In this document: positions 1 to 59,289 of the stretch, in pieces
How the letters are laid out: every line of letters begins with the position of its first letter
Position numbering within the stretch: position 1 is the first letter of the stretch
Virus record (IMG/VR): IMGVR_UViG_3300045120_000279
Span: 1-59,289 of that record
Direction: 5' to 3' (one strand)
Source: a virus
DNA length: 59,289 nucleotides
Position numbers and translations under genes: made by a program
The notes under the pieces: generated by a model
Databases searched by the model: none
What the model saw: the letters and a program-made list of their open reading frames with translations, nothing else
Told to the model about the DNA's origin: nothing

Positions 1-23
1 GCGCTCCTCAAGTTTTCCAGCGG
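1..23. repeat. 23-base terminal overlap identical to bases 59267-59289
   Basis: Partner of the copy at the window end. Trimming either copy gives a 59,266-bp unique sequence. Confidence 0.85.
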
Positions 24-747
24 CTGCTACTACGACAACCGCATGCTCCAGACCTCCCTGCCGGTGTCCACCGACCAGGGCATTGTGAGCCATGCGCTGA
101 TCCCCATGGACTTCGTGCCCATCAGCTCGTTCAACTCGCAGAAGAATCCCAACTGGGAAGGGATGTATGAGGGCCTGGATTTCTTCCAGATCAACACTGG
201 TGACTTCGGTGGCCGGGAACGGTGCTTCCCCACGATCCGGTCCCGGCTGGACCAGGGCATCGAGCTGTGGGAATACATTGCCGGCACCAAGTTCGACTAC
301 GGCCTCAATGGTGAGGCCAGGATCACCTTCGCCATGGAGTTCCCAGCTTTCACCTGGGGCAACGAGCTGGAATTAAAACGCCTCCTGTCGGCTGAAATCT
401 GGGTGGACCGGCTGGTGGGCGAAGTGCTCTTCACCCTCGAATACCGTCCGGACGGTTCGCCATGCTGGTTGCAATGGCACTCGTGGAAGCGGTGCTCCAC
501 GCAGAACACCCAGGAGTCCGTGCAGGCACCAATCGGTTATCCAATCGTGCCCTGTCGGGAGTCCTACTTCTCCACCATGACAGTCCCTCGGCCGCCGCAG
601 AACGTGTGCACCACCACAGCGCGGCCGGCTGACATCGCTTACCAGTTTCAACCTCGTCTGGTCGTGACGGGGTTCTGTCGCATCCGTGGGCTCTACCTGC
701 ACGCCGCCAAGGTGGAACGCAAGCTCTACGCAAATATCCAGTGCTGA
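1..747 (+). CDS. Connector/tail protein, C-terminal part (gene continues from 58199)
   Basis: This is the 3' part of a gene whose 5' part lies at 58199-59289. The first codons read ALLKFSSGCYYDNRM and continue exactly the frame at the window end, so the joined gene is 1,815 bp and 604 residues. The open frame runs to the stop at 745-747. The product is Trp/Tyr-rich and mostly beta in character, with cysteines near the C-terminus and no membrane segment. Size and position, upstream of other connector and ejection genes, suggest a head-tail stabilisation or tail tubular B-like protein. That role is inferred from synteny, not from a diagnostic motif. Confidence 0.75.
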   Translation, partial: ALLKFSSGCYYDNRMLQTSLPVSTDQGIVSHALIPMDFVPISSFNSQKNPNWEGMYEGLDFFQINTGDFGGRERCFPTIRSRLDQGIELWEYIAGTKFDYGLNGEARITFAMEFPAFTWGNELELKRLLSAEIWVDRLVGEVLFTLEYRPDGSPCWLQWHSWKRCSTQNTQESVQAPIGYPIVPCRESYFSTMTVPRPPQNVCTTTARPADIAYQFQPRLVVTGFCRIRGLYLHAAKVERKLYANIQC

Positions 748-748
748 T

Positions 749-2260
749 ATGCCAATCGCCTGTCCCATTCCTTGCATCATCTGCACGCCGGGCGCACCGG
801 GTAGCCGGGGTCTCAGCCCGGTGGATGACAACCCGTTTCTGAACCTGTCGTCGGAAGCGCCGGACGTGAACGTGTTCATTGGCCGACGCTACACCCCGTT
901 CGTTCCGCCGCTGGGCAAGTTCTTCTACGCGGTCAGCTGCGTGGGTTACTGCTTCTCGTCCACGTCCCAGGCGGATGCAGACCTGTGTGCCGGGCGCCAG
1001 AACGCGCTGTGCAACTCAGTCAACTGGCCGCAGGCTCCGATCATCCCGCAGGACCCCAACATGCCGGTCGTGCGTCCGCCCAGCAACGTGTTCCCCAACC
1101 AGCGCCAGGTCGCCACCTTCACCTGTGCCAATGGTTCCGTGTTCACCTATGAGGTTGGGGCAGGTTCGTTCTTCGCGTCGTCCACCGCTCAGGCCAACGC
1201 CTTCGCGCTATCGTATGCACGCAACCACGCAAACCAGGCAGCCATCTGCCTCACAGCGTTGTCACCCACACGAATCTGCTTCAAGCAGGACTCCACCTGC
1301 ACCCTTACCGCCACCAACTTTGTGGGTGAGCTTGTCTTTGGAGTGGTGGGCGGATTCCTGCCTGACGGCATGACGCTGGAGCAGGATGGCACGTTCGCCG
1401 AGATCACTGGCACTCCAGTGGCCGGTGGCACATTCACCTTCACCATTGCAGTCACCGACTCCGTGGGCGGCTACGCCGAGCAGGCTTATTCCCTGGAAGT
1501 GTTTGGCATCACCAACGACACGGCGCTGGCCGCCGCCACCGTGGGCACGCCCTACTCGCAGGCGCTCAACCTGGACGGCACTCCCGACGGCGTGTTCGAC
1601 TACACAATCTCTGCTGGCGCGCTGCCTTCCGGTCTGACGCTCAACGCTACCAGCGGAATCATCTCTGGCACTCCTACGCTGGCCACCAGCGCATCGTTCA
1701 CGGTGAAGGTGTCCGACGCCAGCATCTCATGCTCGCGCGACTTCACTATGGCGGTGGCTGGTGGTGGCTTCGATTGCATGGGCAATCCCAGTGACATCCA
1801 GAACATGGTCTGGACCCAACAACCTCTTGATGTGTTTGGTAACACGATGGAGATGCCACCATGCGGCATTTTTACGGCAGCGGCCGGGACTGGGACATTT
1901 TTCGTGGAGTCAAACCTAACTACCTGCTTATTCGGTTCTATCGACATCAAATCCGTCATCTGCAATCCTGGTGCTGCCTACAACATGACGATTACTGTTC
2001 CGTGGGATGATGCAGGGCTGGTGGACGGTGGATTCGCACACCTCATTCAAGTTCAGTTATACTTCAACGGGGTGGGGGTGGCAACGGACGTAAAAGATTT
2101 GGTGACTGGTCCATTTACTCCGTTCGTTGTGACCGCTTTGCTTCCAGCCAATGCCGTCACCATCGTTGATATTAAGATACCCTTGCTGGCATTCCCCACT
2201 CCGTCGGTAAGCGCCTTCAGCTTGGGCAACTTCACCATCACGCCGCTGACGCACCCATAA
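749..2260 (+). CDS. Virion protein with Ig-like (He_PIG type) repeats
   Basis: The ATG at 749 overlaps the tail of the preceding gene by two bases of spacing; product 503 residues. The first 170 residues are Cys/Pro-rich. From about residue 190 there are two copies of the putative-Ig fold signature: LPDGMTLEQDGTFAEITGTP and later ALPSGLTLNATSGIISGTP. These are characteristic of He_PIG cadherin/Ig-like domains in phage surface proteins. Ig-like domains of this kind decorate tails and capsids and may bind cell-surface carbohydrate. Lying between connector genes, it is probably a tail appendage or adhesin. I see no catalytic motif. Confidence 0.65.
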   Translation: MPIACPIPCIICTPGAPGSRGLSPVDDNPFLNLSSEAPDVNVFIGRRYTPFVPPLGKFFYAVSCVGYCFSSTSQADADLCAGRQNALCNSVNWPQAPIIPQDPNMPVVRPPSNVFPNQRQVATFTCANGSVFTYEVGAGSFFASSTAQANAFALSYARNHANQAAICLTALSPTRICFKQDSTCTLTATNFVGELVFGVVGGFLPDGMTLEQDGTFAEITGTPVAGGTFTFTIAVTDSVGGYAEQAYSLEVFGITNDTALAAATVGTPYSQALNLDGTPDGVFDYTISAGALPSGLTLNATSGIISGTPTLATSASFTVKVSDASISCSRDFTMAVAGGGFDCMGNPSDIQNMVWTQQPLDVFGNTMEMPPCGIFTAAAGTGTFFVESNLTTCLFGSIDIKSVICNPGAAYNMTITVPWDDAGLVDGGFAHLIQVQLYFNGVGVATDVKDLVTGPFTPFVVTALLPANAVTIVDIKIPLLAFPTPSVSAFSLGNFTITPLTHP

Positions 2261-2262
2261 TT

Positions 2263-3333
2263 ATGCAACGCCTCACACTACAAGCCCTGATGGAGAGCCG
2301 CCTCCCTTCACTGCTCGGCCTCTGCCAGGCCGACTACCCGCAGATCGCCAACTATGTGAACTCGGCCCAGGAGCGATTGCTCATGGCGGTGGAGGCCCGG
2401 GACGAGGGATGGTGGGGCACGTGGGCGGAGATCGCCTTCAACGTGAGCCGCTGCTCGCCATACATCACCCTGCCACGGGAGGTCGCGCGCATCGAGGCGC
2501 TGAACATCTGCAACGTGCCGGTGTTCGTGCAGAACCAGTTCTTTGAATACCTGCGGTTCGGCAACGGCCGACTGCCCAAGCAGTTCAACCAGGGCAACGG
2601 CTGGTTCGGGTGTGCGACCCAGGCGTTCAGCCGCAACAACGCGGTCACGTCCATCAACATGACCAACTCGCCGCAGTATCTGACGGCCTACGCCTCCAAC
2701 CCGCTGGACAACGACGGCACCAAGCGCATCCTGTTCCAGGGTCTGGACGCCAGTGGCAACCAGATTTACACGCTCGACGTGGAGCAGAACGTGCGCGGTG
2801 CGTTCTCGATCTTGCAGTCACCGTCCGTTACCTCGTTGCAGACCTTCAGTGAAATCCAAGGCATCCAGAAGGACGTGACGTTCGGCGAGGTCCGCATCTA
2901 CCAGCACGACCCTACGACCGGTGATGAAATCCTGCTGCTGACCATGCAGCCCAGCGAGACGACCGCCAGCTACCGGCGCTACTACTTCGACTCGCTGCCG
3001 TGGAGTTGCTGCGGCTGCCCGACGGTCCCCGGAATTCCGGACACCATCCAGGTGACGGCGATTGCCAAGCTGGAGCTGATCCCCGTGAAGACGATGACCG
3101 ACTACACGCTCATTCAGAGCAAGGAGGCGATCATCTGCGAGTGCCAGGCCATCCGCATGTCGGAGATGGACGCCAACGCCGCCATGGCCAAGGACAACAA
3201 CTACCACAAGCAGGCCATCCGACTGCTCAACGGTGAGCTGGCGCATTACCTCGGGATTGACAACGCGGCGGTGACCTTCCGACCCTTCGGGAGCGCCCGG
3301 CTGCAACGACAGAAGATCGGTTCACTCATATAG
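2263..3333 (+). CDS. Structural protein, candidate tail tube/adaptor (gp4/TubA-like)
   Basis: 356 residues; starts two bases after the previous stop. The N-terminus has the pattern PQIANYVNSAQERLLMA, a form seen in head-completion or tail-tube A-like proteins of podoviruses, where an N-terminal helical part packs on the portal. The middle is beta-rich and the C-terminus returns to helix with a charged end. It lies in the cassette order connector, Ig protein, this gene, then ejection proteins. No enzyme motif is visible. The role is inferred from the N-terminal pattern and the neighbourhood. Confidence 0.55.
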   Translation: MQRLTLQALMESRLPSLLGLCQADYPQIANYVNSAQERLLMAVEARDEGWWGTWAEIAFNVSRCSPYITLPREVARIEALNICNVPVFVQNQFFEYLRFGNGRLPKQFNQGNGWFGCATQAFSRNNAVTSINMTNSPQYLTAYASNPLDNDGTKRILFQGLDASGNQIYTLDVEQNVRGAFSILQSPSVTSLQTFSEIQGIQKDVTFGEVRIYQHDPTTGDEILLLTMQPSETTASYRRYYFDSLPWSCCGCPTVPGIPDTIQVTAIAKLELIPVKTMTDYTLIQSKEAIICECQAIRMSEMDANAAMAKDNNYHKQAIRLLNGELAHYLGIDNAAVTFRPFGSARLQRQKIGSLI

Positions 3334-3336
3334 TCT

Positions 3337-4167
3337 ATGCCAAACCAACTCCAATACACGGACCTCGCCAACGAGGCGAACGACTTCATGACTGGTCAGG
3401 CGTTGAAGCCGTTCCAGGCCAACCTGCCGCAGTATGCGACCAACGTGGCCCAGCGTTCGCAGAACACGAACCAGATGCTCAAGGGCCAGCTGCCACAGGA
3501 CGTGATCAATCAGATTTCCCAGCAGGCAGCCGAGCGTGGTATTGCCACCGGCAGCCCCGGGTCCAACAACGCCAACGCAGCCTACCTGCGCGCGCTGGGT
3601 TTGAACTCGCTGGGGATGATGGGCCAGGGCAGCCAGGAGTTGAGCCGGTCCATTGCCGACACGCCCGTGCCCCAGCTGTGGAACCCGCTGTCCTTGCAGA
3701 TTCCGCAGACACTGGCGGCCCAGGAGCTGGCTCAGGCCCGAGCTGGTCAGGCGCAGCAGGGGCAGCGCAACGCGCCGCAGGGCGGCCCCATCACTCCACC
3801 ACTGGCTCTGGGTGGTGGGGGATTCAACAGCGGCAGCTTCACTGGCGGGGTGTGGAACGGTAACCCGGGCATGACCTCGGTGGGCGGACCAGCATGGGGT
3901 GGTATCACCCCGCAGGGTGGCTACAACGCAGCAGCCAATAACTGGATGGGAGGTGGCCAGATGCAACAGCCCAATTACGGTGGCACCCAGGACTTCGATC
4001 CGTTGTCTCACACCTTCGCTCAAGGCGGTCAATATGGCGGCAGTGTGGACTGGGCCAACCTGTATCAAGACCCCAACATGCCAGCCGGCTGGGCCGACCA
4101 GGACTGGGGTGGTCCGTTCAACCAGATTAACGCCAGTAATCCCGACAACGCATTCATGTTCGAGTAA
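3337..4167 (+). CDS. Internal virion/ejection protein A (candidate)
   Basis: 276 residues, starting three bases after the previous stop. The N-terminal 100 residues are helical and Gln/Asn/Ala-rich. They include ERGIATGSPGSNNANAAYL followed by LGLNSLGMMGQG, a pattern typical of small internal virion proteins upstream of giant ejection proteins in T7- and N4-like phages. The C-terminal half is low-complexity Gly/Asn/Gln. No signal peptide or membrane segment is seen. It is likely packaged in the capsid and ejected with the next two gene products; this is inference from composition and synteny. Confidence 0.5.
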   Translation: MPNQLQYTDLANEANDFMTGQALKPFQANLPQYATNVAQRSQNTNQMLKGQLPQDVINQISQQAAERGIATGSPGSNNANAAYLRALGLNSLGMMGQGSQELSRSIADTPVPQLWNPLSLQIPQTLAAQELAQARAGQAQQGQRNAPQGGPITPPLALGGGGFNSGSFTGGVWNGNPGMTSVGGPAWGGITPQGGYNAAANNWMGGGQMQQPNYGGTQDFDPLSHTFAQGGQYGGSVDWANLYQDPNMPAGWADQDWGGPFNQINASNPDNAFMFE

Positions 4168-4172
4168 CCGTT

Positions 4173-5156
4173 ATGATCATTCCAGACTTCAACGCTTACG
4201 CTCCCAAGCCAAACCTGGCGGAGTCTTACCTGGGTGGGGTGGCCGCTGCGCAGCGCGACCGGGCCCAGGACATGGAGGCGGCCCAGCACGCCCAGCAGCT
4301 CCAGCTCGCCCAGCAGAAGCTCCAGCAGGACGCCGTGCAGAACAACATGGAGTTCCAAGCACGGCAGCAACAGCTCCAGCAGCAGACCATGCTGCACGAG
4401 CAGCAGCTACGGATTCAGGAGCAATACAACCAGCAGCGCATCGGGATGGACCAGCTGCGCATTGAGCAGGCCGGCAAGACACTTCAGCTCAAGCAGCAGC
4501 AGGACGCCCGGTTGCTGTCTGACGAGGGCGAGTGGTCCAAGCGGGTGCAGGGTGGTGAAGACCCCAAGCAGGTGGCTCTCGAAATGGGACCGCGTGCTCA
4601 CCTGCCCAGCGGGGCTTACACCAGCCTGCTGCACAATCCTGACCAAGCCATGCCGCCGGCTGAGTTGATGGATGTGGGCAACGATCCGTCCGGCCGCTTC
4701 AAGACCATCCAGACTGGCCCGCACACCCGTCGGGTCATCGACACGTCTCGCTCCACCGGCGACCTGGCCGAGCGACGCTTCGAGTTCTCCAAGGAGCAGG
4801 CCGGTCGCAAGTCCATTGCGGACCAGATCAAATCCCTGGAGCGGGTCATGGCGGCCGATAAGGTGGGCATGTTCGCCCAGAGTAAGCTGGACCGTGGTGG
4901 TAAGCTGACCCCTGGCCAGCAGAAAGCGGCCGACCAATACAATGCCCGCACAGCGCAGATCGAGTCACTGCGCCAGCAGCTCAACCCAGCTGGTGGGAAG
5001 ACCGCCAGCGAGACGCCCCAGTTCCATGAGGGTCAGGTCATCACCCACAAAAAGACCGGTGACAAATACCGTGTCATAGGGGGTCGTCCTGTGTTAATGG
5101 ATTCCAGTCCGGAACAAGATCAGGAAACCTCGGGTGAGGACACCATGGGAGAATGA
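4173..5156 (+). CDS. Gln-rich coiled-coil internal virion protein (candidate)
   Basis: 327 residues, starting five bases after the previous stop. Residues about 20-115 are an almost unbroken Gln/Ala/Leu/Glu heptad region (repeated QQLQ and AQQ runs), predicting a long coiled coil. The C-terminal part carries a short beta-like section (QVITHKKTGDKYRVIGGRPV) found at the ends of several podoviral internal proteins. It precedes the giant protein by one base. The set of three (276, 327 and 2,958 residues) matches the usual organisation of ejectosome genes. Confidence 0.5.
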   Translation: MIIPDFNAYAPKPNLAESYLGGVAAAQRDRAQDMEAAQHAQQLQLAQQKLQQDAVQNNMEFQARQQQLQQQTMLHEQQLRIQEQYNQQRIGMDQLRIEQAGKTLQLKQQQDARLLSDEGEWSKRVQGGEDPKQVALEMGPRAHLPSGAYTSLLHNPDQAMPPAELMDVGNDPSGRFKTIQTGPHTRRVIDTSRSTGDLAERRFEFSKEQAGRKSIADQIKSLERVMAADKVGMFAQSKLDRGGKLTPGQQKAADQYNARTAQIESLRQQLNPAGGKTASETPQFHEGQVITHKKTGDKYRVIGGRPVLMDSSPEQDQETSGEDTMGE

Positions 5157-5157
5157 G

Positions 5158-8100
5158 ATGCCAACCGATTGGTCGGAATTTACCGCTGACGACAGTGCGG
5201 CCGCCGCAGGAGTGGACTGGTCGCAGTTCGAGGCCGACACGAACGCCGTGGCTAAAGCCCCTGCTCCAGCTCTACCTCGGAATTCCGAGGTAGCTCCACA
5301 GGACACCAGCAACTACTTCCTCAACCCGCCGCCGTCGCCCACCAGCCCAGAGCTGGAAGGCATCTACGCCAAGGCACGCAAGGACGCCCGACCGACCAAG
5401 GCCCAGCTGGCTGACCAGCAGGCGGAGATTGCCGCCCGTGGTGAGGTTGGCCTGACCGATTACCTGGCCAGCCCATTCACCGCTGCGGCTCGCATTGGCT
5501 GGAAGGCCACAGGCCGGGCACTGCAAGGTCTCGACGCGCTGGCCGCTTCAACTCCACCTGGGATTCTGAACGACATGGAGTTCGATCCCGAGTGGGATAA
5601 GAAGCGCGCTGCGATGACCCCTGAGCAGAAAAGGAAGGAGCTGGAGGCTGGTCCGCTCTTCCAGTTCGGCCAGGGCATGCACGACACGGCCGGCGAGTCC
5701 TTCGTCAACGTGGACCCAGAGGGTATCCCCACCAAGCTCGGTGAGGGCGCCGGTGGCTTCCTGCCTGCCGTGCTGACGGGTCCTCTGGCACCGGCGGTGT
5801 TCGGGTTGCAGACGGCCGGTGAGCAGCTGACCCAGGGATATGACGAGCTGATCAAGCAAGGGGCTGACCCTGGCACCGCAGCCGACACGGCCGCCAAGCG
5901 GGCGGTGCAGAACGGCACCATGCAGGGTCTCCTGTTCGAGTTCCTGCCCAAGCCGCTGAAGAGCATTGGTGACACCGCGCTGGACAAGCTGGCCTACGAA
6001 GGCACCAAACGGTGGCTGGCTGGCCGTGTGGCCAACACCGCCAAGGGTGCAGCGTTCGGCGCTGGCACTCAGGTCGCAGCCAACCTGAGCAATGAGCACC
6101 CGTGGTATGAGGGGATCGGGGAAGCCGCTGCGGGCATGGCGCTGATCGACGCCATCATGCCGCGCGGGATGACCAAGGCGGAGGTGAAGGAATACCGCCA
6201 GAACGCCCTGGACGCCGACATAACCAGGCAGCAGGTGGAGTTCAACATCACCCGTGAGGCTTTCCGAAAGCACCTGCGGGAGAAGGCGCAGCTCACTGAC
6301 GAGCACTTGGGCGAGTTGGACCGGCTGCAATACGCCGTGAAGAAAGGTGATACGCTGACCCCGGAGCAGGCCGACCGGCTCAAGGCGTTGGAGTTCCTGA
6401 CCGGAGCCGAGAAGAACGTCCTGCTGCCTGAGCAGAAGGCCATGGTGGATCAGGTGGCCAAGGAGCAGGGCATTGACTGGCGGGAGCAGACTGAGGAAGG
6501 GATGGGTCACGACCAATACACCGGGCGCGTGGCCTACTACGACACCAAGGCCGGCAAGGTGGTGATCAACCCGGCAGAGTTGTCGCTGGTCATGTCGGGC
6601 ATCAAGCCCGCCCGTCGCAAGGCCTACCTGGAGTCGCTGCTGGCGGAGGAAAACATCCACGGCATGGTCACCGACAAGCAGGCTGTGGACTTCGTGCGCA
6701 ACGCCACCCTGGCTGAGAAGGAGGCAGCTGTCCGCCGCTACACTGGCACCGCCAGCGGCCGAACACTGGAAGAGGGTAAGAAGATTTCTGAGGTTGAGCT
6801 GGGGCATGAAATGATCCGGGCCAAGATTCAGCAGTTGATGGGGATCAAGCCCACGGAGCTGGCCTCCTCGTCAGCCGGATTACACCGGGAGCTGACCGCT
6901 GGCCTGCTCAAGATTGAGAACATCATCCAGGCCGTGCGCGAGGTGGCGGCCCGTGAGAACAAAGACAAGCCGGTCAACTTGCAGAACGCCATCCTGGAGA
7001 CGGTGTGGCACAAGATCAACACCGTTAAGGAGCAGGCTGGGGTTGACCGGGAGAACCAGCCGTTCAGCGTGCGGCGCAGCGACGTGGAGGCCATGACGCC
7101 GGAGGAGCAATCGAAGCTGGGGCATAAGGCCGGCATCGAATACGGCATCACTCTTGGCAAGGACGACGTGCCCGCACTGGAGAAGAGCTACAACCAGGCC
7201 CAGGAAGAGATGGGCAAGATTTTCGAGGGTGGCTACGACCAGTCCAAGGAGAAGAAGTGGGCTGCTGCGTTTGGTCGCTCCAACTTCTACGGTGGTGCGC
7301 TGCAAGGGGCCACCAAGGGCGAGCACAAGGCCGCCGCTGGCAACTACGACCTCTACGTGAAGAGCCAGCAGCAGCCAGCGTCCGTGCGGCGCCCGGATTA
7401 CAGCAAGACCGAAGGAGACATTGAGGACCACCTGAAGACGGTAGAGCAGGGCATTCACTTCGTCAGCACGTTGATGGGTAAGCCCAAGGAGCTGCGTGAG
7501 GAGGCTGACAAACTTGAGTCGTTCATCATGGATCGAATCCATGATATTGATGAAAAGGAGGGCACAAATTACCACGAAGATGCTCCTCCGTCCGAATTCT
7601 CAGTAAAGATGCCCGACGAGCTGATGGACCTGAGTCCTGGAATCCACAATCTGGAGCAGGCTCTGGAGTGGGTGGGCAGGCTGCGCCACCGAGAAATTGT
7701 TAATAGAACAGATCAGCAAGGATTCAGCCCTGCCTCCCTCCGACGTGGCGAGAAGCTGAAGGACCGATTGCAACGGCAGGCTGCCGAGCTGCGCCTGCGC
7801 AAGCTGGAGGCCGAAGGCGTGCCCATCCCCGAGGAGCTGAAGAAGACCTTGGGTCTGCGTGAGCACGGCACGGTCGAGCAGCCAACGCCAGTGCCGCCAG
7901 AGGAGCGCACCAGCACCAACTTCCCCCGGTTGACCAGTAAGACCATGGAGGCGGAGGCAGAGGCCGAGATCAACCGGCCCACCAATGCCAAGGGCAAGCT
8001 CAAGATGGCTGAGGCCAAGTCTGAGATTGGTCGCAACAACCCAGCGCCCGGTGAGAAGGTCAGCCGCATGCGCGTGGAGGCCGAGCGGCCCAGCTTCGAC

Positions 8101-11100
8101 CGGTTCGCCAAGAAGATGCGGGACGTGACGGTGGACGTGAAGAAGGAGCAGCTCCAGGAAATCTGGGCTGACCGGGTGTGGGGTGAGCTGACCAAGGCGT
8201 CCCCCGAGCGGCTGGCTGAGCTGCGCAAGGCGTTGGGTCTGGAAGGCAAGTATGGCAGCCGGGCCATGGGTGAAGACCCGCTGGGCCGGCGGGACATCAC
8301 TGGGCCAGAGAAGGCGCCAGAGGTCACCAGCGAACAAGCCATGCGGCAGCGGGAGATTTTGCGGAAGCGGATTGCGAAGCTGGAGGAGGATGCGAAGCAG
8401 AAGCTGCGGGATGCGGACAACTACGAGGCGAACGTGACCGAGGAGTCGGCCAAGCCCCGGGAGGGTGAGCTGTTCGGTGCCACCGACCAGGGCCAGGCGC
8501 TGCGGCAGCAGGCGTTCGAGCTGCGCTACAAGGCGACTGTCATGCGTCGGAGCCTGGAGGCAGCCGGCGACGAGTCGCGCACCCTGCGGCGTAAGGCGGA
8601 CGTGCGGCCCATGACGCATGTGCCCATGGGCGAGGTGCTCAAGGAGGCCAGCGGTGAGGCGAAGAAGCGGCTGACCGAGTTGCAAAGCCAGCTCAAGTCC
8701 ATGGAGGACGCCGGAGTTCCGAGCGACGACAAGGATGTCATCCGGGTTGAGAACGAGATCGAAGATTTACAGCAGAAGGTCCGAGGTGAGTCCGGCGTGC
8801 TCAACCGTCCGAACCGTCCGGCGGAGCGCGCCGGCATGGCCGGCGTGTCTCAGGCGGCCTACCGCCAGAAGGTCATCCGCGCCATTGCCCAGCAGCTGAT
8901 CGGGGAGTCCTACAAGCATGAGAACCGCCGGGCCAACATGGACCGCACGGAGATTTCCGTTGATGACGTGGACTTCACCAACAAGAAGACCCAGGTGGGC
9001 TCGTATTACGAGATCACCCCCGGTGACCTGGAGATCAAGCGCGACGCTCACGGCAACGTGCCCGACATCACACCGCCACTCCTGGCCAAGATTTTGCGGG
9101 ACCAGGCGCGCGGCAAGAACACCGACCCCGAGAGCGCCAGCCGCCGGGTGTTGGTTGTTGTGGGGCCGGACAACAAGGTGCACCTGCTCTCCGTCTACAA
9201 CGACGCCGGTCGCACCATGGTGACCGACCCGGAAGTCCGGGGTTCTCACCGTCCCTACCGGGAGCTGACCTCCGGGTTTATCAAGAAGTATCACCCAGTG
9301 TCCACCCTGCTGCTCAAGGACCCAGTCAAAGGTCTGCGACAGGAGTTGACTGGCATGGCTGAGTTCCGAGACCGCATTGGCCAGGAGGCCAAGGAGCGAT
9401 CCGAGGTGGGTGACAACCTGCTAGAGGGTCTGCACCCGGAGCAGCACGACGTGGAGGGCACGGCAGGTCTGGAAGGGAACATGGGCCTGTTCCAGGGACC
9501 CAAGGCGGGCAACATGGACCTGGAGCAGCGCAACCCTGCCTTGCACTCCAAGGCGCCACTGAGCCGGCTGGAGGCGTTCATGGTCTCCAAGTATGAGTCC
9601 ACCCGGGAGGTGCGCGACGCCATTGAGGACCTGCAACTGAACTTGAAGGAGGGCCGGAAGCTCAGTCCGCGCGGCGTGGTTCTAGTCAACGCCTTCCGCA
9701 AGATTTCAGAACGGATTGAGGCCGGCCGTAAGATGAACCCGGAGATCAGCAGCGACCCGGAGCTGAGCCAGCAGCAGACCATTGACCGCGTGGCCAACCG
9801 GCTGATGTGGTTCAACCAGTCGCCCACTCCAGTCAAAGCCATGCTCCGGGAGTTCGGCTCCCAGCTGCCTGAATCTCTACCTCGGAATTCCGAGGTAGGA
9901 CGGGAGATTCAAACTCCCCCCAAATACAGCCCAAACCTGCACCGCGCGTTTCGCCGTGGGTCAGACAAGCCCATGCTGCCACGGGTGCCTATCAAGCCAC
10001 CCACCCGTCAGGACGTGTTCGCCGGGCCGTTCCAGCGCAAGGCTGCGCCGTCGGGTGAGCTGGGGGCTGACCGGCCTTACATCCCAGAGGGCATGAAGGC
10101 TGAAGCTCCCGGTGAGCGGGAGGCCGGCATCAAGGAGGAGCGCGGCTACCAGCTGGAGGAGATGCGAGACAGGGCGCTGCGCAACGTCATTCGCACCATG
10201 CGCAAGCGGGGCAAGGTGGTCCCGGTGGATGTGGCGCTCAAGAACATTGGTGACATGACCCCGTCGGACATTGCCGAGATGAAGCTGCGCGGACCAATGT
10301 CCACGCGCCGCGTCGAGATTCCCACTGATCTGACTTGGATTGGTAAAGCGGAGAACCTGAGCGATATGTTCCGCAGGTTTCAAAGGGCGGCCTCCATGGC
10401 GCTGGAGAACAAGGATAAGGGTCAGAGCTTGAAGATGGCCAAGCAGGCCCTTGACTGGTTTGAAATATACCACGAGCAAATGCGCCAAGGGCTGCGTGAT
10501 GAAGAGTTCACCACCAAGATTCCCGGTCCTGACAGCCAAGCGGAGAGTGAGTTTCAGGACAAGGTGAGGCAGGCGATCCCGCTGGCCGAGCAGGCCAAGA
10601 AGGTTTTGGCTGACTGGATTAAGCGGGAAGAGGGCGAACAGTCCTTCCCCGCCTCCGTCCGCCGTGACTACGTCCACGACCTCACTGGCGCTCAGGAGAA
10701 GAAGGTGCCGTTCACGCCGACATCCAACTACTGGATGGATCGGGATGGGAATGTTTACAAGGTGCTAGACCACGAGGATGGGGCCTACAAGATCATTCAG
10801 TCGTCCGACAACAAGTCCACCACCAAGGGATTCTCCGACACCAGCGAGCTGATTCATAAGCGTGGATTCGCCCGCATTGCGCTGGACCGGGACAGAAACT
10901 ATGGCGTGTTTGTGCAAGCCAACGACATCACCCCGTCGCAGCGCAAGGCACTCAAACGAATCAGTGAGGACCACAACATTGGGGTCACCTGGGATCAATG
11001 GCCAGGAGGCAAGCAGGAGCTGTTCAAGCCGTGGAGCCCGTCGTCGGTGCGGCGGGAAAAAATCAAACGGTATTGGGACCCGGATGTCGAAAACCGTGGA

Positions 11101-14034
11101 GAGGGTCGAACAGTTCAGGAGTTGCCGGACTATATCCACAAGGAAGATTGGGACAAGGTCCGCAAGGTGCTGGACGGAATGGGTCGCCGATCAGAGGTTA
11201 TGGGTCCAGTCAGGAATGATGGGGATGCCATGATGCGATTGCAGAGCATGGCCACGGAGCCCGAAAAAGAATGGGACTGGGTGCCAACGCACTACATCGC
11301 CAAAGGTCCAGATTCCGCAATGATGGGCGAGCATTACGGGATCACAACTTCCGAGAAAAATGCCATCAAGGATTTCTTTCGCAAGGCCGCCGGGACTCCG
11401 TTTGGACGAAGGGAGATATTGGACTGGTCGGTGAAGAATGTGTCCGATCCAACCTATCGGCAGCAGCTCAGCGAGCTGCGCAATGATCTCTACCCAACTG
11501 AATCAAAGACCGCCCGATTCCCCATGGAGCAGGGCGAGCTGCCATTCTCCCTGCGCCGCTCCATCCCCAAGAACGCTGGCAAGTTTGTGACCGACGCCAT
11601 CAAGGGTGGCGCGTCCTGGTATGACGAGTGGATGGTGGACCGGATGGAACGCCTGGGTGGCGACAAGGCGGCCGAGGCGGGCAGCGCCATGCGCGGCATC
11701 ATCGACCGGGCCAAGGAAGTTTACGGTGAGCTGACGCCCACGTTGGACCCGGCCAAGACGTTGGCTGCTGGGTCGGAGATGATCGAGAACTCCCGCACGT
11801 TCAAGAAGCTGGGCAAGACGATCAGCGGCATTGTGGGCCAGATTCCCAGCCTCACCCAGCTGCGCGCGGTGCACTGGGCCAACAAGCTCACCGAGACGCC
11901 ACGCTACAAGTGGACGGCCGTCAGCAACGTGGTCGGCATGTTCGAGGGTGGCGCCACCGTGCCACCGTTTGCACAGCGCCTGGCAGACGCGGCCAAGGCG
12001 GCAAACCTGGACATTGGCAAGGCGCTGGAGTCGGTCAGCCACTTCTTCAAGGCGACCGGAAAGTTCCAGCGTAACTTCACCGCTGCCGCCTACGACATTG
12101 TGCGCAACGGTCGTGGGCTGGAGTGGCGGCGCTGGACCAAGGGGCTGGCGCTTGAGAACGGCATGCCCGTGGATGAAGTGCGCCAGATTTTCCGGGACAT
12201 GAAGGAGGAGCTGGACAAGCCCGGCATCGACATTGGCCACCTGGAGAAGATGAACCAGGACTTCAACCGGAAGCTGCCCAAGGTGGTGACCCACCTGAAG
12301 GTGAACGGGATGTGGGAGCCGCTCGTCCACGCCGACCTGTTCAACTACCTGGAGAACACGGCGCAGCGCGCAGCCCATCTGAAGGCTTTCCGGGAAACTT
12401 TTCCCAATACTCCCGCAGGACGGTTGAAGCTGGAAGAGATGCGTAAGTCGGTCAGCACCGAGATGGGTGCCAGCGGTCAGGCGTCGTTCGATGCGCTGAT
12501 CAAGACCATGCAGGGCATCCCGACCGACCAATACACGCCGGGATTCCCGGGGCAGGCTGCACGCACGATCAACAACACTGTGGGCAACCTGCTCGCCAAG
12601 ATGGCACTGACCGGACAGATTTTCGTGCAGCCGGGTGAGAACCTGGCGGGCAGCACGCCGGTGTTCCTGGGCTACAAGAATTACATCCGGGGCATGGCTC
12701 GGATTGCCGAGCTGTATCCCGAGCTGGAGAAGATGGGCGCGGTCAACCGGGCGATGCACGACTTCTCCGTCAACCAGAACTCTCCCATTCGCTCAGCATT
12801 CCGAGCGGCCGGCAACGTGGTGTCCAAGGCGTCCATGCAGCAGGCGTTGAACGAGCTGCAAGAGGCGTCCGCCGCTGCCACCGCCCACGTGGTGGCCGAG
12901 CGCATCTCCACGAACAATCTGACCAAGTGGGAGAAGCGCATGCTGCCGCAGACCTTCAAGGCCATGGGCTTCAACCCGGAAGAGATCGCTGGCATCATGC
13001 AGGGTGACGAGGCATTGCTCGGCCAGTTCGTGCGCAAGGCGGCGGCTTTCCTGACCTCCGGTAACCGAGCCATCTCCGAGGGCAGCAAGATCGGGGCGAA
13101 CCGGCTGGTCAACTCCATCTTCCGGTTCCAGTCCTACCCGATGATGAAGATCAACCAGCTGCGCAAGGTCACCGGCAACATGGCTGAGGCGTGGACCAGC
13201 GGCAACGCGCAGCAGAAGCGGGCGTCCACCGAAATGTTTGCCCGGTTCATGCTGGGCAACACCATGCAGGGTGCGGCTACGGTCGCCATCACATCGCTGT
13301 TCTTCGGTGGGGCCACCGGTCTGGGCATCACCTTGAAGGAGGCGGCCGACCAGAAATTCAAATTTCTGGTGGAGAGTTTCATGGCCACCGCCACCGGCCC
13401 ACTCTACCTGGCCATGCGCGGCATGAAGGACAAGGGCACGCCGGGTGTGACCGACTCCCTATTGCGGATGATCTTCCCCTACTCGGCCACGACCGAGCTG
13501 ATGGACATGACGCAGAGCAAGGGGCGTTACCGGGACCAGGACGTGACCGAACGCATTGGCACGTTCATTGGCGCGCGGACGCCGGGCACGCGGGCGTTGG
13601 CACAGGGGCTGGCGTTGTTTGGACTGTCGCGTGACGACAAGAAGCTGGACACCGCCATGACGGCGTTGTTCCGGTGGAAGCGGGACAAGTTTGGGTTTGA
13701 TGAAAGCCGGCAGTATTTGAAGGACGACCCGTCGAAGGAATTCAAAATCCAGATGCGCAAGGCGGTCATGGCCATGCGGCGTGGTGATGTGGATGCGTTC
13801 CAGGACGCCTACATGGCAGCGGCAGGGGAGAAGGCTGACTTGGGGAAGAAGGGAGGAGTCTCGTTCAGCGCCCGCAAGGTGATGCGGACCGCCACCGGCG
13901 AGCCACTGGACGAGGACCAGAAGGAAGAGTTGCGTCAGCGCATTGGCGATGACGCGGTGGACCGGCTGGAGTATTACGACCTGATGTTGGATGCCGCCGG
14001 CACTGGCACCATGGTCCCAGGTTACGACCAATGA
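5158..14034 (+). CDS. Giant polyvalent internal virion protein (2,958 aa)
   Basis: The ATG at 5158 follows a good ribosome site (GGGAGAATGAG). The product is mostly helical and charged. A short motif of the type (F)S(V/L)RR recurs at residues about 636, 741, 857, 1830, 1962 and 2130, at what look like domain borders. Similar FSxRR linkers occur in large polyvalent phage proteins. Residues 497-501 read EENIH inside a hydrophobic helix, a possible degenerate metallopeptidase helix. A Gly-rich hydrophobic segment at about 2703-2726 could insert in a membrane. Two copies of the genome-wide palindrome encode LPRNSEV at 39-45 and 1574-1580. Role: probably ejected with DNA, perhaps carrying host-directed or cell-wall activities. 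Individual domains are not assigned. Confidence 0.7.
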   Translation: MPTDWSEFTADDSAAAAGVDWSQFEADTNAVAKAPAPALPRNSEVAPQDTSNYFLNPPPSPTSPELEGIYAKARKDARPTKAQLADQQAEIAARGEVGLTDYLASPFTAAARIGWKATGRALQGLDALAASTPPGILNDMEFDPEWDKKRAAMTPEQKRKELEAGPLFQFGQGMHDTAGESFVNVDPEGIPTKLGEGAGGFLPAVLTGPLAPAVFGLQTAGEQLTQGYDELIKQGADPGTAADTAAKRAVQNGTMQGLLFEFLPKPLKSIGDTALDKLAYEGTKRWLAGRVANTAKGAAFGAGTQVAANLSNEHPWYEGIGEAAAGMALIDAIMPRGMTKAEVKEYRQNALDADITRQQVEFNITREAFRKHLREKAQLTDEHLGELDRLQYAVKKGDTLTPEQADRLKALEFLTGAEKNVLLPEQKAMVDQVAKEQGIDWREQTEEGMGHDQYTGRVAYYDTKAGKVVINPAELSLVMSGIKPARRKAYLESLLAEENIHGMVTDKQAVDFVRNATLAEKEAAVRRYTGTASGRTLEEGKKISEVELGHEMIRAKIQQLMGIKPTELASSSAGLHRELTAGLLKIENIIQAVREVAARENKDKPVNLQNAILETVWHKINTVKEQAGVDRENQPFSVRRSDVEAMTPEEQSKLGHKAGIEYGITLGKDDVPALEKSYNQAQEEMGKIFEGGYDQSKEKKWAAAFGRSNFYGGALQGATKGEHKAAAGNYDLYVKSQQQPASVRRPDYSKTEGDIEDHLKTVEQGIHFVSTLMGKPKELREEADKLESFIMDRIHDIDEKEGTNYHEDAPPSEFSVKMPDELMDLSPGIHNLEQALEWVGRLRHREIVNRTDQQGFSPASLRRGEKLKDRLQRQAAELRLRKLEAEGVPIPEELKKTLGLREHGTVEQPTPVPPEERTSTNFPRLTSKTMEAEAEAEINRPTNAKGKLKMAEAKSEIGRNNPAPGEKVSRMRVEAERPSFDRFAKKMRDVTVDVKKEQLQEIWADRVWGELTKASPERLAELRKALGLEGKYGSRAMGEDPLGRRDITGPEKAPEVTSEQAMRQREILRKRIAKLEEDAKQKLRDADNYEANVTEESAKPREGELFGATDQGQALRQQAFELRYKATVMRRSLEAAGDESRTLRRKADVRPMTHVPMGEVLKEASGEAKKRLTELQSQLKSMEDAGVPSDDKDVIRVENEIEDLQQKVRGESGVLNRPNRPAERAGMAGVSQAAYRQKVIRAIAQQLIGESYKHENRRANMDRTEISVDDVDFTNKKTQVGSYYEITPGDLEIKRDAHGNVPDITPPLLAKILRDQARGKNTDPESASRRVLVVVGPDNKVHLLSVYNDAGRTMVTDPEVRGSHRPYRELTSGFIKKYHPVSTLLLKDPVKGLRQELTGMAEFRDRIGQEAKERSEVGDNLLEGLHPEQHDVEGTAGLEGNMGLFQGPKAGNMDLEQRNPALHSKAPLSRLEAFMVSKYESTREVRDAIEDLQLNLKEGRKLSPRGVVLVNAFRKISERIEAGRKMNPEISSDPELSQQQTIDRVANRLMWFNQSPTPVKAMLREFGSQLPESLPRNSEVGREIQTPPKYSPNLHRAFRRGSDKPMLPRVPIKPPTRQDVFAGPFQRKAAPSGELGADRPYIPEGMKAEAPGEREAGIKEERGYQLEEMRDRALRNVIRTMRKRGKVVPVDVALKNIGDMTPSDIAEMKLRGPMSTRRVEIPTDLTWIGKAENLSDMFRRFQRAASMALENKDKGQSLKMAKQALDWFEIYHEQMRQGLRDEEFTTKIPGPDSQAESEFQDKVRQAIPLAEQAKKVLADWIKREEGEQSFPASVRRDYVHDLTGAQEKKVPFTPTSNYWMDRDGNVYKVLDHEDGAYKIIQSSDNKSTTKGFSDTSELIHKRGFARIALDRDRNYGVFVQANDITPSQRKALKRISEDHNIGVTWDQWPGGKQELFKPWSPSSVRREKIKRYWDPDVENRGEGRTVQELPDYIHKEDWDKVRKVLDGMGRRSEVMGPVRNDGDAMMRLQSMATEPEKEWDWVPTHYIAKGPDSAMMGEHYGITTSEKNAIKDFFRKAAGTPFGRREILDWSVKNVSDPTYRQQLSELRNDLYPTESKTARFPMEQGELPFSLRRSIPKNAGKFVTDAIKGGASWYDEWMVDRMERLGGDKAAEAGSAMRGIIDRAKEVYGELTPTLDPAKTLAAGSEMIENSRTFKKLGKTISGIVGQIPSLTQLRAVHWANKLTETPRYKWTAVSNVVGMFEGGATVPPFAQRLADAAKAANLDIGKALESVSHFFKATGKFQRNFTAAAYDIVRNGRGLEWRRWTKGLALENGMPVDEVRQIFRDMKEELDKPGIDIGHLEKMNQDFNRKLPKVVTHLKVNGMWEPLVHADLFNYLENTAQRAAHLKAFRETFPNTPAGRLKLEEMRKSVSTEMGASGQASFDALIKTMQGIPTDQYTPGFPGQAARTINNTVGNLLAKMALTGQIFVQPGENLAGSTPVFLGYKNYIRGMARIAELYPELEKMGAVNRAMHDFSVNQNSPIRSAFRAAGNVVSKASMQQALNELQEASAAATAHVVAERISTNNLTKWEKRMLPQTFKAMGFNPEEIAGIMQGDEALLGQFVRKAAAFLTSGNRAISEGSKIGANRLVNSIFRFQSYPMMKINQLRKVTGNMAEAWTSGNAQQKRASTEMFARFMLGNTMQGAATVAITSLFFGGATGLGITLKEAADQKFKFLVESFMATATGPLYLAMRGMKDKGTPGVTDSLLRMIFPYSATTELMDMTQSKGRYRDQDVTERIGTFIGARTPGTRALAQGLALFGLSRDDKKLDTAMTALFRWKRDKFGFDESRQYLKDDPSKEFKIQMRKAVMAMRRGDVDAFQDAYMAAAGEKADLGKKGGVSFSARKVMRTATGEPLDEDQKEELRQRIGDDAVDRLEYYDLMLDAAGTGTMVPGYDQ
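5272..5293. repeat. Dispersed palindrome, 22-bp in-gene copy
   Basis: Arms CTACCTCGG and CCGAGGTAG around AATT inside the giant virion gene, read LPRNSEV, in a Pro/Ala-rich linker near the N-terminus. Confidence 0.95.
9877..9898. repeat. Dispersed palindrome, second copy in giant gene
   Basis: Same 22 bp in the same reading frame (LPRNSEV), 4,605 bases from the first copy. Confidence 0.95.
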
Positions 14035-14037
14035 TTT

Positions 14038-14175
14038 ATGCCAAAAGCCTACATTAAAATGCGTGACGCCATGAAGAAAGAGTATGGCGCCAAACGTGGA
14101 ACTGTGATCGCCGCCAAGACCTGGAACAAAGCCCACAAGGGCACAGGTCAGACGGTGGGTCGTGGCCGCCGCTAG
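14038..14175 (+). CDS. Small basic protein, 45 aa
   Basis: ATG at 14038, three bases after the giant gene. The 45-residue product contains KMRDAMKKEYGAKRGTVIAA and ends GTGQTVGRGRR. It is strongly basic with a helix followed by a Gly/Arg tail, which suits nucleic-acid binding or packaging with DNA. Its stop codon TAG (14173-14175) overlaps, on the other strand, the stop of the convergent gene that ends at 14172. No family recognised. Confidence 0.55.
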   Translation: MPKAYIKMRDAMKKEYGAKRGTVIAAKTWNKAHKGTGQTVGRGRR

Positions 14176-14372
14176 AGCCGGGGCATTGTATCGCCACCCA
14201 GTTCCGACAGCAGACGGCAGGCATCCTTGTGGGACGCCTGCGTCAGCTGCCAGAGGGTGAGCGCCGTGCCGCGTGTGACCGTCTCCTTTGCCATGGCCTC
14301 CATGAAGGCGCATGACTTTTTCTGGGAGGCAATGATCTCCTGGAACAGGCGCTGTCGTTCAGGTGCGGTCAT
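14172..14372 (-). CDS. Hypothetical protein, 66 aa
   Basis: Helical 66-residue protein (ERQRLFQEIIASQKKS ... TLWQLTQASHKDACRLL). It is the last gene of the long minus-strand run. It starts directly at the end of the preceding gene, and its stop overlaps that of the plus-strand 45-aa gene. I see no motif and propose no function. Confidence 0.5.
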   Translation of the reverse strand: MTAPERQRLFQEIIASQKKSCAFMEAMAKETVTRGTALTLWQLTQASHKDACRLLSELGGDTMPRL

Positions 14373-14552
14373 TCAATTCTCCTGATGCAACGCCAGCGAG
14401 CGGGGCTCCGCTGGGTTGGTGATCTCAATGATGTCATAGGCCCCGTTCTTCATCATGTTCAGCGCCTCTTCCGGGCTGAGCGGATGCTCCAACGTCAGGT
14501 GATTCCACAGCTTGAGCCGGGAGTCCACCGTGAGGTAGTGGTATTTTTTCAT
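14373..14552 (-). CDS. Hypothetical protein, 59 aa
   Basis: The chosen start is the ATG at 14552, which overlaps the upstream RusA-like gene stop as ATGA. A longer frame to 14639 would add a His-rich stretch lying inside that gene. Product begins MKKYHYLTVDSRLKLWNHL and contains PLSPEEALNMMKNGAYDIIEI. It is small, soluble and mixed alpha/beta, of unknown role. Coupling to the RusA-like gene suggests co-expression in replication or recombination. Confidence 0.5.
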   Translation of the reverse strand: MKKYHYLTVDSRLKLWNHLTLEHPLSPEEALNMMKNGAYDIIEITNPAEPRSLALHQEN

Positions 14553-14941
14553 GCGGTGGTGATGATGGTTATTTCCGTGCGCTCCTCTTTTTCCGTGTGA
14601 ACCTTTTCGGAGCAGACCCGTCCAGTGAGCACACACCATTTGTCGTCTGGGATGACCTCAGCTTGGACAAGTAGGTCCTGTATTGCCTTGATGTCGTATC
14701 CGTCATAATCGCAGGGGCGCGTGGAGTAGACGACAAATGTGATCTCAAAGCGTTTTGCAGTGCCATACCAGCACGGCGCTTCTCCCTCACCAATACCGAC
14801 CAGTGGACCCCTTTGAGTTGGTTGCGGGTGCACGGCACATACCCCGGCAGAACCAGGGTGAACTTTGGTCTCGTCTTCATGTTTTACTTGGTCTTCGATT
14901 CGTTTTCTGAGTTTGGGGTCGAGGGTGGATAACTTGATCAC
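14549..14941 (-). CDS. RusA-like Holliday junction resolvase, reading frame interrupted
   Basis: The frame opens at a GTG (14941) overlapping the primase stop as GTGA, with a plausible N-terminus (MIKLSTLDPKLRKRIEDQ). The C-terminal half resembles RusA: EITFVVYSTRPCDYDGYDI followed by an LLVQAEVIPDDKW-type segment, with the acidic residues that bind metal. The expected RusA N-terminal strand (FTLVLPGYVPCTRNQLKGVH) lies in another frame, from about 14880 to 14750. A full resolvase therefore needs a shift into that frame and a -1 shift back near an AAAA run at about 14758. This could be two sequencing errors, compensating mutations, or recoding. Resolvases of this type cut recombination junctions before packaging. 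Confidence 0.55.
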   Translation of the reverse strand: MIKLSTLDPKLRKRIEDQVKHEDETKVHPGSAGVCAVHPQPTQRGPLVGIGEGEAPCWYGTAKRFEITFVVYSTRPCDYDGYDIKAIQDLLVQAEVIPDDKWCVLTGRVCSEKVHTEKEERTEITIITTA

Positions 14942-15771
14942 GGCTTCCTCCAGATCAGTTGACTGGTCATGCTGTCGAAGTGTTGCTTGGTCCCACCCTT
15001 CTGCACGAACCCGCGCAGGTCCTTGGTGGGCAGGGTAAGGATGCAGCTCGGAATTCCGAGGTGCTCCGAAAGGCCGATGGCGCCTTGAATTCCCGGGTTG
15101 ACCACATGGCCGTTGACCTCCCGGTCGTTGTCCACGTCGGCCACGATGACCGCGCGACGCACGTGAGTATTCTTGATGTAATCCTGGAGCATGAAGATGC
15201 CCCCAGAGCAGTTGAACCGGCCAATGGGCAGCAGCCCGATGGATAGGCCGGCCGCACAGTCAGTCGGCCCCTCCACGATGACGATCTCCGACTTCTCGGG
15301 GATGCCACCCGGAATGAACAGGCCGTTGTGGCCTCCGGGATTGCACCACTTCTTGCCGTCCATGGCCCGCATACGGATGCCAATGAGGTGGCCCTTGCCG
15401 TCACGCATTGGGAAGCCCAGCACGTCGGCCCGGTGAGCCCGCACGCAGCCCAGCAACTGCAACGAGTCAGCCCTGACTCCGATTTGAGCGGCGGCGTGTT
15501 CCAGGTGCTGGAATGTGGTTCCAGACAGCCAGCGGTTGTAAATTTCCGAGCTGTTAAAAAGTGGCTCAGGTTTTTTACGCGCGGGCCGTGTGGGGATTTG
15601 ATAGCTGCCGTTCTTGGCGTGCAGGTAGCCGACGGTGCCGTCGGTGAATACTTTCTGGCGAGAGCTGGTAACCCGCATGCAGATGTCAATGTCGATGCCG
15701 CTGAGGCACCAGGTGTCCTTGCTGCATACCTTGCAGGGATGGGCCCGTCCCACCCGGGTGAACTTACTCAC
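14938..15771 (-). CDS. Primase-like Zn-finger/TOPRIM protein
   Basis: 277 residues from the GTG at 15771, which overlaps the upstream gene by eight bases. The N-terminus has a zinc-binding CKVCSKDTWC cluster, followed by about 100 residues matching the linker of DnaG-type primases. A TOPRIM core follows: VIVEGPTDCAAGLSIG supplies the conserved Glu, and VIVADVDND supplies the DxD motif. It probably primes lagging-strand synthesis, working with the helicase and SSB-like proteins encoded just upstream. The frame crosses a 14-bp core of the dispersed palindrome, read as LGIPS. No helicase domain is fused. Confidence 0.75.
   Translation of the reverse strand: MSKFTRVGRAHPCKVCSKDTWCLSGIDIDICMRVTSSRQKVFTDGTVGYLHAKNGSYQIPTRPARKKPEPLFNSSEIYNRWLSGTTFQHLEHAAAQIGVRADSLQLLGCVRAHRADVLGFPMRDGKGHLIGIRMRAMDGKKWCNPGGHNGLFIPGGIPEKSEIVIVEGPTDCAAGLSIGLLPIGRFNCSGGIFMLQDYIKNTHVRRAVIVADVDNDREVNGHVVNPGIQGAIGLSEHLGIPSCILTLPTKDLRGFVQKGGTKQHFDSMTSQLIWRKP
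15047..15060. repeat. Dispersed palindrome core, 14 bp
   Basis: CTCGGAATTCCGAG within the primase-like gene, read as LGIPS on the minus strand. Confidence 0.85.
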
Positions 15772-16051
15772 TCTTGGCCTCCTCCGGTGGTTGTAGGTTG
15801 AGCTGGAGCGTGCGCATCTCCGCCAAGATTTCCTTGAGGGTGGCCAGACGCCCTTCGCGCCAAGCCACCTCACGAGTGAGAATCTTAATGTCCTCCCGCA
15901 GACCCGATATGCGGTTGCCCTCCATGGTGTCACGCAGGCGGGTGCACAACAGGTCCTTGTTGACGATCTCCTGATTGGTCTGGACGATCTCGTTGAGGTA
16001 GCGGTCGATCAGCTCCACCACCTCCGCCTCGTCCTTGTAGAATCGCTTCAT
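15764..16051 (-). CDS. Coiled-coil protein, 95 aa
   Basis: 95 residues, highly charged, with long amphipathic helices (VVELIDRYLNEIVQTNQEIV; REDIKILTREVAWREGRLAT). It overlaps the ligase-like gene as ATGA upstream and the primase-like gene by eight bases downstream. Its position inside the replication block suggests an accessory to those enzymes. No family recognised. Confidence 0.6.
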   Translation of the reverse strand: MKRFYKDEAEVVELIDRYLNEIVQTNQEIVNKDLLCTRLRDTMEGNRISGLREDIKILTREVAWREGRLATLKEILAEMRTLQLNLQPPEEAKSE

Positions 16052-16275
16052 GGGAAAACAGTTGGGGGATAAGCTTTGGGGTTGGAAACCATCTTTTTGG
16101 CAAGACTGGCAATCTCGGAAGAATAGCTCGATGCAATGTCACTTCCGCCATTTCCATCAAGGCCATTTCGCTCGCAGAACTTGTCATATTCGTAGTCACT
16201 CCAAACTGACTCACTCAACACGTAATAACAGTATTGATGCGCCAGCATGATGTCTTTTGCTGTTGGTTTTTTCAT
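16048..16275 (-). CDS. DNA ligase (NAD+) Ia-domain-like small protein
   Basis: 75 residues from the ATG at 16275. A longer frame upstream is Arg/Pro/Thr-rich and reads as a shadow of the SSB-like gene. The N-terminus AKDIMLAHQYCYYVLSES then WSDYEYDKF closely resembles the Ia domain of bacterial LigA, the helical NMN-binding module with the pattern YYxLxxPxxSDxEYD. The adenylation, OB and zinc domains are absent. It could bind NAD+/NMN, act as a decoy of host ligase, or be a relic. Located between SSB-like and primase-like genes. Confidence 0.55.
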   Translation of the reverse strand: MKKPTAKDIMLAHQYCYYVLSESVWSDYEYDKFCERNGLDGNGGSDIASSYSSEIASLAKKMVSNPKAYPPTVFP

Positions 16276-16279
16276 GGGT

Positions 16280-16672
16280 TCAAAACGGAACGTCGTCGTC
16301 TTTGGTGTCCGAGGCGTTGCCGTGGTCAACCGTAGGAGCTGCCGGCGGTCGGTCGTTGGTCCGGCGCTTGGTTGAGTCAGAGGCGTTGCCCAGGATGGCG
16401 GTCTCCACCTTGGCGTCCCGCTCCTCCTTGGTCTTGTCTTCGGCAATGAAGTGCGTCTGGTCGTCACGCCAGTCGCCGAACTGGGATGGCTTCTTGTCGA
16501 AGGCCACCAGGTCCAGGTAGTAGGGCGTGTGGCCATCCTTCTCCCTGCCCACGAAGATGCGGGCTTCCGTGATGTCGAGGAACGTGCCGAACTTGCCGTC
16601 GGGACGTTGCTTGGTGCCTTTGACTACTTTCACTCCGGTCATTTTTGCGAGGTCGATTTTAATTTTGATCAT
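16280..16672 (-). CDS. Single-stranded DNA-binding protein-like
   Basis: 130 residues. An N-terminal beta-rich part (about 1-80) is followed by a disordered charged/Pro region and the acidic tip DTKDDDVPF. That tip is the hallmark of SSB proteins, where the C-terminal acidic-Phe tail recruits replication and recombination partners. The OB-fold itself is divergent. It lies between the SF2 helicase and the ligase-Ia-like gene. Likely role: coating ssDNA during phage replication and RecT-type recombination. Confidence 0.6.
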   Translation of the reverse strand: MIKIKIDLAKMTGVKVVKGTKQRPDGKFGTFLDITEARIFVGREKDGHTPYYLDLVAFDKKPSQFGDWRDDQTHFIAEDKTKEERDAKVETAILGNASDSTKRRTNDRPPAAPTVDHGNASDTKDDDVPF

Positions 16673-16679
16673 GGGTTTC

Positions 16680-18317
16680 CTATCGCTTCCATCCGTTGTT
16701 TGCGAGGGAGTTCAGGGCGTTGGAAGCCGCCTCGAAGCTCATGTTTGGGTCGTTGTAGCCGTAGCGTCTGAGAGTGGCAACCTGCTTGATGGTTGCCAGC
16801 TTTTTGTTCATGCGCTCGAACATGGCATTGAGCACCTGACGCGCGTGGGCGTAGGGCATCTGGTCTGGGTTCATGCCGGCCCGCAGGAGGACAGCCTTCT
16901 GCTTGTCGGATAGCTGCTTTCCCTGGTCCCAGCCACGCTCCTTGACGGGCGTGAGTTGGAGCAGGTCGAACGGGTCGATGGTCTTGGTGTTGAACCTGGC
17001 CTTGGCCACCACTCTGGCCTTGCGGGCCTCCTCGGCCAGTCGCCGGGCCTCGATCTCGTCCCTGATCTTCTGCTCCTCGGCGTCCAGGGCGTCCGTGATC
17101 CGCACCGCACCACCAGTCTCCTTGGCCTTGGCAATGGCCATCTCTACCGCCCGGTCACTGACCTTACCGCCCAGAATGTCGGCTGCGCTGATCAGTTTGT
17201 GCCTTCCAGAGTTCCCCACGAAGTCCACAATGAGGCAGGAGGGCTTGCCTGAGGCCGCTATGGCCGCTAGGCGGCCTTCTGGAGTCGGGATGCCATCAAC
17301 CAGTCCAGGAAGGGTCCTGGTCGCTCTACCGGCCATCTGAGCGTAGAGGGAACGGCTTTTGGTGGGCCTGGCCATGATGATAACCTCCACCCCAGGGTCG
17401 TCGAACCCCTCGGTCAGGACGCCGCAGTTCACAATGACCTGCACCTCTCCCCGCTGGAACGCAGCCAGCATGTCCCGCCGCTCGTCCTTGTTGGTCTTGC
17501 CGCATACCCAGTTGGCCATGCCCTGCCGGTGGCGGTTGAAGATGTTGCACAGCATCTCGGCCTGGGCCACGCCAGCGGTGAACACAATGGCCCGCCGCTT
17601 GCCCACAATGTCGATGGTGGCCGACGCCACGCCTTGTAGCTTGTCCTCGGCTTCCATGACCTTGGCCAGGTCGGCCTGGTTCAGATCACCAGCCGTGGTG
17701 CGCATGTCTCCGAAGTCCAGACCAGCAATGCTGACAAACTGCTGGTCAATGGGCACTAGCCAGCCGCCGTGAATGAGGTCCAGGATTTCAATGTCCATGG
17801 CCACCGTCTCGAATATCTGGCCAAGCGCCTCCTCGTCCGTGCGGTCGGGTGTGGCGGTGACGCCCAGAATCTTGATCTCGGGATTCCGAGCCTTGTAGTA
17901 GGCCATCACCCGTCGGTAGCTGTCGGCCGTGCTGTGATGGCACTCGTCGAAGATAAGGACTCCAAAGTCCTTGGGGTCGAACTGCCGCATGCGCTCGCCG
18001 GAGTTCTGGGTCTGCACCGTGGAGACAATGACCGGCATTTCACCGAGCAGGTCAGCCTCGGATCGGAAGTCGCCCATCTCCACGCCGCACTCCAGCCCGG
18101 TGACAGACTTGATCTTGTTACGCGCCTGCCAGATCAACTCCTCCCGGTGTGCTATGACCATGGCCCGTCTGGGCTGCATTGATTGAATGACCATGGCGAA
18201 CACCATGGTCTTGCCACCGCCGGTTGGAAGAACTGCAACCGTTGATGTTACACTTTTCCACTCCTCGATGATGTTGTCGTGCGTTTCGGTCTGGTAATCC
18301 CTGGGTTGGAATTTCAT
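16680..18317 (-). CDS. SF2 DEAD/DEAH helicase (UvsW/RadD-like)
   Basis: 545 residues. Walker A PTGGGKT at 31-37, motif II DECHH at 124-128, motif III-like VTATP at about 153, and motif VI MAGRATR in the second RecA lobe. Motif order and spacing match SF2 helicases of the type I restriction R-subunit/RadD/UvsW group. A helical C-terminal extension of about 150 residues follows. Such enzymes remodel branched DNA or drive fork restart. It overlaps the ParB-like gene upstream by four bases. Confidence 0.85.
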   Translation of the reverse strand: MKFQPRDYQTETHDNIIEEWKSVTSTVAVLPTGGGKTMVFAMVIQSMQPRRAMVIAHREELIWQARNKIKSVTGLECGVEMGDFRSEADLLGEMPVIVSTVQTQNSGERMRQFDPKDFGVLIFDECHHSTADSYRRVMAYYKARNPEIKILGVTATPDRTDEEALGQIFETVAMDIEILDLIHGGWLVPIDQQFVSIAGLDFGDMRTTAGDLNQADLAKVMEAEDKLQGVASATIDIVGKRRAIVFTAGVAQAEMLCNIFNRHRQGMANWVCGKTNKDERRDMLAAFQRGEVQVIVNCGVLTEGFDDPGVEVIIMARPTKSRSLYAQMAGRATRTLPGLVDGIPTPEGRLAAIAASGKPSCLIVDFVGNSGRHKLISAADILGGKVSDRAVEMAIAKAKETGGAVRITDALDAEEQKIRDEIEARRLAEEARKARVVAKARFNTKTIDPFDLLQLTPVKERGWDQGKQLSDKQKAVLLRAGMNPDQMPYAHARQVLNAMFERMNKKLATIKQVATLRRYGYNDPNMSFEAASNALNSLANNGWKR

Positions 18318-19237
18318 TTCGCCTCCCTCATTTGCTTACTCTCCTTGGGAGCGCACGTGTCGTAACGGAACTTGCTGATCAGCCCCTTGCCGAAACAAAA
18401 ACGGCATCCGTTGGACTGGGTCTCCGGATGGCCGGCGCACACTGTGCAAACCGCATACGGAATGGCCAGCCGCATGTTGTGCCATGCCTTTTCCAGGTCG
18501 GCGAGCAGACCCGAGAAGTTGATCTCGGCATACAGAATGTCCTTGGCCTGCTGATGACCTTTGAACGCATTGATGATGGCACTCAGCTGCTTGGTCTCAC
18601 TGATGATCTCACCCTGTCGCTCCCAGAACTTCTGCACCTTCTTGGGGATGGGATAACCGAGAGCATCCTTGACGACCACCTCGGCTGGTGGTGCGGCTTT
18701 GACCTTGGGTTTTGGAGCTACCTCGGAATTCCGAGGTGCGGCGGCGGCGCGCTGTTTGCCGTCGGACGCCGTGCGGGTGACGGTCTTCACGACCTCCTTC
18801 TTTGCCTCCAGCTCCTTGCGGTATTTGGCGACCGTCTTGTCGTCCACGTCCGTCAGTTTGGCGAGCTGGACGTTGCTGAGTGTCGGCCACTCCTTCACGG
18901 CAGCCATGATGCACTGCACCTTGTCGTCCGGGCTGCGCGGTAGTCCGTGAACCGTATTGGCGAGCAGCGCGTATTGCAGGCAGTCGGTGTAGGTGCCCGT
19001 CTTCACCTCTGCCTCGATGGACTTGCGTCCGATCATGCGGGTGGCCTCGCAGCGGTGAGCACCGTCGCCCAGATACATGCGGCTCTCTTTGCTGTCCCAG
19101 AACAGAACGATGGGTGGCATCTTTTTCTTGGTCTGGTAAGCCTCGGCGTATTGAAGAACCGTATCCTTCTCAATGGTGTAGCGAACCTTCGGGCTCGCCT
19201 TGAAGTCGATGTCACTCAGGAAGATTTGTTTGGTCAT
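18314..19237 (-). CDS. ParB/Sulfiredoxin-like domain protein with C-terminal Zn cluster
   Basis: 307 residues from the ATG at 19237; the frame is open a little further upstream. Residues about 1-100 carry the ParB-N signature (PPIVLFWDSKES then YLGDGAHRCEATRMIG), which in this family binds CTP or acts as a nuclease. A helix-turn-helix-like stretch follows (LSNVQLAKLTDVDDKTVAKY). A Pro/Lys/Ala linker contains one copy of the dispersed palindrome read as APRNSEV. The C-terminus has CTVCAGHPETQSNGCRFCFG, a four-Cys zinc motif. Probably a DNA-binding replication or segregation factor. Confidence 0.65.
   Translation of the reverse strand: MTKQIFLSDIDFKASPKVRYTIEKDTVLQYAEAYQTKKKMPPIVLFWDSKESRMYLGDGAHRCEATRMIGRKSIEAEVKTGTYTDCLQYALLANTVHGLPRSPDDKVQCIMAAVKEWPTLSNVQLAKLTDVDDKTVAKYRKELEAKKEVVKTVTRTASDGKQRAAAAPRNSEVAPKPKVKAAPPAEVVVKDALGYPIPKKVQKFWERQGEIISETKQLSAIINAFKGHQQAKDILYAEINFSGLLADLEKAWHNMRLAIPYAVCTVCAGHPETQSNGCRFCFGKGLISKFRYDTCAPKESKQMREAK
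18720..18737. repeat. Dispersed palindrome, 18-bp in-gene copy
   Basis: Within the ParB-like gene linker, read (A)PRNSEV on the minus strand; 18 bases are perfectly symmetric. Confidence 0.9.
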
Positions 19238-19358
19238 GGGGTTGGGTTTTGTGGGTTGTGAGTTCGTGACACCCACCCACGATCAGCATGATCAGGCCGA
19301 GTATCACTATGGTTGAGGCCACGAAATTGGCCGGGTCAATTTTTGGATCAGACTTCAT
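19212..19358 (-). CDS. Small membrane protein, 48 aa
   Basis: ATG at 19358 overlaps the upstream stop as ATGA. The 48-residue product has one hydrophobic helix (STIVILGLIMLIVGGC) after a short polar N-terminus, then a His/Thr-rich tail. The Cys after LIVGG could be a lipidation site, but the position is unusual for a lipobox. It overlaps the start of the ParB-like gene by 26 bases. Could be a small membrane effector; function unknown. Confidence 0.55.
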   Translation of the reverse strand: MKSDPKIDPANFVASTIVILGLIMLIVGGCHELTTHKTQPHDQTNLPE

Positions 19359-19561
19359 GATGGGTTTCTCTCCAGTTCAGCCAGTAAGGCGTCGGCATAG
19401 TTGACCGCACACTCGGCCACCGATTGTTTAGACACTGGGATTTCTCCGTTGGCCACCATGGCCTCCATCATCATGGCCGCAAACAGCTCGCGCTTGGTGA
19501 GGCCGACAGCCCATCGCTCAGACGGGTAGGCTGCTAAATCTCCATTTTCTTTCGGACTCAT
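19355..19561 (-). CDS. Hypothetical protein, 68 aa
   Basis: 68 residues, mostly helical (TKRELFAAMMMEAMVANGEI; SVAECAVNYADALLAELERN). This is the common small phage family in which an ELFA-type N-terminal helix precedes an A-x-x-YADALL helix. It overlaps both neighbours by four bases. Function unknown; its place between nuclease and ParB-like genes suggests co-expression with recombination functions. Confidence 0.6.
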   Translation of the reverse strand: MSPKENGDLAAYPSERWAVGLTKRELFAAMMMEAMVANGEIPVSKQSVAECAVNYADALLAELERNPS

Positions 19562-20652
19562 TTCACCACCTCCAGCGACCCGTCTTTGCGCTTGTCGTCG
19601 GTGATGCCGGCCAGCAGTTCATCCATCTTGGCCTTGAGCGCCTTGCCCTTGAGTTTGGTGGCTGCGCGCACCTGCGCCTCCAGCTCGCCCTTGGCAATGG
19701 TGACGGTCGCCATGAATTGAGCGGTCGTGCCGCCCGACGCCACGAACCGCGCGTGCAGCTCGTTGGGGTTGTTGACCGTCTTGGTCATGTCGCCCTCGCC
19801 GATCTTCCAGCCGGGCACTGCGTTTGGGTCCTCACGAATGAGGTCCTTGATCTTCTCCTTGCACTCGGACAGCCAACGCTCGGCCAGACCACGCCGCTCA
19901 CAGAACAGCGCGCGCTGCTCGGGCGTCCACAGGCTGACCGGGATGGCCAGAGTGGACATGGACGCCGGCACAGACACGTCCACCAGCTTGGAGTATTCGG
20001 GACAGGTGAACCGGGCCAGGCAGTATTTGCACTGCACTTCGCCAGCGGTGCGCGGTGCACCCGGTGCGTTCGACTTGAACACTCGATTAACCATCTCCGA
20101 CTGCGCCTGCTCGATGGAGATCAGGTCATACCGGCAGATGCCCGCGTCGTGCGTCACCAGCGGCTGCACGATGGACACGTCGATCTCCGTCACGCCATAG
20201 CTGCCAGCCGCCAGCGCACACTGGTCGCGCAGTTGCAGATTGCTCGGCGAGTCCTGCACTTCCCCGGGCAGCGTTTTGTATTCGATGATCAACGCCTTGG
20301 TGCCGTGAGTGACTACCAGGTCCGGCTTGGCGCTGTGGATGTGGCCTTCCTGTGACCTGAACCAGAGGCGCTCCTCCTTGATGCGTTTGACGTTCTCGGC
20401 GTCGGGGCCGAACGAGTCGATGATCAGACGCTCCCGCATTTCAACGCAGCTCTCATACACCGAGAGCTGGTCGCTGCGCAGGCCCTCCGGCGCGTCCTTG
20501 GCCAGGGCGTCGTGGATTTGCTGACCGAACAAGTTGTCGTCGGTCGTGGGCGAGGTCAGACCGCGCTGGGCCTGGTGTCGGCCCTGACAGAGTTCATCTG
20601 CCTGGGCATTGGAGGCGGACGTGCCGCCCATCACTTCTTCTTCGTGGGTCAT
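19558..20652 (-). CDS. PD-(D/E)XK nuclease (Cas4/RecB-like, DUF2800 type)
   Basis: 364 residues. The central part has the PD-(D/E)XK core: KPDLVV followed by ALIIEYKTLPG (D...E-x-K). A downstream cluster CKYCLARFTCPEY matches the zinc/iron-sulfur cysteines of Cas4/RecB-like exonucleases. The C-terminal 140 residues are helical and charged. Phages often pair such an exonuclease with a RecT/Bet annealase, as here (RecT-like gene at 21386). Expected role: 5' end resection for single-strand annealing recombination. Confidence 0.75.
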   Translation of the reverse strand: MTHEEEVMGGTSASNAQADELCQGRHQAQRGLTSPTTDDNLFGQQIHDALAKDAPEGLRSDQLSVYESCVEMRERLIIDSFGPDAENVKRIKEERLWFRSQEGHIHSAKPDLVVTHGTKALIIEYKTLPGEVQDSPSNLQLRDQCALAAGSYGVTEIDVSIVQPLVTHDAGICRYDLISIEQAQSEMVNRVFKSNAPGAPRTAGEVQCKYCLARFTCPEYSKLVDVSVPASMSTLAIPVSLWTPEQRALFCERRGLAERWLSECKEKIKDLIREDPNAVPGWKIGEGDMTKTVNNPNELHARFVASGGTTAQFMATVTIAKGELEAQVRAATKLKGKALKAKMDELLAGITDDKRKDGSLEVVK

Positions 20653-20656
20653 AGGT

Positions 20657-20872
20657 TTATAGTTTGGTTACTGCGATGCGGAATTTGAGGTTTTCGTTTT
20701 TTACCATTTGTGTCTTGAGGTTTTCCTCCAGGTTGCTCCTCAGGTTATACTCCGCCTCAGAGACGGCGTTCCTGATTTCATCCTCGGCTTCTCTCATTAA
20801 AAAACGCCTCGCTGGGGCGCTGATCTTCGGGTCGATGTAGATGTCTACGTGAATCTGGTCCAGTTGAATCAT
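20657..20872 (-). CDS. Hypothetical protein, 71 aa
   Basis: 71 residues with an amphipathic helix (REAEDEIRNAVSEAEYNLRS) between short hydrophobic ends (IQLDQIHVDIYID; LKFRIAVTKL). It overlaps the upstream coiled-coil gene as ATGA. Composition suggests a small partner protein in the recombination operon. No family recognised. Confidence 0.55.
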   Translation of the reverse strand: MIQLDQIHVDIYIDPKISAPARRFLMREAEDEIRNAVSEAEYNLRSNLEENLKTQMVKNENLKFRIAVTKL

Positions 20873-21165
20873 GATGCCTCCTTGCTGGCCAGCTTGACAC
20901 GGAGTTTGGTTATTTCCTTATTGAGTCTGGTCACCAGCCTGTCGTTCTCGTTGGCTTGATCTCCGATAAGCTGGTTGGCAGCTCGGTTGGCCTTGGATAG
21001 CTCCTTTACCACCTTCTCCAGACGCTCGATTTCATCCGCTAGAGACGCTCTCACATAGGCAGTCTCTCGCTCTAGTTGTCCTATTTGTTCTCGTGTGAAA
21101 CCCCTGGTGCTGTCATCACCAGACGTGAATTGCCACAGCTTTAATCCCTGGTGCCACTTGCTCAT
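20869..21165 (-). CDS. Coiled-coil protein, 98 aa
   Basis: 98 residues. After a short Trp-containing N-terminus, residues about 25-95 form one continuous charged helix with heptads (IERLEKVVKELSKANRAANQ; RLVTRLNKEITKLRVKL). Overlaps both neighbours by four bases. Probably oligomeric; function unknown. Confidence 0.6.
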   Translation of the reverse strand: MSKWHQGLKLWQFTSGDDSTRGFTREQIGQLERETAYVRASLADEIERLEKVVKELSKANRAANQLIGDQANENDRLVTRLNKEITKLRVKLASKEAS

Positions 21166-21389
21166 TCGTTTTCCTCCAGCGCCCGCTTGGCGATGAAGTG
21201 TGAGTGGGTGCGGTTGCCCCGGTAGTCCTCGTCCCGGATTTGCTCCAGCGAACGACGCAGGGATCGGATGATGCGAACGTAGTTGGCTATCTCCTTTTCG
21301 TAGTCATATCCGGATTGGATTTGGTTGGGTCTGACAGCTGGGTCCACGTAGCCATCTGACTTGTGTGGGTATTCACCTGAGCAGCTCAT
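21162..21389 (-). CDS. Hypothetical protein, 75 aa
   Basis: 75 residues, polar, with a helical centre (EIANYVRIIRSLRRSLEQIR) and a His-containing end (GNRTHSHFIAKRALEE). Overlaps the RecT-like gene and the next gene by four bases each. No motif that I can name. Confidence 0.55.
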   Translation of the reverse strand: MSCSGEYPHKSDGYVDPAVRPNQIQSGYDYEKEIANYVRIIRSLRRSLEQIRDEDYRGNRTHSHFIAKRALEENE

Positions 21390-22324
21390 ACCTCACTCTC
21401 CTTCTTGAGGTCGGCCACCACGTCGTCCCACCGCTTGACGATCTCCGCCATAGTCTTGGGGAACTTGGTGTTCGTGCGCTCGATGCTGTCGCCCATGTCG
21501 GCCAAACCCAGTCCAGCCATGTAGTTGATCAGGGTGGACTCGGTGATGTCTTCCCGCAGGCAGAGCAGCCGGATTTTCTCCGTGTTCTCGTCGCTGGTCT
21601 CGGTCACGATCTCGGCGTCCGAGGGCAGTGGCGGTTCTACCTCGGAATTCCGAGGTAGGTCTGGGACGGGCTCATTCCCGAAGATGGGCTTCGAGATCGC
21701 CTTGCGCTCCGTGTGCGCTGTGTCCATCTCCTCCTTGAGGTAGAAGCCACCCAACATGGTCGGGAAGGCCGTCCGCATGGCGTCGGCCTCGGCACACTTG
21801 CAGATCATCCCCGCCGGGTCGTCCGTCCAGATTTTTGTGTTCTTCTTGAACCGGGAGAGCCGGACCTTTTTGTAGATGGGGATGGACCTGTTTTTGAAAT
21901 AGACGGCGGCCCAGCCACCCAGCAGCCGGTCGGTGTCTCGGGTATAGTCGCCCTCGACTTCAATCTCCGCGCCGTCCCGAATGACCACCACTCCGGACTT
22001 CATGCCGTCGAAGTCCGGGTTGACCTGGGCGCGCTTGAGGAACGCCTGGTGCGCGGTGATCAGTGAGAACTTGGGACCGTCCTGCGTGTCGTAGCCTAGC
22101 ATGAAGGCGTCGCCCTCGAACGGGTTGAGCCGGCGTGCCTGCGCCATCATCAGGAATTTCATGCACTCGTTGTCGCTGGGCAGCGCGCCGCTCTTGGTTG
22201 GTTGCGCGACCAGGTTCTTAACGATGCTGATGCTGAGTTTGATGGAGTCTTTCCCGCCGAACGGGACGAACTCCATCATCTTGGTTTCTTTTGTGGTGCT
22301 TACTGCGTTTGTGGGTTCACTCAT
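21386..22324 (-). CDS. RecT/Bet-family single-strand annealing protein
   Basis: 312 residues. Residues about 20-210 match the Bet/RecT core: KFLMMAQARRLNPFEGDAFM (the RKLNPF-like signature), then SLITAHQAFLKRA, GGWAAVYFKN, and the conserved CKCAEADAMRTAFP near the end of the core. A Pro/Glu linker contains a 22-bp copy of the dispersed palindrome, read as LPRNSEV. A helical C-terminal tail follows. It anneals ssDNA exposed by the nuclease encoded at 19558 and is first in the recombination operon, just after a strong hairpin at 22346-22396. Confidence 0.85.
   Translation of the reverse strand: MSEPTNAVSTTKETKMMEFVPFGGKDSIKLSISIVKNLVAQPTKSGALPSDNECMKFLMMAQARRLNPFEGDAFMLGYDTQDGPKFSLITAHQAFLKRAQVNPDFDGMKSGVVVIRDGAEIEVEGDYTRDTDRLLGGWAAVYFKNRSIPIYKKVRLSRFKKNTKIWTDDPAGMICKCAEADAMRTAFPTMLGGFYLKEEMDTAHTERKAISKPIFGNEPVPDLPRNSEVEPPLPSDAEIVTETSDENTEKIRLLCLREDITESTLINYMAGLGLADMGDSIERTNTKFPKTMAEIVKRWDDVVADLKKESEV
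21637..21658. repeat. Dispersed palindrome, 22-bp copy in RecT-like gene
   Basis: Full 22-bp copy read LPRNSEV in the linker between the annealase core and its C-terminal tail. Confidence 0.95.
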
Positions 22325-22345
22325 ATAGTTTTTGATGCTAAAAAA

Positions 22346-22396
22346 TGACGGTCTGTCTCGTGTCAGCTATTTTAGCTAAACGAGTCCAGACCGTCA
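22346..22396. terminator. Strong hairpin between JAB gene and RecT-like gene (bidirectional terminator or attenuator)
   Basis: A long imperfect hairpin: outer arms TGACGGTCTG and CAGACCGTCA, inner arms CTCGT and ACGAG, with an AGCT-containing loop. On the minus strand it is followed by TTTTTTAG, and on the plus strand by GCTTTTT, so it can terminate in both directions. Only about 20 bases separate it from the RecT-like start codon, leaving no room for a separate promoter. It may work as an attenuator that lowers RecT-block expression relative to the ubiquitin-like cassette. Confidence 0.7.
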
Positions 22397-22410
22397 CGCT
22401 TTTTCTGTAA

Positions 22411-23739
22411 TTAACCTCCCAACCCGTGCCCTTGACCGTATCCCGGATACCTGACCTCACCGTTGGGAATGGGATGGCCCTCGTAGTCCATCCGCTCCTC
22501 CTCGTCCGTCTCGGTGGGCAGACCAACCTCACTGGGCGCACCACCGGCTTTCTCCTGCTTCAGCGCCCGCTTCAGCTCCCGGTTGAGTTCTTGCTGGTGA
22601 ATCTTGGCGACCATGTCCGAGTAGGCCGACACACTCATGTCGTGTTTGAACATGAGGTCCATCATGACCAGCTCCTCGTCCTCCAGCGTCATCAGCATCT
22701 CGGCTATTTTGATGAACATATCCGACGTGAAGGCCAGGAGCTTGGGATCGTTTTTGGGAGTGCCCCTCGACTCCTTGATCAGTTCCTTTATGTCGGCCTC
22801 ACAGCGGTCCTTGTCCCACTTGGTGACGGTGACGCATCGGTCCAGGTAAGTGCGCTGGGCCACAACGTATCCACTCGAAAAGTGGCCCATTGGCTGGACG
22901 GTCGGCCGAGGTGGTGCGTCGATGATGTAGTTCTCCTTCCACACTTCGGGGAAGGTTGTCTCTGGTGCTGGTGGCGTGCACATCTCGAAGGCCGCCAACC
23001 GGGCGTCCACGTCATCTGGCATCATGGACCGCATGTGCTCGGGGATGGTGGCCTTGACAGCCGTCACATCCCAGAATGTGTCCAGCTTGATGGACGACAG
23101 GTGGAAGCGGGACTGGTAGACGCGGGCATGAATGTCGTAGTGATTGCTGCCCACCTTACCAATGGTGATGTGAATGCCGTCCTGTCCGACCTCGTTGGCC
23201 GTGTCGGTGCTGGACTGGAACGCACTGCCTGAGCAGTGGTGATGGATGGTGCAGTAATACAGCCACTCGTCACCGAACTGCGCGCGCTGGATGGCCGTCT
23301 GTGGGTGCTCGTCCAGCTCCCGCGTGGTCATGCCCGTGCGACCGCGCTGCGGGAACGCCCACGCCTTCCACTCCCGAGTGGTGGCGTTGACGTAGACGCG
23401 CACCTGCGCCTCGCTGTGGTGCTCCGCCTGCGTCCACTCGAAGAACGCCATGACCTCGTCCCACCACTGGCGGTTGGGCACGTTCATCTTGGGACCCTCC
23501 CACTCATACTTGGCGGTCGTCTCGGTTACCGTGTGCTCGAATATGCAGGTCATCAGACCGGTGGCCTGCTTCACTTGTTTGATTTTGCTCATTGTATTTG
23601 TGTTACTGGTTTGACTGACTGGGGTTTCAATTTTCCGTTCGACGAGTGGCAGTTGCTGCGGGTAGGTCTGGGGAACTTGCCCCATGCCTCGTGCCCCGCC
23701 GTCACTCACCAATGATTTGCGATGCTTCTTCCGGCCCAT
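22411..23739 (-). CDS. JAB/MPN-domain protein (deubiquitinase-like), PRTRC A-like
   Basis: 442 residues; the ATG at 23739 has AGGA eight bases upstream and overlaps the preceding gene. Residues 160-190 carry a JAMM-type zinc motif: YYCTIHHHCSG (H166-x-H168) then SSTD (Asp179), with E108/E110 upstream as the candidate catalytic Glu. The following GIHITIGKV and YDIHARVY strands fit the MPN fold. The 200-residue C-terminal half is helical and charged. JAB peptidases remove or mature ubiquitin-like proteins, and here the gene closes an operon that also encodes Ubl, E2-like and E1-like proteins. Confidence 0.6.
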   Translation of the reverse strand: MGRKKHRKSLVSDGGARGMGQVPQTYPQQLPLVERKIETPVSQTSNTNTMSKIKQVKQATGLMTCIFEHTVTETTAKYEWEGPKMNVPNRQWWDEVMAFFEWTQAEHHSEAQVRVYVNATTREWKAWAFPQRGRTGMTTRELDEHPQTAIQRAQFGDEWLYYCTIHHHCSGSAFQSSTDTANEVGQDGIHITIGKVGSNHYDIHARVYQSRFHLSSIKLDTFWDVTAVKATIPEHMRSMMPDDVDARLAAFEMCTPPAPETTFPEVWKENYIIDAPPRPTVQPMGHFSSGYVVAQRTYLDRCVTVTKWDKDRCEADIKELIKESRGTPKNDPKLLAFTSDMFIKIAEMLMTLEDEELVMMDLMFKHDMSVSAYSDMVAKIHQQELNRELKRALKQEKAGGAPSEVGLPTETDEEERMDYEGHPIPNGEVRYPGYGQGHGLGG

Positions 23740-25024
23740 AGTTATTCCTGATGTAGGTTGTTAATTGACGTTTCAGTTCTTCCTGATTTATTTGGACAGT
23801 CGGGTCCTCGTTGTTTTCCGAATCGTGGTTCCCATACGTGTGCTCCCCAACCTGCTGCATCTCCACGTTGCCGAGGGCGTTGTCGTCCACGATGTCATTG
23901 ACATAATTCATCATGGCTTCGAGGGTGTCGTGATTGGTCACGATACTAGACACCTCGTTGCGTGAGAAGTGATGGCTGTATACCCCACGCCGGTTGACGC
24001 GGTAGGTGCATGTGCCCACATCCACGTCCGTCACCGTCACCGGTATGGCGAATATGTTTGGGTTGGCAGCTTGGGCCCGCTCGGCTGCCGTAGCGGCCGG
24101 CCCGCGCACCACGTTTCCATCCCGACCGTAGACTCGGGCTTGTGCTCCCGAGAAGCGTGGCGGATGGAACCCGAACTCCACCCAGTCCTTCAGCTGATCG
24201 AACGTGATCAACTCCTCAGGCGGCAGCCGCCCAAAGATGGCCATGAGATGACCACGCACGATCTCGTTCTGCGGGGCCACCTTCATGAGCTGCACCAACG
24301 TGGCGTTGATGCACACCTCCAACTGCATCTTGCGCTGTGGTGGTTCATTGGCCAGCACTCCCGCATCCAGCAGTGCGAATGACCAGGAATCGCTCACGTT
24401 GCCAGCCGTGCGGTCGGCGATGATCTCATGTCCCGTCCACAGCTTGGCTCGGACGATCTGGTTCGTGGTGTTGTTGTGCGCATCCAGGTAATAATCCTGG
24501 TTGTGGTTCAGGTTGACCACGCCCGTGCGATCCCGGATACCCGACCGACGGGAGTCCAGAAACTGGCGCATGGTCATGAGGTCAGTTACCACTCGGAATT
24601 CCGAGTTGGTCAACTTGAACGCCGGTTTTTCTTCCTTGGCTTTTTTGGCTTTCATGGCTTCTTCATTGTTGTCCGGGTCGCCCGGCATTATTGGTGTTCC
24701 GTCCAGTCGAACGCCGACCGCTTTGGCCGGAATCGGTGGACCGTCGGGTGTCTCGGAGGGTAGTGTGCCCCACGTAGAGGGCACTGGCGGTTCCCACATA
24801 GAGAGCACTGGCGGTTCCCACACCAAGTTCCCTGGCGGGTGTATCTCCTGCTCCACTGGCGTGACTGTCAGTGGCTGTATCACCACCGCGTCGTAAGGAC
24901 CCGTTGGATCGCTTTCTGGGACTGTTTGTTGTGCCCGTAGTAGTGCAGCCTCGAATTCGTCGAGCTGCTGATTGATTTCCATGGCCTGCCGCTCGGTGGC
25001 GCCTGGCTCGTGTTGTTCTGGCAT
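23702..25024 (-). CDS. Uncharacterised 440-aa protein of the ubiquitin-like cassette
   Basis: 440 residues. The first 120 are Pro-rich with a near-repeat (WEPPVLSMWEPPVPSTW). Then comes a Lys/Ala hinge and a soluble alpha/beta body from about residue 130. I see no cysteine arrangement, Walker motif or protease motif. The gene lies between E1-like and JAB genes, overlapping the JAB gene by 38 bases, so it is probably a substrate, scaffold or specificity factor for the conjugation system. It includes a 16-bp version of the dispersed palindrome (24591-24606) read in a different frame, as NSEFR. Confidence 0.55.
   Translation of the reverse strand: MPEQHEPGATERQAMEINQQLDEFEAALLRAQQTVPESDPTGPYDAVVIQPLTVTPVEQEIHPPGNLVWEPPVLSMWEPPVPSTWGTLPSETPDGPPIPAKAVGVRLDGTPIMPGDPDNNEEAMKAKKAKEEKPAFKLTNSEFRVVTDLMTMRQFLDSRRSGIRDRTGVVNLNHNQDYYLDAHNNTTNQIVRAKLWTGHEIIADRTAGNVSDSWSFALLDAGVLANEPPQRKMQLEVCINATLVQLMKVAPQNEIVRGHLMAIFGRLPPEELITFDQLKDWVEFGFHPPRFSGAQARVYGRDGNVVRGPAATAAERAQAANPNIFAIPVTVTDVDVGTCTYRVNRRGVYSHHFSRNEVSSIVTNHDTLEAMMNYVNDIVDDNALGNVEMQQVGEHTYGNHDSENNEDPTVQINQEELKRQLTTYIRNNYGPEEASQIIGE
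24591..24606. repeat. Dispersed palindrome, 16-bp variant
   Basis: ACTCGGAATTCCGAGT in the 440-aa cassette gene; read NSEFR in another frame than the LPRNSEV copies. Confidence 0.85.
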
Positions 25025-25032
25025 AATTTTCC

Positions 25033-25692
25033 TTAGAGTTCACCGGTTTTGAACGTCTCCTGACGTGTTAGATTTTGAACCAATTTGTGCGGGAGGAATT
25101 TCTCGTCCTCCTGCGTGAGTTTGATGGCCTCCATTCCCCACACGACGTAGAGATGGGCAGCCAGGGCGGCGGCCATGAAGTTGGCCGTGACAAGCTGCAC
25201 GTTGGCGGTCTGCGCCTCACCCGTGCAACCGATGGACCGGGCGCGCGGGTCGTTGCGCCGGTCGTTGAGCATTTCCGGATACATGACCCGAGGGTCAAGC
25301 CGGGTGGTTTTCCAGTAAGGCAGGTAGACGTAAGCCTCGCTGGAATGAACCTCGTTGGCCGCAAAGATCACGCGGCAGTCGGTCATGTCGGAAGCCCGCA
25401 GCGCGGCTATGCGCCCAGGGTTGTTATCCACCACGCACATCAGCCAGTCCTGTGCGGAGTGCGCAATCAGCGTCTCCGAATACCAGGTCGGGATGTGGTG
25501 GCAGTTGTATTTCTCGGCCAGGGCGAACGCCTTGTTCTGGCCGATTTCTTTTTCTGTGAACAGCTGACGGTTGAGGTTTTTCTTCTCCAACTTGTCGCCA
25601 TCCACCAGCGTGACGTTGTCCTTGCCTGCGAGCAGGCACATGGTCGGGGCCAGCCAACTGCCGACGCCGCCAACTCCAATGATGTAGATCAT
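25033..25692 (-). CDS. E1-like ThiF/MoeB-family adenylyltransferase
   Basis: 219 residues from the ATG at 25692, preceded by an ideal AAGGAGGT at eight bases. Rossmann nucleotide loop GVGGVG at 6-11, acidic end of strand 2 LVDGDKLEKKNLNRQLF (D31, D33, N39, R42), K54 in GQNKA, and D89 in VVDNN. These are the ATP/Mg residues of E1/ThiF/MoeB enzymes. C156 in SIGCTGEAQ is the candidate thioester cysteine. Role: adenylates the C-terminus of the Ubl encoded upstream and passes it to the E2-like protein. Confidence 0.85.
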   Translation of the reverse strand: MIYIIGVGGVGSWLAPTMCLLAGKDNVTLVDGDKLEKKNLNRQLFTEKEIGQNKAFALAEKYNCHHIPTWYSETLIAHSAQDWLMCVVDNNPGRIAALRASDMTDCRVIFAANEVHSSEAYVYLPYWKTTRLDPRVMYPEMLNDRRNDPRARSIGCTGEAQTANVQLVTANFMAAALAAHLYVVWGMEAIKLTQEDEKFLPHKLVQNLTRQETFKTGEL

Positions 25693-25696
25693 ACAA

Positions 25697-26125
25697 TTAA
25701 CCTCCTTGTTCGTCGTCTTCGTGCTCCTCGTCCTGATCATCCTCCTCGTCAGTGCCGAGTGGGCTTTGCTTCACGTCCATCGAGAAGACCAGGTCCACCA
25801 GCTTTTTGTTGACGGGATTGCGTTGCATCTTGGCTTGCAGGTTGGCCTTGGCGATCTCCAGTGTTTTCCAGAAAGCCTTTCGGTCTTTGGTGGGCACCAG
25901 CAAATCGAACAGTGCGTTGTCATACGCCATCCACGACGCCAGGATGTAATCCGGAATGCGATAGCCACGCCCCATGCTGTAGTCACCCAGCGTTGGGCGG
26001 GTTGAATCCGTGTTTAGGAACGTGAGGAACAGCTCAAAGCTTTCAAGTGGCGCACCATTTTTGGTGTGGCCAAAGTGGATAGCCTGGAACAGCTCCGGTC
26101 TCTTGTTGGGTTTTTTATTGCTCAT
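25697..26125 (-). CDS. Hypothetical protein with acidic C-tail, 142 aa
   Basis: 142 residues. The body is alpha-helical (DYILASWMAYDNALFDLLV). The C-terminal 20 residues are nearly all Asp/Glu (EEDDQDEEHEDDEQGG) and end in Gly-Gly. The GG end is worth noting in a ubiquitin-like operon, though the fold does not look like beta-grasp. It sits between the E2-like and E1-like genes, four bases from the E1 start. Function unknown. Confidence 0.55.
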   Translation of the reverse strand: MSNKKPNKRPELFQAIHFGHTKNGAPLESFELFLTFLNTDSTRPTLGDYSMGRGYRIPDYILASWMAYDNALFDLLVPTKDRKAFWKTLEIAKANLQAKMQRNPVNKKLVDLVFSMDVKQSPLGTDEEDDQDEEHEDDEQGG

Positions 26126-26126
26126 T

Positions 26127-26855
26127 TTAAGGGCGGATGTTTTGGGTGATGAAGTCCACTCCTATTTTCTTACAGCTGGCCTCCCAGTCACCGACCGGCG
26201 GCTGCTGAATGAATCCTTTGTCCTTGGCGATGAACCGGAACAGATTGCGCGTGGCCTTCCGTATCGAGTCGCCTTGGCTGGTATACAGGTCCTTCTGCCA
26301 GATGCTGCGCTGGAACTGCTGCCACACTCGCTGCGCACCATGAATCATGCTGGCGTTGACCTGACTGTCCGAGTTAGTCCCGGGACACAGCTTGCAATCC
26401 TCGTAGAGGTTGCTGAGGGGGAGGCGCCAGCACCTACCCTGCGGATCGAAGGCGGTGAGGAACTGACAGGTCTCCTGGTTCGCATCCCCGAGCACCACTG
26501 ACAAGATGACGCGCATGGTCGTGGGTGGCACCCAGATCATGGGCATGGTGGGTCCTTCCGAGTCGAAGGCAGGATACAATACTTCACCGTCCAACAGGTA
26601 GACGGTCGTGAGGGGAATGCTGTTTAGCGGCATGTTGACCACCCGATTGCCGGGTGCCAGGGTGATGTTGGCCATGCCGGGCAGACCAGCAACGCCGGTG
26701 AGGTGAGCCATGCTGATGGCATTGGTGGCGACCCGGGGCACGTTCTTGCTCATGGCCGTCATGAACTGATCAGTCAGCTCCACGGCGCGCACGACTTGCT
26801 CCACTTGATGCAGGCCGCCTCCTGAGTCGATTGTGTAAAAAGTTTCAGATTTCAT
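26127..26855 (-). CDS. E2-like (ubiquitin-conjugating fold) protein, PRTRC B-like
   Basis: 242 residues. A beta-rich N-terminal half with VPPTTMRVILSVV is followed by LPLSNLYEDCKLCPGTN (about 145-161). That matches the E2 active-site region, in which a P-N-x-Y strand leads to a catalytic Cys followed by a small residue; C157 (or C154) is the candidate. A helical C-terminal third follows. It follows the Ubl gene and precedes E1-like and JAB genes. Assignment rests on the motif and operon context and needs structural comparison. Confidence 0.5.
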   Translation of the reverse strand: MKSETFYTIDSGGGLHQVEQVVRAVELTDQFMTAMSKNVPRVATNAISMAHLTGVAGLPGMANITLAPGNRVVNMPLNSIPLTTVYLLDGEVLYPAFDSEGPTMPMIWVPPTTMRVILSVVLGDANQETCQFLTAFDPQGRCWRLPLSNLYEDCKLCPGTNSDSQVNASMIHGAQRVWQQFQRSIWQKDLYTSQGDSIRKATRNLFRFIAKDKGFIQQPPVGDWEASCKKIGVDFITQNIRP

Positions 26856-26866
26856 TTTTAAGACAA

Positions 26867-26904
26867 TAAAAAGGGGCCGGCCAGGATTGCTCCCAGCCGG
26901 CCCC
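26867..26904 (-). terminator. Rho-independent terminator after the Ubl gene
   Basis: On the minus strand the arms GGGGCCGGC and GCCGGCCCC (nine perfect pairs) enclose a 14-base loop and run straight into TTTTT. It lies 15 bases after the Ubl stop and 12 bases before the E2-like start. It should let most transcripts end after the Ubl and coiled-coil genes, giving Ubl in excess over the enzymes. Confidence 0.8.
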
Positions 26905-26918
26905 GTGTTGACTACCGT

Positions 26919-27182
26919 TTAGCTCTTACGGAAGAGCCCCTTGATGAACTGCACGAACCGTGCAGCCTTCGTGTTGGCCTTGGTCTCGATGAGCACCGTC
27001 ACGCCGTCCGTGAGGACCGACGAGTTGCCCTGCTCCACGCCGTTGACGAGCGCGCGGACATTGTCACCGAAGCCCAGCTGGGCCTTGACCGACGCCGAGC
27101 CCAGCACGGTGCTGACCGTGGGCGGGTTGTCGTAGGTCTTGGTGATTTCTTCGGAACCGTATTTGACTTTGATGATCGTCAT
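26919..27182 (-). CDS. Ubiquitin-like (beta-grasp) protein
   Basis: 87 residues. A predicted beta-grasp order: strands TIIKVKYGS and EITKTYDN, a helix around VSTVLGSASVKAQLG, then NVRALVNGVEQG and GVTVLIETKA. The ALVNG(V)...TDGVTVLIET segment is typical of bacterial Ubl and MoaD-like proteins in E1-associated operons. A 15-residue tail (KAARFVQFIKGLFRKS) follows the fold with no terminal Gly-Gly, so JAB trimming or a different conjugation end would be needed. A strong terminator follows the gene. Confidence 0.65.
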   Translation of the reverse strand: MTIIKVKYGSEEITKTYDNPPTVSTVLGSASVKAQLGFGDNVRALVNGVEQGNSSVLTDGVTVLIETKANTKAARFVQFIKGLFRKS

Positions 27183-27220
27183 ACTTTTATTTGGTTACTG
27201 AGTTTGCGTTTGGTTGTGGT

Positions 27221-27652
27221 TTAGCCCAGGACCTGTTCAGCGGTGACCACGTCGGCCACCAGTGCGCTGACCTCCTCCCGCAGCTTGCTGATGCGTTCAT
27301 TGCAGCCCTTGATGGCGGCGTTGAGCCCGTCGATCTCGCTGAGGTGGCACTTGGACTTTTCTTCCACGTTCTTGGTCGTGGCGTCATTGCGATCCTTGAT
27401 CGCCTTGAGCACCGCAACCTCGAACTGGTTCGGCGTGACCGAGGCCGGGCGGCCGAGCACCTGGTCAGCAGTGAGGATGTCACCGACGATCTTGGCGACC
27501 TTCTCCTGATGCACCCGGATGGCTTCCTGGTAGTCCTTGATCTTGGCCTGCTCAGCCAGGATGTAGGTGATCTTGGCGCTGGCCTTGTCCACCACGACCG
27601 CCTGTTTGTCCTTGTTCAGCTGAGCCAAGGCATTCTGTGTTACTTCGTTCAT
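27221..27652 (-). CDS. Coiled-coil protein with duplicated motif, 143 aa
   Basis: 143 residues from the ATG at 27652, with GGGGGA upstream. The protein is helical with heptads throughout. A short motif is duplicated: VGDILTADQVLG near the middle and VADVVTAEQVLG at the very C-terminus, each closing a 65-residue helical half. It is the first gene of the ubiquitin-like cassette, behind a 150-base structured leader. It may be a target or partner of the Ubl; no family recognised. Confidence 0.6.
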   Translation of the reverse strand: MNEVTQNALAQLNKDKQAVVVDKASAKITYILAEQAKIKDYQEAIRVHQEKVAKIVGDILTADQVLGRPASVTPNQFEVAVLKAIKDRNDATTKNVEEKSKCHLSEIDGLNAAIKGCNERISKLREEVSALVADVVTAEQVLG

Positions 27653-27802
27653 TTTGTTGTTTTCCCCCGGATAACGGCCCGAGAGTCGCCGCGTCCCTGT
27701 CGGATGCTCCTGTTGGAGCGGTTTTAGTTCAGCGCACGGACGCGCGCTGTTCGCCGGCTGTCTGGCCGACTGCTCCCCGCACAGACATGCGGAGAGAAAA
27801 TG
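27653..27802 (-). promoter_or_regulatory. Structured leader of the ubiquitin-like cassette
   Basis: On the minus strand this stretch can form four consecutive hairpins: CTCTCCGCA/TGCGGGGAG, GTCGGCC/CAGCCGGC, CAGCGCGCG/GTGCGCTG and GCTCC/GGAGC. They are followed by GGGGG and the start codon. The 26-bp palindrome stands at its upstream edge. This looks like a 5' untranslated leader with regulatory potential. I do not see a confident -10/-35 pair. Confidence 0.45.
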
Positions 27803-27828
27803 GCCTACCTCGGAATTCCGAGGTAGGC
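27803..27828. repeat. Dispersed palindrome, 26-bp perfect copy
   Basis: Arms GCCTACCTCGG and CCGAGGTAGGC around AATT, intergenic. It lies just upstream of the structured leader of the ubiquitin-like cassette and downstream of the zinc-ribbon gene on the minus strand. RNA from either strand would form a hairpin with an AAUU loop. Confidence 0.95.
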
Positions 27829-27883
27829 AGCCCATGAGGCACCATTTGGGCGGTGGTTGTCAACCATTTTAAGCTCATTGAGC

Positions 27884-28093
27884 TTATTGTGGATCAGGGT
27901 CCTGCCAGGCGTAGACCGTATAGTTGGTTTCGAGTGCCACCTCGAACTTGATGTCCTTTTTGCACGCTGGGCATGCGATCTTTTCCTCCCCCGGCACTGG
28001 ATCGTCCTGCTCCCACTCAACCTTCAGACGGGCATTGCAATGTGGGCAGATTATGTCATGACTATGCTCTGCCTCTACGAGTTCTGGATTCAT
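27884..28093 (-). CDS. Zinc-ribbon protein, 69 aa
   Basis: 69 residues from the ATG at 28093, with AAGGAAAA upstream and an ATGA overlap with the previous gene. Two CxxC pairs (IICPHCNARLKV and KIACPACKKDIKF) separated by about 20 residues make a zinc ribbon. Small phage zinc ribbons often bind nucleic acid or RNA polymerase. It ends about 55 bases before the palindrome at 27803. Confidence 0.65.
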   Translation of the reverse strand: MNPELVEAEHSHDIICPHCNARLKVEWEQDDPVPGEEKIACPACKKDIKFEVALETNYTVYAWQDPDPQ

Positions 28094-28272
28094 TTTTCCT
28101 TTCTGGGCAGCAGTTTGAACTGCCACTTGAGCTTCTGGTAGGGCTTGCCGAGCGTGGTGAGCCCGTCAGCCCGGCGCTTGTCCCGGCGCTTTTGCTGCAT
28201 GAACAGCCGACGCTCATGCCGTGCTTTCTCAATGGCCTCCCACGCAGCGAGGCGGGCTTTGACGGAGTTCAC
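28090..28272 (-). CDS. Small basic helical protein, 60 aa
   Basis: 60 residues, very rich in Lys/Arg (RHERRLFMQQKRRDKRRAD; LLPRKEK). One amphipathic helix at the N-terminus. Overlaps both neighbours by four bases. Likely nucleic-acid binding; no family recognised. Confidence 0.6.
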   Translation of the reverse strand: MNSVKARLAAWEAIEKARHERRLFMQQKRRDKRRADGLTTLGKPYQKLKWQFKLLPRKEK

Positions 28273-28565
28273 TTCTCAAACCCCCTGACTGGCATTTTGA
28301 GTTTGATGATGCGCAGCTTGAGCAGCCTCCGAATAGTCTCTGCGTCGGTGGTCAACTCTGCCATGTGCTGATGCGCCAGGTAGCTGGTGCCGTTGCGGTA
28401 GTCCGCGCGCTTGATGCGGGCCTTGTTTAGACGGTAGGTAACCTGACACGGACTCAGACCGGTTTCCCGGACAATGAGCTTCGTGGAGAAGCCCATGCCG
28501 GCGAGCATGGCACAGCGCAGCTCGTCACTGCGGGTCCAGGTGACCCGGATGGGTTTAGTGTTCAC
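28269..28565 (-). CDS. Helix-turn-helix protein, 98 aa
   Basis: 98 residues. A helix-turn-helix is visible at about 20-45 (AGMGFSTKLIVRETGLSPCQ then VTYRLNKARI), followed by a basic helical tail. Tight ATGA coupling to flanking genes. Likely a small transcriptional regulator or DNA-binding protein for the early region. Confidence 0.6.
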   Translation of the reverse strand: MNTKPIRVTWTRSDELRCAMLAGMGFSTKLIVRETGLSPCQVTYRLNKARIKRADYRNGTSYLAHQHMAELTTDAETIRRLLKLRIIKLKMPVRGFEK

Positions 28566-28972
28566 TGTCCCCTCCCCATTTTGATGGCTTCGTTGATGAT
28601 GTTCAGGTTGCAGCCGCAGCTTGGGCAGAACCTGGCGTGATGGGTGTCTGCGGAGTGCGTCAACGCCTTGGCCCGCCGCTGGTAAACCCGCTTGGGTTTC
28701 GGGTTGAGCCCGATGTTGTCCCAGAGCGGTGGTTTGATGTGGCGCTCCTTGAGGTCACGCTCCAACTGATCCAGTCCGGCCTGGTTGATTTTGGGAGCCT
28801 TGGCCTTCTCCCGTTGCTGCACCCATTTGCTGGGTTTGTAGTGCTCGGGGTGGTTGGCCTTCATGTGGTTGGCCAGGCAGGCATTGAGCCGGCCAGCACC
28901 GAGGTTGTCGCCGGCTTTGTAGTGCACGGTAAACTTCTTGTCACAGTGCAGGCAGGTAGCGGTTGATTTCAC
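28562..28972 (-). CDS. Zinc-finger protein, 136 aa
   Basis: 136 residues with a zinc motif at each end: TCLHCDKKFTV with a downstream H-x4-H-like pair (ANHMKANHPEH) at the N-terminus, and FCPSCGCNLNIINEAIK at the C-terminus. The middle is basic and helical. Fits a nucleic-acid-binding protein; target unknown. Confidence 0.6.
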   Translation of the reverse strand: MKSTATCLHCDKKFTVHYKAGDNLGAGRLNACLANHMKANHPEHYKPSKWVQQREKAKAPKINQAGLDQLERDLKERHIKPPLWDNIGLNPKPKRVYQRRAKALTHSADTHHARFCPSCGCNLNIINEAIKMGRGQ

Positions 28973-29154
28973 TGAGCCACCTGCACTTTCGCGTCGATCT
29001 CAATGACAATGTTGCTCGGACTGAGCACAATGCCATTGTGATCCGGCTTGATGGGTATGACGACCCGCCGACGGTTGGGGCTGGGCTTATCCAGACCCTT
29101 ATCCCTGCGCCAGCGTGCCACATTTGCGGCGACTTGTTTGGGGGTGAGGCTCAT
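28969..29154 (-). CDS. Hypothetical protein, 61 aa
   Basis: 61 residues: a basic helical N-terminus (PKQVAANVARWRRDKGL) followed by two beta-like stretches (RRVVIPIKPDHNGIVL; NIVIEIDAKVQVAQ). Overlaps both neighbours by four bases. Unknown. Confidence 0.55.
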   Translation of the reverse strand: MSLTPKQVAANVARWRRDKGLDKPSPNRRRVVIPIKPDHNGIVLSPSNIVIEIDAKVQVAQ

Positions 29155-29330
29155 TGTGCCCCTCCCTTCACTGCGTAGGTCACAGCGAGCTTGTGGCCCC
29201 TGCCGAAGCTGGCCGCCACAATCTGGACCTGTCCGGCCGGTCGGGGCACGAACTCGTTAATGTTGATCCAATACCGAGTGATCCGGCCACCGAAGGCAGC
29301 CAGCGGATTGGTTTTTGCTTTTCTAGGCAT
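29151..29330 (-). CDS. Hypothetical basic protein, 59 aa
   Basis: 59 residues from the ATG at 29330 (MPRKAKTNPLAAFGG). An upstream in-frame extension would run through the hairpin at 29368-29399, so the shorter start is preferred. Beta-like C-terminus (GQVQIVAASFGRGHKLAVTY). Unknown. Confidence 0.5.
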   Translation of the reverse strand: MPRKAKTNPLAAFGGRITRYWININEFVPRPAGQVQIVAASFGRGHKLAVTYAVKGGAQ

Positions 29331-29367
29331 TTTGTTGTTGTTGTTTTCGATGACCACCATGGCCAGC

Positions 29368-29399
29368 GAACTCAACCCCAGTTGCCTGGGGTTGAGTTC
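29368..29399. terminator. 13-bp perfect hairpin
   Basis: Arms GAACTCAACCCCA and TGGGGTTGAGTTC with a 6-base loop, five bases beyond the stop of the 195-aa gene on the minus strand. No U-tract follows on either strand, so it may be an mRNA-stabilising or Rho-type end rather than an intrinsic terminator. A smaller hairpin (CAAGGAC/GTCCTTG) overlaps the stop codon. Confidence 0.6.
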
Positions 29400-29404
29400 A
29401 TTGG

Positions 29405-29992
29405 TCAAGGACTGTCCTTGAGTGTGTATTGGTAGTGGCCTTCCACGAGTTCCGTGGTAATGACATGACCGTATCTACGCAAGTTGCGGCAGATGGCATT
29501 CATTTTGACCGTTGGATTGTCCGACTCCCGAATGGCCGCTCGCAATTCCGAGGTCTTGACAGCCTTCCCCTTGTGCTCAACCAGGACTTTGAGCACGAGA
29601 GCATTGATGGGATTTAGTTTCAGTTTCTCTCTCACCAGATTCGCCACCTTTTTAATGCTCCAATCACTGCGCCCGCGTATGATTTTTTTCAGGCGTCCTT
29701 GGGAGGTGTGAGTCCACACCCAGGCATTCAGGCCATCGACCGCCCCTCGGCGGATCAGTGTGGCAGTGTCCAGGTCTGGAATGTCCTCCACCGATTTCTC
29801 GCGTTTCTTGGCGTCGTTTTCCCGGCGGATGATGTTGATGGAGGCCAGCAGTTCGGGCCTTACTTTTTGGTAAAGCAGCTCCAGCAATTCCTCACGGGTG
29901 TATTCGTCTCGCTGCTCGAAGGCGGCCAGCAGGACCTGACTAACTACCGAAGATGACTCGCATCTTTTCCGTGATCCGCTTGAAACGATCAT
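29405..29992 (-). CDS. Winged-helix-like protein coupled to ParB-like gene, 195 aa
   Basis: 195 residues; the only in-frame ATG, at 29992, overlaps the ParB-like gene by 53 bases. N-terminal two thirds helical and charged. The C-terminal 75 residues look like a winged helix (NALVLKVLVEHKGKAVKTSE ... MNAICRNLRRYGHVITTE ... YQYTL). Coupling to a ParB-like gene suggests a DNA-binding partner in segregation, replication or regulation. Confidence 0.55.
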   Translation of the reverse strand: MIVSSGSRKRCESSSVVSQVLLAAFEQRDEYTREELLELLYQKVRPELLASINIIRRENDAKKREKSVEDIPDLDTATLIRRGAVDGLNAWVWTHTSQGRLKKIIRGRSDWSIKKVANLVREKLKLNPINALVLKVLVEHKGKAVKTSELRAAIRESDNPTVKMNAICRNLRRYGHVITTELVEGHYQYTLKDSP

Positions 29993-30893
29993 AGATTTCC
30001 TTTTTATCCGATGGTTCAGTGATCTGCATCTGTTTGGCAGAGCTGCGCCCGGTCAGCAACCGCTCCAGGCCCGTAATGTATTGCAGCAGGTTCCTGCGCA
30101 CCGGACGCACCACCGTTCCTTTTTGTGGCCGGTCCTCAACCTTGAGCGAGTGCTCGTAGGCGGCCAGCACGGCAATCTGTGCGGACTCCGTGGTGGAGTT
30201 GCGAACTTCCCGCAGTATTTCCACCACCGTGTCGCCATTGGTGTTGTGCTGGGCGAATACGGACCCCGCCGCGCGCATGACGTTCTCGTTCTTCAACCCG
30301 GCCAGGGCAGCCAGGATGCCCTTGGGCATCTTGGTCACATTGACCCGAGCCTCGGTCATGAGCTTGCGAGCGTGGGCAATGGCCATCTGCCGGGACAGTG
30401 TGCCCTTTGGTAGTGAGAACATGGCCTCGGCCGCTTCACGGCCGACCGAATAGGCGCGCATGGCATAGAGCGCGTGTTCGACCAGCTCGTCCTTCTTGAT
30501 GCCCTTGCCGTGCTGGTTGTTCAACATGCGTGGCAACAGGTCACTGACCATCTCGTCCTCGATCTGCACCTGGTAAACCCTGATCTTCTCTTGTTGATCA
30601 ATGATTTCAGCATAGCCGGCCAGCCGGTGATTGCCGCTGATGGGCACCAGTCGCCACTTGCCATCTCTTTTCTGGCGGTTGAGCACGACCATGGGGAATG
30701 TGTCACCCCGCTCCATCGCCAGCGCGTAGTTCATGACTGTTTCCTGATCCAGCGCCTGCGAAATGCGGGCGTGGTTTTTAAGACCGGACTCCCGGTCAAT
30801 GTCGCCAAAGGGCACCTCGATCACGTCGAAGTCGATCTTTTGGCGGTGCAGTATGGCCTCAACCACACTGTCTCTATTGGTTATTACTTTCAT
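29940..30893 (-). CDS. ParB-like partition/nuclease domain protein
   Basis: 317 residues from the ATG at 30893. The longer open frame runs through a palindrome and hairpin, so the inner start is preferred. Contains the ParB-N core (IEVPFGDIDRESGLKNH; PMVVLNRQKRDGKW; VPISGNHRLAGYAEII) with the GxxR motif of CTP-binding ParB proteins. A helix-turn-helix-like region follows (REAAEAMFSLPKGTLSRQMA), and the C-terminus is basic and helical. A Walker ParA partner is not found. It may bind the dispersed palindrome; that is my inference. Confidence 0.7.
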   Translation of the reverse strand: MKVITNRDSVVEAILHRQKIDFDVIEVPFGDIDRESGLKNHARISQALDQETVMNYALAMERGDTFPMVVLNRQKRDGKWRLVPISGNHRLAGYAEIIDQQEKIRVYQVQIEDEMVSDLLPRMLNNQHGKGIKKDELVEHALYAMRAYSVGREAAEAMFSLPKGTLSRQMAIAHARKLMTEARVNVTKMPKGILAALAGLKNENVMRAAGSVFAQHNTNGDTVVEILREVRNSTTESAQIAVLAAYEHSLKVEDRPQKGTVVRPVRRNLLQYITGLERLLTGRSSAKQMQITEPSDKKEIYDRFKRITEKMRVIFGS

Positions 30894-30915
30894 TTTGGGT
30901 CTTTCTTGGGTTACT

Positions 30916-30936
30916 CCCCGGTCTTCATGACCGGGG
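30916..30936. promoter_or_regulatory. Hairpin upstream of ParB-like gene
   Basis: Arms CCCCGGTC and GACCGGGG with a 5-base loop, between the ParB-like start and the 22-bp palindrome at 30947. Together they make a double stem-loop leader. Confidence 0.55.
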
Positions 30937-30946
30937 AAATTAAGTT

Positions 30947-30968
30947 CTACCTCGGAATTCCGAGGTAG
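30947..30968. repeat. Dispersed palindrome, 22-bp copy upstream of ParB-like gene
   Basis: Arms CTACCTCGG and CCGAGGTAG around AATT, 54 bases upstream of the ParB-like start codon and 12 bases after the stop of the 81-aa gene. Placement between genes on the minus strand suits an operator or an RNA hairpin. Confidence 0.95.
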
Positions 30969-30979
30969 GATTTGGGAGG

Positions 30980-31225
30980 TCACGTTCGCCGGTCGGCGGC
31001 TTCAATGATTTTGTTGATCTCGGCAGCGGTCAGTCGTCTGGTGCAGTCGTGATCCTTGTTGGTGAGACAGATGATACTCGGTCCAGCGCCACTGTTTTCT
31101 TCCAGTGGTCCGACCCTTCCTGTGTCCGGGTTGATGCGGCAGTATTCCGGGTTGCCGTCGTATTGCACGATCAGGTTGTCGGAGCAGATGGCGCACGTGA
31201 ACTTCGGCTTGGGCTTGTTGTGCAT
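30980..31225 (-). CDS. Cys-containing small protein, 81 aa
   Basis: 81 residues with TCAICSDNLIVQY near the N-terminus, and Cys at EYCRIN, IICLTN and DCTRR, enough for one zinc site. The C-terminal helix is RLTAAEINKIIEAADRR. Unknown small phage zinc protein. Confidence 0.55.
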   Translation of the reverse strand: MHNKPKPKFTCAICSDNLIVQYDGNPEYCRINPDTGRVGPLEENSGAGPSIICLTNKDHDCTRRLTAAEINKIIEAADRRT

Positions 31226-31226
31226 T

Positions 31227-31424
31227 TTATTCCTTTTGTTTGTGTTTGGTCATTGAACGGATTCTTTTGCGCAGCCCCTCCAGCTCCATGGCCTCCTTGC
31301 GGCTCACTGGGCATCTGTGCTGGTGGGCCACGGTGAACTGGCGGTTGGCGCGCTCGGCCAGTGCGAGGCACAGGTGGTTCAGCTCATGTTGCGTGAAGAA
31401 CTCATGGAGGTGCTGGCGGGTCAT
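31227..31424 (-). CDS. Hypothetical protein, 65 aa
   Basis: 65 residues from the ATG at 31424, ATGA-coupled to the previous gene. Helical (LNHLCLALAERANRQFTVAH; MELEGLRKRIRSMTKHKQKE). Unknown. Confidence 0.55.
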   Translation of the reverse strand: MTRQHLHEFFTQHELNHLCLALAERANRQFTVAHQHRCPVSRKEAMELEGLRKRIRSMTKHKQKE

Positions 31425-31930
31425 TTGGTCTCCTTGGGCACTGCCTTTCCGCACCACGGGCAGTAGTTGATGGGTGGGAACTCAGAGCCCATCAGGTATC
31501 CAATCAGTTCCGAGTGATAGATCAGACGGCCATAGCCTTCGCCGTCCGTGCCGCGCTCCTGTGCCTTTTTGAACTCAGCGCAGTTGCAGCGGTCAACGAC
31601 CTCCACTTCCTGGTCCTTGGGCAGCAAGGAGCGCAGGAACTCCAGCTGCTTGAGCGCGGCAGCTTTGAACTCCGGGCTGTCGAGGCCGTATTCAGACTCA
31701 GCCGTGTAGGCGTCATCGTAGGGTGTGCCTTTGCAGCCAGTTTCTCCGGTGCACTCATGGACCGGACAGCCAATGCAGAGCTTGTGGCCGCGTGTTGTGT
31801 CGTTGTTGAACAGGCTGCACAGGTCGCACCAGTTGCGACCGACCTGCTCATTTGGTTCGAGCTTACCACTGGCGAGTCGATCCCAGTGGGCGATGGATTT
31901 GCACAGGGCTACTAATGTTTCAACTTTCAT
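31421..31930 (-). CDS. Cys-rich zinc protein, 169 aa
   Basis: 169 residues from the ATG at 31930. Three cysteine clusters: NWCDLCSLFNN with KLCIGCPVHEC, a central DRCNCAEF, and a C-terminal YCPWCGKAVP, giving at least two zinc sites. The C-terminal Zn-ribbon matches small phage proteins of unknown function. Coupled to neighbours by four-base overlaps. Confidence 0.6.
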   Translation of the reverse strand: MKVETLVALCKSIAHWDRLASGKLEPNEQVGRNWCDLCSLFNNDTTRGHKLCIGCPVHECTGETGCKGTPYDDAYTAESEYGLDSPEFKAAALKQLEFLRSLLPKDQEVEVVDRCNCAEFKKAQERGTDGEGYGRLIYHSELIGYLMGSEFPPINYCPWCGKAVPKETK

Positions 31931-32204
31931 TGGGTTTGATGGGTTTTTTGTAGTTGGGATGGTCGGCTGACACCTTGGCGTGGAAGGCCAGCGCATGGTC
32001 CAGCAGGTGGTTGGCGCAGTCCACGGGTGTGGCTTCTTGCTTACCGTCGAGCACTGAGATCGTGTGGTGGATGGCGCAGGCCACGCCGATCATGGTGTCG
32101 GTGGCGCTGCTGGGCAGGATGTAATACTTCTGCATGAGCAGCATCACGTCCACGACCAGCGCGTTGAAGTCTTCAACCGGCAGGCTGTAGATTTTATCTT
32201 TCAT
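31920..32204 (-). CDS. Hypothetical helical protein, 94 aa
   Basis: 94 residues from the ATG at 32204. A mostly helical body (FNALVVDVMLLMQKYYILPS; LLDHALAFHAKVSADH) and a Lys/Pro-rich end. Overlaps the next gene start by 11 bases. Unknown. Confidence 0.55.
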   Translation of the reverse strand: MKDKIYSLPVEDFNALVVDVMLLMQKYYILPSSATDTMIGVACAIHHTISVLDGKQEATPVDCANHLLDHALAFHAKVSADHPNYKKPIKPNES

Positions 32205-32482
32205 TTGCCCTCCTCTGGTTGTTTGAATCGCTTGACGAACTGGTTGCCCAGCTCCGAGTCCACGGGGCACTGTATCTTGCTGGCGTGTTCGTGATTCAGG
32301 GAGCAGATCATGTCCACACCGCCGGCCACGATGTTGAAGATGAGTCGAATGTTCCGCTGCGAGTCCTCACTGAACTGATCAATGGTGGCCGCAATGTTGT
32401 TGTCGATTACGATCTCCATGCCGGTGCCGTGCTCCGGGTGGCTGGCGGGCAGCATCATGATCTCGATTTTGAGTGGTTTCAT
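32201..32482 (-). CDS. Hypothetical protein, 93 aa
   Basis: 93 residues from the ATG at 32482. Alternating strands and helices (LKIEIMMLPASHPEH; GMEIVIDNNIAATIDQF; NIRLIFNIVAGGVDMIC). ATGA coupling on both sides. Unknown. Confidence 0.55.
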   Translation of the reverse strand: MKPLKIEIMMLPASHPEHGTGMEIVIDNNIAATIDQFSEDSQRNIRLIFNIVAGGVDMICSLNHEHASKIQCPVDSELGNQFVKRFKQPEEGK

Positions 32483-32808
32483 ACGATTGGTTGCAGTTGC
32501 AGGACGTTGACGGTTCGGGCTTCGATTTTGTGGAGGGTTGCCAAAGCATCGCTCCACAGGTGGTTACCAACCTGATCAGCGAAGTCGATGCCCAGTTCGT
32601 ATAGCTCGTAATCCTTGGGCCGGCCGTTCATGTATCGAGGCACAGCCTTGCAGAGCTGGCCACAGGCACAGGTCGGCCAGTCGGAAGCCATCAGAACCAG
32701 TGCTTTGTGACAGTCAGCGGCTGCCTCTGGTTCTTTCTGGCATTGCTCAAGGGCAGCCATCCAGTCGAACCGATCATCGGGCAGCATCATCATTTGGTGA
32801 ATGGTCAT
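32479..32808 (-). CDS. Hypothetical protein, 109 aa
   Basis: 109 residues, helical, with a TCACGQLCK cysteine cluster in the middle that might bind one metal with help from nearby residues. Overlaps both neighbours by four bases. Unknown. Confidence 0.55.
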   Translation of the reverse strand: MTIHQMMMLPDDRFDWMAALEQCQKEPEAAADCHKALVLMASDWPTCACGQLCKAVPRYMNGRPKDYELYELGIDFADQVGNHLWSDALATLHKIEARTVNVLQLQPIV

Positions 32809-33158
32809 GACACATCCTTTCCATCAGCGATCCCGGTCACGAATACCCGCAGCGGTGCGGTGGCGAAGTAGCCGAGCCCACGCTCCTTGGTGACCGTCTT
32901 AATCAGCCGAATGTTGCCCAGCTGATTTGGGTGATTGCCCTTGGGAATGGACGTGAAGAGCCTGCTTAAGGCGAGGTGGGCAATGCGCTCCTCGTAGGAT
33001 TGCAGCCGGTTGGGCTGGTGCTCGTCGGTGGGCACGGTGGCATACTTGCGATTGTAGTCGCACTTGGGGCAGTCCGGGTAGGCGTCTTTGGAGTAGGTGT
33101 GGCCGCACTTGGGGCAATCCACGATTGCGGTCAACACTGGTTCGTTTTTGTTGCTCAT
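32805..33158 (-). CDS. Zinc-ribbon protein, 117 aa
   Basis: 117 residues from the ATG at 33158. N-terminal zinc ribbon with VDCPKCGHTYS and PDCPKCDYNRKYA, then a helical middle (SYEERIAHLALSRLFTSIP) and a basic C-terminus. First gene after a leader containing a hairpin and a GCTGCAATGCAGC element. Confidence 0.6.
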   Translation of the reverse strand: MSNKNEPVLTAIVDCPKCGHTYSKDAYPDCPKCDYNRKYATVPTDEHQPNRLQSYEERIAHLALSRLFTSIPKGNHPNQLGNIRLIKTVTKERGLGYFATAPLRVFVTGIADGKDVS

Positions 33159-33198
33159 TTTGTTTGTTATTTGATGTTTCCTGCCCTTTGTGGGCAAG

Positions 33199-33237
33199 GC
33201 TGCAATGCAGCTGTCAGCCATCGGTGAGGATGGCTGA
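33199..33237 (-). promoter_or_regulatory. Leader with GCTGCAATGCAGC element and hairpin (copy 1)
   Basis: The 13-base inverted repeat GCTGCAATGCAGC at 33199-33211 lies next to a hairpin with arms TCAGCCATC and GATGGCTGA (33214-33237). On the minus strand the order is gene stop, hairpin, element, start codon at 33158. The same arrangement recurs at 33503-33548. Confidence 0.6.
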
Positions 33238-33248
33238 GGGCTGGACTG

Positions 33249-33488
33249 TCAGGGGAACTTCCTTTCGTGTTCGGTGAACATTTTCTCCAACCGCTTGCGG
33301 TAGGCGATCATGGACTGGCGCATGTAATTAACGCGGTCCAGTTCAGTGTGCACGCCCATGTGCGGGTTGGGGTTTGGTGATTCGATGATGGACCACAGCA
33401 GCCGAATCAGGCTGTCGTTCATCTCGTTTCTGGTCTTGAACATGGCATCCAGTTCTGCCTGCTCCTGCGGTGATTTACAGACTGTCAT
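33249..33488 (-). CDS. Hypothetical protein, 79 aa
   Basis: 79 residues from the ATG at 33488, with AAAGGACA upstream. Helical and charged (DAMFKTRNEMNDSLIRLLWS; RVNYMRQSMIAYRKRLEKMF). It lies between two leaders of identical design. Unknown. Confidence 0.55.
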   Translation of the reverse strand: MTVCKSPQEQAELDAMFKTRNEMNDSLIRLLWSIIESPNPNPHMGVHTELDRVNYMRQSMIAYRKRLEKMFTEHERKFP

Positions 33489-33502
33489 TGGTTGTCCTTT
33501 CT

Positions 33503-33548
33503 GCTGCAATGCAGCCTTGAATCCCCGAGGTCTGTCACCCCTCGGGGA
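33503..33548 (-). promoter_or_regulatory. Leader with GCTGCAATGCAGC element and hairpin (copy 2)
   Basis: The second identical GCTGCAATGCAGC (33503-33515) is followed by a hairpin with arms TCCCCGAGG and CCTCGGGGA (33522-33548). It separates the 251-aa gene from the 79-aa gene on the minus strand. Confidence 0.6.
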
Positions 33549-33566
33549 CTCCATGGCTACCTTGTA

Positions 33567-34322
33567 TTACTCCGCGTGGCCATCGTTGTCGGACGGCTGG
33601 TTCACGACCTCACCATTGCCCTGAGCTTCCTTGGCCACCCGTGCGGCTTCCTCGTCAGCGAGTTCCTTCGCTGCTTTCTCGTCCGCAATGGCCTTTTCGG
33701 CCTTGGCCTTTTCGTCAGCGACCGTGCGGGCCTTGGCGGCCTTCATGGCCTTGACCTGTTCGACCGTCAACCCGAGCGAGTTGGCAATCGTTTCGTCGGA
33801 CGGCTCGGCGGTCAACGTCACCTTGATCGGCTCAACTTTGACAAAGCTGAGCGTGATCTTGTTGCCCTTGCCGCTCATCGTGACCTTGTCCCCGGTCCAG
33901 TTGGCATCACCAGCGATCCGGGTCGCCAGCTGGCACTGCTGATCCTTGACCTCGTCACGCCGCATCCGGATGAACGCATCCAACTGCGCACCCTTGAGAC
34001 CACCGGACACAACGGCCATGTCTTTCTTGCCGAGCATACCGACCGTCACCGCACCCGACTTGTTGACGGACCGCTTGGTGGACTGGCCAATCACTTGGCC
34101 CTCCAACTTGAACCCGACGTTCGTGTCGAACCGTGCCAGCGCAGTGGCTTCCTTCGCCGCTTGCTCTGCCAGCATTTTCTCCACCAGCGCGGCCTTCTCG
34201 GCATCGGTCGGAATGGCCAGTTGCATCACTGCTTGGCCGCCCGCATCCGTTGCCCCGTCCACCGGCAGACCCGTCAGGTTGACCGTCTCTACCGCCACCG
34301 TGTTTTCTTGTTGTGTCTTCAT
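33567..34322 (-). CDS. Hypothetical protein with Ala/Lys/Glu helical tail, 251 aa
   Basis: 251 residues, with GGAGTAA eight bases before the start. Residues about 60-170 look beta-rich (FKLEGQVIGQSTKRS; VTMSGKGNKITLSFVKVEPI). The last 70 are a long Ala/Lys/Glu helix (KAMKAAKARTVADEKAKAEK). Its isolated position after a 1-kb non-coding stretch, with its own leader, suggests strong expression. Unknown; possibly DNA-binding or histone-like by composition. Confidence 0.55.
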   Translation of the reverse strand: MKTQQENTVAVETVNLTGLPVDGATDAGGQAVMQLAIPTDAEKAALVEKMLAEQAAKEATALARFDTNVGFKLEGQVIGQSTKRSVNKSGAVTVGMLGKKDMAVVSGGLKGAQLDAFIRMRRDEVKDQQCQLATRIAGDANWTGDKVTMSGKGNKITLSFVKVEPIKVTLTAEPSDETIANSLGLTVEQVKAMKAAKARTVADEKAKAEKAIADEKAAKELADEEAARVAKEAQGNGEVVNQPSDNDGHAE

Positions 34323-34444
34323 CTGTTGTTACTCCGTAGCTACTGCGTTTGCGTTAGTGCTTTACGGGCTTTGCTTAGACCGTCAGCGCCGACCCATCAG
34401 GCGGGCACTGGCCGCATTAAGGAACTTGTCCGGAGTAATGGACA

Positions 34445-34473
34445 CACCGTCACCAATACCAAGGCGTGATGCC
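34445..34473. repeat. 29-bp direct repeat, copy 1
   Basis: Begins CACCGTCACCAATACC and ends CGTGATGCC. Matches copy 2 at 34925-34953 at 24 of 29 positions. Confidence 0.6.
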
Positions 34474-34539
34474 ACACGTTGTAACCCTCTGGTCGGCCAC
34501 ACTTGACAGACCAGCTCATTGCCCACTACCGTGCCCACC

Positions 34540-34770
34540 ATGAAGTATGGCGAGGCATATCGGGGCGCACTGAAACTACAGAGACTTATCATGGCTGAAG
34601 CTCCGGAGGCAGGGGCGAAGGAGTTAGCCATGATTGGCAAGACCTACGCCTCGTTGGAGATTCTAAAGCTCCGTCTCCGGATGAAGCCCGCACCCAAGCC
34701 GGTGGACACCACCAAGCTCCAGCAGGGCAGGGGACGCCCAGCAGTCCAGCCTTCATTCACCGAGAGTTAG
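34540..34770 (+). CDS. Possible small protein, 76 aa
   Basis: Plus-strand frame MKYGEAYRGALKLQRLIM..., helical and basic, ending in a Pro/Gln/Gly tail. There is no clear ribosome site. It is the only plus-strand candidate in the 19.5-42 kb minus-strand region. TTGACA stands at about 34504, but no good -10 follows. A competing minus-strand frame (34383-34640) overlaps it. Treat as tentative. Confidence 0.35.
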   Translation: MKYGEAYRGALKLQRLIMAEAPEAGAKELAMIGKTYASLEILKLRLRMKPAPKPVDTTKLQQGRGRPAVQPSFTES

Positions 34771-34924
34771 TCCCCATTTGAGCAGCAGCTCAGGGTGACT
34801 CACGCGCACCCGTGTTTTCTTCACCGTCTTACGCTTAACCACCGGGCGGACCTCGGTGATCAGCAGTTCGAGTTGTTCACACATACGTTAGGAACGGGCG
34901 GCCAGCCGTGTTGCGGTCAGCACT

Positions 34925-34953
34925 CACCCTCACCCATACCAGAACGTGATGCC
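34925..34953. repeat. 29-bp direct repeat, copy 2
   Basis: Begins CACCCTCACCCATACC and ends CGTGATGCC; partner of the copy at 34445, 480 bp away. Confidence 0.6.
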
Positions 34954-35383
34954 GGCCAAGGAATCTCTTCGGCAGACCCGCCCCCGCCGACCCCACCCCC
35001 GAGGGGGCGCGCGAAACGCCGGGGTCTTGTCATGGTGAGCCCAGCCATGGTGTGTGGTTTCTCTATAAGAACCGGAAAAAATCTGGAAAAATTCCCGTCC
35101 CCTGACCGGTTACCAGAGCTGCTCGGGTGTCCGGGGTCTGGCGGTGTCTTCGGTGAGCGTTCGCGCCGAGCGGAGACCAGCGAGTCACAATCCGAGGAGG
35201 GACGAGCGGGTGAGGCAGCACTGTTCTTCGCCGATGATTGAGCCTGGATTATTTCAGGGCAGACTCGTCCCTATATGGTGGGGGCATCTGTCCGAAGTGC
35301 GTTCGGTCCAGACGAGCGAGGGTGACTCTTTATACGGCTGGCCGGCACCTTGCGGTGGCCATCGGCAACCCTGCTCTGCTTTC

Positions 35384-35752
35384 CTATCCCACGACGGTCA
35401 GTTCCGTTTCCATACTCGGGACGGTTTCGCACGTTGACGAAGCCGGGTTGGTTACCGGGGCATTCGAGTGGCTAGTCAGCTTCCCTACCGCTGACGGGGT
35501 ATCCAGGGAGATCGTGCCGGGAATTGTTTGTAGACATGGCTTATCTCCAAGGACGGAACGAACTGGGGGCGCAGGCGCTGGAGTTGGAGCACTGACGGGA
35601 CGGGAAATTCTTAAATAGACCAGCGTGCCGGCGCTCTGCGCCTGGCGGATGATCTCAACTACCTTGCGGTTGTGCACGAGCACCCCGACCTTGCCGCTTG
35701 GCCGCATCGGGCTCATCGGGAACATGAACTTCTCCACGTCGATGACCCTCAC
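35384..35752 (-). CDS. Hypothetical protein, 122 aa
   Basis: 122 residues, overlapping the upstream zinc protein as ATGA. The N-terminal 50 residues look folded (KVGVLVHNRKVVEIIRQAQS; TLVYLRISRPV). The rest is Pro/Thr/Ser-rich, starting with APTPAPAPPV. Last gene of a three-gene operon that begins at the palindrome at 36178. Unknown. Confidence 0.5.
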   Translation of the reverse strand: MRVIDVEKFMFPMSPMRPSGKVGVLVHNRKVVEIIRQAQSAGTLVYLRISRPVSAPTPAPAPPVRSVLGDKPCLQTIPGTISLDTPSAVGKLTSHSNAPVTNPASSTCETVPSMETELTVVG

Positions 35753-35940
35753 ACCCCTGCCCTCCGCGTGAAGTGCTCTTCGTAGAACCGGGACCAGGCC
35801 ACCTCCAGCTCGGCCTTGCGCTGGTCAGCCAGCACCCGGATGTTGTGCACGATCCCCGTCCCATGGCAGAACAGGCAGTGGAGCGAGCCGAACTGGGCAT
35901 CGACTCCGGCGCCATGGCAATGGGGGCAGGGTTGGTTCAT
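35749..35940 (-). CDS. DnaJ-type zinc protein, 63 aa
   Basis: 63 residues with two CxxCxGxG units (PCPHCHGAGVD and HCLFCHGTGIV), the central zinc pattern of DnaJ, followed by a helix. Small phage proteins of this kind may tune host chaperones or bind RNA. Coupled by four bases on each side. Confidence 0.6.
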   Translation of the reverse strand: MNQPCPHCHGAGVDAQFGSLHCLFCHGTGIVHNIRVLADQRKAELEVAWSRFYEEHFTRRAGV

Positions 35941-36170
35941 ACTCCGGGGGCAATCTTGTAAAAGGCGTCCAGGGTTTGTTCGATTCCCTCCAGACGGCCA
36001 GCAATGGCGGAGGCGCCTTCCTCCAGGTCGCTTAACGGAAGGCCCTCAATGGAGCCGGTTACCCGGCTCAACTCGTCGGTTACCTCCTCCAGCTGGAGGC
36101 GGACCCCGTTGATCGACCCATCCAGCTTGGACAGGGCTTCGATCAGGCGTTGGAATTGGTCTTCGTTCAT
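35937..36170 (-). CDS. Coiled-coil protein, 77 aa
   Basis: 77 residues, a single amphipathic helix pattern (FQRLIEALSKLDGSINGVRL; QLEEVTDELSRVTGSIEGL). The palindrome at 36178-36203 lies seven bases upstream of the start codon, and its arm supplies the purine-rich ribosome site (GAGGTAGGA). Initiation may therefore depend on whether the hairpin is folded. Confidence 0.6.
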   Translation of the reverse strand: MNEDQFQRLIEALSKLDGSINGVRLQLEEVTDELSRVTGSIEGLPLSDLEEGASAIAGRLEGIEQTLDAFYKIAPGV

Positions 36171-36177
36171 AGTGAAA

Positions 36178-36203
36178 TCCTACCTCGGAATTCCGAGGTA
36201 GGA
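36178..36203. repeat. Dispersed palindrome, 26-bp copy over a ribosome-binding site
   Basis: Arms TCCTACCTCGG and CCGAGGTAGGA around AATT. On the minus strand the right-hand arm is the only Shine-Dalgarno-like sequence before the start codon at 36170. Confidence 0.95.
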
Positions 36204-36208
36204 AATTG

Positions 36209-36450
36209 AGGGCCAGCCAGCACAACAAGCGGGAGACGAAACCCGGCGCCGGAGCAAGCGGCAGCAAAGCCGGCTGACCCAAAGGAGTTGCCTCCCCGCA
36301 CACGGTTCACGGTGTGGACGGGGAGGGCTTTTGTGAACCCGAAAGAGAAGGCCCGTGTCAAAATGCTTAGCAGGCTTTTTTTGACAGCTTTCCAGGGAAG
36401 GTAGCTGTCGGACACGGGCCAAATTGAATACTGGCTGCTAAGCATCACGG
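36209..36450. ncRNA. Candidate structured RNA with nested pseudoknots
   Basis: Intergenic, no open frame. Plus-strand pairings: a multiloop closed by GGCCAGCC (about 36210) and GGCTGACC (about 36272) with internal stems CGGG/CCCG and GCCG/CGGC. A hairpin CCTCCCCG-CACAC/GTGTG-CGGGGAGG (36291-36326) has a loop GGTTCAC that matches GTGAACC downstream (36333-36339). Outer arms GGCCCGTGTC/GACACGGGCC enclose a GACAGCT/AGCTGTC hairpin. ATGCTTAGCAG inside the outer stem pairs with CTGCTAAGCAT beyond it, interlocking the two stems. Strand is unknown. It could be a leader of the 36170 operon or a separate RNA. Confidence 0.5.
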
Positions 36451-36492
36451 GAGTGTTTTCTCACTGACCAGACGTTTGGTCAACAACTATTT

Positions 36493-37242
36493 TCACGGGC
36501 ACGAATCTTTCCTGCCAATCGACGACAAGCCGTCGGTGGCATTCGAGCTGCCCAGCCGCTGTAATGACGAGGTTTTCCCCGCATTGCCACGGTTCATAAG
36601 TGGGGACGAATTTTCTTTGGTCCCCACGACTTCCAGGACACCAACGGCTCCAGCCGAGCCCACCACCATCAGCGGGTCGGACGACTCGGACAGCCCCACG
36701 GTCGGCCGGGGGTTGCACACCACCACGAACGGCGGGACTGGCGGCGGAGGTTGGGCCCCACCTGTAATCGTCGGGGTTCCGAACGACTCCTGGCTGGCGA
36801 TCCCCGAAGGCCCAATGATCTGGGTTGTAACCAGGACTGGTGTGCCGAACGCCTCCTCGCTCGGAATTCCGGTCACCTGGATCACCACCGCCCCGCTGCT
36901 GATGTTCGGGGTGCCAAACGCCTCCGCTGAGGGGATGCCCGTCGGGGAAACTGTAACCGTGCCCCGGATGATCGTCGGGGTGCCAAACGCCTCGGCCGAC
37001 GGAATCCCCGTCACGACCAGGGTGACCGCACCCTTGACTATCGTCGGTGTCCCAAACGCCTCCGCACTGGCAATTCCCGTGGGTGAAATCGTGACCGCGC
37101 CCGCTACGATGGTCGGAGTTCCGAACGCCTCGGCCGAGGCAATTCCAGAGGGAGCGATGGTCTGCGCTGTGCTGTTCGGATCGTGCAGGATTACGTCGTT
37201 CGGATTTGACGCTCCGGGCCACAGGATGACGTTGAGGGCCAT
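36493..37242 (-). CDS. Tail/decoration protein with GI(A/P)SAEAFGTPTI repeats
   Basis: 249 residues. Six tandem repeats of 23-25 residues, each containing the signature GIASAEAFGTPTI or a close variant. They are followed by a Pro-rich linker and a Ser/Gly-rich C-terminus. This repeat is common in phage tail and baseplate-associated proteins and forms beta-repeat rods. It follows the paralogous decoration genes on the same strand. The opposite strand is open throughout but carries only the reverse of the repeats. Confidence 0.65.
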   Translation of the reverse strand: MALNVILWPGASNPNDVILHDPNSTAQTIAPSGIASAEAFGTPTIVAGAVTISPTGIASAEAFGTPTIVKGAVTLVVTGIPSAEAFGTPTIIRGTVTVSPTGIPSAEAFGTPNISSGAVVIQVTGIPSEEAFGTPVLVTTQIIGPSGIASQESFGTPTITGGAQPPPPVPPFVVVCNPRPTVGLSESSDPLMVVGSAGAVGVLEVVGTKENSSPLMNRGNAGKTSSLQRLGSSNATDGLSSIGRKDSCP

Positions 37243-37245
37243 GAT

Positions 37246-37614
37246 TCATGCGGAGGCTGACAGACCGTTGATGGTGGTGCCGACCGGAGTGCCCGTGCTG
37301 TCCACGGCCCGGATGAAAAACGGATATGCGCCCGGGGCCACGAAGCTGAACAAGCCGGCCGCATCGCTGGTGGTGCGCGCGATCCACTGGTTGGTCACGC
37401 TGTTGAACAGGTCCACCGTGCAAAACGGGATGAACACCAGCGACGAGTTGACCGTCGTGCCTGACACGTTCCCATTGGGCCGGCCCAGCTCCACCGCATG
37501 GATGGGACGCGAGGAGTTCTCAGTGCCGCCATCGGAGTTGCGCTGGGGCGCGGCATACCGCCGACCCGGCACTGCCAGAATCCCCACCCCGAAGCTTTGC
37601 TGCTGCGTCGGCAT
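37246..37614 (-). CDS. Virion-associated beta-sandwich protein, 122 aa
   Basis: 122 residues. The C-terminal part resembles a carboxypeptidase-regulatory-like beta-sandwich (VDLFNSVTNQWIARTTSDAA; GLFSFVAPGAYPFFIRAVD). N-terminus short and polar. Lies three bases from each neighbour in the tail-decoration block. Probably a minor appendage protein. Confidence 0.5.
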   Translation of the reverse strand: MPTQQQSFGVGILAVPGRRYAAPQRNSDGGTENSSRPIHAVELGRPNGNVSGTTVNSSLVFIPFCTVDLFNSVTNQWIARTTSDAAGLFSFVAPGAYPFFIRAVDSTGTPVGTTINGLSASA

Positions 37615-37617
37615 GGT

Positions 37618-38184
37618 CTAGTTCAGCGCGGAAACCAGATAGGTATGAACGGTCAGCGAGCCAGTGTTCACGGTCTGGGTGAAGAACACGTCCAGCGCCG
37701 CCGCCACTGTGTTATCACAGCCGGCCCCGACTGCCGGGGTGCCGGTCGGCACATACAGCGAGCCGTTGCCGCCCACGGTTGGCAGGGGTGATCCGACCAC
37801 CGCCTCGGACTGGAAGATGGACTGGCAGGGGAAGAACGTCGTCGCCGTGCCGCTGCCCACCGCCCGGCAGACCAGGATCAAGTCCAATGACCACGGCACT
37901 GTGGTTTTGGCCACAATGTTCAGATTCTGGGCCAGCGTATCAAACACGATGGTAGTGCCCGCGCTGCCCATGCAGACATCGAAGCGGAAGGTTCCTGGCG
38001 TGGTCACCACACAGCTGATGCGCCCGGACAGCTGGAATCGGATGGCGCGTCCGATGTAAAAATAGTTGTTCGGCAGCACGATTCGGTTGGCGGTCGGGAT
38101 GCACGACGCGCGCGCGGCGGCCGTCAACGTCGGGCCGTCCGAGGAGGCGCACGTCAGGACTTCATACCAGGTTTGTTGACTCAT
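37618..38184 (-). CDS. Tail-decoration paralogue 1
   Basis: 188 residues of beta-rich sequence sharing a common plan with the next two genes. The hallmarks are YFYIGRAIRFQLSGRISCVV, TVPWSLDLILVCRAVGSG and TVGGNGSLYVPTGTPAVGAG. Phage head or tail fibre proteins use this GR-(I/F)R-x-x-x-G-R-I-S pattern. Carries Cys pairs not present in paralogue 3. Confidence 0.6.
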   Translation of the reverse strand: MSQQTWYEVLTCASSDGPTLTAAARASCIPTANRIVLPNNYFYIGRAIRFQLSGRISCVVTTPGTFRFDVCMGSAGTTIVFDTLAQNLNIVAKTTVPWSLDLILVCRAVGSGTATTFFPCQSIFQSEAVVGSPLPTVGGNGSLYVPTGTPAVGAGCDNTVAAALDVFFTQTVNTGSLTVHTYLVSALN

Positions 38185-38196
38185 AATTTTGTTTGG

Positions 38197-38760
38197 TTAA
38201 TTCAGACTTTCGAGAACATACATGTGGCACGTCAATGAGCCAGTGCCAACTGTTTGGGTGAACCACAGGTCCATCTGATTGGCAGCGGTGTTGTCACAGC
38301 CCGTGCCCACCACGGGGGTTCCGACCGGAGCCAGCAGACTGCCGTTGCCGCCGACCGTGGTGAGTGGAGCGCCCACGATGGCCTCGGACTGGAGGGTGGC
38401 CACTCCCATGAAATTGGTCGAGGTGCCGGAGCCAGCCGCGCGGCAGGTGATGATGGCCTGAAGCAGCCACGGCACGTTGGTCTTGGCGACGATATTCAGG
38501 TTGAGCGCACCCGTGTCGAAAATGCTGATGGCGGCCGTGGGCCCGCTGCGAATCTGAAACTTGGCTGTGCCCGGTGTGGTGACCGCGCAGCTGATGCGGC
38601 CCATGGCGGTGATCCGGAAGGTGCGACCCACGGTGAAATAATAGCTGGGCAGCGTGATCACATTGACCGGCGGGATGCAGGAGGCAGCGGTTCCGGTGGT
38701 GTTGGCGGTGCCGTCCACAATCGAGGCCGTCAGGCATTCAGTCCAGGTTTGCAGGCTCAT
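38197..38760 (-). CDS. Tail-decoration paralogue 2
   Basis: 187 residues, the closest relative of paralogue 1, with matching YFTVGRTFRITAMGRISCAV, VPWLLQAIITCRAAGSGTST and VGGNGSLLAPVGTPVVGTGC. It separates from paralogue 1 by 12 bases. Recent duplication is likely. Confidence 0.6.
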   Translation of the reverse strand: MSLQTWTECLTASIVDGTANTTGTAASCIPPVNVITLPSYYFTVGRTFRITAMGRISCAVTTPGTAKFQIRSGPTAAISIFDTGALNLNIVAKTNVPWLLQAIITCRAAGSGTSTNFMGVATLQSEAIVGAPLTTVGGNGSLLAPVGTPVVGTGCDNTAANQMDLWFTQTVGTGSLTCHMYVLESLN

Positions 38761-38761
38761 A

Positions 38762-39328
38762 TCAGTTCAAGGCTTCCACGATCATCATGGTGGTCTTCAT
38801 GTAGGTCTGTCCACCGCTGGTTGCCCAATACCACAGCGCCTGGCTGGCCTCGGCGATATTGAACCCCGAACCCACTGCTGGTGCGGTAGCCGGACGGAGC
38901 TGCTGGATGGTGCCGCCCGCTGTGGGGTCCACCGACCCTATGGTGGTCTGGGAGATGAAATTCCCAATGGCCATCAGGGTTGTGGCGGTGCCAATTCCCA
39001 CCGCGCGGACTGTGAAAATGCCAGTGAACAGGAACGGCGACTGGGGCACTACGCTGGCCAGGAGTGTAATGTTTCCGGTCATGTAGACGTTGACCGTGCC
39101 AGCGGTCCCGAAATCCAGGAAGAACTGATGGGTTTGAGCCACCCCATTGGGGCTGGCCATCATGCCGGCTATGGTGATGCGGATGGTCCGGCCCAGCGTG
39201 AAGAAGTGCGTCGGGAACACATACTTGGTGTTCGCCTCATTAAAAATGAGCTGGGTCGTGTTATCGAAAGTCAGACCGTCGGCGATCTGGGGGACGGAGC
39301 TAAGCTCGTTGTAGGCGATGCGGCTCAC
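38762..39328 (-). CDS. Tail-decoration paralogue 3
   Basis: 188 residues from the GTG at 39328, which overlaps the previous stop (TAGTG) and gives the same length as its paralogues. More divergent: HFFTLGRTIRITIAGMMASP, IFTVRAVGIGTATTLMAIGN, TAGGTIQQLRPATAPAVGSG. Cys residues are absent. Same family by pattern and position. Confidence 0.6.
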   Translation of the reverse strand: MSRIAYNELSSVPQIADGLTFDNTTQLIFNEANTKYVFPTHFFTLGRTIRITIAGMMASPNGVAQTHQFFLDFGTAGTVNVYMTGNITLLASVVPQSPFLFTGIFTVRAVGIGTATTLMAIGNFISQTTIGSVDPTAGGTIQQLRPATAPAVGSGFNIAEASQALWYWATSGGQTYMKTTMMIVEALN

Positions 39329-39744
39329 TAGAGCTTGAAAATTTTGTTCGCGCCAGCATCCCACTGAACGGTGATGTCGCCGCCGTTGGGGGTGACGGGC
39401 AGGTTGGTCGCTACATTGATGGCGAAGATCAGCGGGGACGTTCCAGCCACGCCGGTGTCCTTGTAGCCGATGACGTAGTCGCAGGCCGCACCCGCCGCCA
39501 CCGCCGTGAAGGTCACGTCATCCGCGTCAGCTACGCCGGCCGCCACGGTCTTGGTGGTCAGGTTCGCGCTGGTCGCCACCAGGGTGCCACCACCTCCAGT
39601 GACGTTCGATAGGAACTGATCGGTGACCAGGTTGGGCACGTAGCCACGCACTAGGACCACCTTGATGTTGTCGGTGTCCCAGTCGATGGAGGGGTTCTGG
39701 GAAAGGAAAGACTGACGGGCGAGATCGTAGAGGGCATTTGCCAT
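39328..39744 (-). CDS. Phage structural protein, 138 aa
   Basis: 138 residues. The N-terminus (YDLARQSFLSQNPSIDWDTD then IKVVLVR) and the Gly/Thr/Val-rich beta body are typical of a widespread small virion protein with the signature (I/D)W-x-D-x-I-K-V. The end VQWDAGANKIFKL is a classical beta-barrel closure. First gene of the decoration block. Confidence 0.65.
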   Translation of the reverse strand: MANALYDLARQSFLSQNPSIDWDTDNIKVVLVRGYVPNLVTDQFLSNVTGGGGTLVATSANLTTKTVAAGVADADDVTFTAVAAGAACDYVIGYKDTGVAGTSPLIFAINVATNLPVTPNGGDITVQWDAGANKIFKL

Positions 39745-39787
39745 AGCCCTACGTTTAATCCCACGGCGTGGCAGTTACAACACGAAA

Positions 39788-40189
39788 CTACACTGCCACC
39801 TTGGGTGGCATGGGGATCACGCCGTCCATCGGCCGCCACAGGTGCAGCACGTTGTCGTGGATGTTCACGTAGTCGGAATCGGGCGGGTGCAGCTGCATGA
39901 CGCACTCGGTCTTCTCCCAGAACAGCTCCTTCACCGCGCACATCTCCTGCCAGGTGGGAATGCGCTCGGCCAGCTTGCCGTGGTATTTCTTGATGCCAAT
40001 GCGCACGCTCACGTGCTCCCACTCCATCTCGCCAGGGTAGGATTCGTTGGCCAGCACAATGGCGTAGGTCTGGTCCTCCCTGGACAGGGGGATTACGAAG
40101 AAGCCGGTCATGCGCGCGTCGTCCTCGGTCTTGTAGACTGGATGCGTGCGGTTGCGGAATTCCTTCAGGTGGTCAGCGTTGGTTCTCAT
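39788..40189 (-). CDS. DUF7694-like phage protein, 133 aa
   Basis: 133 residues with EWEHVSVRIGIKKYHGK, RIPTWQEMCAVKELFW and the terminal CVMQLHPPDSDYVNIHDNVL motif. This is the pattern of a very common phage protein of unknown function often found near replication or morphogenesis genes. ATGA overlap with the LuxR-type HTH gene. Confidence 0.7.
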   Translation of the reverse strand: MRTNADHLKEFRNRTHPVYKTEDDARMTGFFVIPLSREDQTYAIVLANESYPGEMEWEHVSVRIGIKKYHGKLAERIPTWQEMCAVKELFWEKTECVMQLHPPDSDYVNIHDNVLHLWRPMDGVIPMPPKVAV

Positions 40190-40437
40190 GTTATGCGGTG
40201 ACGGCGGGCGAACAGGGCGGCGGCCACGTAGGTCTGCACGCCAATGGTCTTTTTCAATTTGGCCCAGTGGTATTCCACGGTTTTGTGACTGATGCCCAGG
40301 TGGGCGCCAATTTCCTTGATGGTCATGTCGCTGGCGATGCCGACCAGCACCTGACGATGGCGCTTATTCAGATCAGACGATTTCCACCTCCGGAAGGGGG
40401 AAGATGAATTGGGCCTGGGTGTCTCTTTCACGTTCAA
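40186..40437 (-). CDS. LuxR/GerE-type helix-turn-helix protein
   Basis: About 83 residues if the TTG at 40437 is used; the exact start is unclear because the 5' end overlaps the methyltransferase gene by 65 bases and has no ATG. The core LNKRHRQVLVGIASDMTIKE then IGAHLGISHKTVEYHWAKLK is a GerE helix-turn-helix. No sensor domain. Probably a transcriptional regulator of late or decoration genes. Confidence 0.65.
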   Translation of the reverse strand: MNVKETPRPNSSSPFRRWKSSDLNKRHRQVLVGIASDMTIKEIGAHLGISHKTVEYHWAKLKKTIGVQTYVAAALFARRHRIT

Positions 40438-41614
40438 GGAATTCCTTTCTAAAGTGCCACGGGAGCACCAGGTAGTAGTCGGGTTTGCGCGCGCGAGACT
40501 CTTCCTCGCTGACGATCTGGATGTTTGTGCCCAGCGTCATGGCCTGGGTCTTCATGGGGTTGCGGTCGGCCGCGCAGTCGATCAGCCGGCTGTCGATGCC
40601 GCAGAACTGGAGCAGCGTGTTGCCCTTGGTGGACGCGCCATAGAGGTGGATGGACTTGCCCAGCTTCTTGATCGAGCGTAGCAGCGTCATCAGCTTGTCA
40701 CGGTGGTTCTCGATTCGGCTCTGGAATGAGGCGTAGGGCTTGTCGGTGTCCAGCTCCAGGTCGAATTCATACTCCCGCAGGAACTTCAACTGGGCGGTCC
40801 ACTCGGGTGGGGACTTGAGTGCCATGGCGGCGTGCTTCACGAAGCAGCGGATGCTGCCACCATTGCTGGTGTTCAGCTCGGCCCGGAAAATCTCCAGCCC
40901 GGCCAGCTTCATGATCTTCTCCAGGACCGTCAGCGAGTAATACTCGATGTGTTCGTGGCAGATGGTGTCGTAGGAGTTGTTGGCCAGCATGGTCGGCATG
41001 TAGGCCATCTCCACGATCCAGACGCCTGGGATTTGCAGGTGGCGCTTGATCGCCCGGCAGAAGGCCACCGGGTCCTCCAGGTCGTAGAACATGGCGATGG
41101 AGGTGATGATGCTGAATTTCTGGTCTTCCAGCTGGATGGACGGGAAGAGGTCATTGATCACCTTGATGTCCCCGGTGTTGGATTTCTGGGGCACGTTCGA
41201 GGGGTCGATGCCCACCCGGTGGTAGAGCATGGGGGAAAAGAAATTGAGCAGCGTCAGGTCGTTGCAGCCGATGTCCAAAACCGACGTGGCTGCCGCGCCC
41301 GTGAAAAACTCACCAGCCTCCTCGGCAATCCCCTTGAGGTGATCGCGCATCGTCTGGTTCGTGCCCGAGACATACCAGTAGTTGGAGTAGAGGATGGACG
41401 GTGGCACCGTGTGCTTCATCTGGAGGAGGCCGCACGCATTCTCGTCCCGGCTGGGATCGCAGCGCACAATCTGGCAGGGGATGCGCCGGTTGGGTGGCAT
41501 CTCCATGCCCAGTTTCACGAAGGAGCCTTGGAGATGTTGCAGGCCCAGGTCGATGACGGGCGTGAGGGCTTTGGAGCCGCAGACGCGGCAGGTTTGGCGG
41601 TGGGTCAGGTGCAT
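40373..41614 (-). CDS. Sugar C-methyltransferase-like (SAM-dependent) enzyme
   Basis: 413 residues. N-terminal zinc motif CRVCGSKALTPVIDLG with later Cys (CDPSRDENACG) matches the first domain of NDP-hexose 3-C-methyltransferases. The SAM Rossmann motif is SVLDIGCNDLTLLNFF at about 112-127. The C-terminal domain carries SIHLYGASTKGNTLLQFCG, typical of the C-methyltransferase C-terminal module. It would methylate a sugar nucleotide, pairing well with the glycosyltransferase cluster on the plus strand at 43830-47587. Confidence 0.75.
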   Translation of the reverse strand: MHLTHRQTCRVCGSKALTPVIDLGLQHLQGSFVKLGMEMPPNRRIPCQIVRCDPSRDENACGLLQMKHTVPPSILYSNYWYVSGTNQTMRDHLKGIAEEAGEFFTGAAATSVLDIGCNDLTLLNFFSPMLYHRVGIDPSNVPQKSNTGDIKVINDLFPSIQLEDQKFSIITSIAMFYDLEDPVAFCRAIKRHLQIPGVWIVEMAYMPTMLANNSYDTICHEHIEYYSLTVLEKIMKLAGLEIFRAELNTSNGGSIRCFVKHAAMALKSPPEWTAQLKFLREYEFDLELDTDKPYASFQSRIENHRDKLMTLLRSIKKLGKSIHLYGASTKGNTLLQFCGIDSRLIDCAADRNPMKTQAMTLGTNIQIVSEEESRARKPDYYLVLPWHFRKEFLERERDTQAQFIFPLPEVEIV

Positions 41615-41627
41615 ATTGGTTAAAATT

Positions 41628-41653
41628 CCCTACCTCGGAATTCCGAGGTAGGG
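41628..41653. repeat. Dispersed palindrome, 26-bp copy
   Basis: Arms CCCTACCTCGG and CCGAGGTAGGG around AATT, between a 25-aa gene and the methyltransferase gene. On the minus strand its purine arm is 13 bases from the methyltransferase start. Confidence 0.95.
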
Positions 41654-41663
41654 TTTTGGGCGG

Positions 41664-41741
41664 TCAACAACCGCCGCATTTGGATTTGCTTCCGGAGCCT
41701 TTGACCATCTTTTTGTTGGCTCCCTTTTTGTTCTTGGGCAC
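41664..41741 (-). CDS. Tiny Lys-rich protein, 25 aa
   Basis: GTG start at 41741 with AAGGGTGGTGA upstream. The product (KNKKGANKKMVKG ... KCGGC) is highly basic and ends with Cys-Gly-Gly-Cys. Similar tiny Lys/Cys-tailed proteins are found in phages, but I cannot assign one here. Stop is ten bases before the palindrome. Confidence 0.45.
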   Translation of the reverse strand: MPKNKKGANKKMVKGSGSKSKCGGC

Positions 41742-41758
41742 TTTAATCACCACCCTTT

Positions 41759-42073
41759 CTAGGATGGTTCCACTCTTGGCAGAACCATCAAAATCTGGTC
41801 GGCCGTGATGATCATGTCACCGTTCGGGAGGTTGACGTCCTCCACGCCCTTGGTGTAGCTGTGACACCACACGCGGTCACCGTATTGAGCTTCAATGGGG
41901 ATGACAATGCCCTTCTTGTTTCGCTTGCCTGGGCCGGTCACCATGACCCAGTAGAGCTTCGCGCCGCCCACGTTGTTGTCGTCCTTGAGGGACTGCGGCA
42001 GTTCGATCAGGCCGATCTGTTCACGAGGTATGGGCCGCACGATCAGGCGGTCACCGAGGAGTCGGATGTTCAA
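41759..42073 (-). CDS. GroES-like co-chaperonin
   Basis: 104 residues. MNIRLLGDRLIVRPIPRE matches the GroES N-terminus, and a mobile-loop-like region around IGLIELPQS precedes KLYWVMVTGPGKRNKKG. GDRVWCHSYTKG and DMIITADQILMVL complete the Cpn10 beta-barrel. Length agrees with GroES (about 97). Like T4 gp31, it may replace host GroES during capsid folding. No GroEL is encoded. Confidence 0.75.
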   Translation of the reverse strand: MNIRLLGDRLIVRPIPREQIGLIELPQSLKDDNNVGGAKLYWVMVTGPGKRNKKGIVIPIEAQYGDRVWCHSYTKGVEDVNLPNGDMIITADQILMVLPRVEPS

Positions 42074-42426
42074 AATTGTTTTCCTTCTTCGAGGACGCGG
42101 GCCTCATGAGTGTGGTCTTCTCGTTTTGCGTTGTAGGCCATCTTGGCATCGAAGACTTCCTGAACGTCCCACTCACCATGAAAGCCGGCGAGGTAATCCA
42201 GGATGCGGATAAGGCAGTCCACCTGCTCAACCACCGCCATGGGATACTGCGGCAGTTTGTCGTCCATCAGATTTTTACGTTCCCCTTCCATGCACTCGCT
42301 CAACTCGGAGTGTTCCAGGGCGATCAGTTCACCCTTGTTGCGCTGTATTGGCTGTTTGGTGTGCGGGTCCTGCCACCACTTTATCATGGCTGAGTGGACC
42401 TGTTTGGATAATTCGGTGAGGTTCAT
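42070..42426 (-). CDS. MazG-like nucleotide pyrophosphohydrolase
   Basis: 118 residues from the ATG at 42426, coupled by ATGA to the membrane-protein gene. The core GELIALEHSELSECMEGERK (E-x3-E-x2-E) followed by VEQVDCLIRILDYLAG (D/E-x3-D) is the metal site of all-alpha NTP pyrophosphatases. Phage MazG homologues adjust nucleotide pools or (p)ppGpp. Confidence 0.6.
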   Translation of the reverse strand: MNLTELSKQVHSAMIKWWQDPHTKQPIQRNKGELIALEHSELSECMEGERKNLMDDKLPQYPMAVVEQVDCLIRILDYLAGFHGEWDVQEVFDAKMAYNAKREDHTHEARVLEEGKQF

Positions 42427-42596
42427 TCTTTGGTCCAATAGGTTTGGGTGGAGTTGGGCAGCGCCTTTTGGACATAGCCCTTCTCATACGGTATGGAGTT
42501 GTAGCGGTAGATCAAGGTGGCCACCACAACCAGCAGCGCGCAGGCGCACGCCACCTGGATGGTGAAGGCAGTCTGGTGATCGAGTTCGATTTTCAT
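42423..42596 (-). CDS. Small membrane protein, 57 aa
   Basis: 57 residues from the ATG at 42596. One transmembrane helix (FTIQVACACALLVVVATLIY) in the middle and a polar C-terminus. Coupled to both neighbours. Function unknown. Confidence 0.6.
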   Translation of the reverse strand: MKIELDHQTAFTIQVACACALLVVVATLIYRYNSIPYEKGYVQKALPNSTQTYWTKE

Positions 42597-42784
42597 ACGG
42601 TTTGGGGTTGGTAGGTTTTGAGAAACTGGATGCACTTGAGCGCGTCGGCGTCGGCAATGTCCACCAGGAACACGCAGTGGTTGGAGATCAGCCCAGCGTC
42701 GTCAAAGAGGTTGATGGCGCCTTTGACCGACAGGTTCTTGGTGTTCACGATTGCGTCGTGCAAGCGCCACAGGGTAGGGGTCAT
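42593..42784 (-). CDS. Hypothetical protein, 63 aa
   Basis: 63 residues, alpha/beta (LHDAIVNTKNLSVKGAINL; NHCVFLVDIADADALKCI). Overlaps the membrane-protein gene by four bases. Unknown. Confidence 0.5.
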   Translation of the reverse strand: MTPTLWRLHDAIVNTKNLSVKGAINLFDDAGLISNHCVFLVDIADADALKCIQFLKTYQPQTV

Positions 42785-42803
42785 TTCGGTTTGGTGCGTT
42801 CGG

Positions 42804-43034
42804 TCACAGCAGCGCCTTCTCGTAACGCTTCACCAGGTCGGGCGTCCAGTTGCGGATGCCTCGTTCGAGGTGGTGGATGTGCGTGATGGTGTAGGACATG
42901 GCGCGGGCGATCTGGGCGAGCGTCTTGTCGGCGGCGAGTCGTCGCTTACGCAGGGCGGCCCCGACTTCATAGTTGTCCAACTCTTTGCCGGAGCCGTCGC
43001 AGCAGTGGCACTTCCGCTTCTTCAAATCAGCCAT
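42804..43034 (-). CDS. XRE-family regulator with Cys knuckle
   Basis: 76 residues. N-terminal CHCCDGSGK knuckle is followed by an XRE helix-turn-helix (GAALRKRRLAADKTLAQIAR then SYTITHIHHLERGIR). It is the first gene of the long minus-strand run and diverges from 43111, so it may control the divergent promoters between them. There is no peptidase or oligomerisation domain of the CI type. Confidence 0.7.
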   Translation of the reverse strand: MADLKKRKCHCCDGSGKELDNYEVGAALRKRRLAADKTLAQIARAMSYTITHIHHLERGIRNWTPDLVKRYEKALL

Positions 43035-43110
43035 GCCTCCATTTACCCACTTGAGCTAAACGGCGCAATAACTATTTGCAAAAACTTTCACGGGTGCTAC
43101 AAAGGGGCCC
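43035..43110. promoter_or_regulatory. Divergent promoter region
   Basis: The 76-base gap between divergent genes. On the plus strand TTGCAA (43076) and TACAAA (43098), 16 bases apart, make a possible sigma-70 promoter, but it overlaps the ribosome site AAAGGGG. On the minus strand TTGCGC and GTAAAT are a weak pair. Both are tentative. Confidence 0.35.
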
Positions 43111-43833
43111 ATGGGATACCGATTAAAGAGCCGTCAGACTCAAATTCCGAACGGCTATAAATTCATTCAGCCGGAAACAGGCTGGCAGGCCCCGCGCTTC
43201 GCCAGCTTTGCCGTAATCGTCCAGAACCTCATAGCGCACCGCAAGTCTCGTCCGGACCTGGTCGCCCAGCACGGGTGGGCCATCGACATCGACAACGTGG
43301 GCAATGAGCTGGAGCAGTTCAACGTCCGCCTCTGCCTGCAACATGGCTGGACGGATTACCTCGACGGTCTCATGGGAGGCGAGGGTGCCATCCCAAAATC
43401 GAAGCCCCCCAGCCAGTCGGAAATCGCGCAGGTAAGTGCTGCGGGGGCCAAGGCGGTTAAAATCTGGTCGGGCGTGCGCACCCTCAACGACTGGATCGAC
43501 TCAGGCGAACCACCCGTCCCGCAGGACCAGTCCACCGCGCGAGCCCTGAAGTGCTCCACCTGCAAGAGCAACACCAAGGGCGACTTCACGAGCTGGTTCA
43601 CCAAGCCGGCGGCCGGCGCCATCAAGCGGCAGATCGAGCAGTTGCAGGAGCGGAAGCTCTCCACGCCGCACGACCTGCTGATCAACGTCTGCGAGGTCTG
43701 CCTGTGCCCGCTCAAGCTCAAGGTCCACACGCCCCTGCCGTTCATCAAGACGCACATGAGCGAGACGGTGCTGCGCGACTTGCAGGCGGTGCCGACCGGC
43801 TGCTGGGTGGTTGACGAGCTGGCGGCCAAATGA
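43111..43833 (+). CDS. Hypothetical zinc protein, 240 aa
   Basis: 240 residues, with AAAGGGG directly before the start. N-terminal part alpha/beta. CSTCKSNTKGDF at about 152-163 and VCEVCLCPLKLK at about 195-206 give a four-Cys zinc site. First gene of the second plus-strand region, preceding the sugar-transfer genes by overlap. A small family of phage proteins with this C-x2-C / C-x2-C-x-C pattern exists, but I cannot name it. Confidence 0.55.
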   Translation: MGYRLKSRQTQIPNGYKFIQPETGWQAPRFASFAVIVQNLIAHRKSRPDLVAQHGWAIDIDNVGNELEQFNVRLCLQHGWTDYLDGLMGGEGAIPKSKPPSQSEIAQVSAAGAKAVKIWSGVRTLNDWIDSGEPPVPQDQSTARALKCSTCKSNTKGDFTSWFTKPAAGAIKRQIEQLQERKLSTPHDLLINVCEVCLCPLKLKVHTPLPFIKTHMSETVLRDLQAVPTGCWVVDELAAK

Positions 43834-44471
43834 AGGTCGCTGTAATTTACGTTTACCCGGACCTGAAGGCTGACGTTTACCCGGGGCTGGCCCGGCGTTT
43901 CGTGGACAGCTACATGCAGTTCCCGCCTGGTGAGGTGGACCATGAGCTGCATGTCGTGGTGAACCTGGGGGTGCCGCACCTGGTGCCGAATTACCAGCGG
44001 GTGTTCAATCCACTGCGCCCGGCGTTCATGATGCACGACAACCGGGGGCAGGACATCGGTGCGTTTCAGCGGGCGTCGGAGAAGATTCCCGCCGACCTCA
44101 TGGTGTTCCTGGGCTCGCCCATCCACTTCCGGCAGGCTGGCTGGCTGGACCGCATTGTCCGGGTCTACGAGGAGAACGGCCCCGCGCTCTACGGGCCGTG
44201 GGCCTTTCACCAGCCACGCGCGCACATCCGCACCACGGCCTTCTGGTGTCCGCCGCAGCTGCTCAACTCCTACCCTTACCTGGTGACCAACGGCAGTCGC
44301 TACGAGTTCGAGCACGGGCAGAACAACATTCTGGCCCACGTCGCCAGCATGGGACTTTACAATTACATGGTCACTTGGGATGGTTGCTTCGCAATCGACC
44401 AGTGGCATCATGTTGAGAACGACAAGTGTCTGATGCTCGACCAATTCTGTGACCGGATAGGCTACAAATGA
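43830..44471 (+). CDS. Glycosyltransferase-like protein 1
   Basis: 213 residues, ATGA overlap with the previous gene. The N-terminus KVAVIYVYPDL and the central MMHDNRGQDIGAFQRASE then LMVFLGSPIHF resemble GT-A-like enzymes of the rhamnan/mannosyl-transfer type. No clear DxD motif. It is probably the first of a series that modifies virion or host sugars. Confidence 0.5.
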   Translation: MKVAVIYVYPDLKADVYPGLARRFVDSYMQFPPGEVDHELHVVVNLGVPHLVPNYQRVFNPLRPAFMMHDNRGQDIGAFQRASEKIPADLMVFLGSPIHFRQAGWLDRIVRVYEENGPALYGPWAFHQPRAHIRTTAFWCPPQLLNSYPYLVTNGSRYEFEHGQNNILAHVASMGLYNYMVTWDGCFAIDQWHHVENDKCLMLDQFCDRIGYK

Positions 44472-44680
44472 AGATCATTTCGCATATAGTTCCCGATGAC
44501 GAGACCTACGCCACGGTCCAGTTCAAGGGCGGGGAGAACGACGGTGCTGTCTTTCAGATGGTTCAGGTGCTTTTTGAGAACGGCGAGTTCGGCCACGCCT
44601 ACATCTGCAACTGCAAGGAGGGCTACTTCCGAAACGTGTTTGTGCCTTGGGATTCCAAGTTACCGATAGTCCCCAAATGA
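44468..44680 (+). CDS. Hypothetical protein, 70 aa
   Basis: 70 residues, beta-rich (ETYATVQFKGGENDGAVFQM; HAYICNCKEGYFRNVFVP). Overlaps both neighbours by four bases within the sugar-modification cluster. Unknown. Confidence 0.5.
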   Translation: MKIISHIVPDDETYATVQFKGGENDGAVFQMVQVLFENGEFGHAYICNCKEGYFRNVFVPWDSKLPIVPK

Positions 44681-45342
44681 AACCCCTGGCCGTCTTCTAT
44701 CACACCTGCCTGACCTTCCACGGTCAGCACGGGATCAACATCCTCATGGAGCAGATGAAGGCTCTCCGGAATTCCGGGGTCCTTGCCGTGGCGGACACGT
44801 TCATGGTCGGGGTCAATGGCACGCTGGGCGACGAGATCGCCATCGCCGGCATGATCCCCGAGGCGGAGACGTTCCTCAACGCACCGGAGACCTTCCCGTC
44901 GGGCGAGGTGCCCACGCTCATGAAGATGCGCGACTGGCTGGTGGATCACCCCGACCACCACGTGCTCTACCATCACATGAAGGGCCTGAGCTATCCGCCG
45001 GGCACCGGCCTGCACGACCAGATGTCCAACTGGCGGTGGTGCATGCAAACGCACTGTGTTGACCGGTGGAAGGAGTGTGTGGGATACCTGGAGCAAGGCT
45101 ATGAAGCTGCTGGGGTTCACTATCACACTCCCGAGACTTATCCAGGTCCGGGTCACGTTCCGTTTTTTGCGGGTAACTTCTGGTGGGCGCGTGGCGACTT
45201 CCTCCGCACGCTCCCTCGGCTGGAGCCGGAGAAGCACCTGGCAGGCGGTCGCTACGAAGCGGAGGCGTGGCTGGGCCGTGGCACGCGGTGGCCGAAGGCG
45301 ATGGACATGAAGGGGTGTAGCGTATGGCAGTGCAATCATTGA
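44677..45342 (+). CDS. Glycosyltransferase-like protein 2
   Basis: 221 residues from the ATG at 44677 (ATGA overlap). Features: KPLAVFYHTCLTF at the N-terminus, HHVLYHHMKGLSYPPGTGLH in the middle, and FFAGNFWWARGDFLRTLPRL then RYEAEAWLG near the end. The GNFWWA(R)..YL..L pattern occurs in phage and bacterial GT-A-like proteins that act on polysaccharide. Confidence 0.6.
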   Translation: MKPLAVFYHTCLTFHGQHGINILMEQMKALRNSGVLAVADTFMVGVNGTLGDEIAIAGMIPEAETFLNAPETFPSGEVPTLMKMRDWLVDHPDHHVLYHHMKGLSYPPGTGLHDQMSNWRWCMQTHCVDRWKECVGYLEQGYEAAGVHYHTPETYPGPGHVPFFAGNFWWARGDFLRTLPRLEPEKHLAGGRYEAEAWLGRGTRWPKAMDMKGCSVWQCNH

Positions 45343-45509
45343 ACAAGCCAGATCGAATCTGGAAAGCTCTGAAAAGGCTATCTCCGCGCTATTCTGGGCC
45401 AGTCAGTGTGAGCCATCCGTTCGGAGCTTTCTGCTCAAGGACCACTTCTCGGCAACGTCGTAGATGGAAGCGGTGGAATCGGATTTGGTATGGACTTCAC
45501 GGCCAATGA
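45324..45509 (+). CDS. Possible small basic protein, 61 aa
   Basis: 61 residues, Arg/Lys-rich (TTSRQRRRWKRWNRIWYG). Overlaps the upstream gene by 19 bases and the downstream start as ATGA, which favours real translation. The composition could equally reflect a non-coding stretch or the remains of a frameshifted N-terminus. Tentative. Confidence 0.35.
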   Translation: MAVQSLNKPDRIWKALKRLSPRYSGPVSVSHPFGAFCSRTTSRQRRRWKRWNRIWYGLHGQ

Positions 45510-46090
45510 ACAACTACAACGTCATCACACCGTATTCCCGCTGGGGGAACTTCCGCGCGCTGCGGGACATGCTGGCACCGCAGAACGTGAAGTGGTGGCT
45601 GATGATCGACGACGACATGCCGATGATGGCATTCAGCCAGTCCTGGATAAAAGCCATCCACGGCCGGCCCCCACCGCCCCGATTCTTCATCGGCCACTGG
45701 ATGCTCAACCTGTTCCTGGACCACCAGGACATCAAAGATGACGAATACTACATCCTCCTCACGGACGACGATTACTACGCGCCTGACTTTTTCGCCCAGC
45801 TTCAACGCTACACGGCCGACGTGGTTATGGTATCAATGCGCCGGGCTGGGGATTTGTTGGTGGCTGACCCGACCAATATGCGCATCGCCCACGTCGGGCT
45901 GGAGCAAATGGTCATCAAGGGCCACCTGCTCAAGCAGTATCGCGCCAACGGTTTTTATGAGGCGGATGGGGACTTGATCACCCGCATCTGGGCGGCGCAC
46001 TCGGCCAAGTTCGCCTTCGCTCCCGAGATCAAATGCTACTTTAACTTTCTGCCGCCCTACGGGAACGGGCGCTACGATCAATGGGGATAA
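45506..46090 (+). CDS. GT-A glycosyltransferase
   Basis: 194 residues from the ATG at 45506. WWLMIDDDMPMM and YYILLTDDDYYAPDFF supply two acidic DDD motifs, the DxD metal/nucleotide-sugar site of GT-A enzymes. QWG at the end. Part of the sugar-modification cluster. Confidence 0.65.
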   Translation: MNNYNVITPYSRWGNFRALRDMLAPQNVKWWLMIDDDMPMMAFSQSWIKAIHGRPPPPRFFIGHWMLNLFLDHQDIKDDEYYILLTDDDYYAPDFFAQLQRYTADVVMVSMRRAGDLLVADPTNMRIAHVGLEQMVIKGHLLKQYRANGFYEADGDLITRIWAAHSAKFAFAPEIKCYFNFLPPYGNGRYDQWG

Positions 46091-46091
46091 C

Positions 46092-46655
46092 ATGACAAGC
46101 ACCGCTCAAGCTGGACAGGACACCTATGCTTACATTCTATCGGGCAAAATCTCGCAGGGAGGATTTGTGGACCTGGGCTGTAACCACGCCACGTTTCATT
46201 CCAACTCTGCGGCGCTGGAGTTCATCGGGTGGGTGGGAGTGCTTTGTGATGTTGCCCCGACCTGCGAAGGCCGTCGCAGTCCGTTCATCGTGTGCGACGC
46301 TACCAAACCCAATGCCGCTCTGGTTCAGGCATACGCCACTCTACCGCCAGTGCTGGGATACCTTTCTGTGGACTGTGATGACGCCACTCTGGGCGCGCTG
46401 CAAGCGTTTCCGCACGACAAGGTCGTCTGCCAATCCATCACCATCGAGCACGACCGTTACCACCGGGGTGACGGCCTCCGAAATGAAATACGCAAGTTCC
46501 TCTTCGAGCGGGGCTATGATCTTGTCTGCGCCGATGTCATTGCCGACGGCTACGGTGAGTTCGAGGATTGGTGGGCCCACCCCAAGTGGACCTCCAAAGG
46601 AATGAGGGACGCCTTGCGCTGCCAGAGTCGGCGCGGATTGGACATCGTCAAATGA
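46092..46655 (+). CDS. FkbM-like methyltransferase
   Basis: 187 residues. The SAM loop GGFVDLGCNHATFHSNS, then WVGVLCDVAPTC, and the central LGYLSVDCDDATLGALQAF match the Rossmann core of FkbM-type methyltransferases. A long C-terminal helical part follows. Might methylate a sugar built by the neighbouring enzymes. Confidence 0.6.
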   Translation: MTSTAQAGQDTYAYILSGKISQGGFVDLGCNHATFHSNSAALEFIGWVGVLCDVAPTCEGRRSPFIVCDATKPNAALVQAYATLPPVLGYLSVDCDDATLGALQAFPHDKVVCQSITIEHDRYHRGDGLRNEIRKFLFERGYDLVCADVIADGYGEFEDWWAHPKWTSKGMRDALRCQSRRGLDIVK

Positions 46656-47587
46656 CCCGAGTGCTTTTCATCAACCCGGTGCAGCCGCGCTGCGGTGTCC
46701 ACCAATACGGGCTGCGCCTGTTCGACATCATGAAGATGTCCAAGGAGCTGGAGTGCACCTACCAGGTCTGCCCGGCCGAGATTGAGATTGGCTCGCTCTA
46801 TTTCTACGACGTGGTGATCTACAACGTGCACCCTGGCATCAGCAACGCCATGCACAACGCGCCGTTCCCGTGCAGCGTGAAACAAATCGCCATCTACCAC
46901 GACGGCCCCATGAACGGCCCGTTCGACCGCTGGTTGCTGTCTGACTCGTCGGCCCCGGGCTACGGCAACCTGACTACCATTGGCCGGCCGCTGCCCGAGT
47001 GGGATGTGCTGCCTCACGGGGACCTGAGCGGCCCCGTCAAGATTGGCCTGTCTGGACTGGTGGGAGCCTGGGCTGCTGACATGGTCAGGTTTGTGGCTGC
47101 GAACATGCCACTGGCGCTGATCCGCCTGCACCTGGCGCCATCCGACCACTGTGACCCAAGCGGTGCCCTGGCCCGCGCGGTTGGGCAGGCTTGTCTCAAC
47201 CTCGGAAATCCGAGGTTGGTCGAGGTGGACTACGAATTCAAACCGCAGGCCGAGGTGCTGGAGTGGCTTTCCGCCAACGACCTGAACTGCTTTATCCGCA
47301 GCACTGGCAGTGGTCCCATGGGGGTTTCCTCAGCCTTGGACATGGCTCTGGCCGTGGGACGGCCCATCGCCGTGAACAACAACCCCATGTTCCGGCATAT
47401 CACCCGGGTGAGCCCGGAGATCATGGTGGAGAACACGCCGCTGCGGGAGATCATCGCCATGGGACCCAATCCGCTGATACCCCATTGGCGTCGCAATTCC
47501 CGCCGTGCGGTCATGGAGGAACTGGAGAACGTCATCCACTCCGTGATTGACTCGGAAAAAGCAATCATTGAAAACCGGGGTCAATAG
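46652..47587 (+). CDS. GT-B (GT4-like) glycosyltransferase
   Basis: 311 residues from the ATG at 46652. N-terminal Rossmann strand RVLFINPVQPRCGVHQYG, then VKQIAIYHDGPMN. The C-terminal half has NDLNCFIRSTGSGPMGVSSA and LDMALAVGRPIAVNNNPMF, equivalent to the E-G(F)G donor site of GT4 enzymes. A degenerate copy of the dispersed palindrome lies inside (47197-47218). Last gene of the sugar cluster; the portal starts 15 bases later. Confidence 0.65.
   Translation: MTRVLFINPVQPRCGVHQYGLRLFDIMKMSKELECTYQVCPAEIEIGSLYFYDVVIYNVHPGISNAMHNAPFPCSVKQIAIYHDGPMNGPFDRWLLSDSSAPGYGNLTTIGRPLPEWDVLPHGDLSGPVKIGLSGLVGAWAADMVRFVAANMPLALIRLHLAPSDHCDPSGALARAVGQACLNLGNPRLVEVDYEFKPQAEVLEWLSANDLNCFIRSTGSGPMGVSSALDMALAVGRPIAVNNNPMFRHITRVSPEIMVENTPLREIIAMGPNPLIPHWRRNSRRAVMEELENVIHSVIDSEKAIIENRGQ
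47197..47218. repeat. Degenerate copy of the dispersed palindrome
   Basis: Arms CAACCTCGGA and TCCGAGGTTG with AA at the centre, so one central mismatch breaks the perfect symmetry. It lies in the gap between the exact copies at 41628 and 51790, near the position even spacing would predict. Confidence 0.6.
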
Positions 47588-47602
47588 TCGTATCAACACC
47601 CA

Positions 47603-50032
47603 ATGAAGTTCAAAGACCCGGCCCAGGTGGACAGCATCTGCTGGCAAATGCGTCAATCGGACTACCCTCGGGGCAAGAACCGCGCGCTGATCAATAACCT
47701 CTTCAACGGCGTGCCGCCCTATTCGGAAGACGAGGCCCTGGCCAACAACATCAGCGTAAACGTCAACGACCTTTCCTCCACCCGCGTTGGTCACGAGTCC
47801 CGCACCCAGTTCTACCAAGCCTTTCAGAAACCCGGAAATTTCTTCACCTGCCGCACGGACACCGGCGCTACGCACAAGCGGTCTGTTTATGGCACCATCG
47901 TGACCAAGGAGGTCAACCGGATCATGAAGCGGTCGCTTCCTTACATGGAGACGATGCGCTCCAAGTTTGCGATGGACGTGCTGCATGGCATTTCCCCGGC
48001 CGGCTTCCGTGACTCCAAACGCTGGCGCCCGGACGCGCTGGCCATCGAGGACGTGTTCGTGCCCGCCAAGACGCTCCTCTCCATGGAGAACCTGCCCTTC
48101 TTCGCCATCCGCAAGACCTTCACTGCTCCCGAACTGATCAAGCTCACCAACAAGGCTGTGGCTGATCCGGGCTGGAACATGCCCATGGTGCGCGACTGCA
48201 TCAAGTGGATCGACAAGGAGTCCATGGCCCTGATGGGCGCGAACTGGCCCGACGTGTGGTCGCCGGAAAAGGTGAACGAGCGCGTCAAGGGCGACGGCGG
48301 GTTTTACATTGGTGATGCGGTAGCCACCATCAGCGCATTCGACTTTTACTTCTGGTCGGACGAGGGCGGCAAGGAAGGCTGGCGGAGGCGCATGATCCTT
48401 GACTACTGGGATTCACCGGCGGCCGGTGGCGCGGAACTGACCGCCAAGACCGACGACTTCTTCTCCGGCTCCAAGGGACGTTTCCTCTACAACCCGGGCG
48501 AGCGCGTGTTCGCCACTGAGATCGCGCAGATCATCAACTGGCAGTTCGCTGACCTGTCGGCCGTGGCGCCGTTCCAGTATCACTCAGTTCGGTCACTGGG
48601 CTTCCTGCTCTACGCCGTCTGTCACCTGCAAAACCGGATGCGCTGCAAGTTCAGCGAGTCGGTCTTCGAGCAGATGCTCGTCTACTTTCGGATCAAGTCG
48701 GGTGACGACGCCCAGCGCGCGCTCAAGGTGGACCTGATCAACCGTGGGTTCATCGACGACACCATCGACTTCGTGCCGGCCAACATGCGCTACCAGATCA
48801 ACGCGCAGCTGGTCGAGCTGGGGCTCCAGGAGAACAAGAACATCATCTCGCAGAACTCCGCCTCCTACACGGCGGACAACGGCTCCACGCGAGGCAACGT
48901 CGAGAAGACCAAGTTCGAGGTGATGGCCGAGACCACCGCCATGACCAGCCTCGTCTCCGCCGGGTTGCAGCAGGCTTACGCTTACCAGCTGCCGGAATAC
49001 CGGGAGAGCTTCCGCCGGTTCACCATCAGGGGCTCACCTGACCCGGAGGTCCGTCAGTTCCAATCCAACTGCATTCGCCAGGGCGTGCCGCAGAACATTC
49101 TCTACAACCCGGAGTGTTGGGACCTGGAGCCCGAGCGCACCATGGGGGCCGGCAACAAGACCATGGAGATGGCCATTGCGCAGCAGCTCATGCAGGCTCG
49201 TAATCTTTACGACCCGGAAGCTCAGCGCCTTATTCTGCGCGACTTCACCCTGGCGGTGACGGAAGACCCCGCGCGAGCCCAGTCTTACGTGCCCGACAGT
49301 GTTGCCAAGATCACCGACTCCGTCCACGACGCGCAGCTGGCGGCCGGGACCCTGATGCAGGGCCTGCCGGTGGATGTGAAGTCCGGGATGAACCATGTGG
49401 AATACGTGGACACCCTGCTCCACTCGCTGGTCACGCTGGTGCAGCAGCCGGTGCCGCCGACGCCCGAGCGGATCAATGGTCTGAACATGATCGCCAACAA
49501 CATTGCTGGCCACCTCCAGATCATCGCGCAGAACCCGGAGGAGAAGCAGCGGGTCACGCAGTATCAGCAGCAGCTCTCCAAGGTCATGAACGCCGTGAAG
49601 GCCATGACGCAGAAGATGCAGGAGGCCCAGAAGGCCCAGGGCGGCGGTCAGGACCCCGAGACCCAGGGCAAGGTGCAGTCCATGCTCATTCAAGCCAAGG
49701 CCAAGGCGGAGTCCGGCGCCACCGCTCACGCGCAGAAAACGGCGCAGCGGCAGATTCAGTTCGAGATGGAGGAGAAGCGCAAGCAGGAGGCCTTCGACAT
49801 CGAGAAGCGGCGCGGCATGCTGGAGGCCGGTCACGAGTTCGGCAAGTCGCACATCGAGCATCAGCACGACCTGGCTCTTCGGAATTCCGAGGCCCAGGCC
49901 GAGCTGGAACACCAGAAGGCGCTGGACGAGCAGGCGCTGGAGTCGCAGAAGAAGGCCGACGAGCAGAAGATCATCACCGCCAAGAAGGCCGCTGCCGCCA
50001 AGCCCAAACCCGCTGCCAAGAAAAAGAAGTGA
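47603..50032 (+). CDS. Portal protein
   Basis: 809 residues. The 450-residue N-terminal body and 130-residue helical region fit podoviral portals: SRTQFYQAFQKPG, KFAMDVLHGISPAGFRDS, then IIAQNPEEKQRVTQYQQQLS. The last 140 residues are a Glu/Lys/Gln coiled coil that contains LRNSEAQAEL. It lies before scaffold and capsid genes. It forms the dodecameric channel at the unique vertex and is the docking point for the terminase. Confidence 0.8.
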   Translation: MKFKDPAQVDSICWQMRQSDYPRGKNRALINNLFNGVPPYSEDEALANNISVNVNDLSSTRVGHESRTQFYQAFQKPGNFFTCRTDTGATHKRSVYGTIVTKEVNRIMKRSLPYMETMRSKFAMDVLHGISPAGFRDSKRWRPDALAIEDVFVPAKTLLSMENLPFFAIRKTFTAPELIKLTNKAVADPGWNMPMVRDCIKWIDKESMALMGANWPDVWSPEKVNERVKGDGGFYIGDAVATISAFDFYFWSDEGGKEGWRRRMILDYWDSPAAGGAELTAKTDDFFSGSKGRFLYNPGERVFATEIAQIINWQFADLSAVAPFQYHSVRSLGFLLYAVCHLQNRMRCKFSESVFEQMLVYFRIKSGDDAQRALKVDLINRGFIDDTIDFVPANMRYQINAQLVELGLQENKNIISQNSASYTADNGSTRGNVEKTKFEVMAETTAMTSLVSAGLQQAYAYQLPEYRESFRRFTIRGSPDPEVRQFQSNCIRQGVPQNILYNPECWDLEPERTMGAGNKTMEMAIAQQLMQARNLYDPEAQRLILRDFTLAVTEDPARAQSYVPDSVAKITDSVHDAQLAAGTLMQGLPVDVKSGMNHVEYVDTLLHSLVTLVQQPVPPTPERINGLNMIANNIAGHLQIIAQNPEEKQRVTQYQQQLSKVMNAVKAMTQKMQEAQKAQGGGQDPETQGKVQSMLIQAKAKAESGATAHAQKTAQRQIQFEMEEKRKQEAFDIEKRRGMLEAGHEFGKSHIEHQHDLALRNSEAQAELEHQKALDEQALESQKKADEQKIITAKKAAAAKPKPAAKKKK

Positions 50033-50069
50033 CAACCGGATTCCGAGGCTGTAAGCATGTTCAGCAAAT

Positions 50070-50372
50070 ATGGCTGATAAACCATCGGCAGTTGTAAACC
50101 CGACACCTCGGCAGAAGTTCCAAACCATTCCGAGCACCGTCAGTGCGCACCGGGAGCTGATGCAGAACCCGCAGCTCAACTTCTCCATCGACATGGCCTT
50201 GATGGAGATGCAACGGCGGCAGGCCAACGTGGCGGACAAGGACGTGACCGGAGCGGCCACGAACCATTTCAAGATTCAAGGCGCCCTGGAGTTCGTAGAA
50301 ATCCTTCGCCACCTCGGCGAGACCGCCACCCTCCCACCACGGCAAACCCAAACCCAACAACTCAAATACTGA
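50070..50372 (+). CDS. Hypothetical morphogenesis protein, 100 aa
   Basis: 100 residues, helical and polar (AHRELMQNPQLNFSIDMALM; HFKIQGALEFVEILRHLGE). It lies between portal and scaffold genes, a position sometimes taken by small head proteins. No motif. Confidence 0.55.
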   Translation: MADKPSAVVNPTPRQKFQTIPSTVSAHRELMQNPQLNFSIDMALMEMQRRQANVADKDVTGAATNHFKIQGALEFVEILRHLGETATLPPRQTQTQQLKY

Positions 50373-50373
50373 T

Positions 50374-51789
50374 ATGGCCGACGTAGTCTTAGCTCCCGCA
50401 CCCAACATTGTTAATCAGCCGACCGGAACTCCACGCGGCACGCTGCCGCCCTCCGGTGGTGAGATTAAGCTGTCATCCATGATGGGCCGCGCGGCAGCCG
50501 CGCCGGCTCCTACCGCCACGCCGCCGGCCCCGGCGACCGCTGTCCGTCCGCCGGTGACCACACCGCCTGTGCAGGTCCATGACGACGGCAAGAAGTCCTC
50601 GGAGAAAATGTTCGAGCGCCTACGCGCTACAGGAAAAGACACCAATGACCGCACCGCACCAAAACCGCAGACCGCCAAGGCCCCCGACGCATTACCACCA
50701 GCAACAGCAGTGGCTCCGGCAGAGGAGGGCGATGAACTTACCGCCACTGCTCCTGCCGCCGTTCTTCCCGGATCAGAAGGGGCCGCCAAACCCGGTGAAG
50801 CCGTCACACCTCCCGAGGTAGCTGGTGAAAAGAAAAAGGGTGTAAACCCGTGGCATAAGATCAAGGAGCACGAGGCCACCCTCAAGCAGCGGGATGCCGA
50901 GCTGGCCGACCTGCGCCAGCGCGTGCAGGACCCAGAGGCCCACAAAAAGGAATTTGAACGGCTGTCCAAGATCGAGAAGCGCAACCAGGAGCTGGAGGAG
51001 CAGATCAAGTTCGTGGACTACTCCAAGAGTGCCGAGTTCACCGAGAAATACCAGAAGCCCTACGAGGAGTCATGGAAGCGCGCCATGGCCGAGCTGGGTG
51101 ACCTGACCATCGACGACGGCGCGGGCAGGGAGCGCCCCATGAATGTGAATGACCTCATGGAGTTGGTGAACATGCCCATCAAGGATGCCAAGGAGTCCGC
51201 CGAGCTTCTGTTCGGTGGCATGGCGCCGGAGGTCATGGCCTACCGCAAGGAGATCAAGGGGCTGTTCGAGCAGCAGAAGAAGGCGTTGGATGATGCCAAG
51301 AAATCCGGCGTTGAGATGTCCGCCAAGCAGACGGCTGAGCAGGCCCGGCACATGGAAGAGATGAATCAGATGTCCATGCGGGAGTGGGAGAGCTACAACA
51401 AGTCCATCCTGGAAAACCCGCAGACCGGCCACTATTTCAAGCCCGTGGAGGGCGACGAGGACCTAAACACCCGACTCAACAAGGGCTGGGCGTTCGTGGA
51501 CGAGACCGCCAAGATGAACCTGAGCGACCCGAAGCTCACGCGGGAGCAGCGCGCGGAGGCTATCCGCCGGCATGCGTCCGTGCGGGCCCGCGCGGCGGCC
51601 TTCGGGGCCATGCGACTGCGCGACGAGCGGCACGTCGCCCGCATCAAGGAGTTGGAGGCCAAGCTGGGCCAGTATGAGGAGACCGTGCCCGACTTTACCG
51701 GCCGGGGAGCCGCTGCACCTCCGTCCATGGTCACTGGAAATGGCGGCATGGGCGGGCTCATGAGCCGGCTCAACAAGCGCGCCAAATAG
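50374..51789 (+). CDS. Scaffolding protein (candidate)
   Basis: 471 residues. The N-terminal 170 are Pro/Ala/Thr-rich and disordered. From about residue 170 a long coiled coil begins (EHEATLKQRDAELADLRQRV; RNQELEEQIKFVDYSKS), followed by helical segments to the basic end (GLMSRLNKRAK). Such a charged, coiled-coil protein with a basic C-terminus between portal and capsid is typical of podoviral scaffolds. Its stop codon is followed directly by a 22-bp palindrome. Confidence 0.7.
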   Translation: MADVVLAPAPNIVNQPTGTPRGTLPPSGGEIKLSSMMGRAAAAPAPTATPPAPATAVRPPVTTPPVQVHDDGKKSSEKMFERLRATGKDTNDRTAPKPQTAKAPDALPPATAVAPAEEGDELTATAPAAVLPGSEGAAKPGEAVTPPEVAGEKKKGVNPWHKIKEHEATLKQRDAELADLRQRVQDPEAHKKEFERLSKIEKRNQELEEQIKFVDYSKSAEFTEKYQKPYEESWKRAMAELGDLTIDDGAGRERPMNVNDLMELVNMPIKDAKESAELLFGGMAPEVMAYRKEIKGLFEQQKKALDDAKKSGVEMSAKQTAEQARHMEEMNQMSMREWESYNKSILENPQTGHYFKPVEGDEDLNTRLNKGWAFVDETAKMNLSDPKLTREQRAEAIRRHASVRARAAAFGAMRLRDERHVARIKELEAKLGQYEETVPDFTGRGAAAPPSMVTGNGGMGGLMSRLNKRAK

Positions 51790-51811
51790 CTACCTCGGAA
51801 TTCCGAGGTAG
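51790..51811. repeat. Dispersed palindrome, 22-bp copy after scaffold stop
   Basis: Arms CTACCTCGG and CCGAGGTAG around AATT, starting at the base after the scaffold stop codon. A second hairpin with a T-tract follows at 51825. Confidence 0.95.
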
Positions 51812-51824
51812 GAATTCATTGTTT

Positions 51825-51857
51825 GACAGATAGGCCAGCGGTGGTCTATCTGTCTTT
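51825..51857 (+). terminator. Rho-independent terminator before capsid gene
   Basis: Arms GACAGATAG and CTATCTGTC with an extra inner CCA/TGG pairing, then TTT. It ends the scaffold transcript and insulates the capsid gene. Just downstream, the inverted repeat CGTTGAC/GTCAACG (51859-51876) may be an operator. Confidence 0.75.
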
Positions 51858-52025
51858 CCGTTGACACCCGTCAACGTGGACAGTTGGGAGTCTAGTTCCA
51901 ACCAGCCGACCGCTGCTTAGGTCGCCCGGCGGGCTATAAGCGCCAAATCCAGAGTCCGAACGCCTGCGCATTGGCGCATAGCGACGACGGCCTCGAACCG
52001 AAAACAATTTCCGTAATACAAAAAT
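51858..52025 (+). promoter_or_regulatory. Capsid-gene leader and probable promoter
   Basis: About 170 bases. Contains the inverted repeat CGTTGAC/GTCAACG (51859-51876), which includes TTGACA, a TATAAG at about 51935, a small hairpin TGCGC/GCGCA (51965-51978), and an A-rich stretch before the start. There is no Shine-Dalgarno sequence before the capsid start, which is unusual for such a highly expressed gene. Exact promoter not resolved. Confidence 0.4.
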
Positions 52026-53486
52026 ATGAGTTGCCCTGCTGGCCAAATCATCCAAGCCTGCGATTTTCCGCAGTTCCTTGTCGATGAAACGCCGCGTTTC
52101 GACGAGCTGATCATGGAGGACATTCGTCCGACAGACGGCTGGATTCTGAATGTCGGCACTGGGACGACCCCCATGGGGACGCCCGTTGAAATCACCCAGG
52201 ACCGCTTCCGCTCTGTGTGGCCCAACACCACCAAGGTCTGGAACCGCGTTCAAGGGAACGGACCTGGTTGCGATGGCAACTATTGTGATCCGACCGACAA
52301 CAAAATCGGTTGGGGTGCTGATCGGCTGACTTACTATGCCGAACAACAGGTCTGGTCCACGCCCCTGATCTGCTACGACCAGGACATGCACGTGACCCAG
52401 GCCGAGCAGCATCTGGCCCAGATCATCAGCGAAATCCTCCGCCCGGCCACCATTGCGGTGTCCAGCAACTTCCTGCGCAAGCGGGCTCTGTTGTGGGCCA
52501 AGTATCGCCACATGGCCAACGCGCTCCTCTCCAACTTCAGCTTCCAGTGGCAGACCGCTGGCACACTGAACGACGAGGAAATCTACTTCGACACCTCCGC
52601 CGCGCCCACGCAGCTGTTCCATCTGGTCCCCCAGATGTTGCAGAACAACTTCTCCAAGTCCATGCGTGAGGGCTATGCCGGGAAGAACCCGTTCAAGGAA
52701 ACCAGTCCGTTCATCGAGCTGGTGACCGACATGGACACCATCTGGTTCCTCGACAAACTCGGCGGTCAGCTTGGCAGTGGTGGCGGGTCCACGCCCAACA
52801 CCGCTTCCAACTGGCGGTTCACGGAGTGGTCCGCCGCCAATGCTTATTGGCGCTATGGCTACTCGGGCCAGATCGGGAACTACATGGCCCGCATGGACGA
52901 GATGGGTCTGCGGTTCAACTACGTCACCGACCTCGGCGCGGGTGCGCACGGCGGCAACGGGAACCGGTATCGCTACCAGATCGTGCTCCCCTACACCAAC
53001 GGTCCCACGACCGGTGCAGGTGGTGCGTCGGGCATCGGTTCCAACGTCAATCCGTATTTCGACACGGCCCAGTTTGCGATCAGCTTCCAGTGGCACAAAA
53101 AGGCCATGGAACTCTTGGTCCCGGATGCGGCGCCGCTCAATCCGGAGATGCCGTTCAGCCACCGGGACTTCGGCGGCAAGTGGCAGTTCCAGATGAACAA
53201 CCTCGGCGCGGATGCGTCGGGCGCGGTCATCAACAACGCCTGGGGCAACAAGGGTCGCTTTGCGGCGTGGTTCAAGTATTACGTCCGGCCGCTGCACTAC
53301 GAGTTCGCTCGTGTGTATTTCCACAAGCGTGAACAGTTCTGCATCCCGCAGATCGACGTGTGCTCCGCCTCCCCGGGTTACCCGGCGCAGAGCTACAACA
53401 GCGCCAATGCGGTTTGCCCGGCTGGTTCGGGCACGTATGGCACTGGCGTTCCGACTGGCAGCCAGGACGGCCCGATCACGGGCTAG
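52026..53486 (+). CDS. Major capsid protein
   Basis: 486 residues. Its position directly after scaffold, flanking terminators and an independent leader fit the most abundant head protein. The sequence is mixed alpha/beta, rich in aromatic residues (WRFTEWSAANAYWRYGYS), with an N-terminal Cys motif (SCPAGQIIQACDFPQF) and Gly-rich loops. The HK97 fold is assumed from context; I cannot see a family-specific motif. Confidence 0.75.
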   Translation: MSCPAGQIIQACDFPQFLVDETPRFDELIMEDIRPTDGWILNVGTGTTPMGTPVEITQDRFRSVWPNTTKVWNRVQGNGPGCDGNYCDPTDNKIGWGADRLTYYAEQQVWSTPLICYDQDMHVTQAEQHLAQIISEILRPATIAVSSNFLRKRALLWAKYRHMANALLSNFSFQWQTAGTLNDEEIYFDTSAAPTQLFHLVPQMLQNNFSKSMREGYAGKNPFKETSPFIELVTDMDTIWFLDKLGGQLGSGGGSTPNTASNWRFTEWSAANAYWRYGYSGQIGNYMARMDEMGLRFNYVTDLGAGAHGGNGNRYRYQIVLPYTNGPTTGAGGASGIGSNVNPYFDTAQFAISFQWHKKAMELLVPDAAPLNPEMPFSHRDFGGKWQFQMNNLGADASGAVINNAWGNKGRFAAWFKYYVRPLHYEFARVYFHKREQFCIPQIDVCSASPGYPAQSYNSANAVCPAGSGTYGTGVPTGSQDGPITG

Positions 53487-53512
53487 GCAGTTTGGTGTGG
53501 GTTACTGGGTTC

Positions 53513-53546
53513 ATCCGCCCCGGTCTAAATGGCCGGGGCGGATTTT
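53513..53546 (+). terminator. Rho-independent terminator after capsid gene
   Basis: Arms ATCCGCCCCGG and CCGGGGCGGAT (eleven pairs) with a nine-base loop, followed by TTTT. It lies 26 bases after the capsid stop and partly overlaps the leader of the next gene, so some read-through is likely. Confidence 0.8.
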
Positions 53547-53561
53547 CCGGAGAACAAACGT

Positions 53562-53831
53562 ATGCCAGACTATTTCAGCGACAATCACGGCGACAACGAC
53601 GGAGACGAGTCGGTCCCCGCAGTTGCAGGGACGGAAGCGCCCGAGGGTGCTCCGAACGACGACCAGCCCGCCAGTCAGGTGGCGCTGTTACCCATGGATT
53701 TCTTCGGAGGCAAGGACCTCCAACCCGGTCACACCTGCAAGGTGAAGATCGAGAAGGTCCTCGACGACCAGGTTCAGGTGAGCTATGTCGGCGAGGAAGG
53801 TGGCGGTGGCAGTTACGACATGATGGAATAA
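53562..53831 (+). CDS. Acidic small protein, 89 aa
   Basis: 89 residues from the ATG at 53562, with GGAG upstream. N-terminal half acidic and disordered (DNHGDNDGDESVPAV). The C-terminal part (HTCKVKIEKVLDDQVQVSYV) is beta-like. Possibly a head decoration protein; unknown. Confidence 0.55.
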   Translation: MPDYFSDNHGDNDGDESVPAVAGTEAPEGAPNDDQPASQVALLPMDFFGGKDLQPGHTCKVKIEKVLDDQVQVSYVGEEGGGGSYDMME

Positions 53832-53834
53832 AAT

Positions 53835-54716
53835 ATGGCCGCAATTCCTACCAACACTCTGCTGGGAGAGGTTCAGTGCTACGCCTGCTTTGGCGGCAGC
53901 ATCCCCCAGCTTTTGGAACTGGCGCTTCTGCGCCGCAAACTTCTGGCCATCACGCCTACCGCCGATGTCAGCGCGGGCGCGCTGTTGGAATACTCGAAGT
54001 GCTACGCCTGCTATGGCGCGAGCATCATGCAGCTTTTGAAGCTGGCCCTGCTGGACCAGATTGCCAATCCCACTTCAGCGGGGCTCGTTGAATCTGGACT
54101 GGCGTTGATCAGTCAGGCCGGTTCTTCAGCCACAGTGATCACACCCACGTTTCAGCCGACGGCTAATGCGCTGGTGCTGGCCTTTGTCAGCAACGGCGCG
54201 GTGGGTGGCGTGGCGGTGACTTCCATCGCCGGCAACGGCTTGACCTGGGTGAAGGTGAACAACACCACGGGTGGCGGGACCGGCGCGGCCAACATGGAAG
54301 TCTGGCGCGCCATGGGGGCAGCTCCGACCTCTGGCGCTGCCACGGTGACCTTCGCTGGAGCGGTGACCAATGCAATCGTGAGGGTGGTCCAAGTCACCGG
54401 CGCGGACACCTCAGGCACCAACGGCAGCGGCGCCATCGTGCAGTCGGGTGTGGCCAACAGCGTGGGCGCCACCAATCCAACCGTGAACCTGGCGGCCCTC
54501 AGCGCGACCGGCCGCAACGGTGTGTTCGGCGCGGTCAACAGCAACGTCAGCGGCAGCGTCCCGGAAGCGGGCTGGTCCAAGGACTTCGACACCAGCATTG
54601 CCACCTCCATTTCGGTGATGGTTTACCAGCTGCGCAGCACGGATAACACGGTGGTCATCACGCAGGCGTCGGCGCAATACGCCATGGTCGCCTTTGAAGT
54701 GAAAGCGAGTGCATAA
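53835..54716 (+). CDS. Minor structural protein with CYACxG motif pair
   Basis: 293 residues. Two copies of a short motif at the N-terminus: VQCYACFGGSIPQLLELALL and SKCYACYGASIMQLLKLALL. The remaining 220 residues are Thr/Ser/Ala/Gly-rich beta sandwich (TANALVLAFVSNGAVGGVA ... VVQVTGADTSG), like a phage-exposed lectin or Ig fold. The next gene is a stand-alone third copy of the motif. Confidence 0.55.
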   Translation: MAAIPTNTLLGEVQCYACFGGSIPQLLELALLRRKLLAITPTADVSAGALLEYSKCYACYGASIMQLLKLALLDQIANPTSAGLVESGLALISQAGSSATVITPTFQPTANALVLAFVSNGAVGGVAVTSIAGNGLTWVKVNNTTGGGTGAANMEVWRAMGAAPTSGAATVTFAGAVTNAIVRVVQVTGADTSGTNGSGAIVQSGVANSVGATNPTVNLAALSATGRNGVFGAVNSNVSGSVPEAGWSKDFDTSIATSISVMVYQLRSTDNTVVITQASAQYAMVAFEVKASA

Positions 54717-54832
54717 TGGCCACCGCTACCAATACTCTGCTGGACTACGCCAAGTGCTACCTGTGCTACGGCACGAGCCTGGACGAGGCGCTGGTGCTGG
54801 CCATGTGGGACATCTATGTGCAGACACCATGA
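54716..54832 (+). CDS. 38-aa protein, third CYxCYG motif copy
   Basis: ATG overlaps the previous stop as TAATG. The 38-residue product (LLDYAKCYLCYGTSLDEALV) repeats the motif found twice at the N-terminus of the preceding protein, without its C-terminal domain. It stops at the ATGA overlap with the next gene. Probably from duplication; it may pair with the larger protein. Confidence 0.6.
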   Translation: MATATNTLLDYAKCYLCYGTSLDEALVLAMWDIYVQTP

Positions 54833-55167
54833 AGAAACTTGCCGTCAGTTTTCTAGTGCTTTTGGTCTTGATCACCAGCAAGGCCGCCGATGTTAAGCTG
54901 GCCTGGGACGTTCCCGTGGCGACGCCGGCGATCACTAATTTTGCGGTTTACACTTCGACGCAGCTGATCACAAATGCGGCCACGGTGCTGCGGACCAACA
55001 TGGTGACGGGGACGAATTCCATCACCATTTCAAATCTCACCTGGAACACGTCATTCAGCTTCGTGGCGGTGAGCCGGGAAGGGACGAACGAGAGCGATTT
55101 CAGCAACCTGGTGCTTTACACAACACCGAAGCTGCCGGCCCCAACCAATTTGCGAATCGGTCCGTGA
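54829..55167 (+). CDS. Secreted fibronectin-III-like protein, 112 aa
   Basis: 112 residues. N-terminal signal peptide (MKKLAVSFLVLLVLITSKA) then a short FN3-like beta sandwich (VKLAWDVPVATPAITNFAVY ... FVAVSREGTNESDFSN). The LAWD...TNFAVY pattern resembles Verrucomicrobiota extracellular FN3 domains. Possible envelope-directed role. It ends as the next gene begins with GTGA. Confidence 0.6.
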   Translation: MKKLAVSFLVLLVLITSKAADVKLAWDVPVATPAITNFAVYTSTQLITNAATVLRTNMVTGTNSITISNLTWNTSFSFVAVSREGTNESDFSNLVLYTTPKLPAPTNLRIGP

Positions 55168-55475
55168 AACTATGGCTGCCACTCCTGGCGCTGCTGGGTG
55201 TGGGTGGCGCTCAGATCGACACCATGCCGCACAGGACGGCAGCCCGCTCGTTGGTGGTGACACCGGTGCCGATGGCGTGGAAGGTGTCCTGGGATTATTC
55301 GGATACAATTCCGGTGGAGTTTGAGGTATGGTCGAGCGTAGATTTGAAGGTGTGGGAACTGGACCGGGTGACCACCAACCGGGAGGCGGTGTTCCTCGCC
55401 CGCCCACAGCAGTTTTTCAAGGTTCGTGCTCGCGCAGACGACAGCTATTCGGATTGGGCAACAGTAAAACAATGA
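55164..55475 (+). CDS. Exported protein, 103 aa
   Basis: 103 residues, GTG start (GTGA overlap). Signal peptide (KLWLPLLALLGVGGAQ). The rest is a beta-rich domain ending FLARPQQFFKVRARADD, a form common in exported Verrucomicrobiota proteins. Lies between the FN3-like protein and the holin; perhaps lysis-related or a surface protein. Confidence 0.55.
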   Translation: MKLWLPLLALLGVGGAQIDTMPHRTAARSLVVTPVPMAWKVSWDYSDTIPVEFEVWSSVDLKVWELDRVTTNREAVFLARPQQFFKVRARADDSYSDWATVKQ

Positions 55476-55765
55476 TGTGGGCAGAACACCCCATAGATCA
55501 GCCTGTGCAACCAGAGGAGATTGCTATTATGAGCGAATCTCACGAGAACTCGGGACTAACGAAGGGTATGAAGACAATCTTGCTCGGGGTGGTTGGCACC
55601 GTCACCTCCCTCACACTCAAGGAGTGGAGTGACTTGGCCTCGGCCCTGGCAGGCATTGGCACTTTCCTGTTCATGATGTTCAAGTGCACTGACTGGCTGA
55701 TAGCGAAAATCATTGCCAAACGTGCCCGGAAACGGAAGACTCGAAGCAAATCCTATGAAGATTAA
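55472..55765 (+). CDS. Holin candidate with two possible starts
   Basis: 97 residues from ATG-ATG at 55472, or 78 from the ATG at 55529, which has a better ribosome site (AGAGGAG). Two hydrophobic segments (GMKTILLGVVGTVTSL and LASALAGIGTFLFMMF) and a very basic C-terminus (KRARKRKTRSKS) fit a class II holin. The two starts differ by a 19-residue acidic segment (HPIDQPVQPEEIAI), reminiscent of holin/antiholin pairs. Confidence 0.6.
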   Translation: MMWAEHPIDQPVQPEEIAIMSESHENSGLTKGMKTILLGVVGTVTSLTLKEWSDLASALAGIGTFLFMMFKCTDWLIAKIIAKRARKRKTRSKSYED

Positions 55766-56171
55766 ATACATCCTCCCTGTCGTAGTCCTGGCTTTGATCC
55801 TGGGCTGCACCACCGCCAAGGTCACGCCCGCCAACCCTGCGACCGGCACGCCGGCCACCACCAACTACATTGTGGACCCGCGCCTCACCACCGTTCTCGA
55901 CACCGGCCACGCTGTGGTCGGGGCTACTTCTGCGATCAACCCCTACGCCGGTCTTCTTGACCTGGGATTGGGAGCCGTGGCGGCTGTAGCCACCTGGTTC
56001 GCCAAGCGCAAGAACGACCAGGCCAAAGGGAGCGCGCTGCTGACCAAGACGGTCATCCAGGGCGTGGAGGCGTCTGGCAGTGCTGAGGCTAAGGCTGCCA
56101 TTGAGAAGCACGCCACGCTGGTGGGAGTCCAGGGTGCGCTGAGCGATCTGGTTTACAACGTCACGAAATAA
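55755..56171 (+). CDS. Lipoprotein, spanin-like candidate
   Basis: 138 residues from the ATG at 55755, overlapping the holin by 11 bases. Signal peptide ending in the lipobox LALILGC, then Thr/Pro-rich sequence. A second hydrophobic segment (GLLDLGLGAVAAVATWF) and a helical end follow. Position next to a holin and the lipobox suggest an outer-membrane spanin-type or lysis accessory protein. No endolysin was recognised nearby. Confidence 0.5.
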   Translation: MKIKYILPVVVLALILGCTTAKVTPANPATGTPATTNYIVDPRLTTVLDTGHAVVGATSAINPYAGLLDLGLGAVAAVATWFAKRKNDQAKGSALLTKTVIQGVEASGSAEAKAAIEKHATLVGVQGALSDLVYNVTK

Positions 56172-56197
56172 TCCTACCTCGGAATTCCGAGGTAGGA
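56172..56197. repeat. Dispersed palindrome, 26-bp copy between convergent stops
   Basis: Arms TCCTACCTCGG and CCGAGGTAGGA around AATT. It begins one base after the lipoprotein stop and ends one base before the terminase stop on the other strand, so it fills the whole gap and could terminate both transcripts. Confidence 0.95.
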
Positions 56198-56198
56198 A

Positions 56199-58157
56199 TC
56201 AGGCCTGGTAGTTTAACAGCCCGGAGACCGCAAGTTTCCGGGCTCTTTCTTTGATGTCCTTGCGCCAGTCCGGGCCGTTGGGCTTGGACTTGGGCGCCAG
56301 GGTGGATAGCCGGGTGATGACGAACCCACGGATGCGCGCGCCCGCCATCCCGATAGCAATAGCGTCTGCCAGGTCAGGGCTGCGGCCGGTCTTGATCTTC
56401 ATGTCCTCCTTGGACTCCACCTCAATCCGGTTGCCGGAAATCAACTTCCACTCGCGCTGGCTGAACTCGGTGCACGCCTCCTCGGTCATGCCACGGAACT
56501 GGCCGGCTTCAATGGCCATGCGGACGCTGAACCACATCTCGGTGATCAGCTTGGAGTAGTAGTCCCGGCAGCTCTTCTGAATCTCGGCCGACACCATGGA
56601 CTCGGAGGGCTTGCCACCGCAGTCGATGGAGTTGGTGCGCACGTCCCACAGCCGGGCGAACGCCTGCACCAGGGAGGTGCGCATGCCGGCGTCGTAGAAG
56701 AAATTCTCGGCCATGATGTTCCGGTTGGCGCACTGCTTCATCACGAACTTGGCGATCTGGTCTTCGGGAGGCTCGGCGTTGATGTCCGAGAGCAGCGGGA
56801 TGGTCACCAGGTCGATCAGGGCGATGATGTTCCGGCCCTTGGACATTTGGGGGTTGTGGGAGATCATGGTCGTGGTAAGCACGTCCTCGTTCATGGGCTC
56901 GATCTCAGCGCCCCATTGCAGCTCACCAAACACACAGCGGTCGCCACCCACTCCACGGTAGGCGGCGTCCAGGAAGCCAATGCTCGTGCGCCGGCTGTCC
57001 CGAAAGTTTGGCTCCTCGAACGCGCCATGCTTGAGACAGGACTGACGGGTGATGACGCGGCGGCTGCCCTGACCTCGGGGCATCTTCGCCTCGTTCATCA
57101 TGGTGTAGTGCCAGTCGTCCTTGCCCCAGATGGCGGCGTCGTCCTCCATCTGCTGGCGTGTGATCAGGAACGGGAACGGAGGGGACTCACCAAGTCCCAC
57201 CTTCATGTTGGGGGAGTCTGATCCTGGCAGCTGGATGCAGATGCCCCGTGGGAACTTGGTGGCCCAAGTCTTGGTGCCCGGCTCCTGGTCGGCACCACCT
57301 TCCCAGCCGCCCAACTCCTGGGATGGCTCGCACAGAAAACCGTGGGCGTTGGTTGTCTCATTCGGATTTCCGAGGCCGACGAGCTTGAAGTCTTGACACT
57401 TACTGAGGTTGGATGCTGAATCAAGAAAAGCGCGGGGCATCAGATTGCACTCGTCGGCGAGTAAACGGACACGCTTATTATGGATACCAATCAAGGGACC
57501 GAGGCCGACGAACTGGCTGCCTTTCTTGCACGCGACAGCAATGATCCCATTCTTGAAGTCGCGCCCGTCGCCCGCTTCCTCTTTGGGGTTGAGGGTCAGC
57601 ATCTGCTTACCTTCAATGAGAAAACCGGGCAGCCAATTATTGTCCTGCTTGGCCGCACGGTGATACTTTTTGATCATTCCCCAGATGCGCAGCTCAAGAC
57701 TCTTCAGGTCAGTGGAGCTGACCAGGACGGTGGTGCAATCACTGTGGGCATACCAGTCGGTCAGGACGTTCCCGCCGAAGCTGTCGGACTTTCCTGATCC
57801 GGCGCAGCCCATGGCCCCGATGTAGACGTAGTTGAGATAGACCTCCAGGCACTTCTCCGCCCAGTGGTTTTTGAACGGACCCTTCTCCCAGATTTTGGTG
57901 GGCCAGGCGATCTCCTGGAAGCGACGGTAGTGGTAGAACAGCCCATTGCCAGCCTCTTCCCCGTCCTGTTTCTTCCATTTTCCACCGTGCCGGATCATGT
58001 CCAGCTCCATGGCCATGGGGTTCTTCGAGTGCTGCCACCACAGGTTATATTTCTTGAATCGGCCCGATGACTTGATGTAGGTCGGCTTGATGTAGGGAAC
58101 CGCCGGAGTGGGCTCGGGAGTTTGAGGGGCGTCTTCCGGGGTGGGGTCGTCTGTCAT
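56199..58157 (-). CDS. Terminase large subunit
   Basis: 652 residues from the ATG at 58157; a TTG five codons upstream is possible. Walker A-like GCAGSGKSDS at 117-126 and Walker B LLADEC at about 232-237 form the packaging ATPase. The C-terminal part has the RNase H-like nuclease region (FLDAAYRGVGGDRC and later SPDLADAIAIGM). It stands alone on the minus strand between plus-strand structural genes and drives DNA translocation through the portal. Confidence 0.85.
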   Translation of the reverse strand: MTDDPTPEDAPQTPEPTPAVPYIKPTYIKSSGRFKKYNLWWQHSKNPMAMELDMIRHGGKWKKQDGEEAGNGLFYHYRRFQEIAWPTKIWEKGPFKNHWAEKCLEVYLNYVYIGAMGCAGSGKSDSFGGNVLTDWYAHSDCTTVLVSSTDLKSLELRIWGMIKKYHRAAKQDNNWLPGFLIEGKQMLTLNPKEEAGDGRDFKNGIIAVACKKGSQFVGLGPLIGIHNKRVRLLADECNLMPRAFLDSASNLSKCQDFKLVGLGNPNETTNAHGFLCEPSQELGGWEGGADQEPGTKTWATKFPRGICIQLPGSDSPNMKVGLGESPPFPFLITRQQMEDDAAIWGKDDWHYTMMNEAKMPRGQGSRRVITRQSCLKHGAFEEPNFRDSRRTSIGFLDAAYRGVGGDRCVFGELQWGAEIEPMNEDVLTTTMISHNPQMSKGRNIIALIDLVTIPLLSDINAEPPEDQIAKFVMKQCANRNIMAENFFYDAGMRTSLVQAFARLWDVRTNSIDCGGKPSESMVSAEIQKSCRDYYSKLITEMWFSVRMAIEAGQFRGMTEEACTEFSQREWKLISGNRIEVESKEDMKIKTGRSPDLADAIAIGMAGARIRGFVITRLSTLAPKSKPNGPDWRKDIKERARKLAVSGLLNYQA

Positions 58158-58198
58158 TTTTATTGAAACCAAGGTGTTTCAACTCCAATGTAGCGTCA
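58158..58198. promoter_or_regulatory. Divergent promoter/operator of terminase and connector genes
   Basis: A 41-base gap between divergent starts. Contains the inverted repeat TTGAAAC/GTTTCAA (58163-58182) around CAAGGT, a candidate operator. No clear -10 is seen for either direction. Confidence 0.45.
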
Positions 58199-59289
58199 AT
58201 GCCCGAATCGGACATCATCATCACGGATGGCTCGCTGGACTGGAGTGACGGCATTGATTCCCAGGCGGTGACCACCATCCAGTCGGCACGAAATCCAAAC
58301 GGGCTCAAACGCAGCCAACTCGCTTGGCTCGACAACGCCAGCCTGCGGGACGGCGGGATCACCTGCCGCGCGGGCTTCACCCGTATCTGCCGGGTGGCTG
58401 ACCGCTCCAAACTTTTTCAGGGCAAGTTCCTCTACTCCCCGCTCAACGACGCCGACCCCTATCAGATCATGTCCATCAGCGGCCACATCCTGAAGGTGGA
58501 TGTGAACACCGGCGTGGTCACCGACCTGACGCTGCAATTCCACAACACGCCACAGTTCAACCCGGACGGTCTGGACTTCATGGTGGAGTTCTGTCAGGCC
58601 GAGCAGTTCCTGGTCATCCAGGCGGGCGACGGCACGACGCTGCCGTTCATCTGGGATGGAAACTTCCTGCGCCGCAGCAAGGGCATCACCAATCCGGTGG
58701 TGGCTCCTGGAACTCCAGGTGTCAACGAAATCCCATCTGCCGGGGCGATGGACTATTTCATGGGCCGGCTGTGGTATGCGCAGGGTCGCAGCATCTCGGC
58801 CGGCGACATCGTGGGCGGAAACTCTGGAACACTCGCCTACGATTTCACCGACTCGGTGCTCAACGTGACGGAGAACCCACAGGTGCTCGGTGGTGACGGC
58901 TTCAAGATTCCTTCCAACGACGGCAACTTGATCCGGGGCGTGCGTCACTCGGCCAACATCGACGCCGCCCTGGGGCAGGGTCGTCTGTTCGTCGGCACCA
59001 GCCAGGCCATCTACGCGCTGAACGTCCCCGTGACCCGCACGGACTGGATTGCCGCCAACAACAACACGCAGCCCCTGATGACTGTGGTGCAGATCGCCAA
59101 CGGCTGGGTGAGTGGCCGGTCGATCACCACCGTCAATGGTGACCTGTTCTTCCAGTCGCTGGAGCCGGGCATCCGCTCGCTGTTGCAGGCCATTCGCTAC
59201 TTCAATCAGTGGGGCAACATTCAGATCAGCTCCAACGAGCAGCGCATCCTTCAGTTCAAAGACCGCGCGCTCCTCAAGTTTTCCAGCGG
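58199..59289 (+). CDS. Connector/tail protein, N-terminal part (continues at 1)
   Basis: Starts ATG at 58199 and is open to the window end, where it continues in frame at base 1. The N-terminal part has ARNPNGLKRSQLAWLDNASL, GKFLYSPLNDADPYQIM and LKVDVNTGVVTDLTLQF. These are repeated beta-propeller-like strands found in P22 gp10-like or tubular-B-like stabilisation proteins of podoviruses. No membrane segment or signal. It diverges from the terminase gene. Confidence 0.7.
   Translation, partial: MPESDIIITDGSLDWSDGIDSQAVTTIQSARNPNGLKRSQLAWLDNASLRDGGITCRAGFTRICRVADRSKLFQGKFLYSPLNDADPYQIMSISGHILKVDVNTGVVTDLTLQFHNTPQFNPDGLDFMVEFCQAEQFLVIQAGDGTTLPFIWDGNFLRRSKGITNPVVAPGTPGVNEIPSAGAMDYFMGRLWYAQGRSISAGDIVGGNSGTLAYDFTDSVLNVTENPQVLGGDGFKIPSNDGNLIRGVRHSANIDAALGQGRLFVGTSQAIYALNVPVTRTDWIAANNNTQPLMTVVQIANGWVSGRSITTVNGDLFFQSLEPGIRSLLQAIRYFNQWGNIQISSNEQRILQFKDRALLKFSS
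59267..59289. repeat. 23-base terminal overlap identical to bases 1-23
   Basis: The sequence beginning GCGCTCCTCAAGTTTTCC and ending AGCGG occurs at both ends. The coding frame of the interrupted gene is kept across it. This is an assembly overlap of a circular or circularly permuted genome rather than a biological att or cos site. Confidence 0.85.

Follow-up and report, generated by a model that had tools for sequence, protein, structure and literature searches.

The locus analysed here raises the question of whether a phage can carry a ubiquitin-like (Ubl) conjugation system of its own, and what such a system would modify. Bacterial Ubl conjugation is so far known mainly from host defence systems, and Bil is likewise an anti-phage Ubl system. 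Cap2/Cap3 and Bub are also part of anti-phage defence (PMC10097602), and a viral counterpart is therefore plausible.

We analysed a 59-kb IMG/VR phage record in its whole length (the window), and found that all seven ORFs predicted as consecutive genes at 22411-27652 are present there, on the minus strand, in the order coiled-coil protein, Ubl, E2, X, E1, F and JAB. The order Ubl-E2-X-E1-(F)-JAB was also found in 11 other uncultured phage records, whose E1 and E2 proteins share 38-60% and 16-38% identity with those of the window, respectively. Ubl, E2, X, E1 and JAB are ordered in 12/12 divergent phages and F is recognisable in 11/12, a recurrence far beyond chance. In the bacterial genome collection, cassette genes turned up on just four MAG contigs, all short (4-8 kb) and apparently fragments of phages. 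A dispersed palindrome was rejected as a cassette feature because the relatives essentially lack it.

The proteins were compared with PRTRC, for which we took as reference the large-plasmid system of NCBIfam TIGR03734-TIGR03741. For the E1-like/ThiF-type adenylyltransferase (219 aa, 25033..25692, minus strand), the ATG of position 25692 is the most probable start, a correction made because its relatives start at that point. It matched Pfam ThiF above the cut-off (E 3.6e-16) and PRTRC_ThiF by hhalign (E 1.6e-20), and the predicted ATP motifs and cysteine were confirmed, with D31, N39, R42, K54, D89 and C156 all invariant. The E1 profile matched UBA5, SUMO E1, NEDD8 E1, BubCD and Cap2, and the cassette E1s formed their own clade (100/97 support). 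The JAB/JAMM metallopeptidase (442 aa, 22411..23739, minus strand) matched PRTRC_A by hhalign (E 4.7e-7) and Pfam Prok-JAB in 9/12 members (best 6.4e-5), and a PDB sequence search with its profile gave nothing meaningful. The expected HxH...D motif is present as H166-x-H168-x7-S176-x2-D179, invariant in 12/12; Glu110 is also invariant in 12/12 and is a candidate for the catalytic Glu. Thus E1 Cys156 and JAB D179, as well as E2 Cys157, all named in advance, are real and conserved among the phages.

The E2-like protein (242 aa, 26127..26855, minus strand) was identified by profile homology to PRTRC_B (hhalign E = 4.9e-7, with no match to other PRTRC proteins) and to Pfam Prok-E2_D, and this homology spans the Cys. 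Prok-E2_D is the only E2 family matched; 9/12 members match it (best E 2.1e-4), and the window E2 scores 17.3 bits against a cut-off of 25. Cys157, P146, N149 and G159 are invariant in 12/12, and D189 and L190 are invariant as well. Members of this E2 family are described as having a downstream histidine (Iyer 2006, PMC1779556); in contrast, the phage E2s have no conserved histidine there and carry the invariant Asp-Leu at that place. No PDB fold matched the structure model (pLDDT 86), whose single clear viral match was A0A6J5NI06, a protein of an uncultured Caudovirales phage (E 7e-10). Searching PDB sequences with the E2 profile gave nothing meaningful, a direct DNA-pattern query in viral contigs found nothing, and tblastn matched no phage record. 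The predicted E2 is thus borne out at the level of profile homology but not by its predicted structure, and the assignment leans on the former because the model has no PDB match.

The Ubl, a predicted beta-grasp modifier of 87 aa (26919..27182, minus strand), has homologues in 12/12 phages. The original prediction had staked itself on the beta-grasp fold, and this fold was recovered: the AlphaFold model (pLDDT 82) matched ubiquitin, SAMP1, B. fragilis Ub and Caldiarchaeum Ub in Foldseek with probability 1.00 and a TM of about 0.6. In the window the conserved core ends in ...ETKANTK, followed by a 15-residue extension, with no C-terminal glycine; the C-terminal residue of the phage Ubls is A, N or S, and most PRTRC_C cores end in GTKG/GAKG/SNG. 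Neither HMM nor profile comparison matched the Ubl to PRTRC_C, and a PDB sequence search with the Ubl profile gave nothing meaningful. A tandem Ubl copy is present in L013/L015.

The first gene of the cassette encodes the coiled-coil protein (143 aa, 27221..27652, minus strand; corrected start most likely the ATG at 27652), with homologues immediately 5' of Ubl in L005, L007, L009 and L010 (HMM E < 1e-35). Protein X (142 aa, 25697..26125, minus strand), predicted as an acidic-tail protein, is real, carries the acidic C-terminal tail, and has a weakly similar ORF as positional counterpart between E2 and E1 in 12/12 phages. Protein F (440 aa, 23702..25024, minus strand) has a homologue at the same position in 11/12 phages, conserved in the C-terminal half. 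Profile comparison gave no signal between the coiled-coil protein and PRTRC_E or between F and PRTRC_F, and a similarity between X and F is merely suggestive (E about 0.002, probability 14-16%). These results support the predicted phage-encoded, PRTRC-related set of Ubl, E2, E1 and JAB with unusual accessory proteins.

A new feature lies between Ubl and E2, where a strong hairpin followed by TTTTTATT (26873..26904, minus strand) resembles an intrinsic terminator. Its stem has 14 bp with 11 G-C pairs, and the folding energy of the gap is -33.5 kcal/mol (z -5.2). A strong hairpin occupies the short Ubl-E2 gap in 12/12 phages, usually terminator-like and with differing stem sequences, which is consistent with a design of abundant modifier and little enzyme.

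What lies around the cassette bears on its possible targets. Downstream in the window, all on the minus strand, are a RecT-type single-strand annealing protein (21386..22324; Pfam RecT 3.8e-29; conserved downstream in 7 phages), a PD-(D/E)XK exonuclease (19558..20652; phrog_69 exonuclease 6.8e-18; conserved in 7 phages), a ParB-like protein (18314..19276; phrog_1033 E 2.9e-9; downstream in 8 records) and a superfamily-2 DNA helicase (16680..18317; phrog_16 3.6e-89, ResIII 1.9e-28; conserved in 8 phages). An AAA_24 ATPase and a PD-(D/E)XK nuclease form the context in L013, and reading the DNA of L004 and L014 showed no recognisable recombination module adjoining the cassette. A second ParB-like gene (29940-30983) weakly matches phage ParB-like proteins (0.0035); the related records yielded no copy of it, and it was rejected as a member of the system. 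The ParB pair, originally taken as a link to PRTRC, did not hold up as one: neither gene hits TIGR03734 (PRTRC ParB), one is unconserved, and both lie outside the cassette. DnaN was also rejected as a partner, with all 12 records, the window included, lacking a match to it; PRTRC loci themselves neighbour dnaN on two plasmids and ssb on a third.

We therefore consider it probable that the cassette is a phage-encoded reversible Ubl-conjugation system and the sister of the PRTRC core found on plasmids, with phage recombination, replication or DNA-organising proteins as its likeliest targets. This reading is based on the observed gene content, homology, catalytic-residue conservation, Ubl fold, conserved order and hairpin, and the target class on gene context, that is, guilt by association. 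E1 would adenylate the Ubl C-terminus and load it on its Cys156, from which the Ubl would pass to E2 Cys157 and then to lysine residues of its targets, in whose selection F, X and the coiled-coil protein might assist. JAB would take the tag off again, and C-terminal extensions or tandem units of some Ubls may be trimmed by it as well; the terminator-like hairpin after the Ubl gene would hold enzyme levels low while the modifier stays plentiful. Against conjugation stand the Ubl, which has no C-terminal glycine, and the E2, whose model matches no solved E2 and has no downstream histidine. More tentatively, and with rather less than even chances, the cassette may be a self-contained signalling system in which a glycine-free modifier reversibly marks the phage's own recombination and replication machinery, with a conserved transcription attenuator fixing the proportion of modifier to enzyme.

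The original prediction had proposed tagging of host-defence or virion proteins, whereas what is conserved around the cassette speaks more for proteins of DNA recombination and replication. The same cascade acting on host targets, so that host defence or replication is disabled or redirected in infection, would fit the fact that counter-defence genes are common in phages and the defence role of bacterial Cap2/Cap3 and Bub (PMC10097602), but it seems unlikely, as most records place the cassette in a conserved recombination module and not in an accessory region. Sulfur transfer, in which E1 would activate a ThiS/MoaD-like carrier that hands sulfur on to tRNA or to a small molecule and JAB would trim the carrier, agrees with the ThiF-type E1 and with one Ubl member weakly matching ThiS-like ubiquitin (E 0.02). 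We regard it as quite improbable, however, given that 12/12 phages also have an E2-like protein whose Cys is invariant, that the Ubl is without the terminal glycine used for the thiocarboxylate, and that no rhodanese or cofactor-synthesis gene was seen among the neighbours examined. By analogy, the Ubl might tag virion or morphogenesis proteins and JAB detach it in assembly; Ubl and JAB have a precedent in phage tail assembly gene clusters, and tag removal during assembly has been proposed for the lambda tail protein I/K pair (PMC1779556). This appears very improbable, since the cassette is found in the half of the genome that serves replication and recombination, at a distance from the terminase and the presumed structural genes (43-58 kb and 1-14 kb of the window), and also occurs in phages without a recognisable homologue of the window terminase. 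Least probable of all is that the phage carries the cassette for superinfection exclusion, as an anti-phage system of CBASS/Bil type; although the enzyme classes are identical, no nucleotidyltransferase or effector was recognised in the cassette, and the E2 matches family D, not family C or the metal-binding domains (PMC10952713).

These results suggest that some bacterial viruses may run their own Ubl signalling, probably in DNA replication or recombination. A compact and strongly conserved viral cassette, with clear catalytic residues and in most records set within a recombination module, offers a tractable route to what such systems modify, and lets one ask whether Ubl control of DNA replication or recombination exists outside eukaryotes and archaea; if the attenuator and glycine-free reading is true, it would mean viral Ubl regulation of DNA metabolism in bacteria.

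Among known systems, CBASS Cap2/Cap3, Bub (BubCD) and Bil share the E1-E2-JAMM logic, and BubCD and Cap2 are among the matches of the phage E1 profile. The phage E1 and E2 are separate and not fused as in Cap2, and the cassette differs in its Prok-E2 family, in its own Ubl, in being viral and not host-borne, and in having no recognised effector gene. E2 family C and metal-binding domains have been listed for ISG15-like and type II CBASS systems (PMC10952713); family C (PF14459) was not matched by the cassette E2s, and PF14455 is absent from the window's cassette proteins. Phages lambda and T1 likewise encode a Ubl and a JAB, tail proteins I and K (PMC1779556), but in a tail operon, without E1 or E2, and with a Ubl ending in glycine. 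The gut phage fragment MT835919 carries relatives of the cassette E1, E2 and JAB; its E2, beside Rad52 and an SMC-like ATPase, lies about 5 kb from E1 and JAB, which adjoin a DnaN-like sliding clamp, and its E1 falls outside the cassette clade.

The closest comparison is PRTRC, with which operon type 6d of Iyer et al. 2006 appears to be of the same kind (PMC1779556). The PRTRC cassette is widespread on plasmids, and the few papers at hand mentioning it give no function. In both systems E1, E2 and JAB are homologous, the Ubl is a small beta-grasp protein preceded by a further gene, a large protein of no assigned role is encoded, and the location is on mobile DNA near DNA-metabolism genes; the profile matches are specific (E1 to PRTRC_ThiF, E2 to PRTRC_B, JAB to PRTRC_A), with no off-diagonal match. 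In contrast, PRTRC C, E and F cannot be recognised in the phage Ubl, coiled-coil protein and F, the cassette E1s form a separate clade (100/97), and the scores fall far below the NCBI cut-offs (E1 36.9 bits against 144.75 for TIGR03736; JAB 17 bits against 101.8 for TIGR03735, PRTRC_A), with no hit of the window E2 to TIGR03737. The phage order coil-Ubl-E2-X-E1-F-JAB also differs from the PRTRC order ParB-E-C-F-B-A-ThiF, taken from L023 and similar in L024-L026 and L029; the cassette has the extra gene X and no PRTRC ParB, its Ubl has no C-terminal Gly, and its E2 has Asp-Leu instead of the downstream His. Because of these unrecognisable parts, low scores, different order and missing ParB, Gly and His, the phage cassette is a distant relative of PRTRC, yet not PRTRC as defined.

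Seven closely packed genes on the minus strand of the window, a 59,289-base IMG/VR virus record, run from 27652 to 22411 and encode a coiled-coil protein (143 aa), a ubiquitin-like modifier (Ubl, 87 aa), an E2-like protein (242 aa), an acidic-tail protein X (142 aa), a ThiF-type E1-like protein (219 aa, counted from the ATG at 25692), a protein F (440 aa) and a JAB peptidase (442 aa). In single-sequence searches, E1 was the sole confident call in this cassette (Pfam ThiF, 3.6e-16), and sub-threshold matches were found between E2 and Prok-E2_D (0.004) and between JAB and PRTRC_A (0.003). These sub-threshold matches fall on exactly the families wanted.

Viral contigs were scanned with E1 and with E1 and JAB profiles, which yielded 11 more phage records of 41-113 kb. 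Through iterated HMM searches of their ORFs, we found that Ubl, E2, E1 and JAB were present in all 12 records, two of which (L013 and L015) are near-duplicates, and F in 11, in constant order; a weakly similar ORF occupied the X position in 12/12, and the coiled-coil gene was found in five. A terminase (49-79% identity to that of the window) and an 809-aa protein (54-62%) were common to eight of the 12 records, the window counted, whereas four (G001, G008, G009 and G010) matched neither, so the cassette is shared across lineages of phages. In the phage of locus L009 (G004, 50407-54099), the terminase homologue lies within a single 1236-aa open frame in which two insertions divide the match into three successive blocks, the pattern that two inteins would give. 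In the bacterial genome collection, cassette genes were found only in four short MAG contigs. The E1 tree placed these contigs and the phage sequences in one clade (support 100/97) and PRTRC ThiF in a separate one (97/96).

All cassettes share only one sizeable gap, which separates Ubl from E2 (53-101 nt); most other junctions are overlapping or almost touching. A strong hairpin folds in this gap in all 12 phages and in the MAG contig L033 (z -3.8 to -7.8); its stem sequence varies from phage to phage, and a T-rich tail was read by eye at about ten of the 13. A strict scan detected the hairpin in 10 of the 12 phage gaps, those of the window and of L011, the latter with a bulge, being recovered by folding. 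Chance explains the gap hairpins poorly, since hairpins of the same grade number only about 0.4-1.2 per kb across the 12 phage sequences. Alternatively, the hairpin may stabilise the 3' end of the upstream mRNA, which would have the same effect as the simplest reading, a partial terminator that would keep the coiled-coil protein and Ubl plentiful and the enzymes in short supply. Such proportions would be expected for a stoichiometric modifier. Some PRTRC plasmids also carry a hairpin after the Ubl gene, mostly with no clear T-rich tail.

The Ubl had no match by sequence. Its AlphaFold model (pLDDT 82) matched ubiquitin, SAMP1, B. fragilis ubiquitin and Caldiarchaeum ubiquitin with probability 1.00 and a TM of about 0.6, in agreement with the beta-grasp modifier proposed in the original prediction. 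The core ends in VETAANQKA, residues extend past this end in several phages including the window, and a terminal glycine is absent from the Ubl proteins of all 12 phages; the alternatives are an unusual terminal residue and a tail that the JAB protein trims first. In L013 (4824-5264) and L015 (4542-4982), a tandem gene encodes two Ubl units fused head to tail, each with a VETAANSKA end.

In 7-8 phages, the cassette is followed downstream by RecT, a PD-(D/E)XK exonuclease, a ParB-like protein and a helicase, and in L013 an AAA_24 ATPase and a PD-(D/E)XK nuclease follow a few kb further on. In gut phage MT835919 (13021-15781 and 5938-9337), JAB, E1 and a DnaN-like sliding clamp stand in a row, and E2 adjoins a Rad52-like protein and an SMC-like ATPase; this sequence is an unannotated human-gut phage fragment. 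DnaN had no match in any of the 12 records, and dnaN or ssb lies near the PRTRC cassette in 3/9 plasmids. From these neighbours, our best guess is that the cassette targets DNA-metabolism proteins. Just downstream of the cassette in locus L004 (12931-13200), a small ORF has an acyl-carrier-protein-like reading (..LGADSLDVVEIIMEIEDEF..).

A palindrome with the core CTCGGAATTCCGAG, mostly CTACCTCGGAATTCCGAGGTAG, occurs in the window in 12 exact copies (5276, 9881, 15047, 18722, 21641, 24592, 27809, 30951, 36184, 41634, 51794 and 56178) and four copies with one mismatch, against a chance expectation of 0.01 with one mismatch allowed. The copies are spaced 3-10 kb apart across coding and non-coding DNA, and the palindrome is essentially absent from the related phage records. 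It may serve as the binding site of a DNA-organising protein of the phage, for which the non-conserved ParB-like protein (29940-30983) is a possible candidate. The window also encodes a single 2966-aa ORF without a Pfam match (5134-14034, plus strand) and a C-methyltransferase of the sugar-modifying type (Methyltransf_13/23/14; 40373-41614, minus strand), and its putative structural genes mostly lack a PHROG match.

Open-licence literature on phage-encoded ubiquitin-like conjugation yielded host defence systems as well as the lambda tail Ubl/JAB pair, and no viral E1-E2-Ubl-JAB cassette, although an earlier description is possible; PRTRC appears there mostly in passing mention or as a coincidence of letters. 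Using reference PRTRC cassettes from nine plasmids, we set six families from the phages against six from PRTRC by profile-profile comparison, and found that E1 matched ThiF (1.6e-20), E2 matched B (4.9e-7) and JAB matched A (4.7e-7), with no other significant pair. Pfam Prok-E2_D and Prok-JAB each matched 9/12 of the respective phage proteins. The E2 model, confident at pLDDT 86, matched no PDB fold, and a UBC fold is thus putative. Among the 12 sequences, invariant residues include G6, G8, G9, D31, D33, N39, R42, Q43, K54, D89 and C156 in E1, P146, N149, C157, G159, D189 and L190 in E2, and E110, H166, H168, S176 and D179 in JAB. The GC(TGEAQ) cysteine of E1 aligned with the PSCS cysteine of PRTRC ThiF, and the P-x2-N-x7-C-x-G element of E2 with its PRTRC_B counterpart. 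The conserved THpN histidine of PRTRC_B is part of the active site according to Iyer et al. 2006 (PMC1779556), whereas the phage E2 family has W-x-x-D-L in its place, the invariant Asp of which is a candidate substitute. The phage cassette is a sister of the PRTRC/type 6d operons and lacks several PRTRC-defining features.
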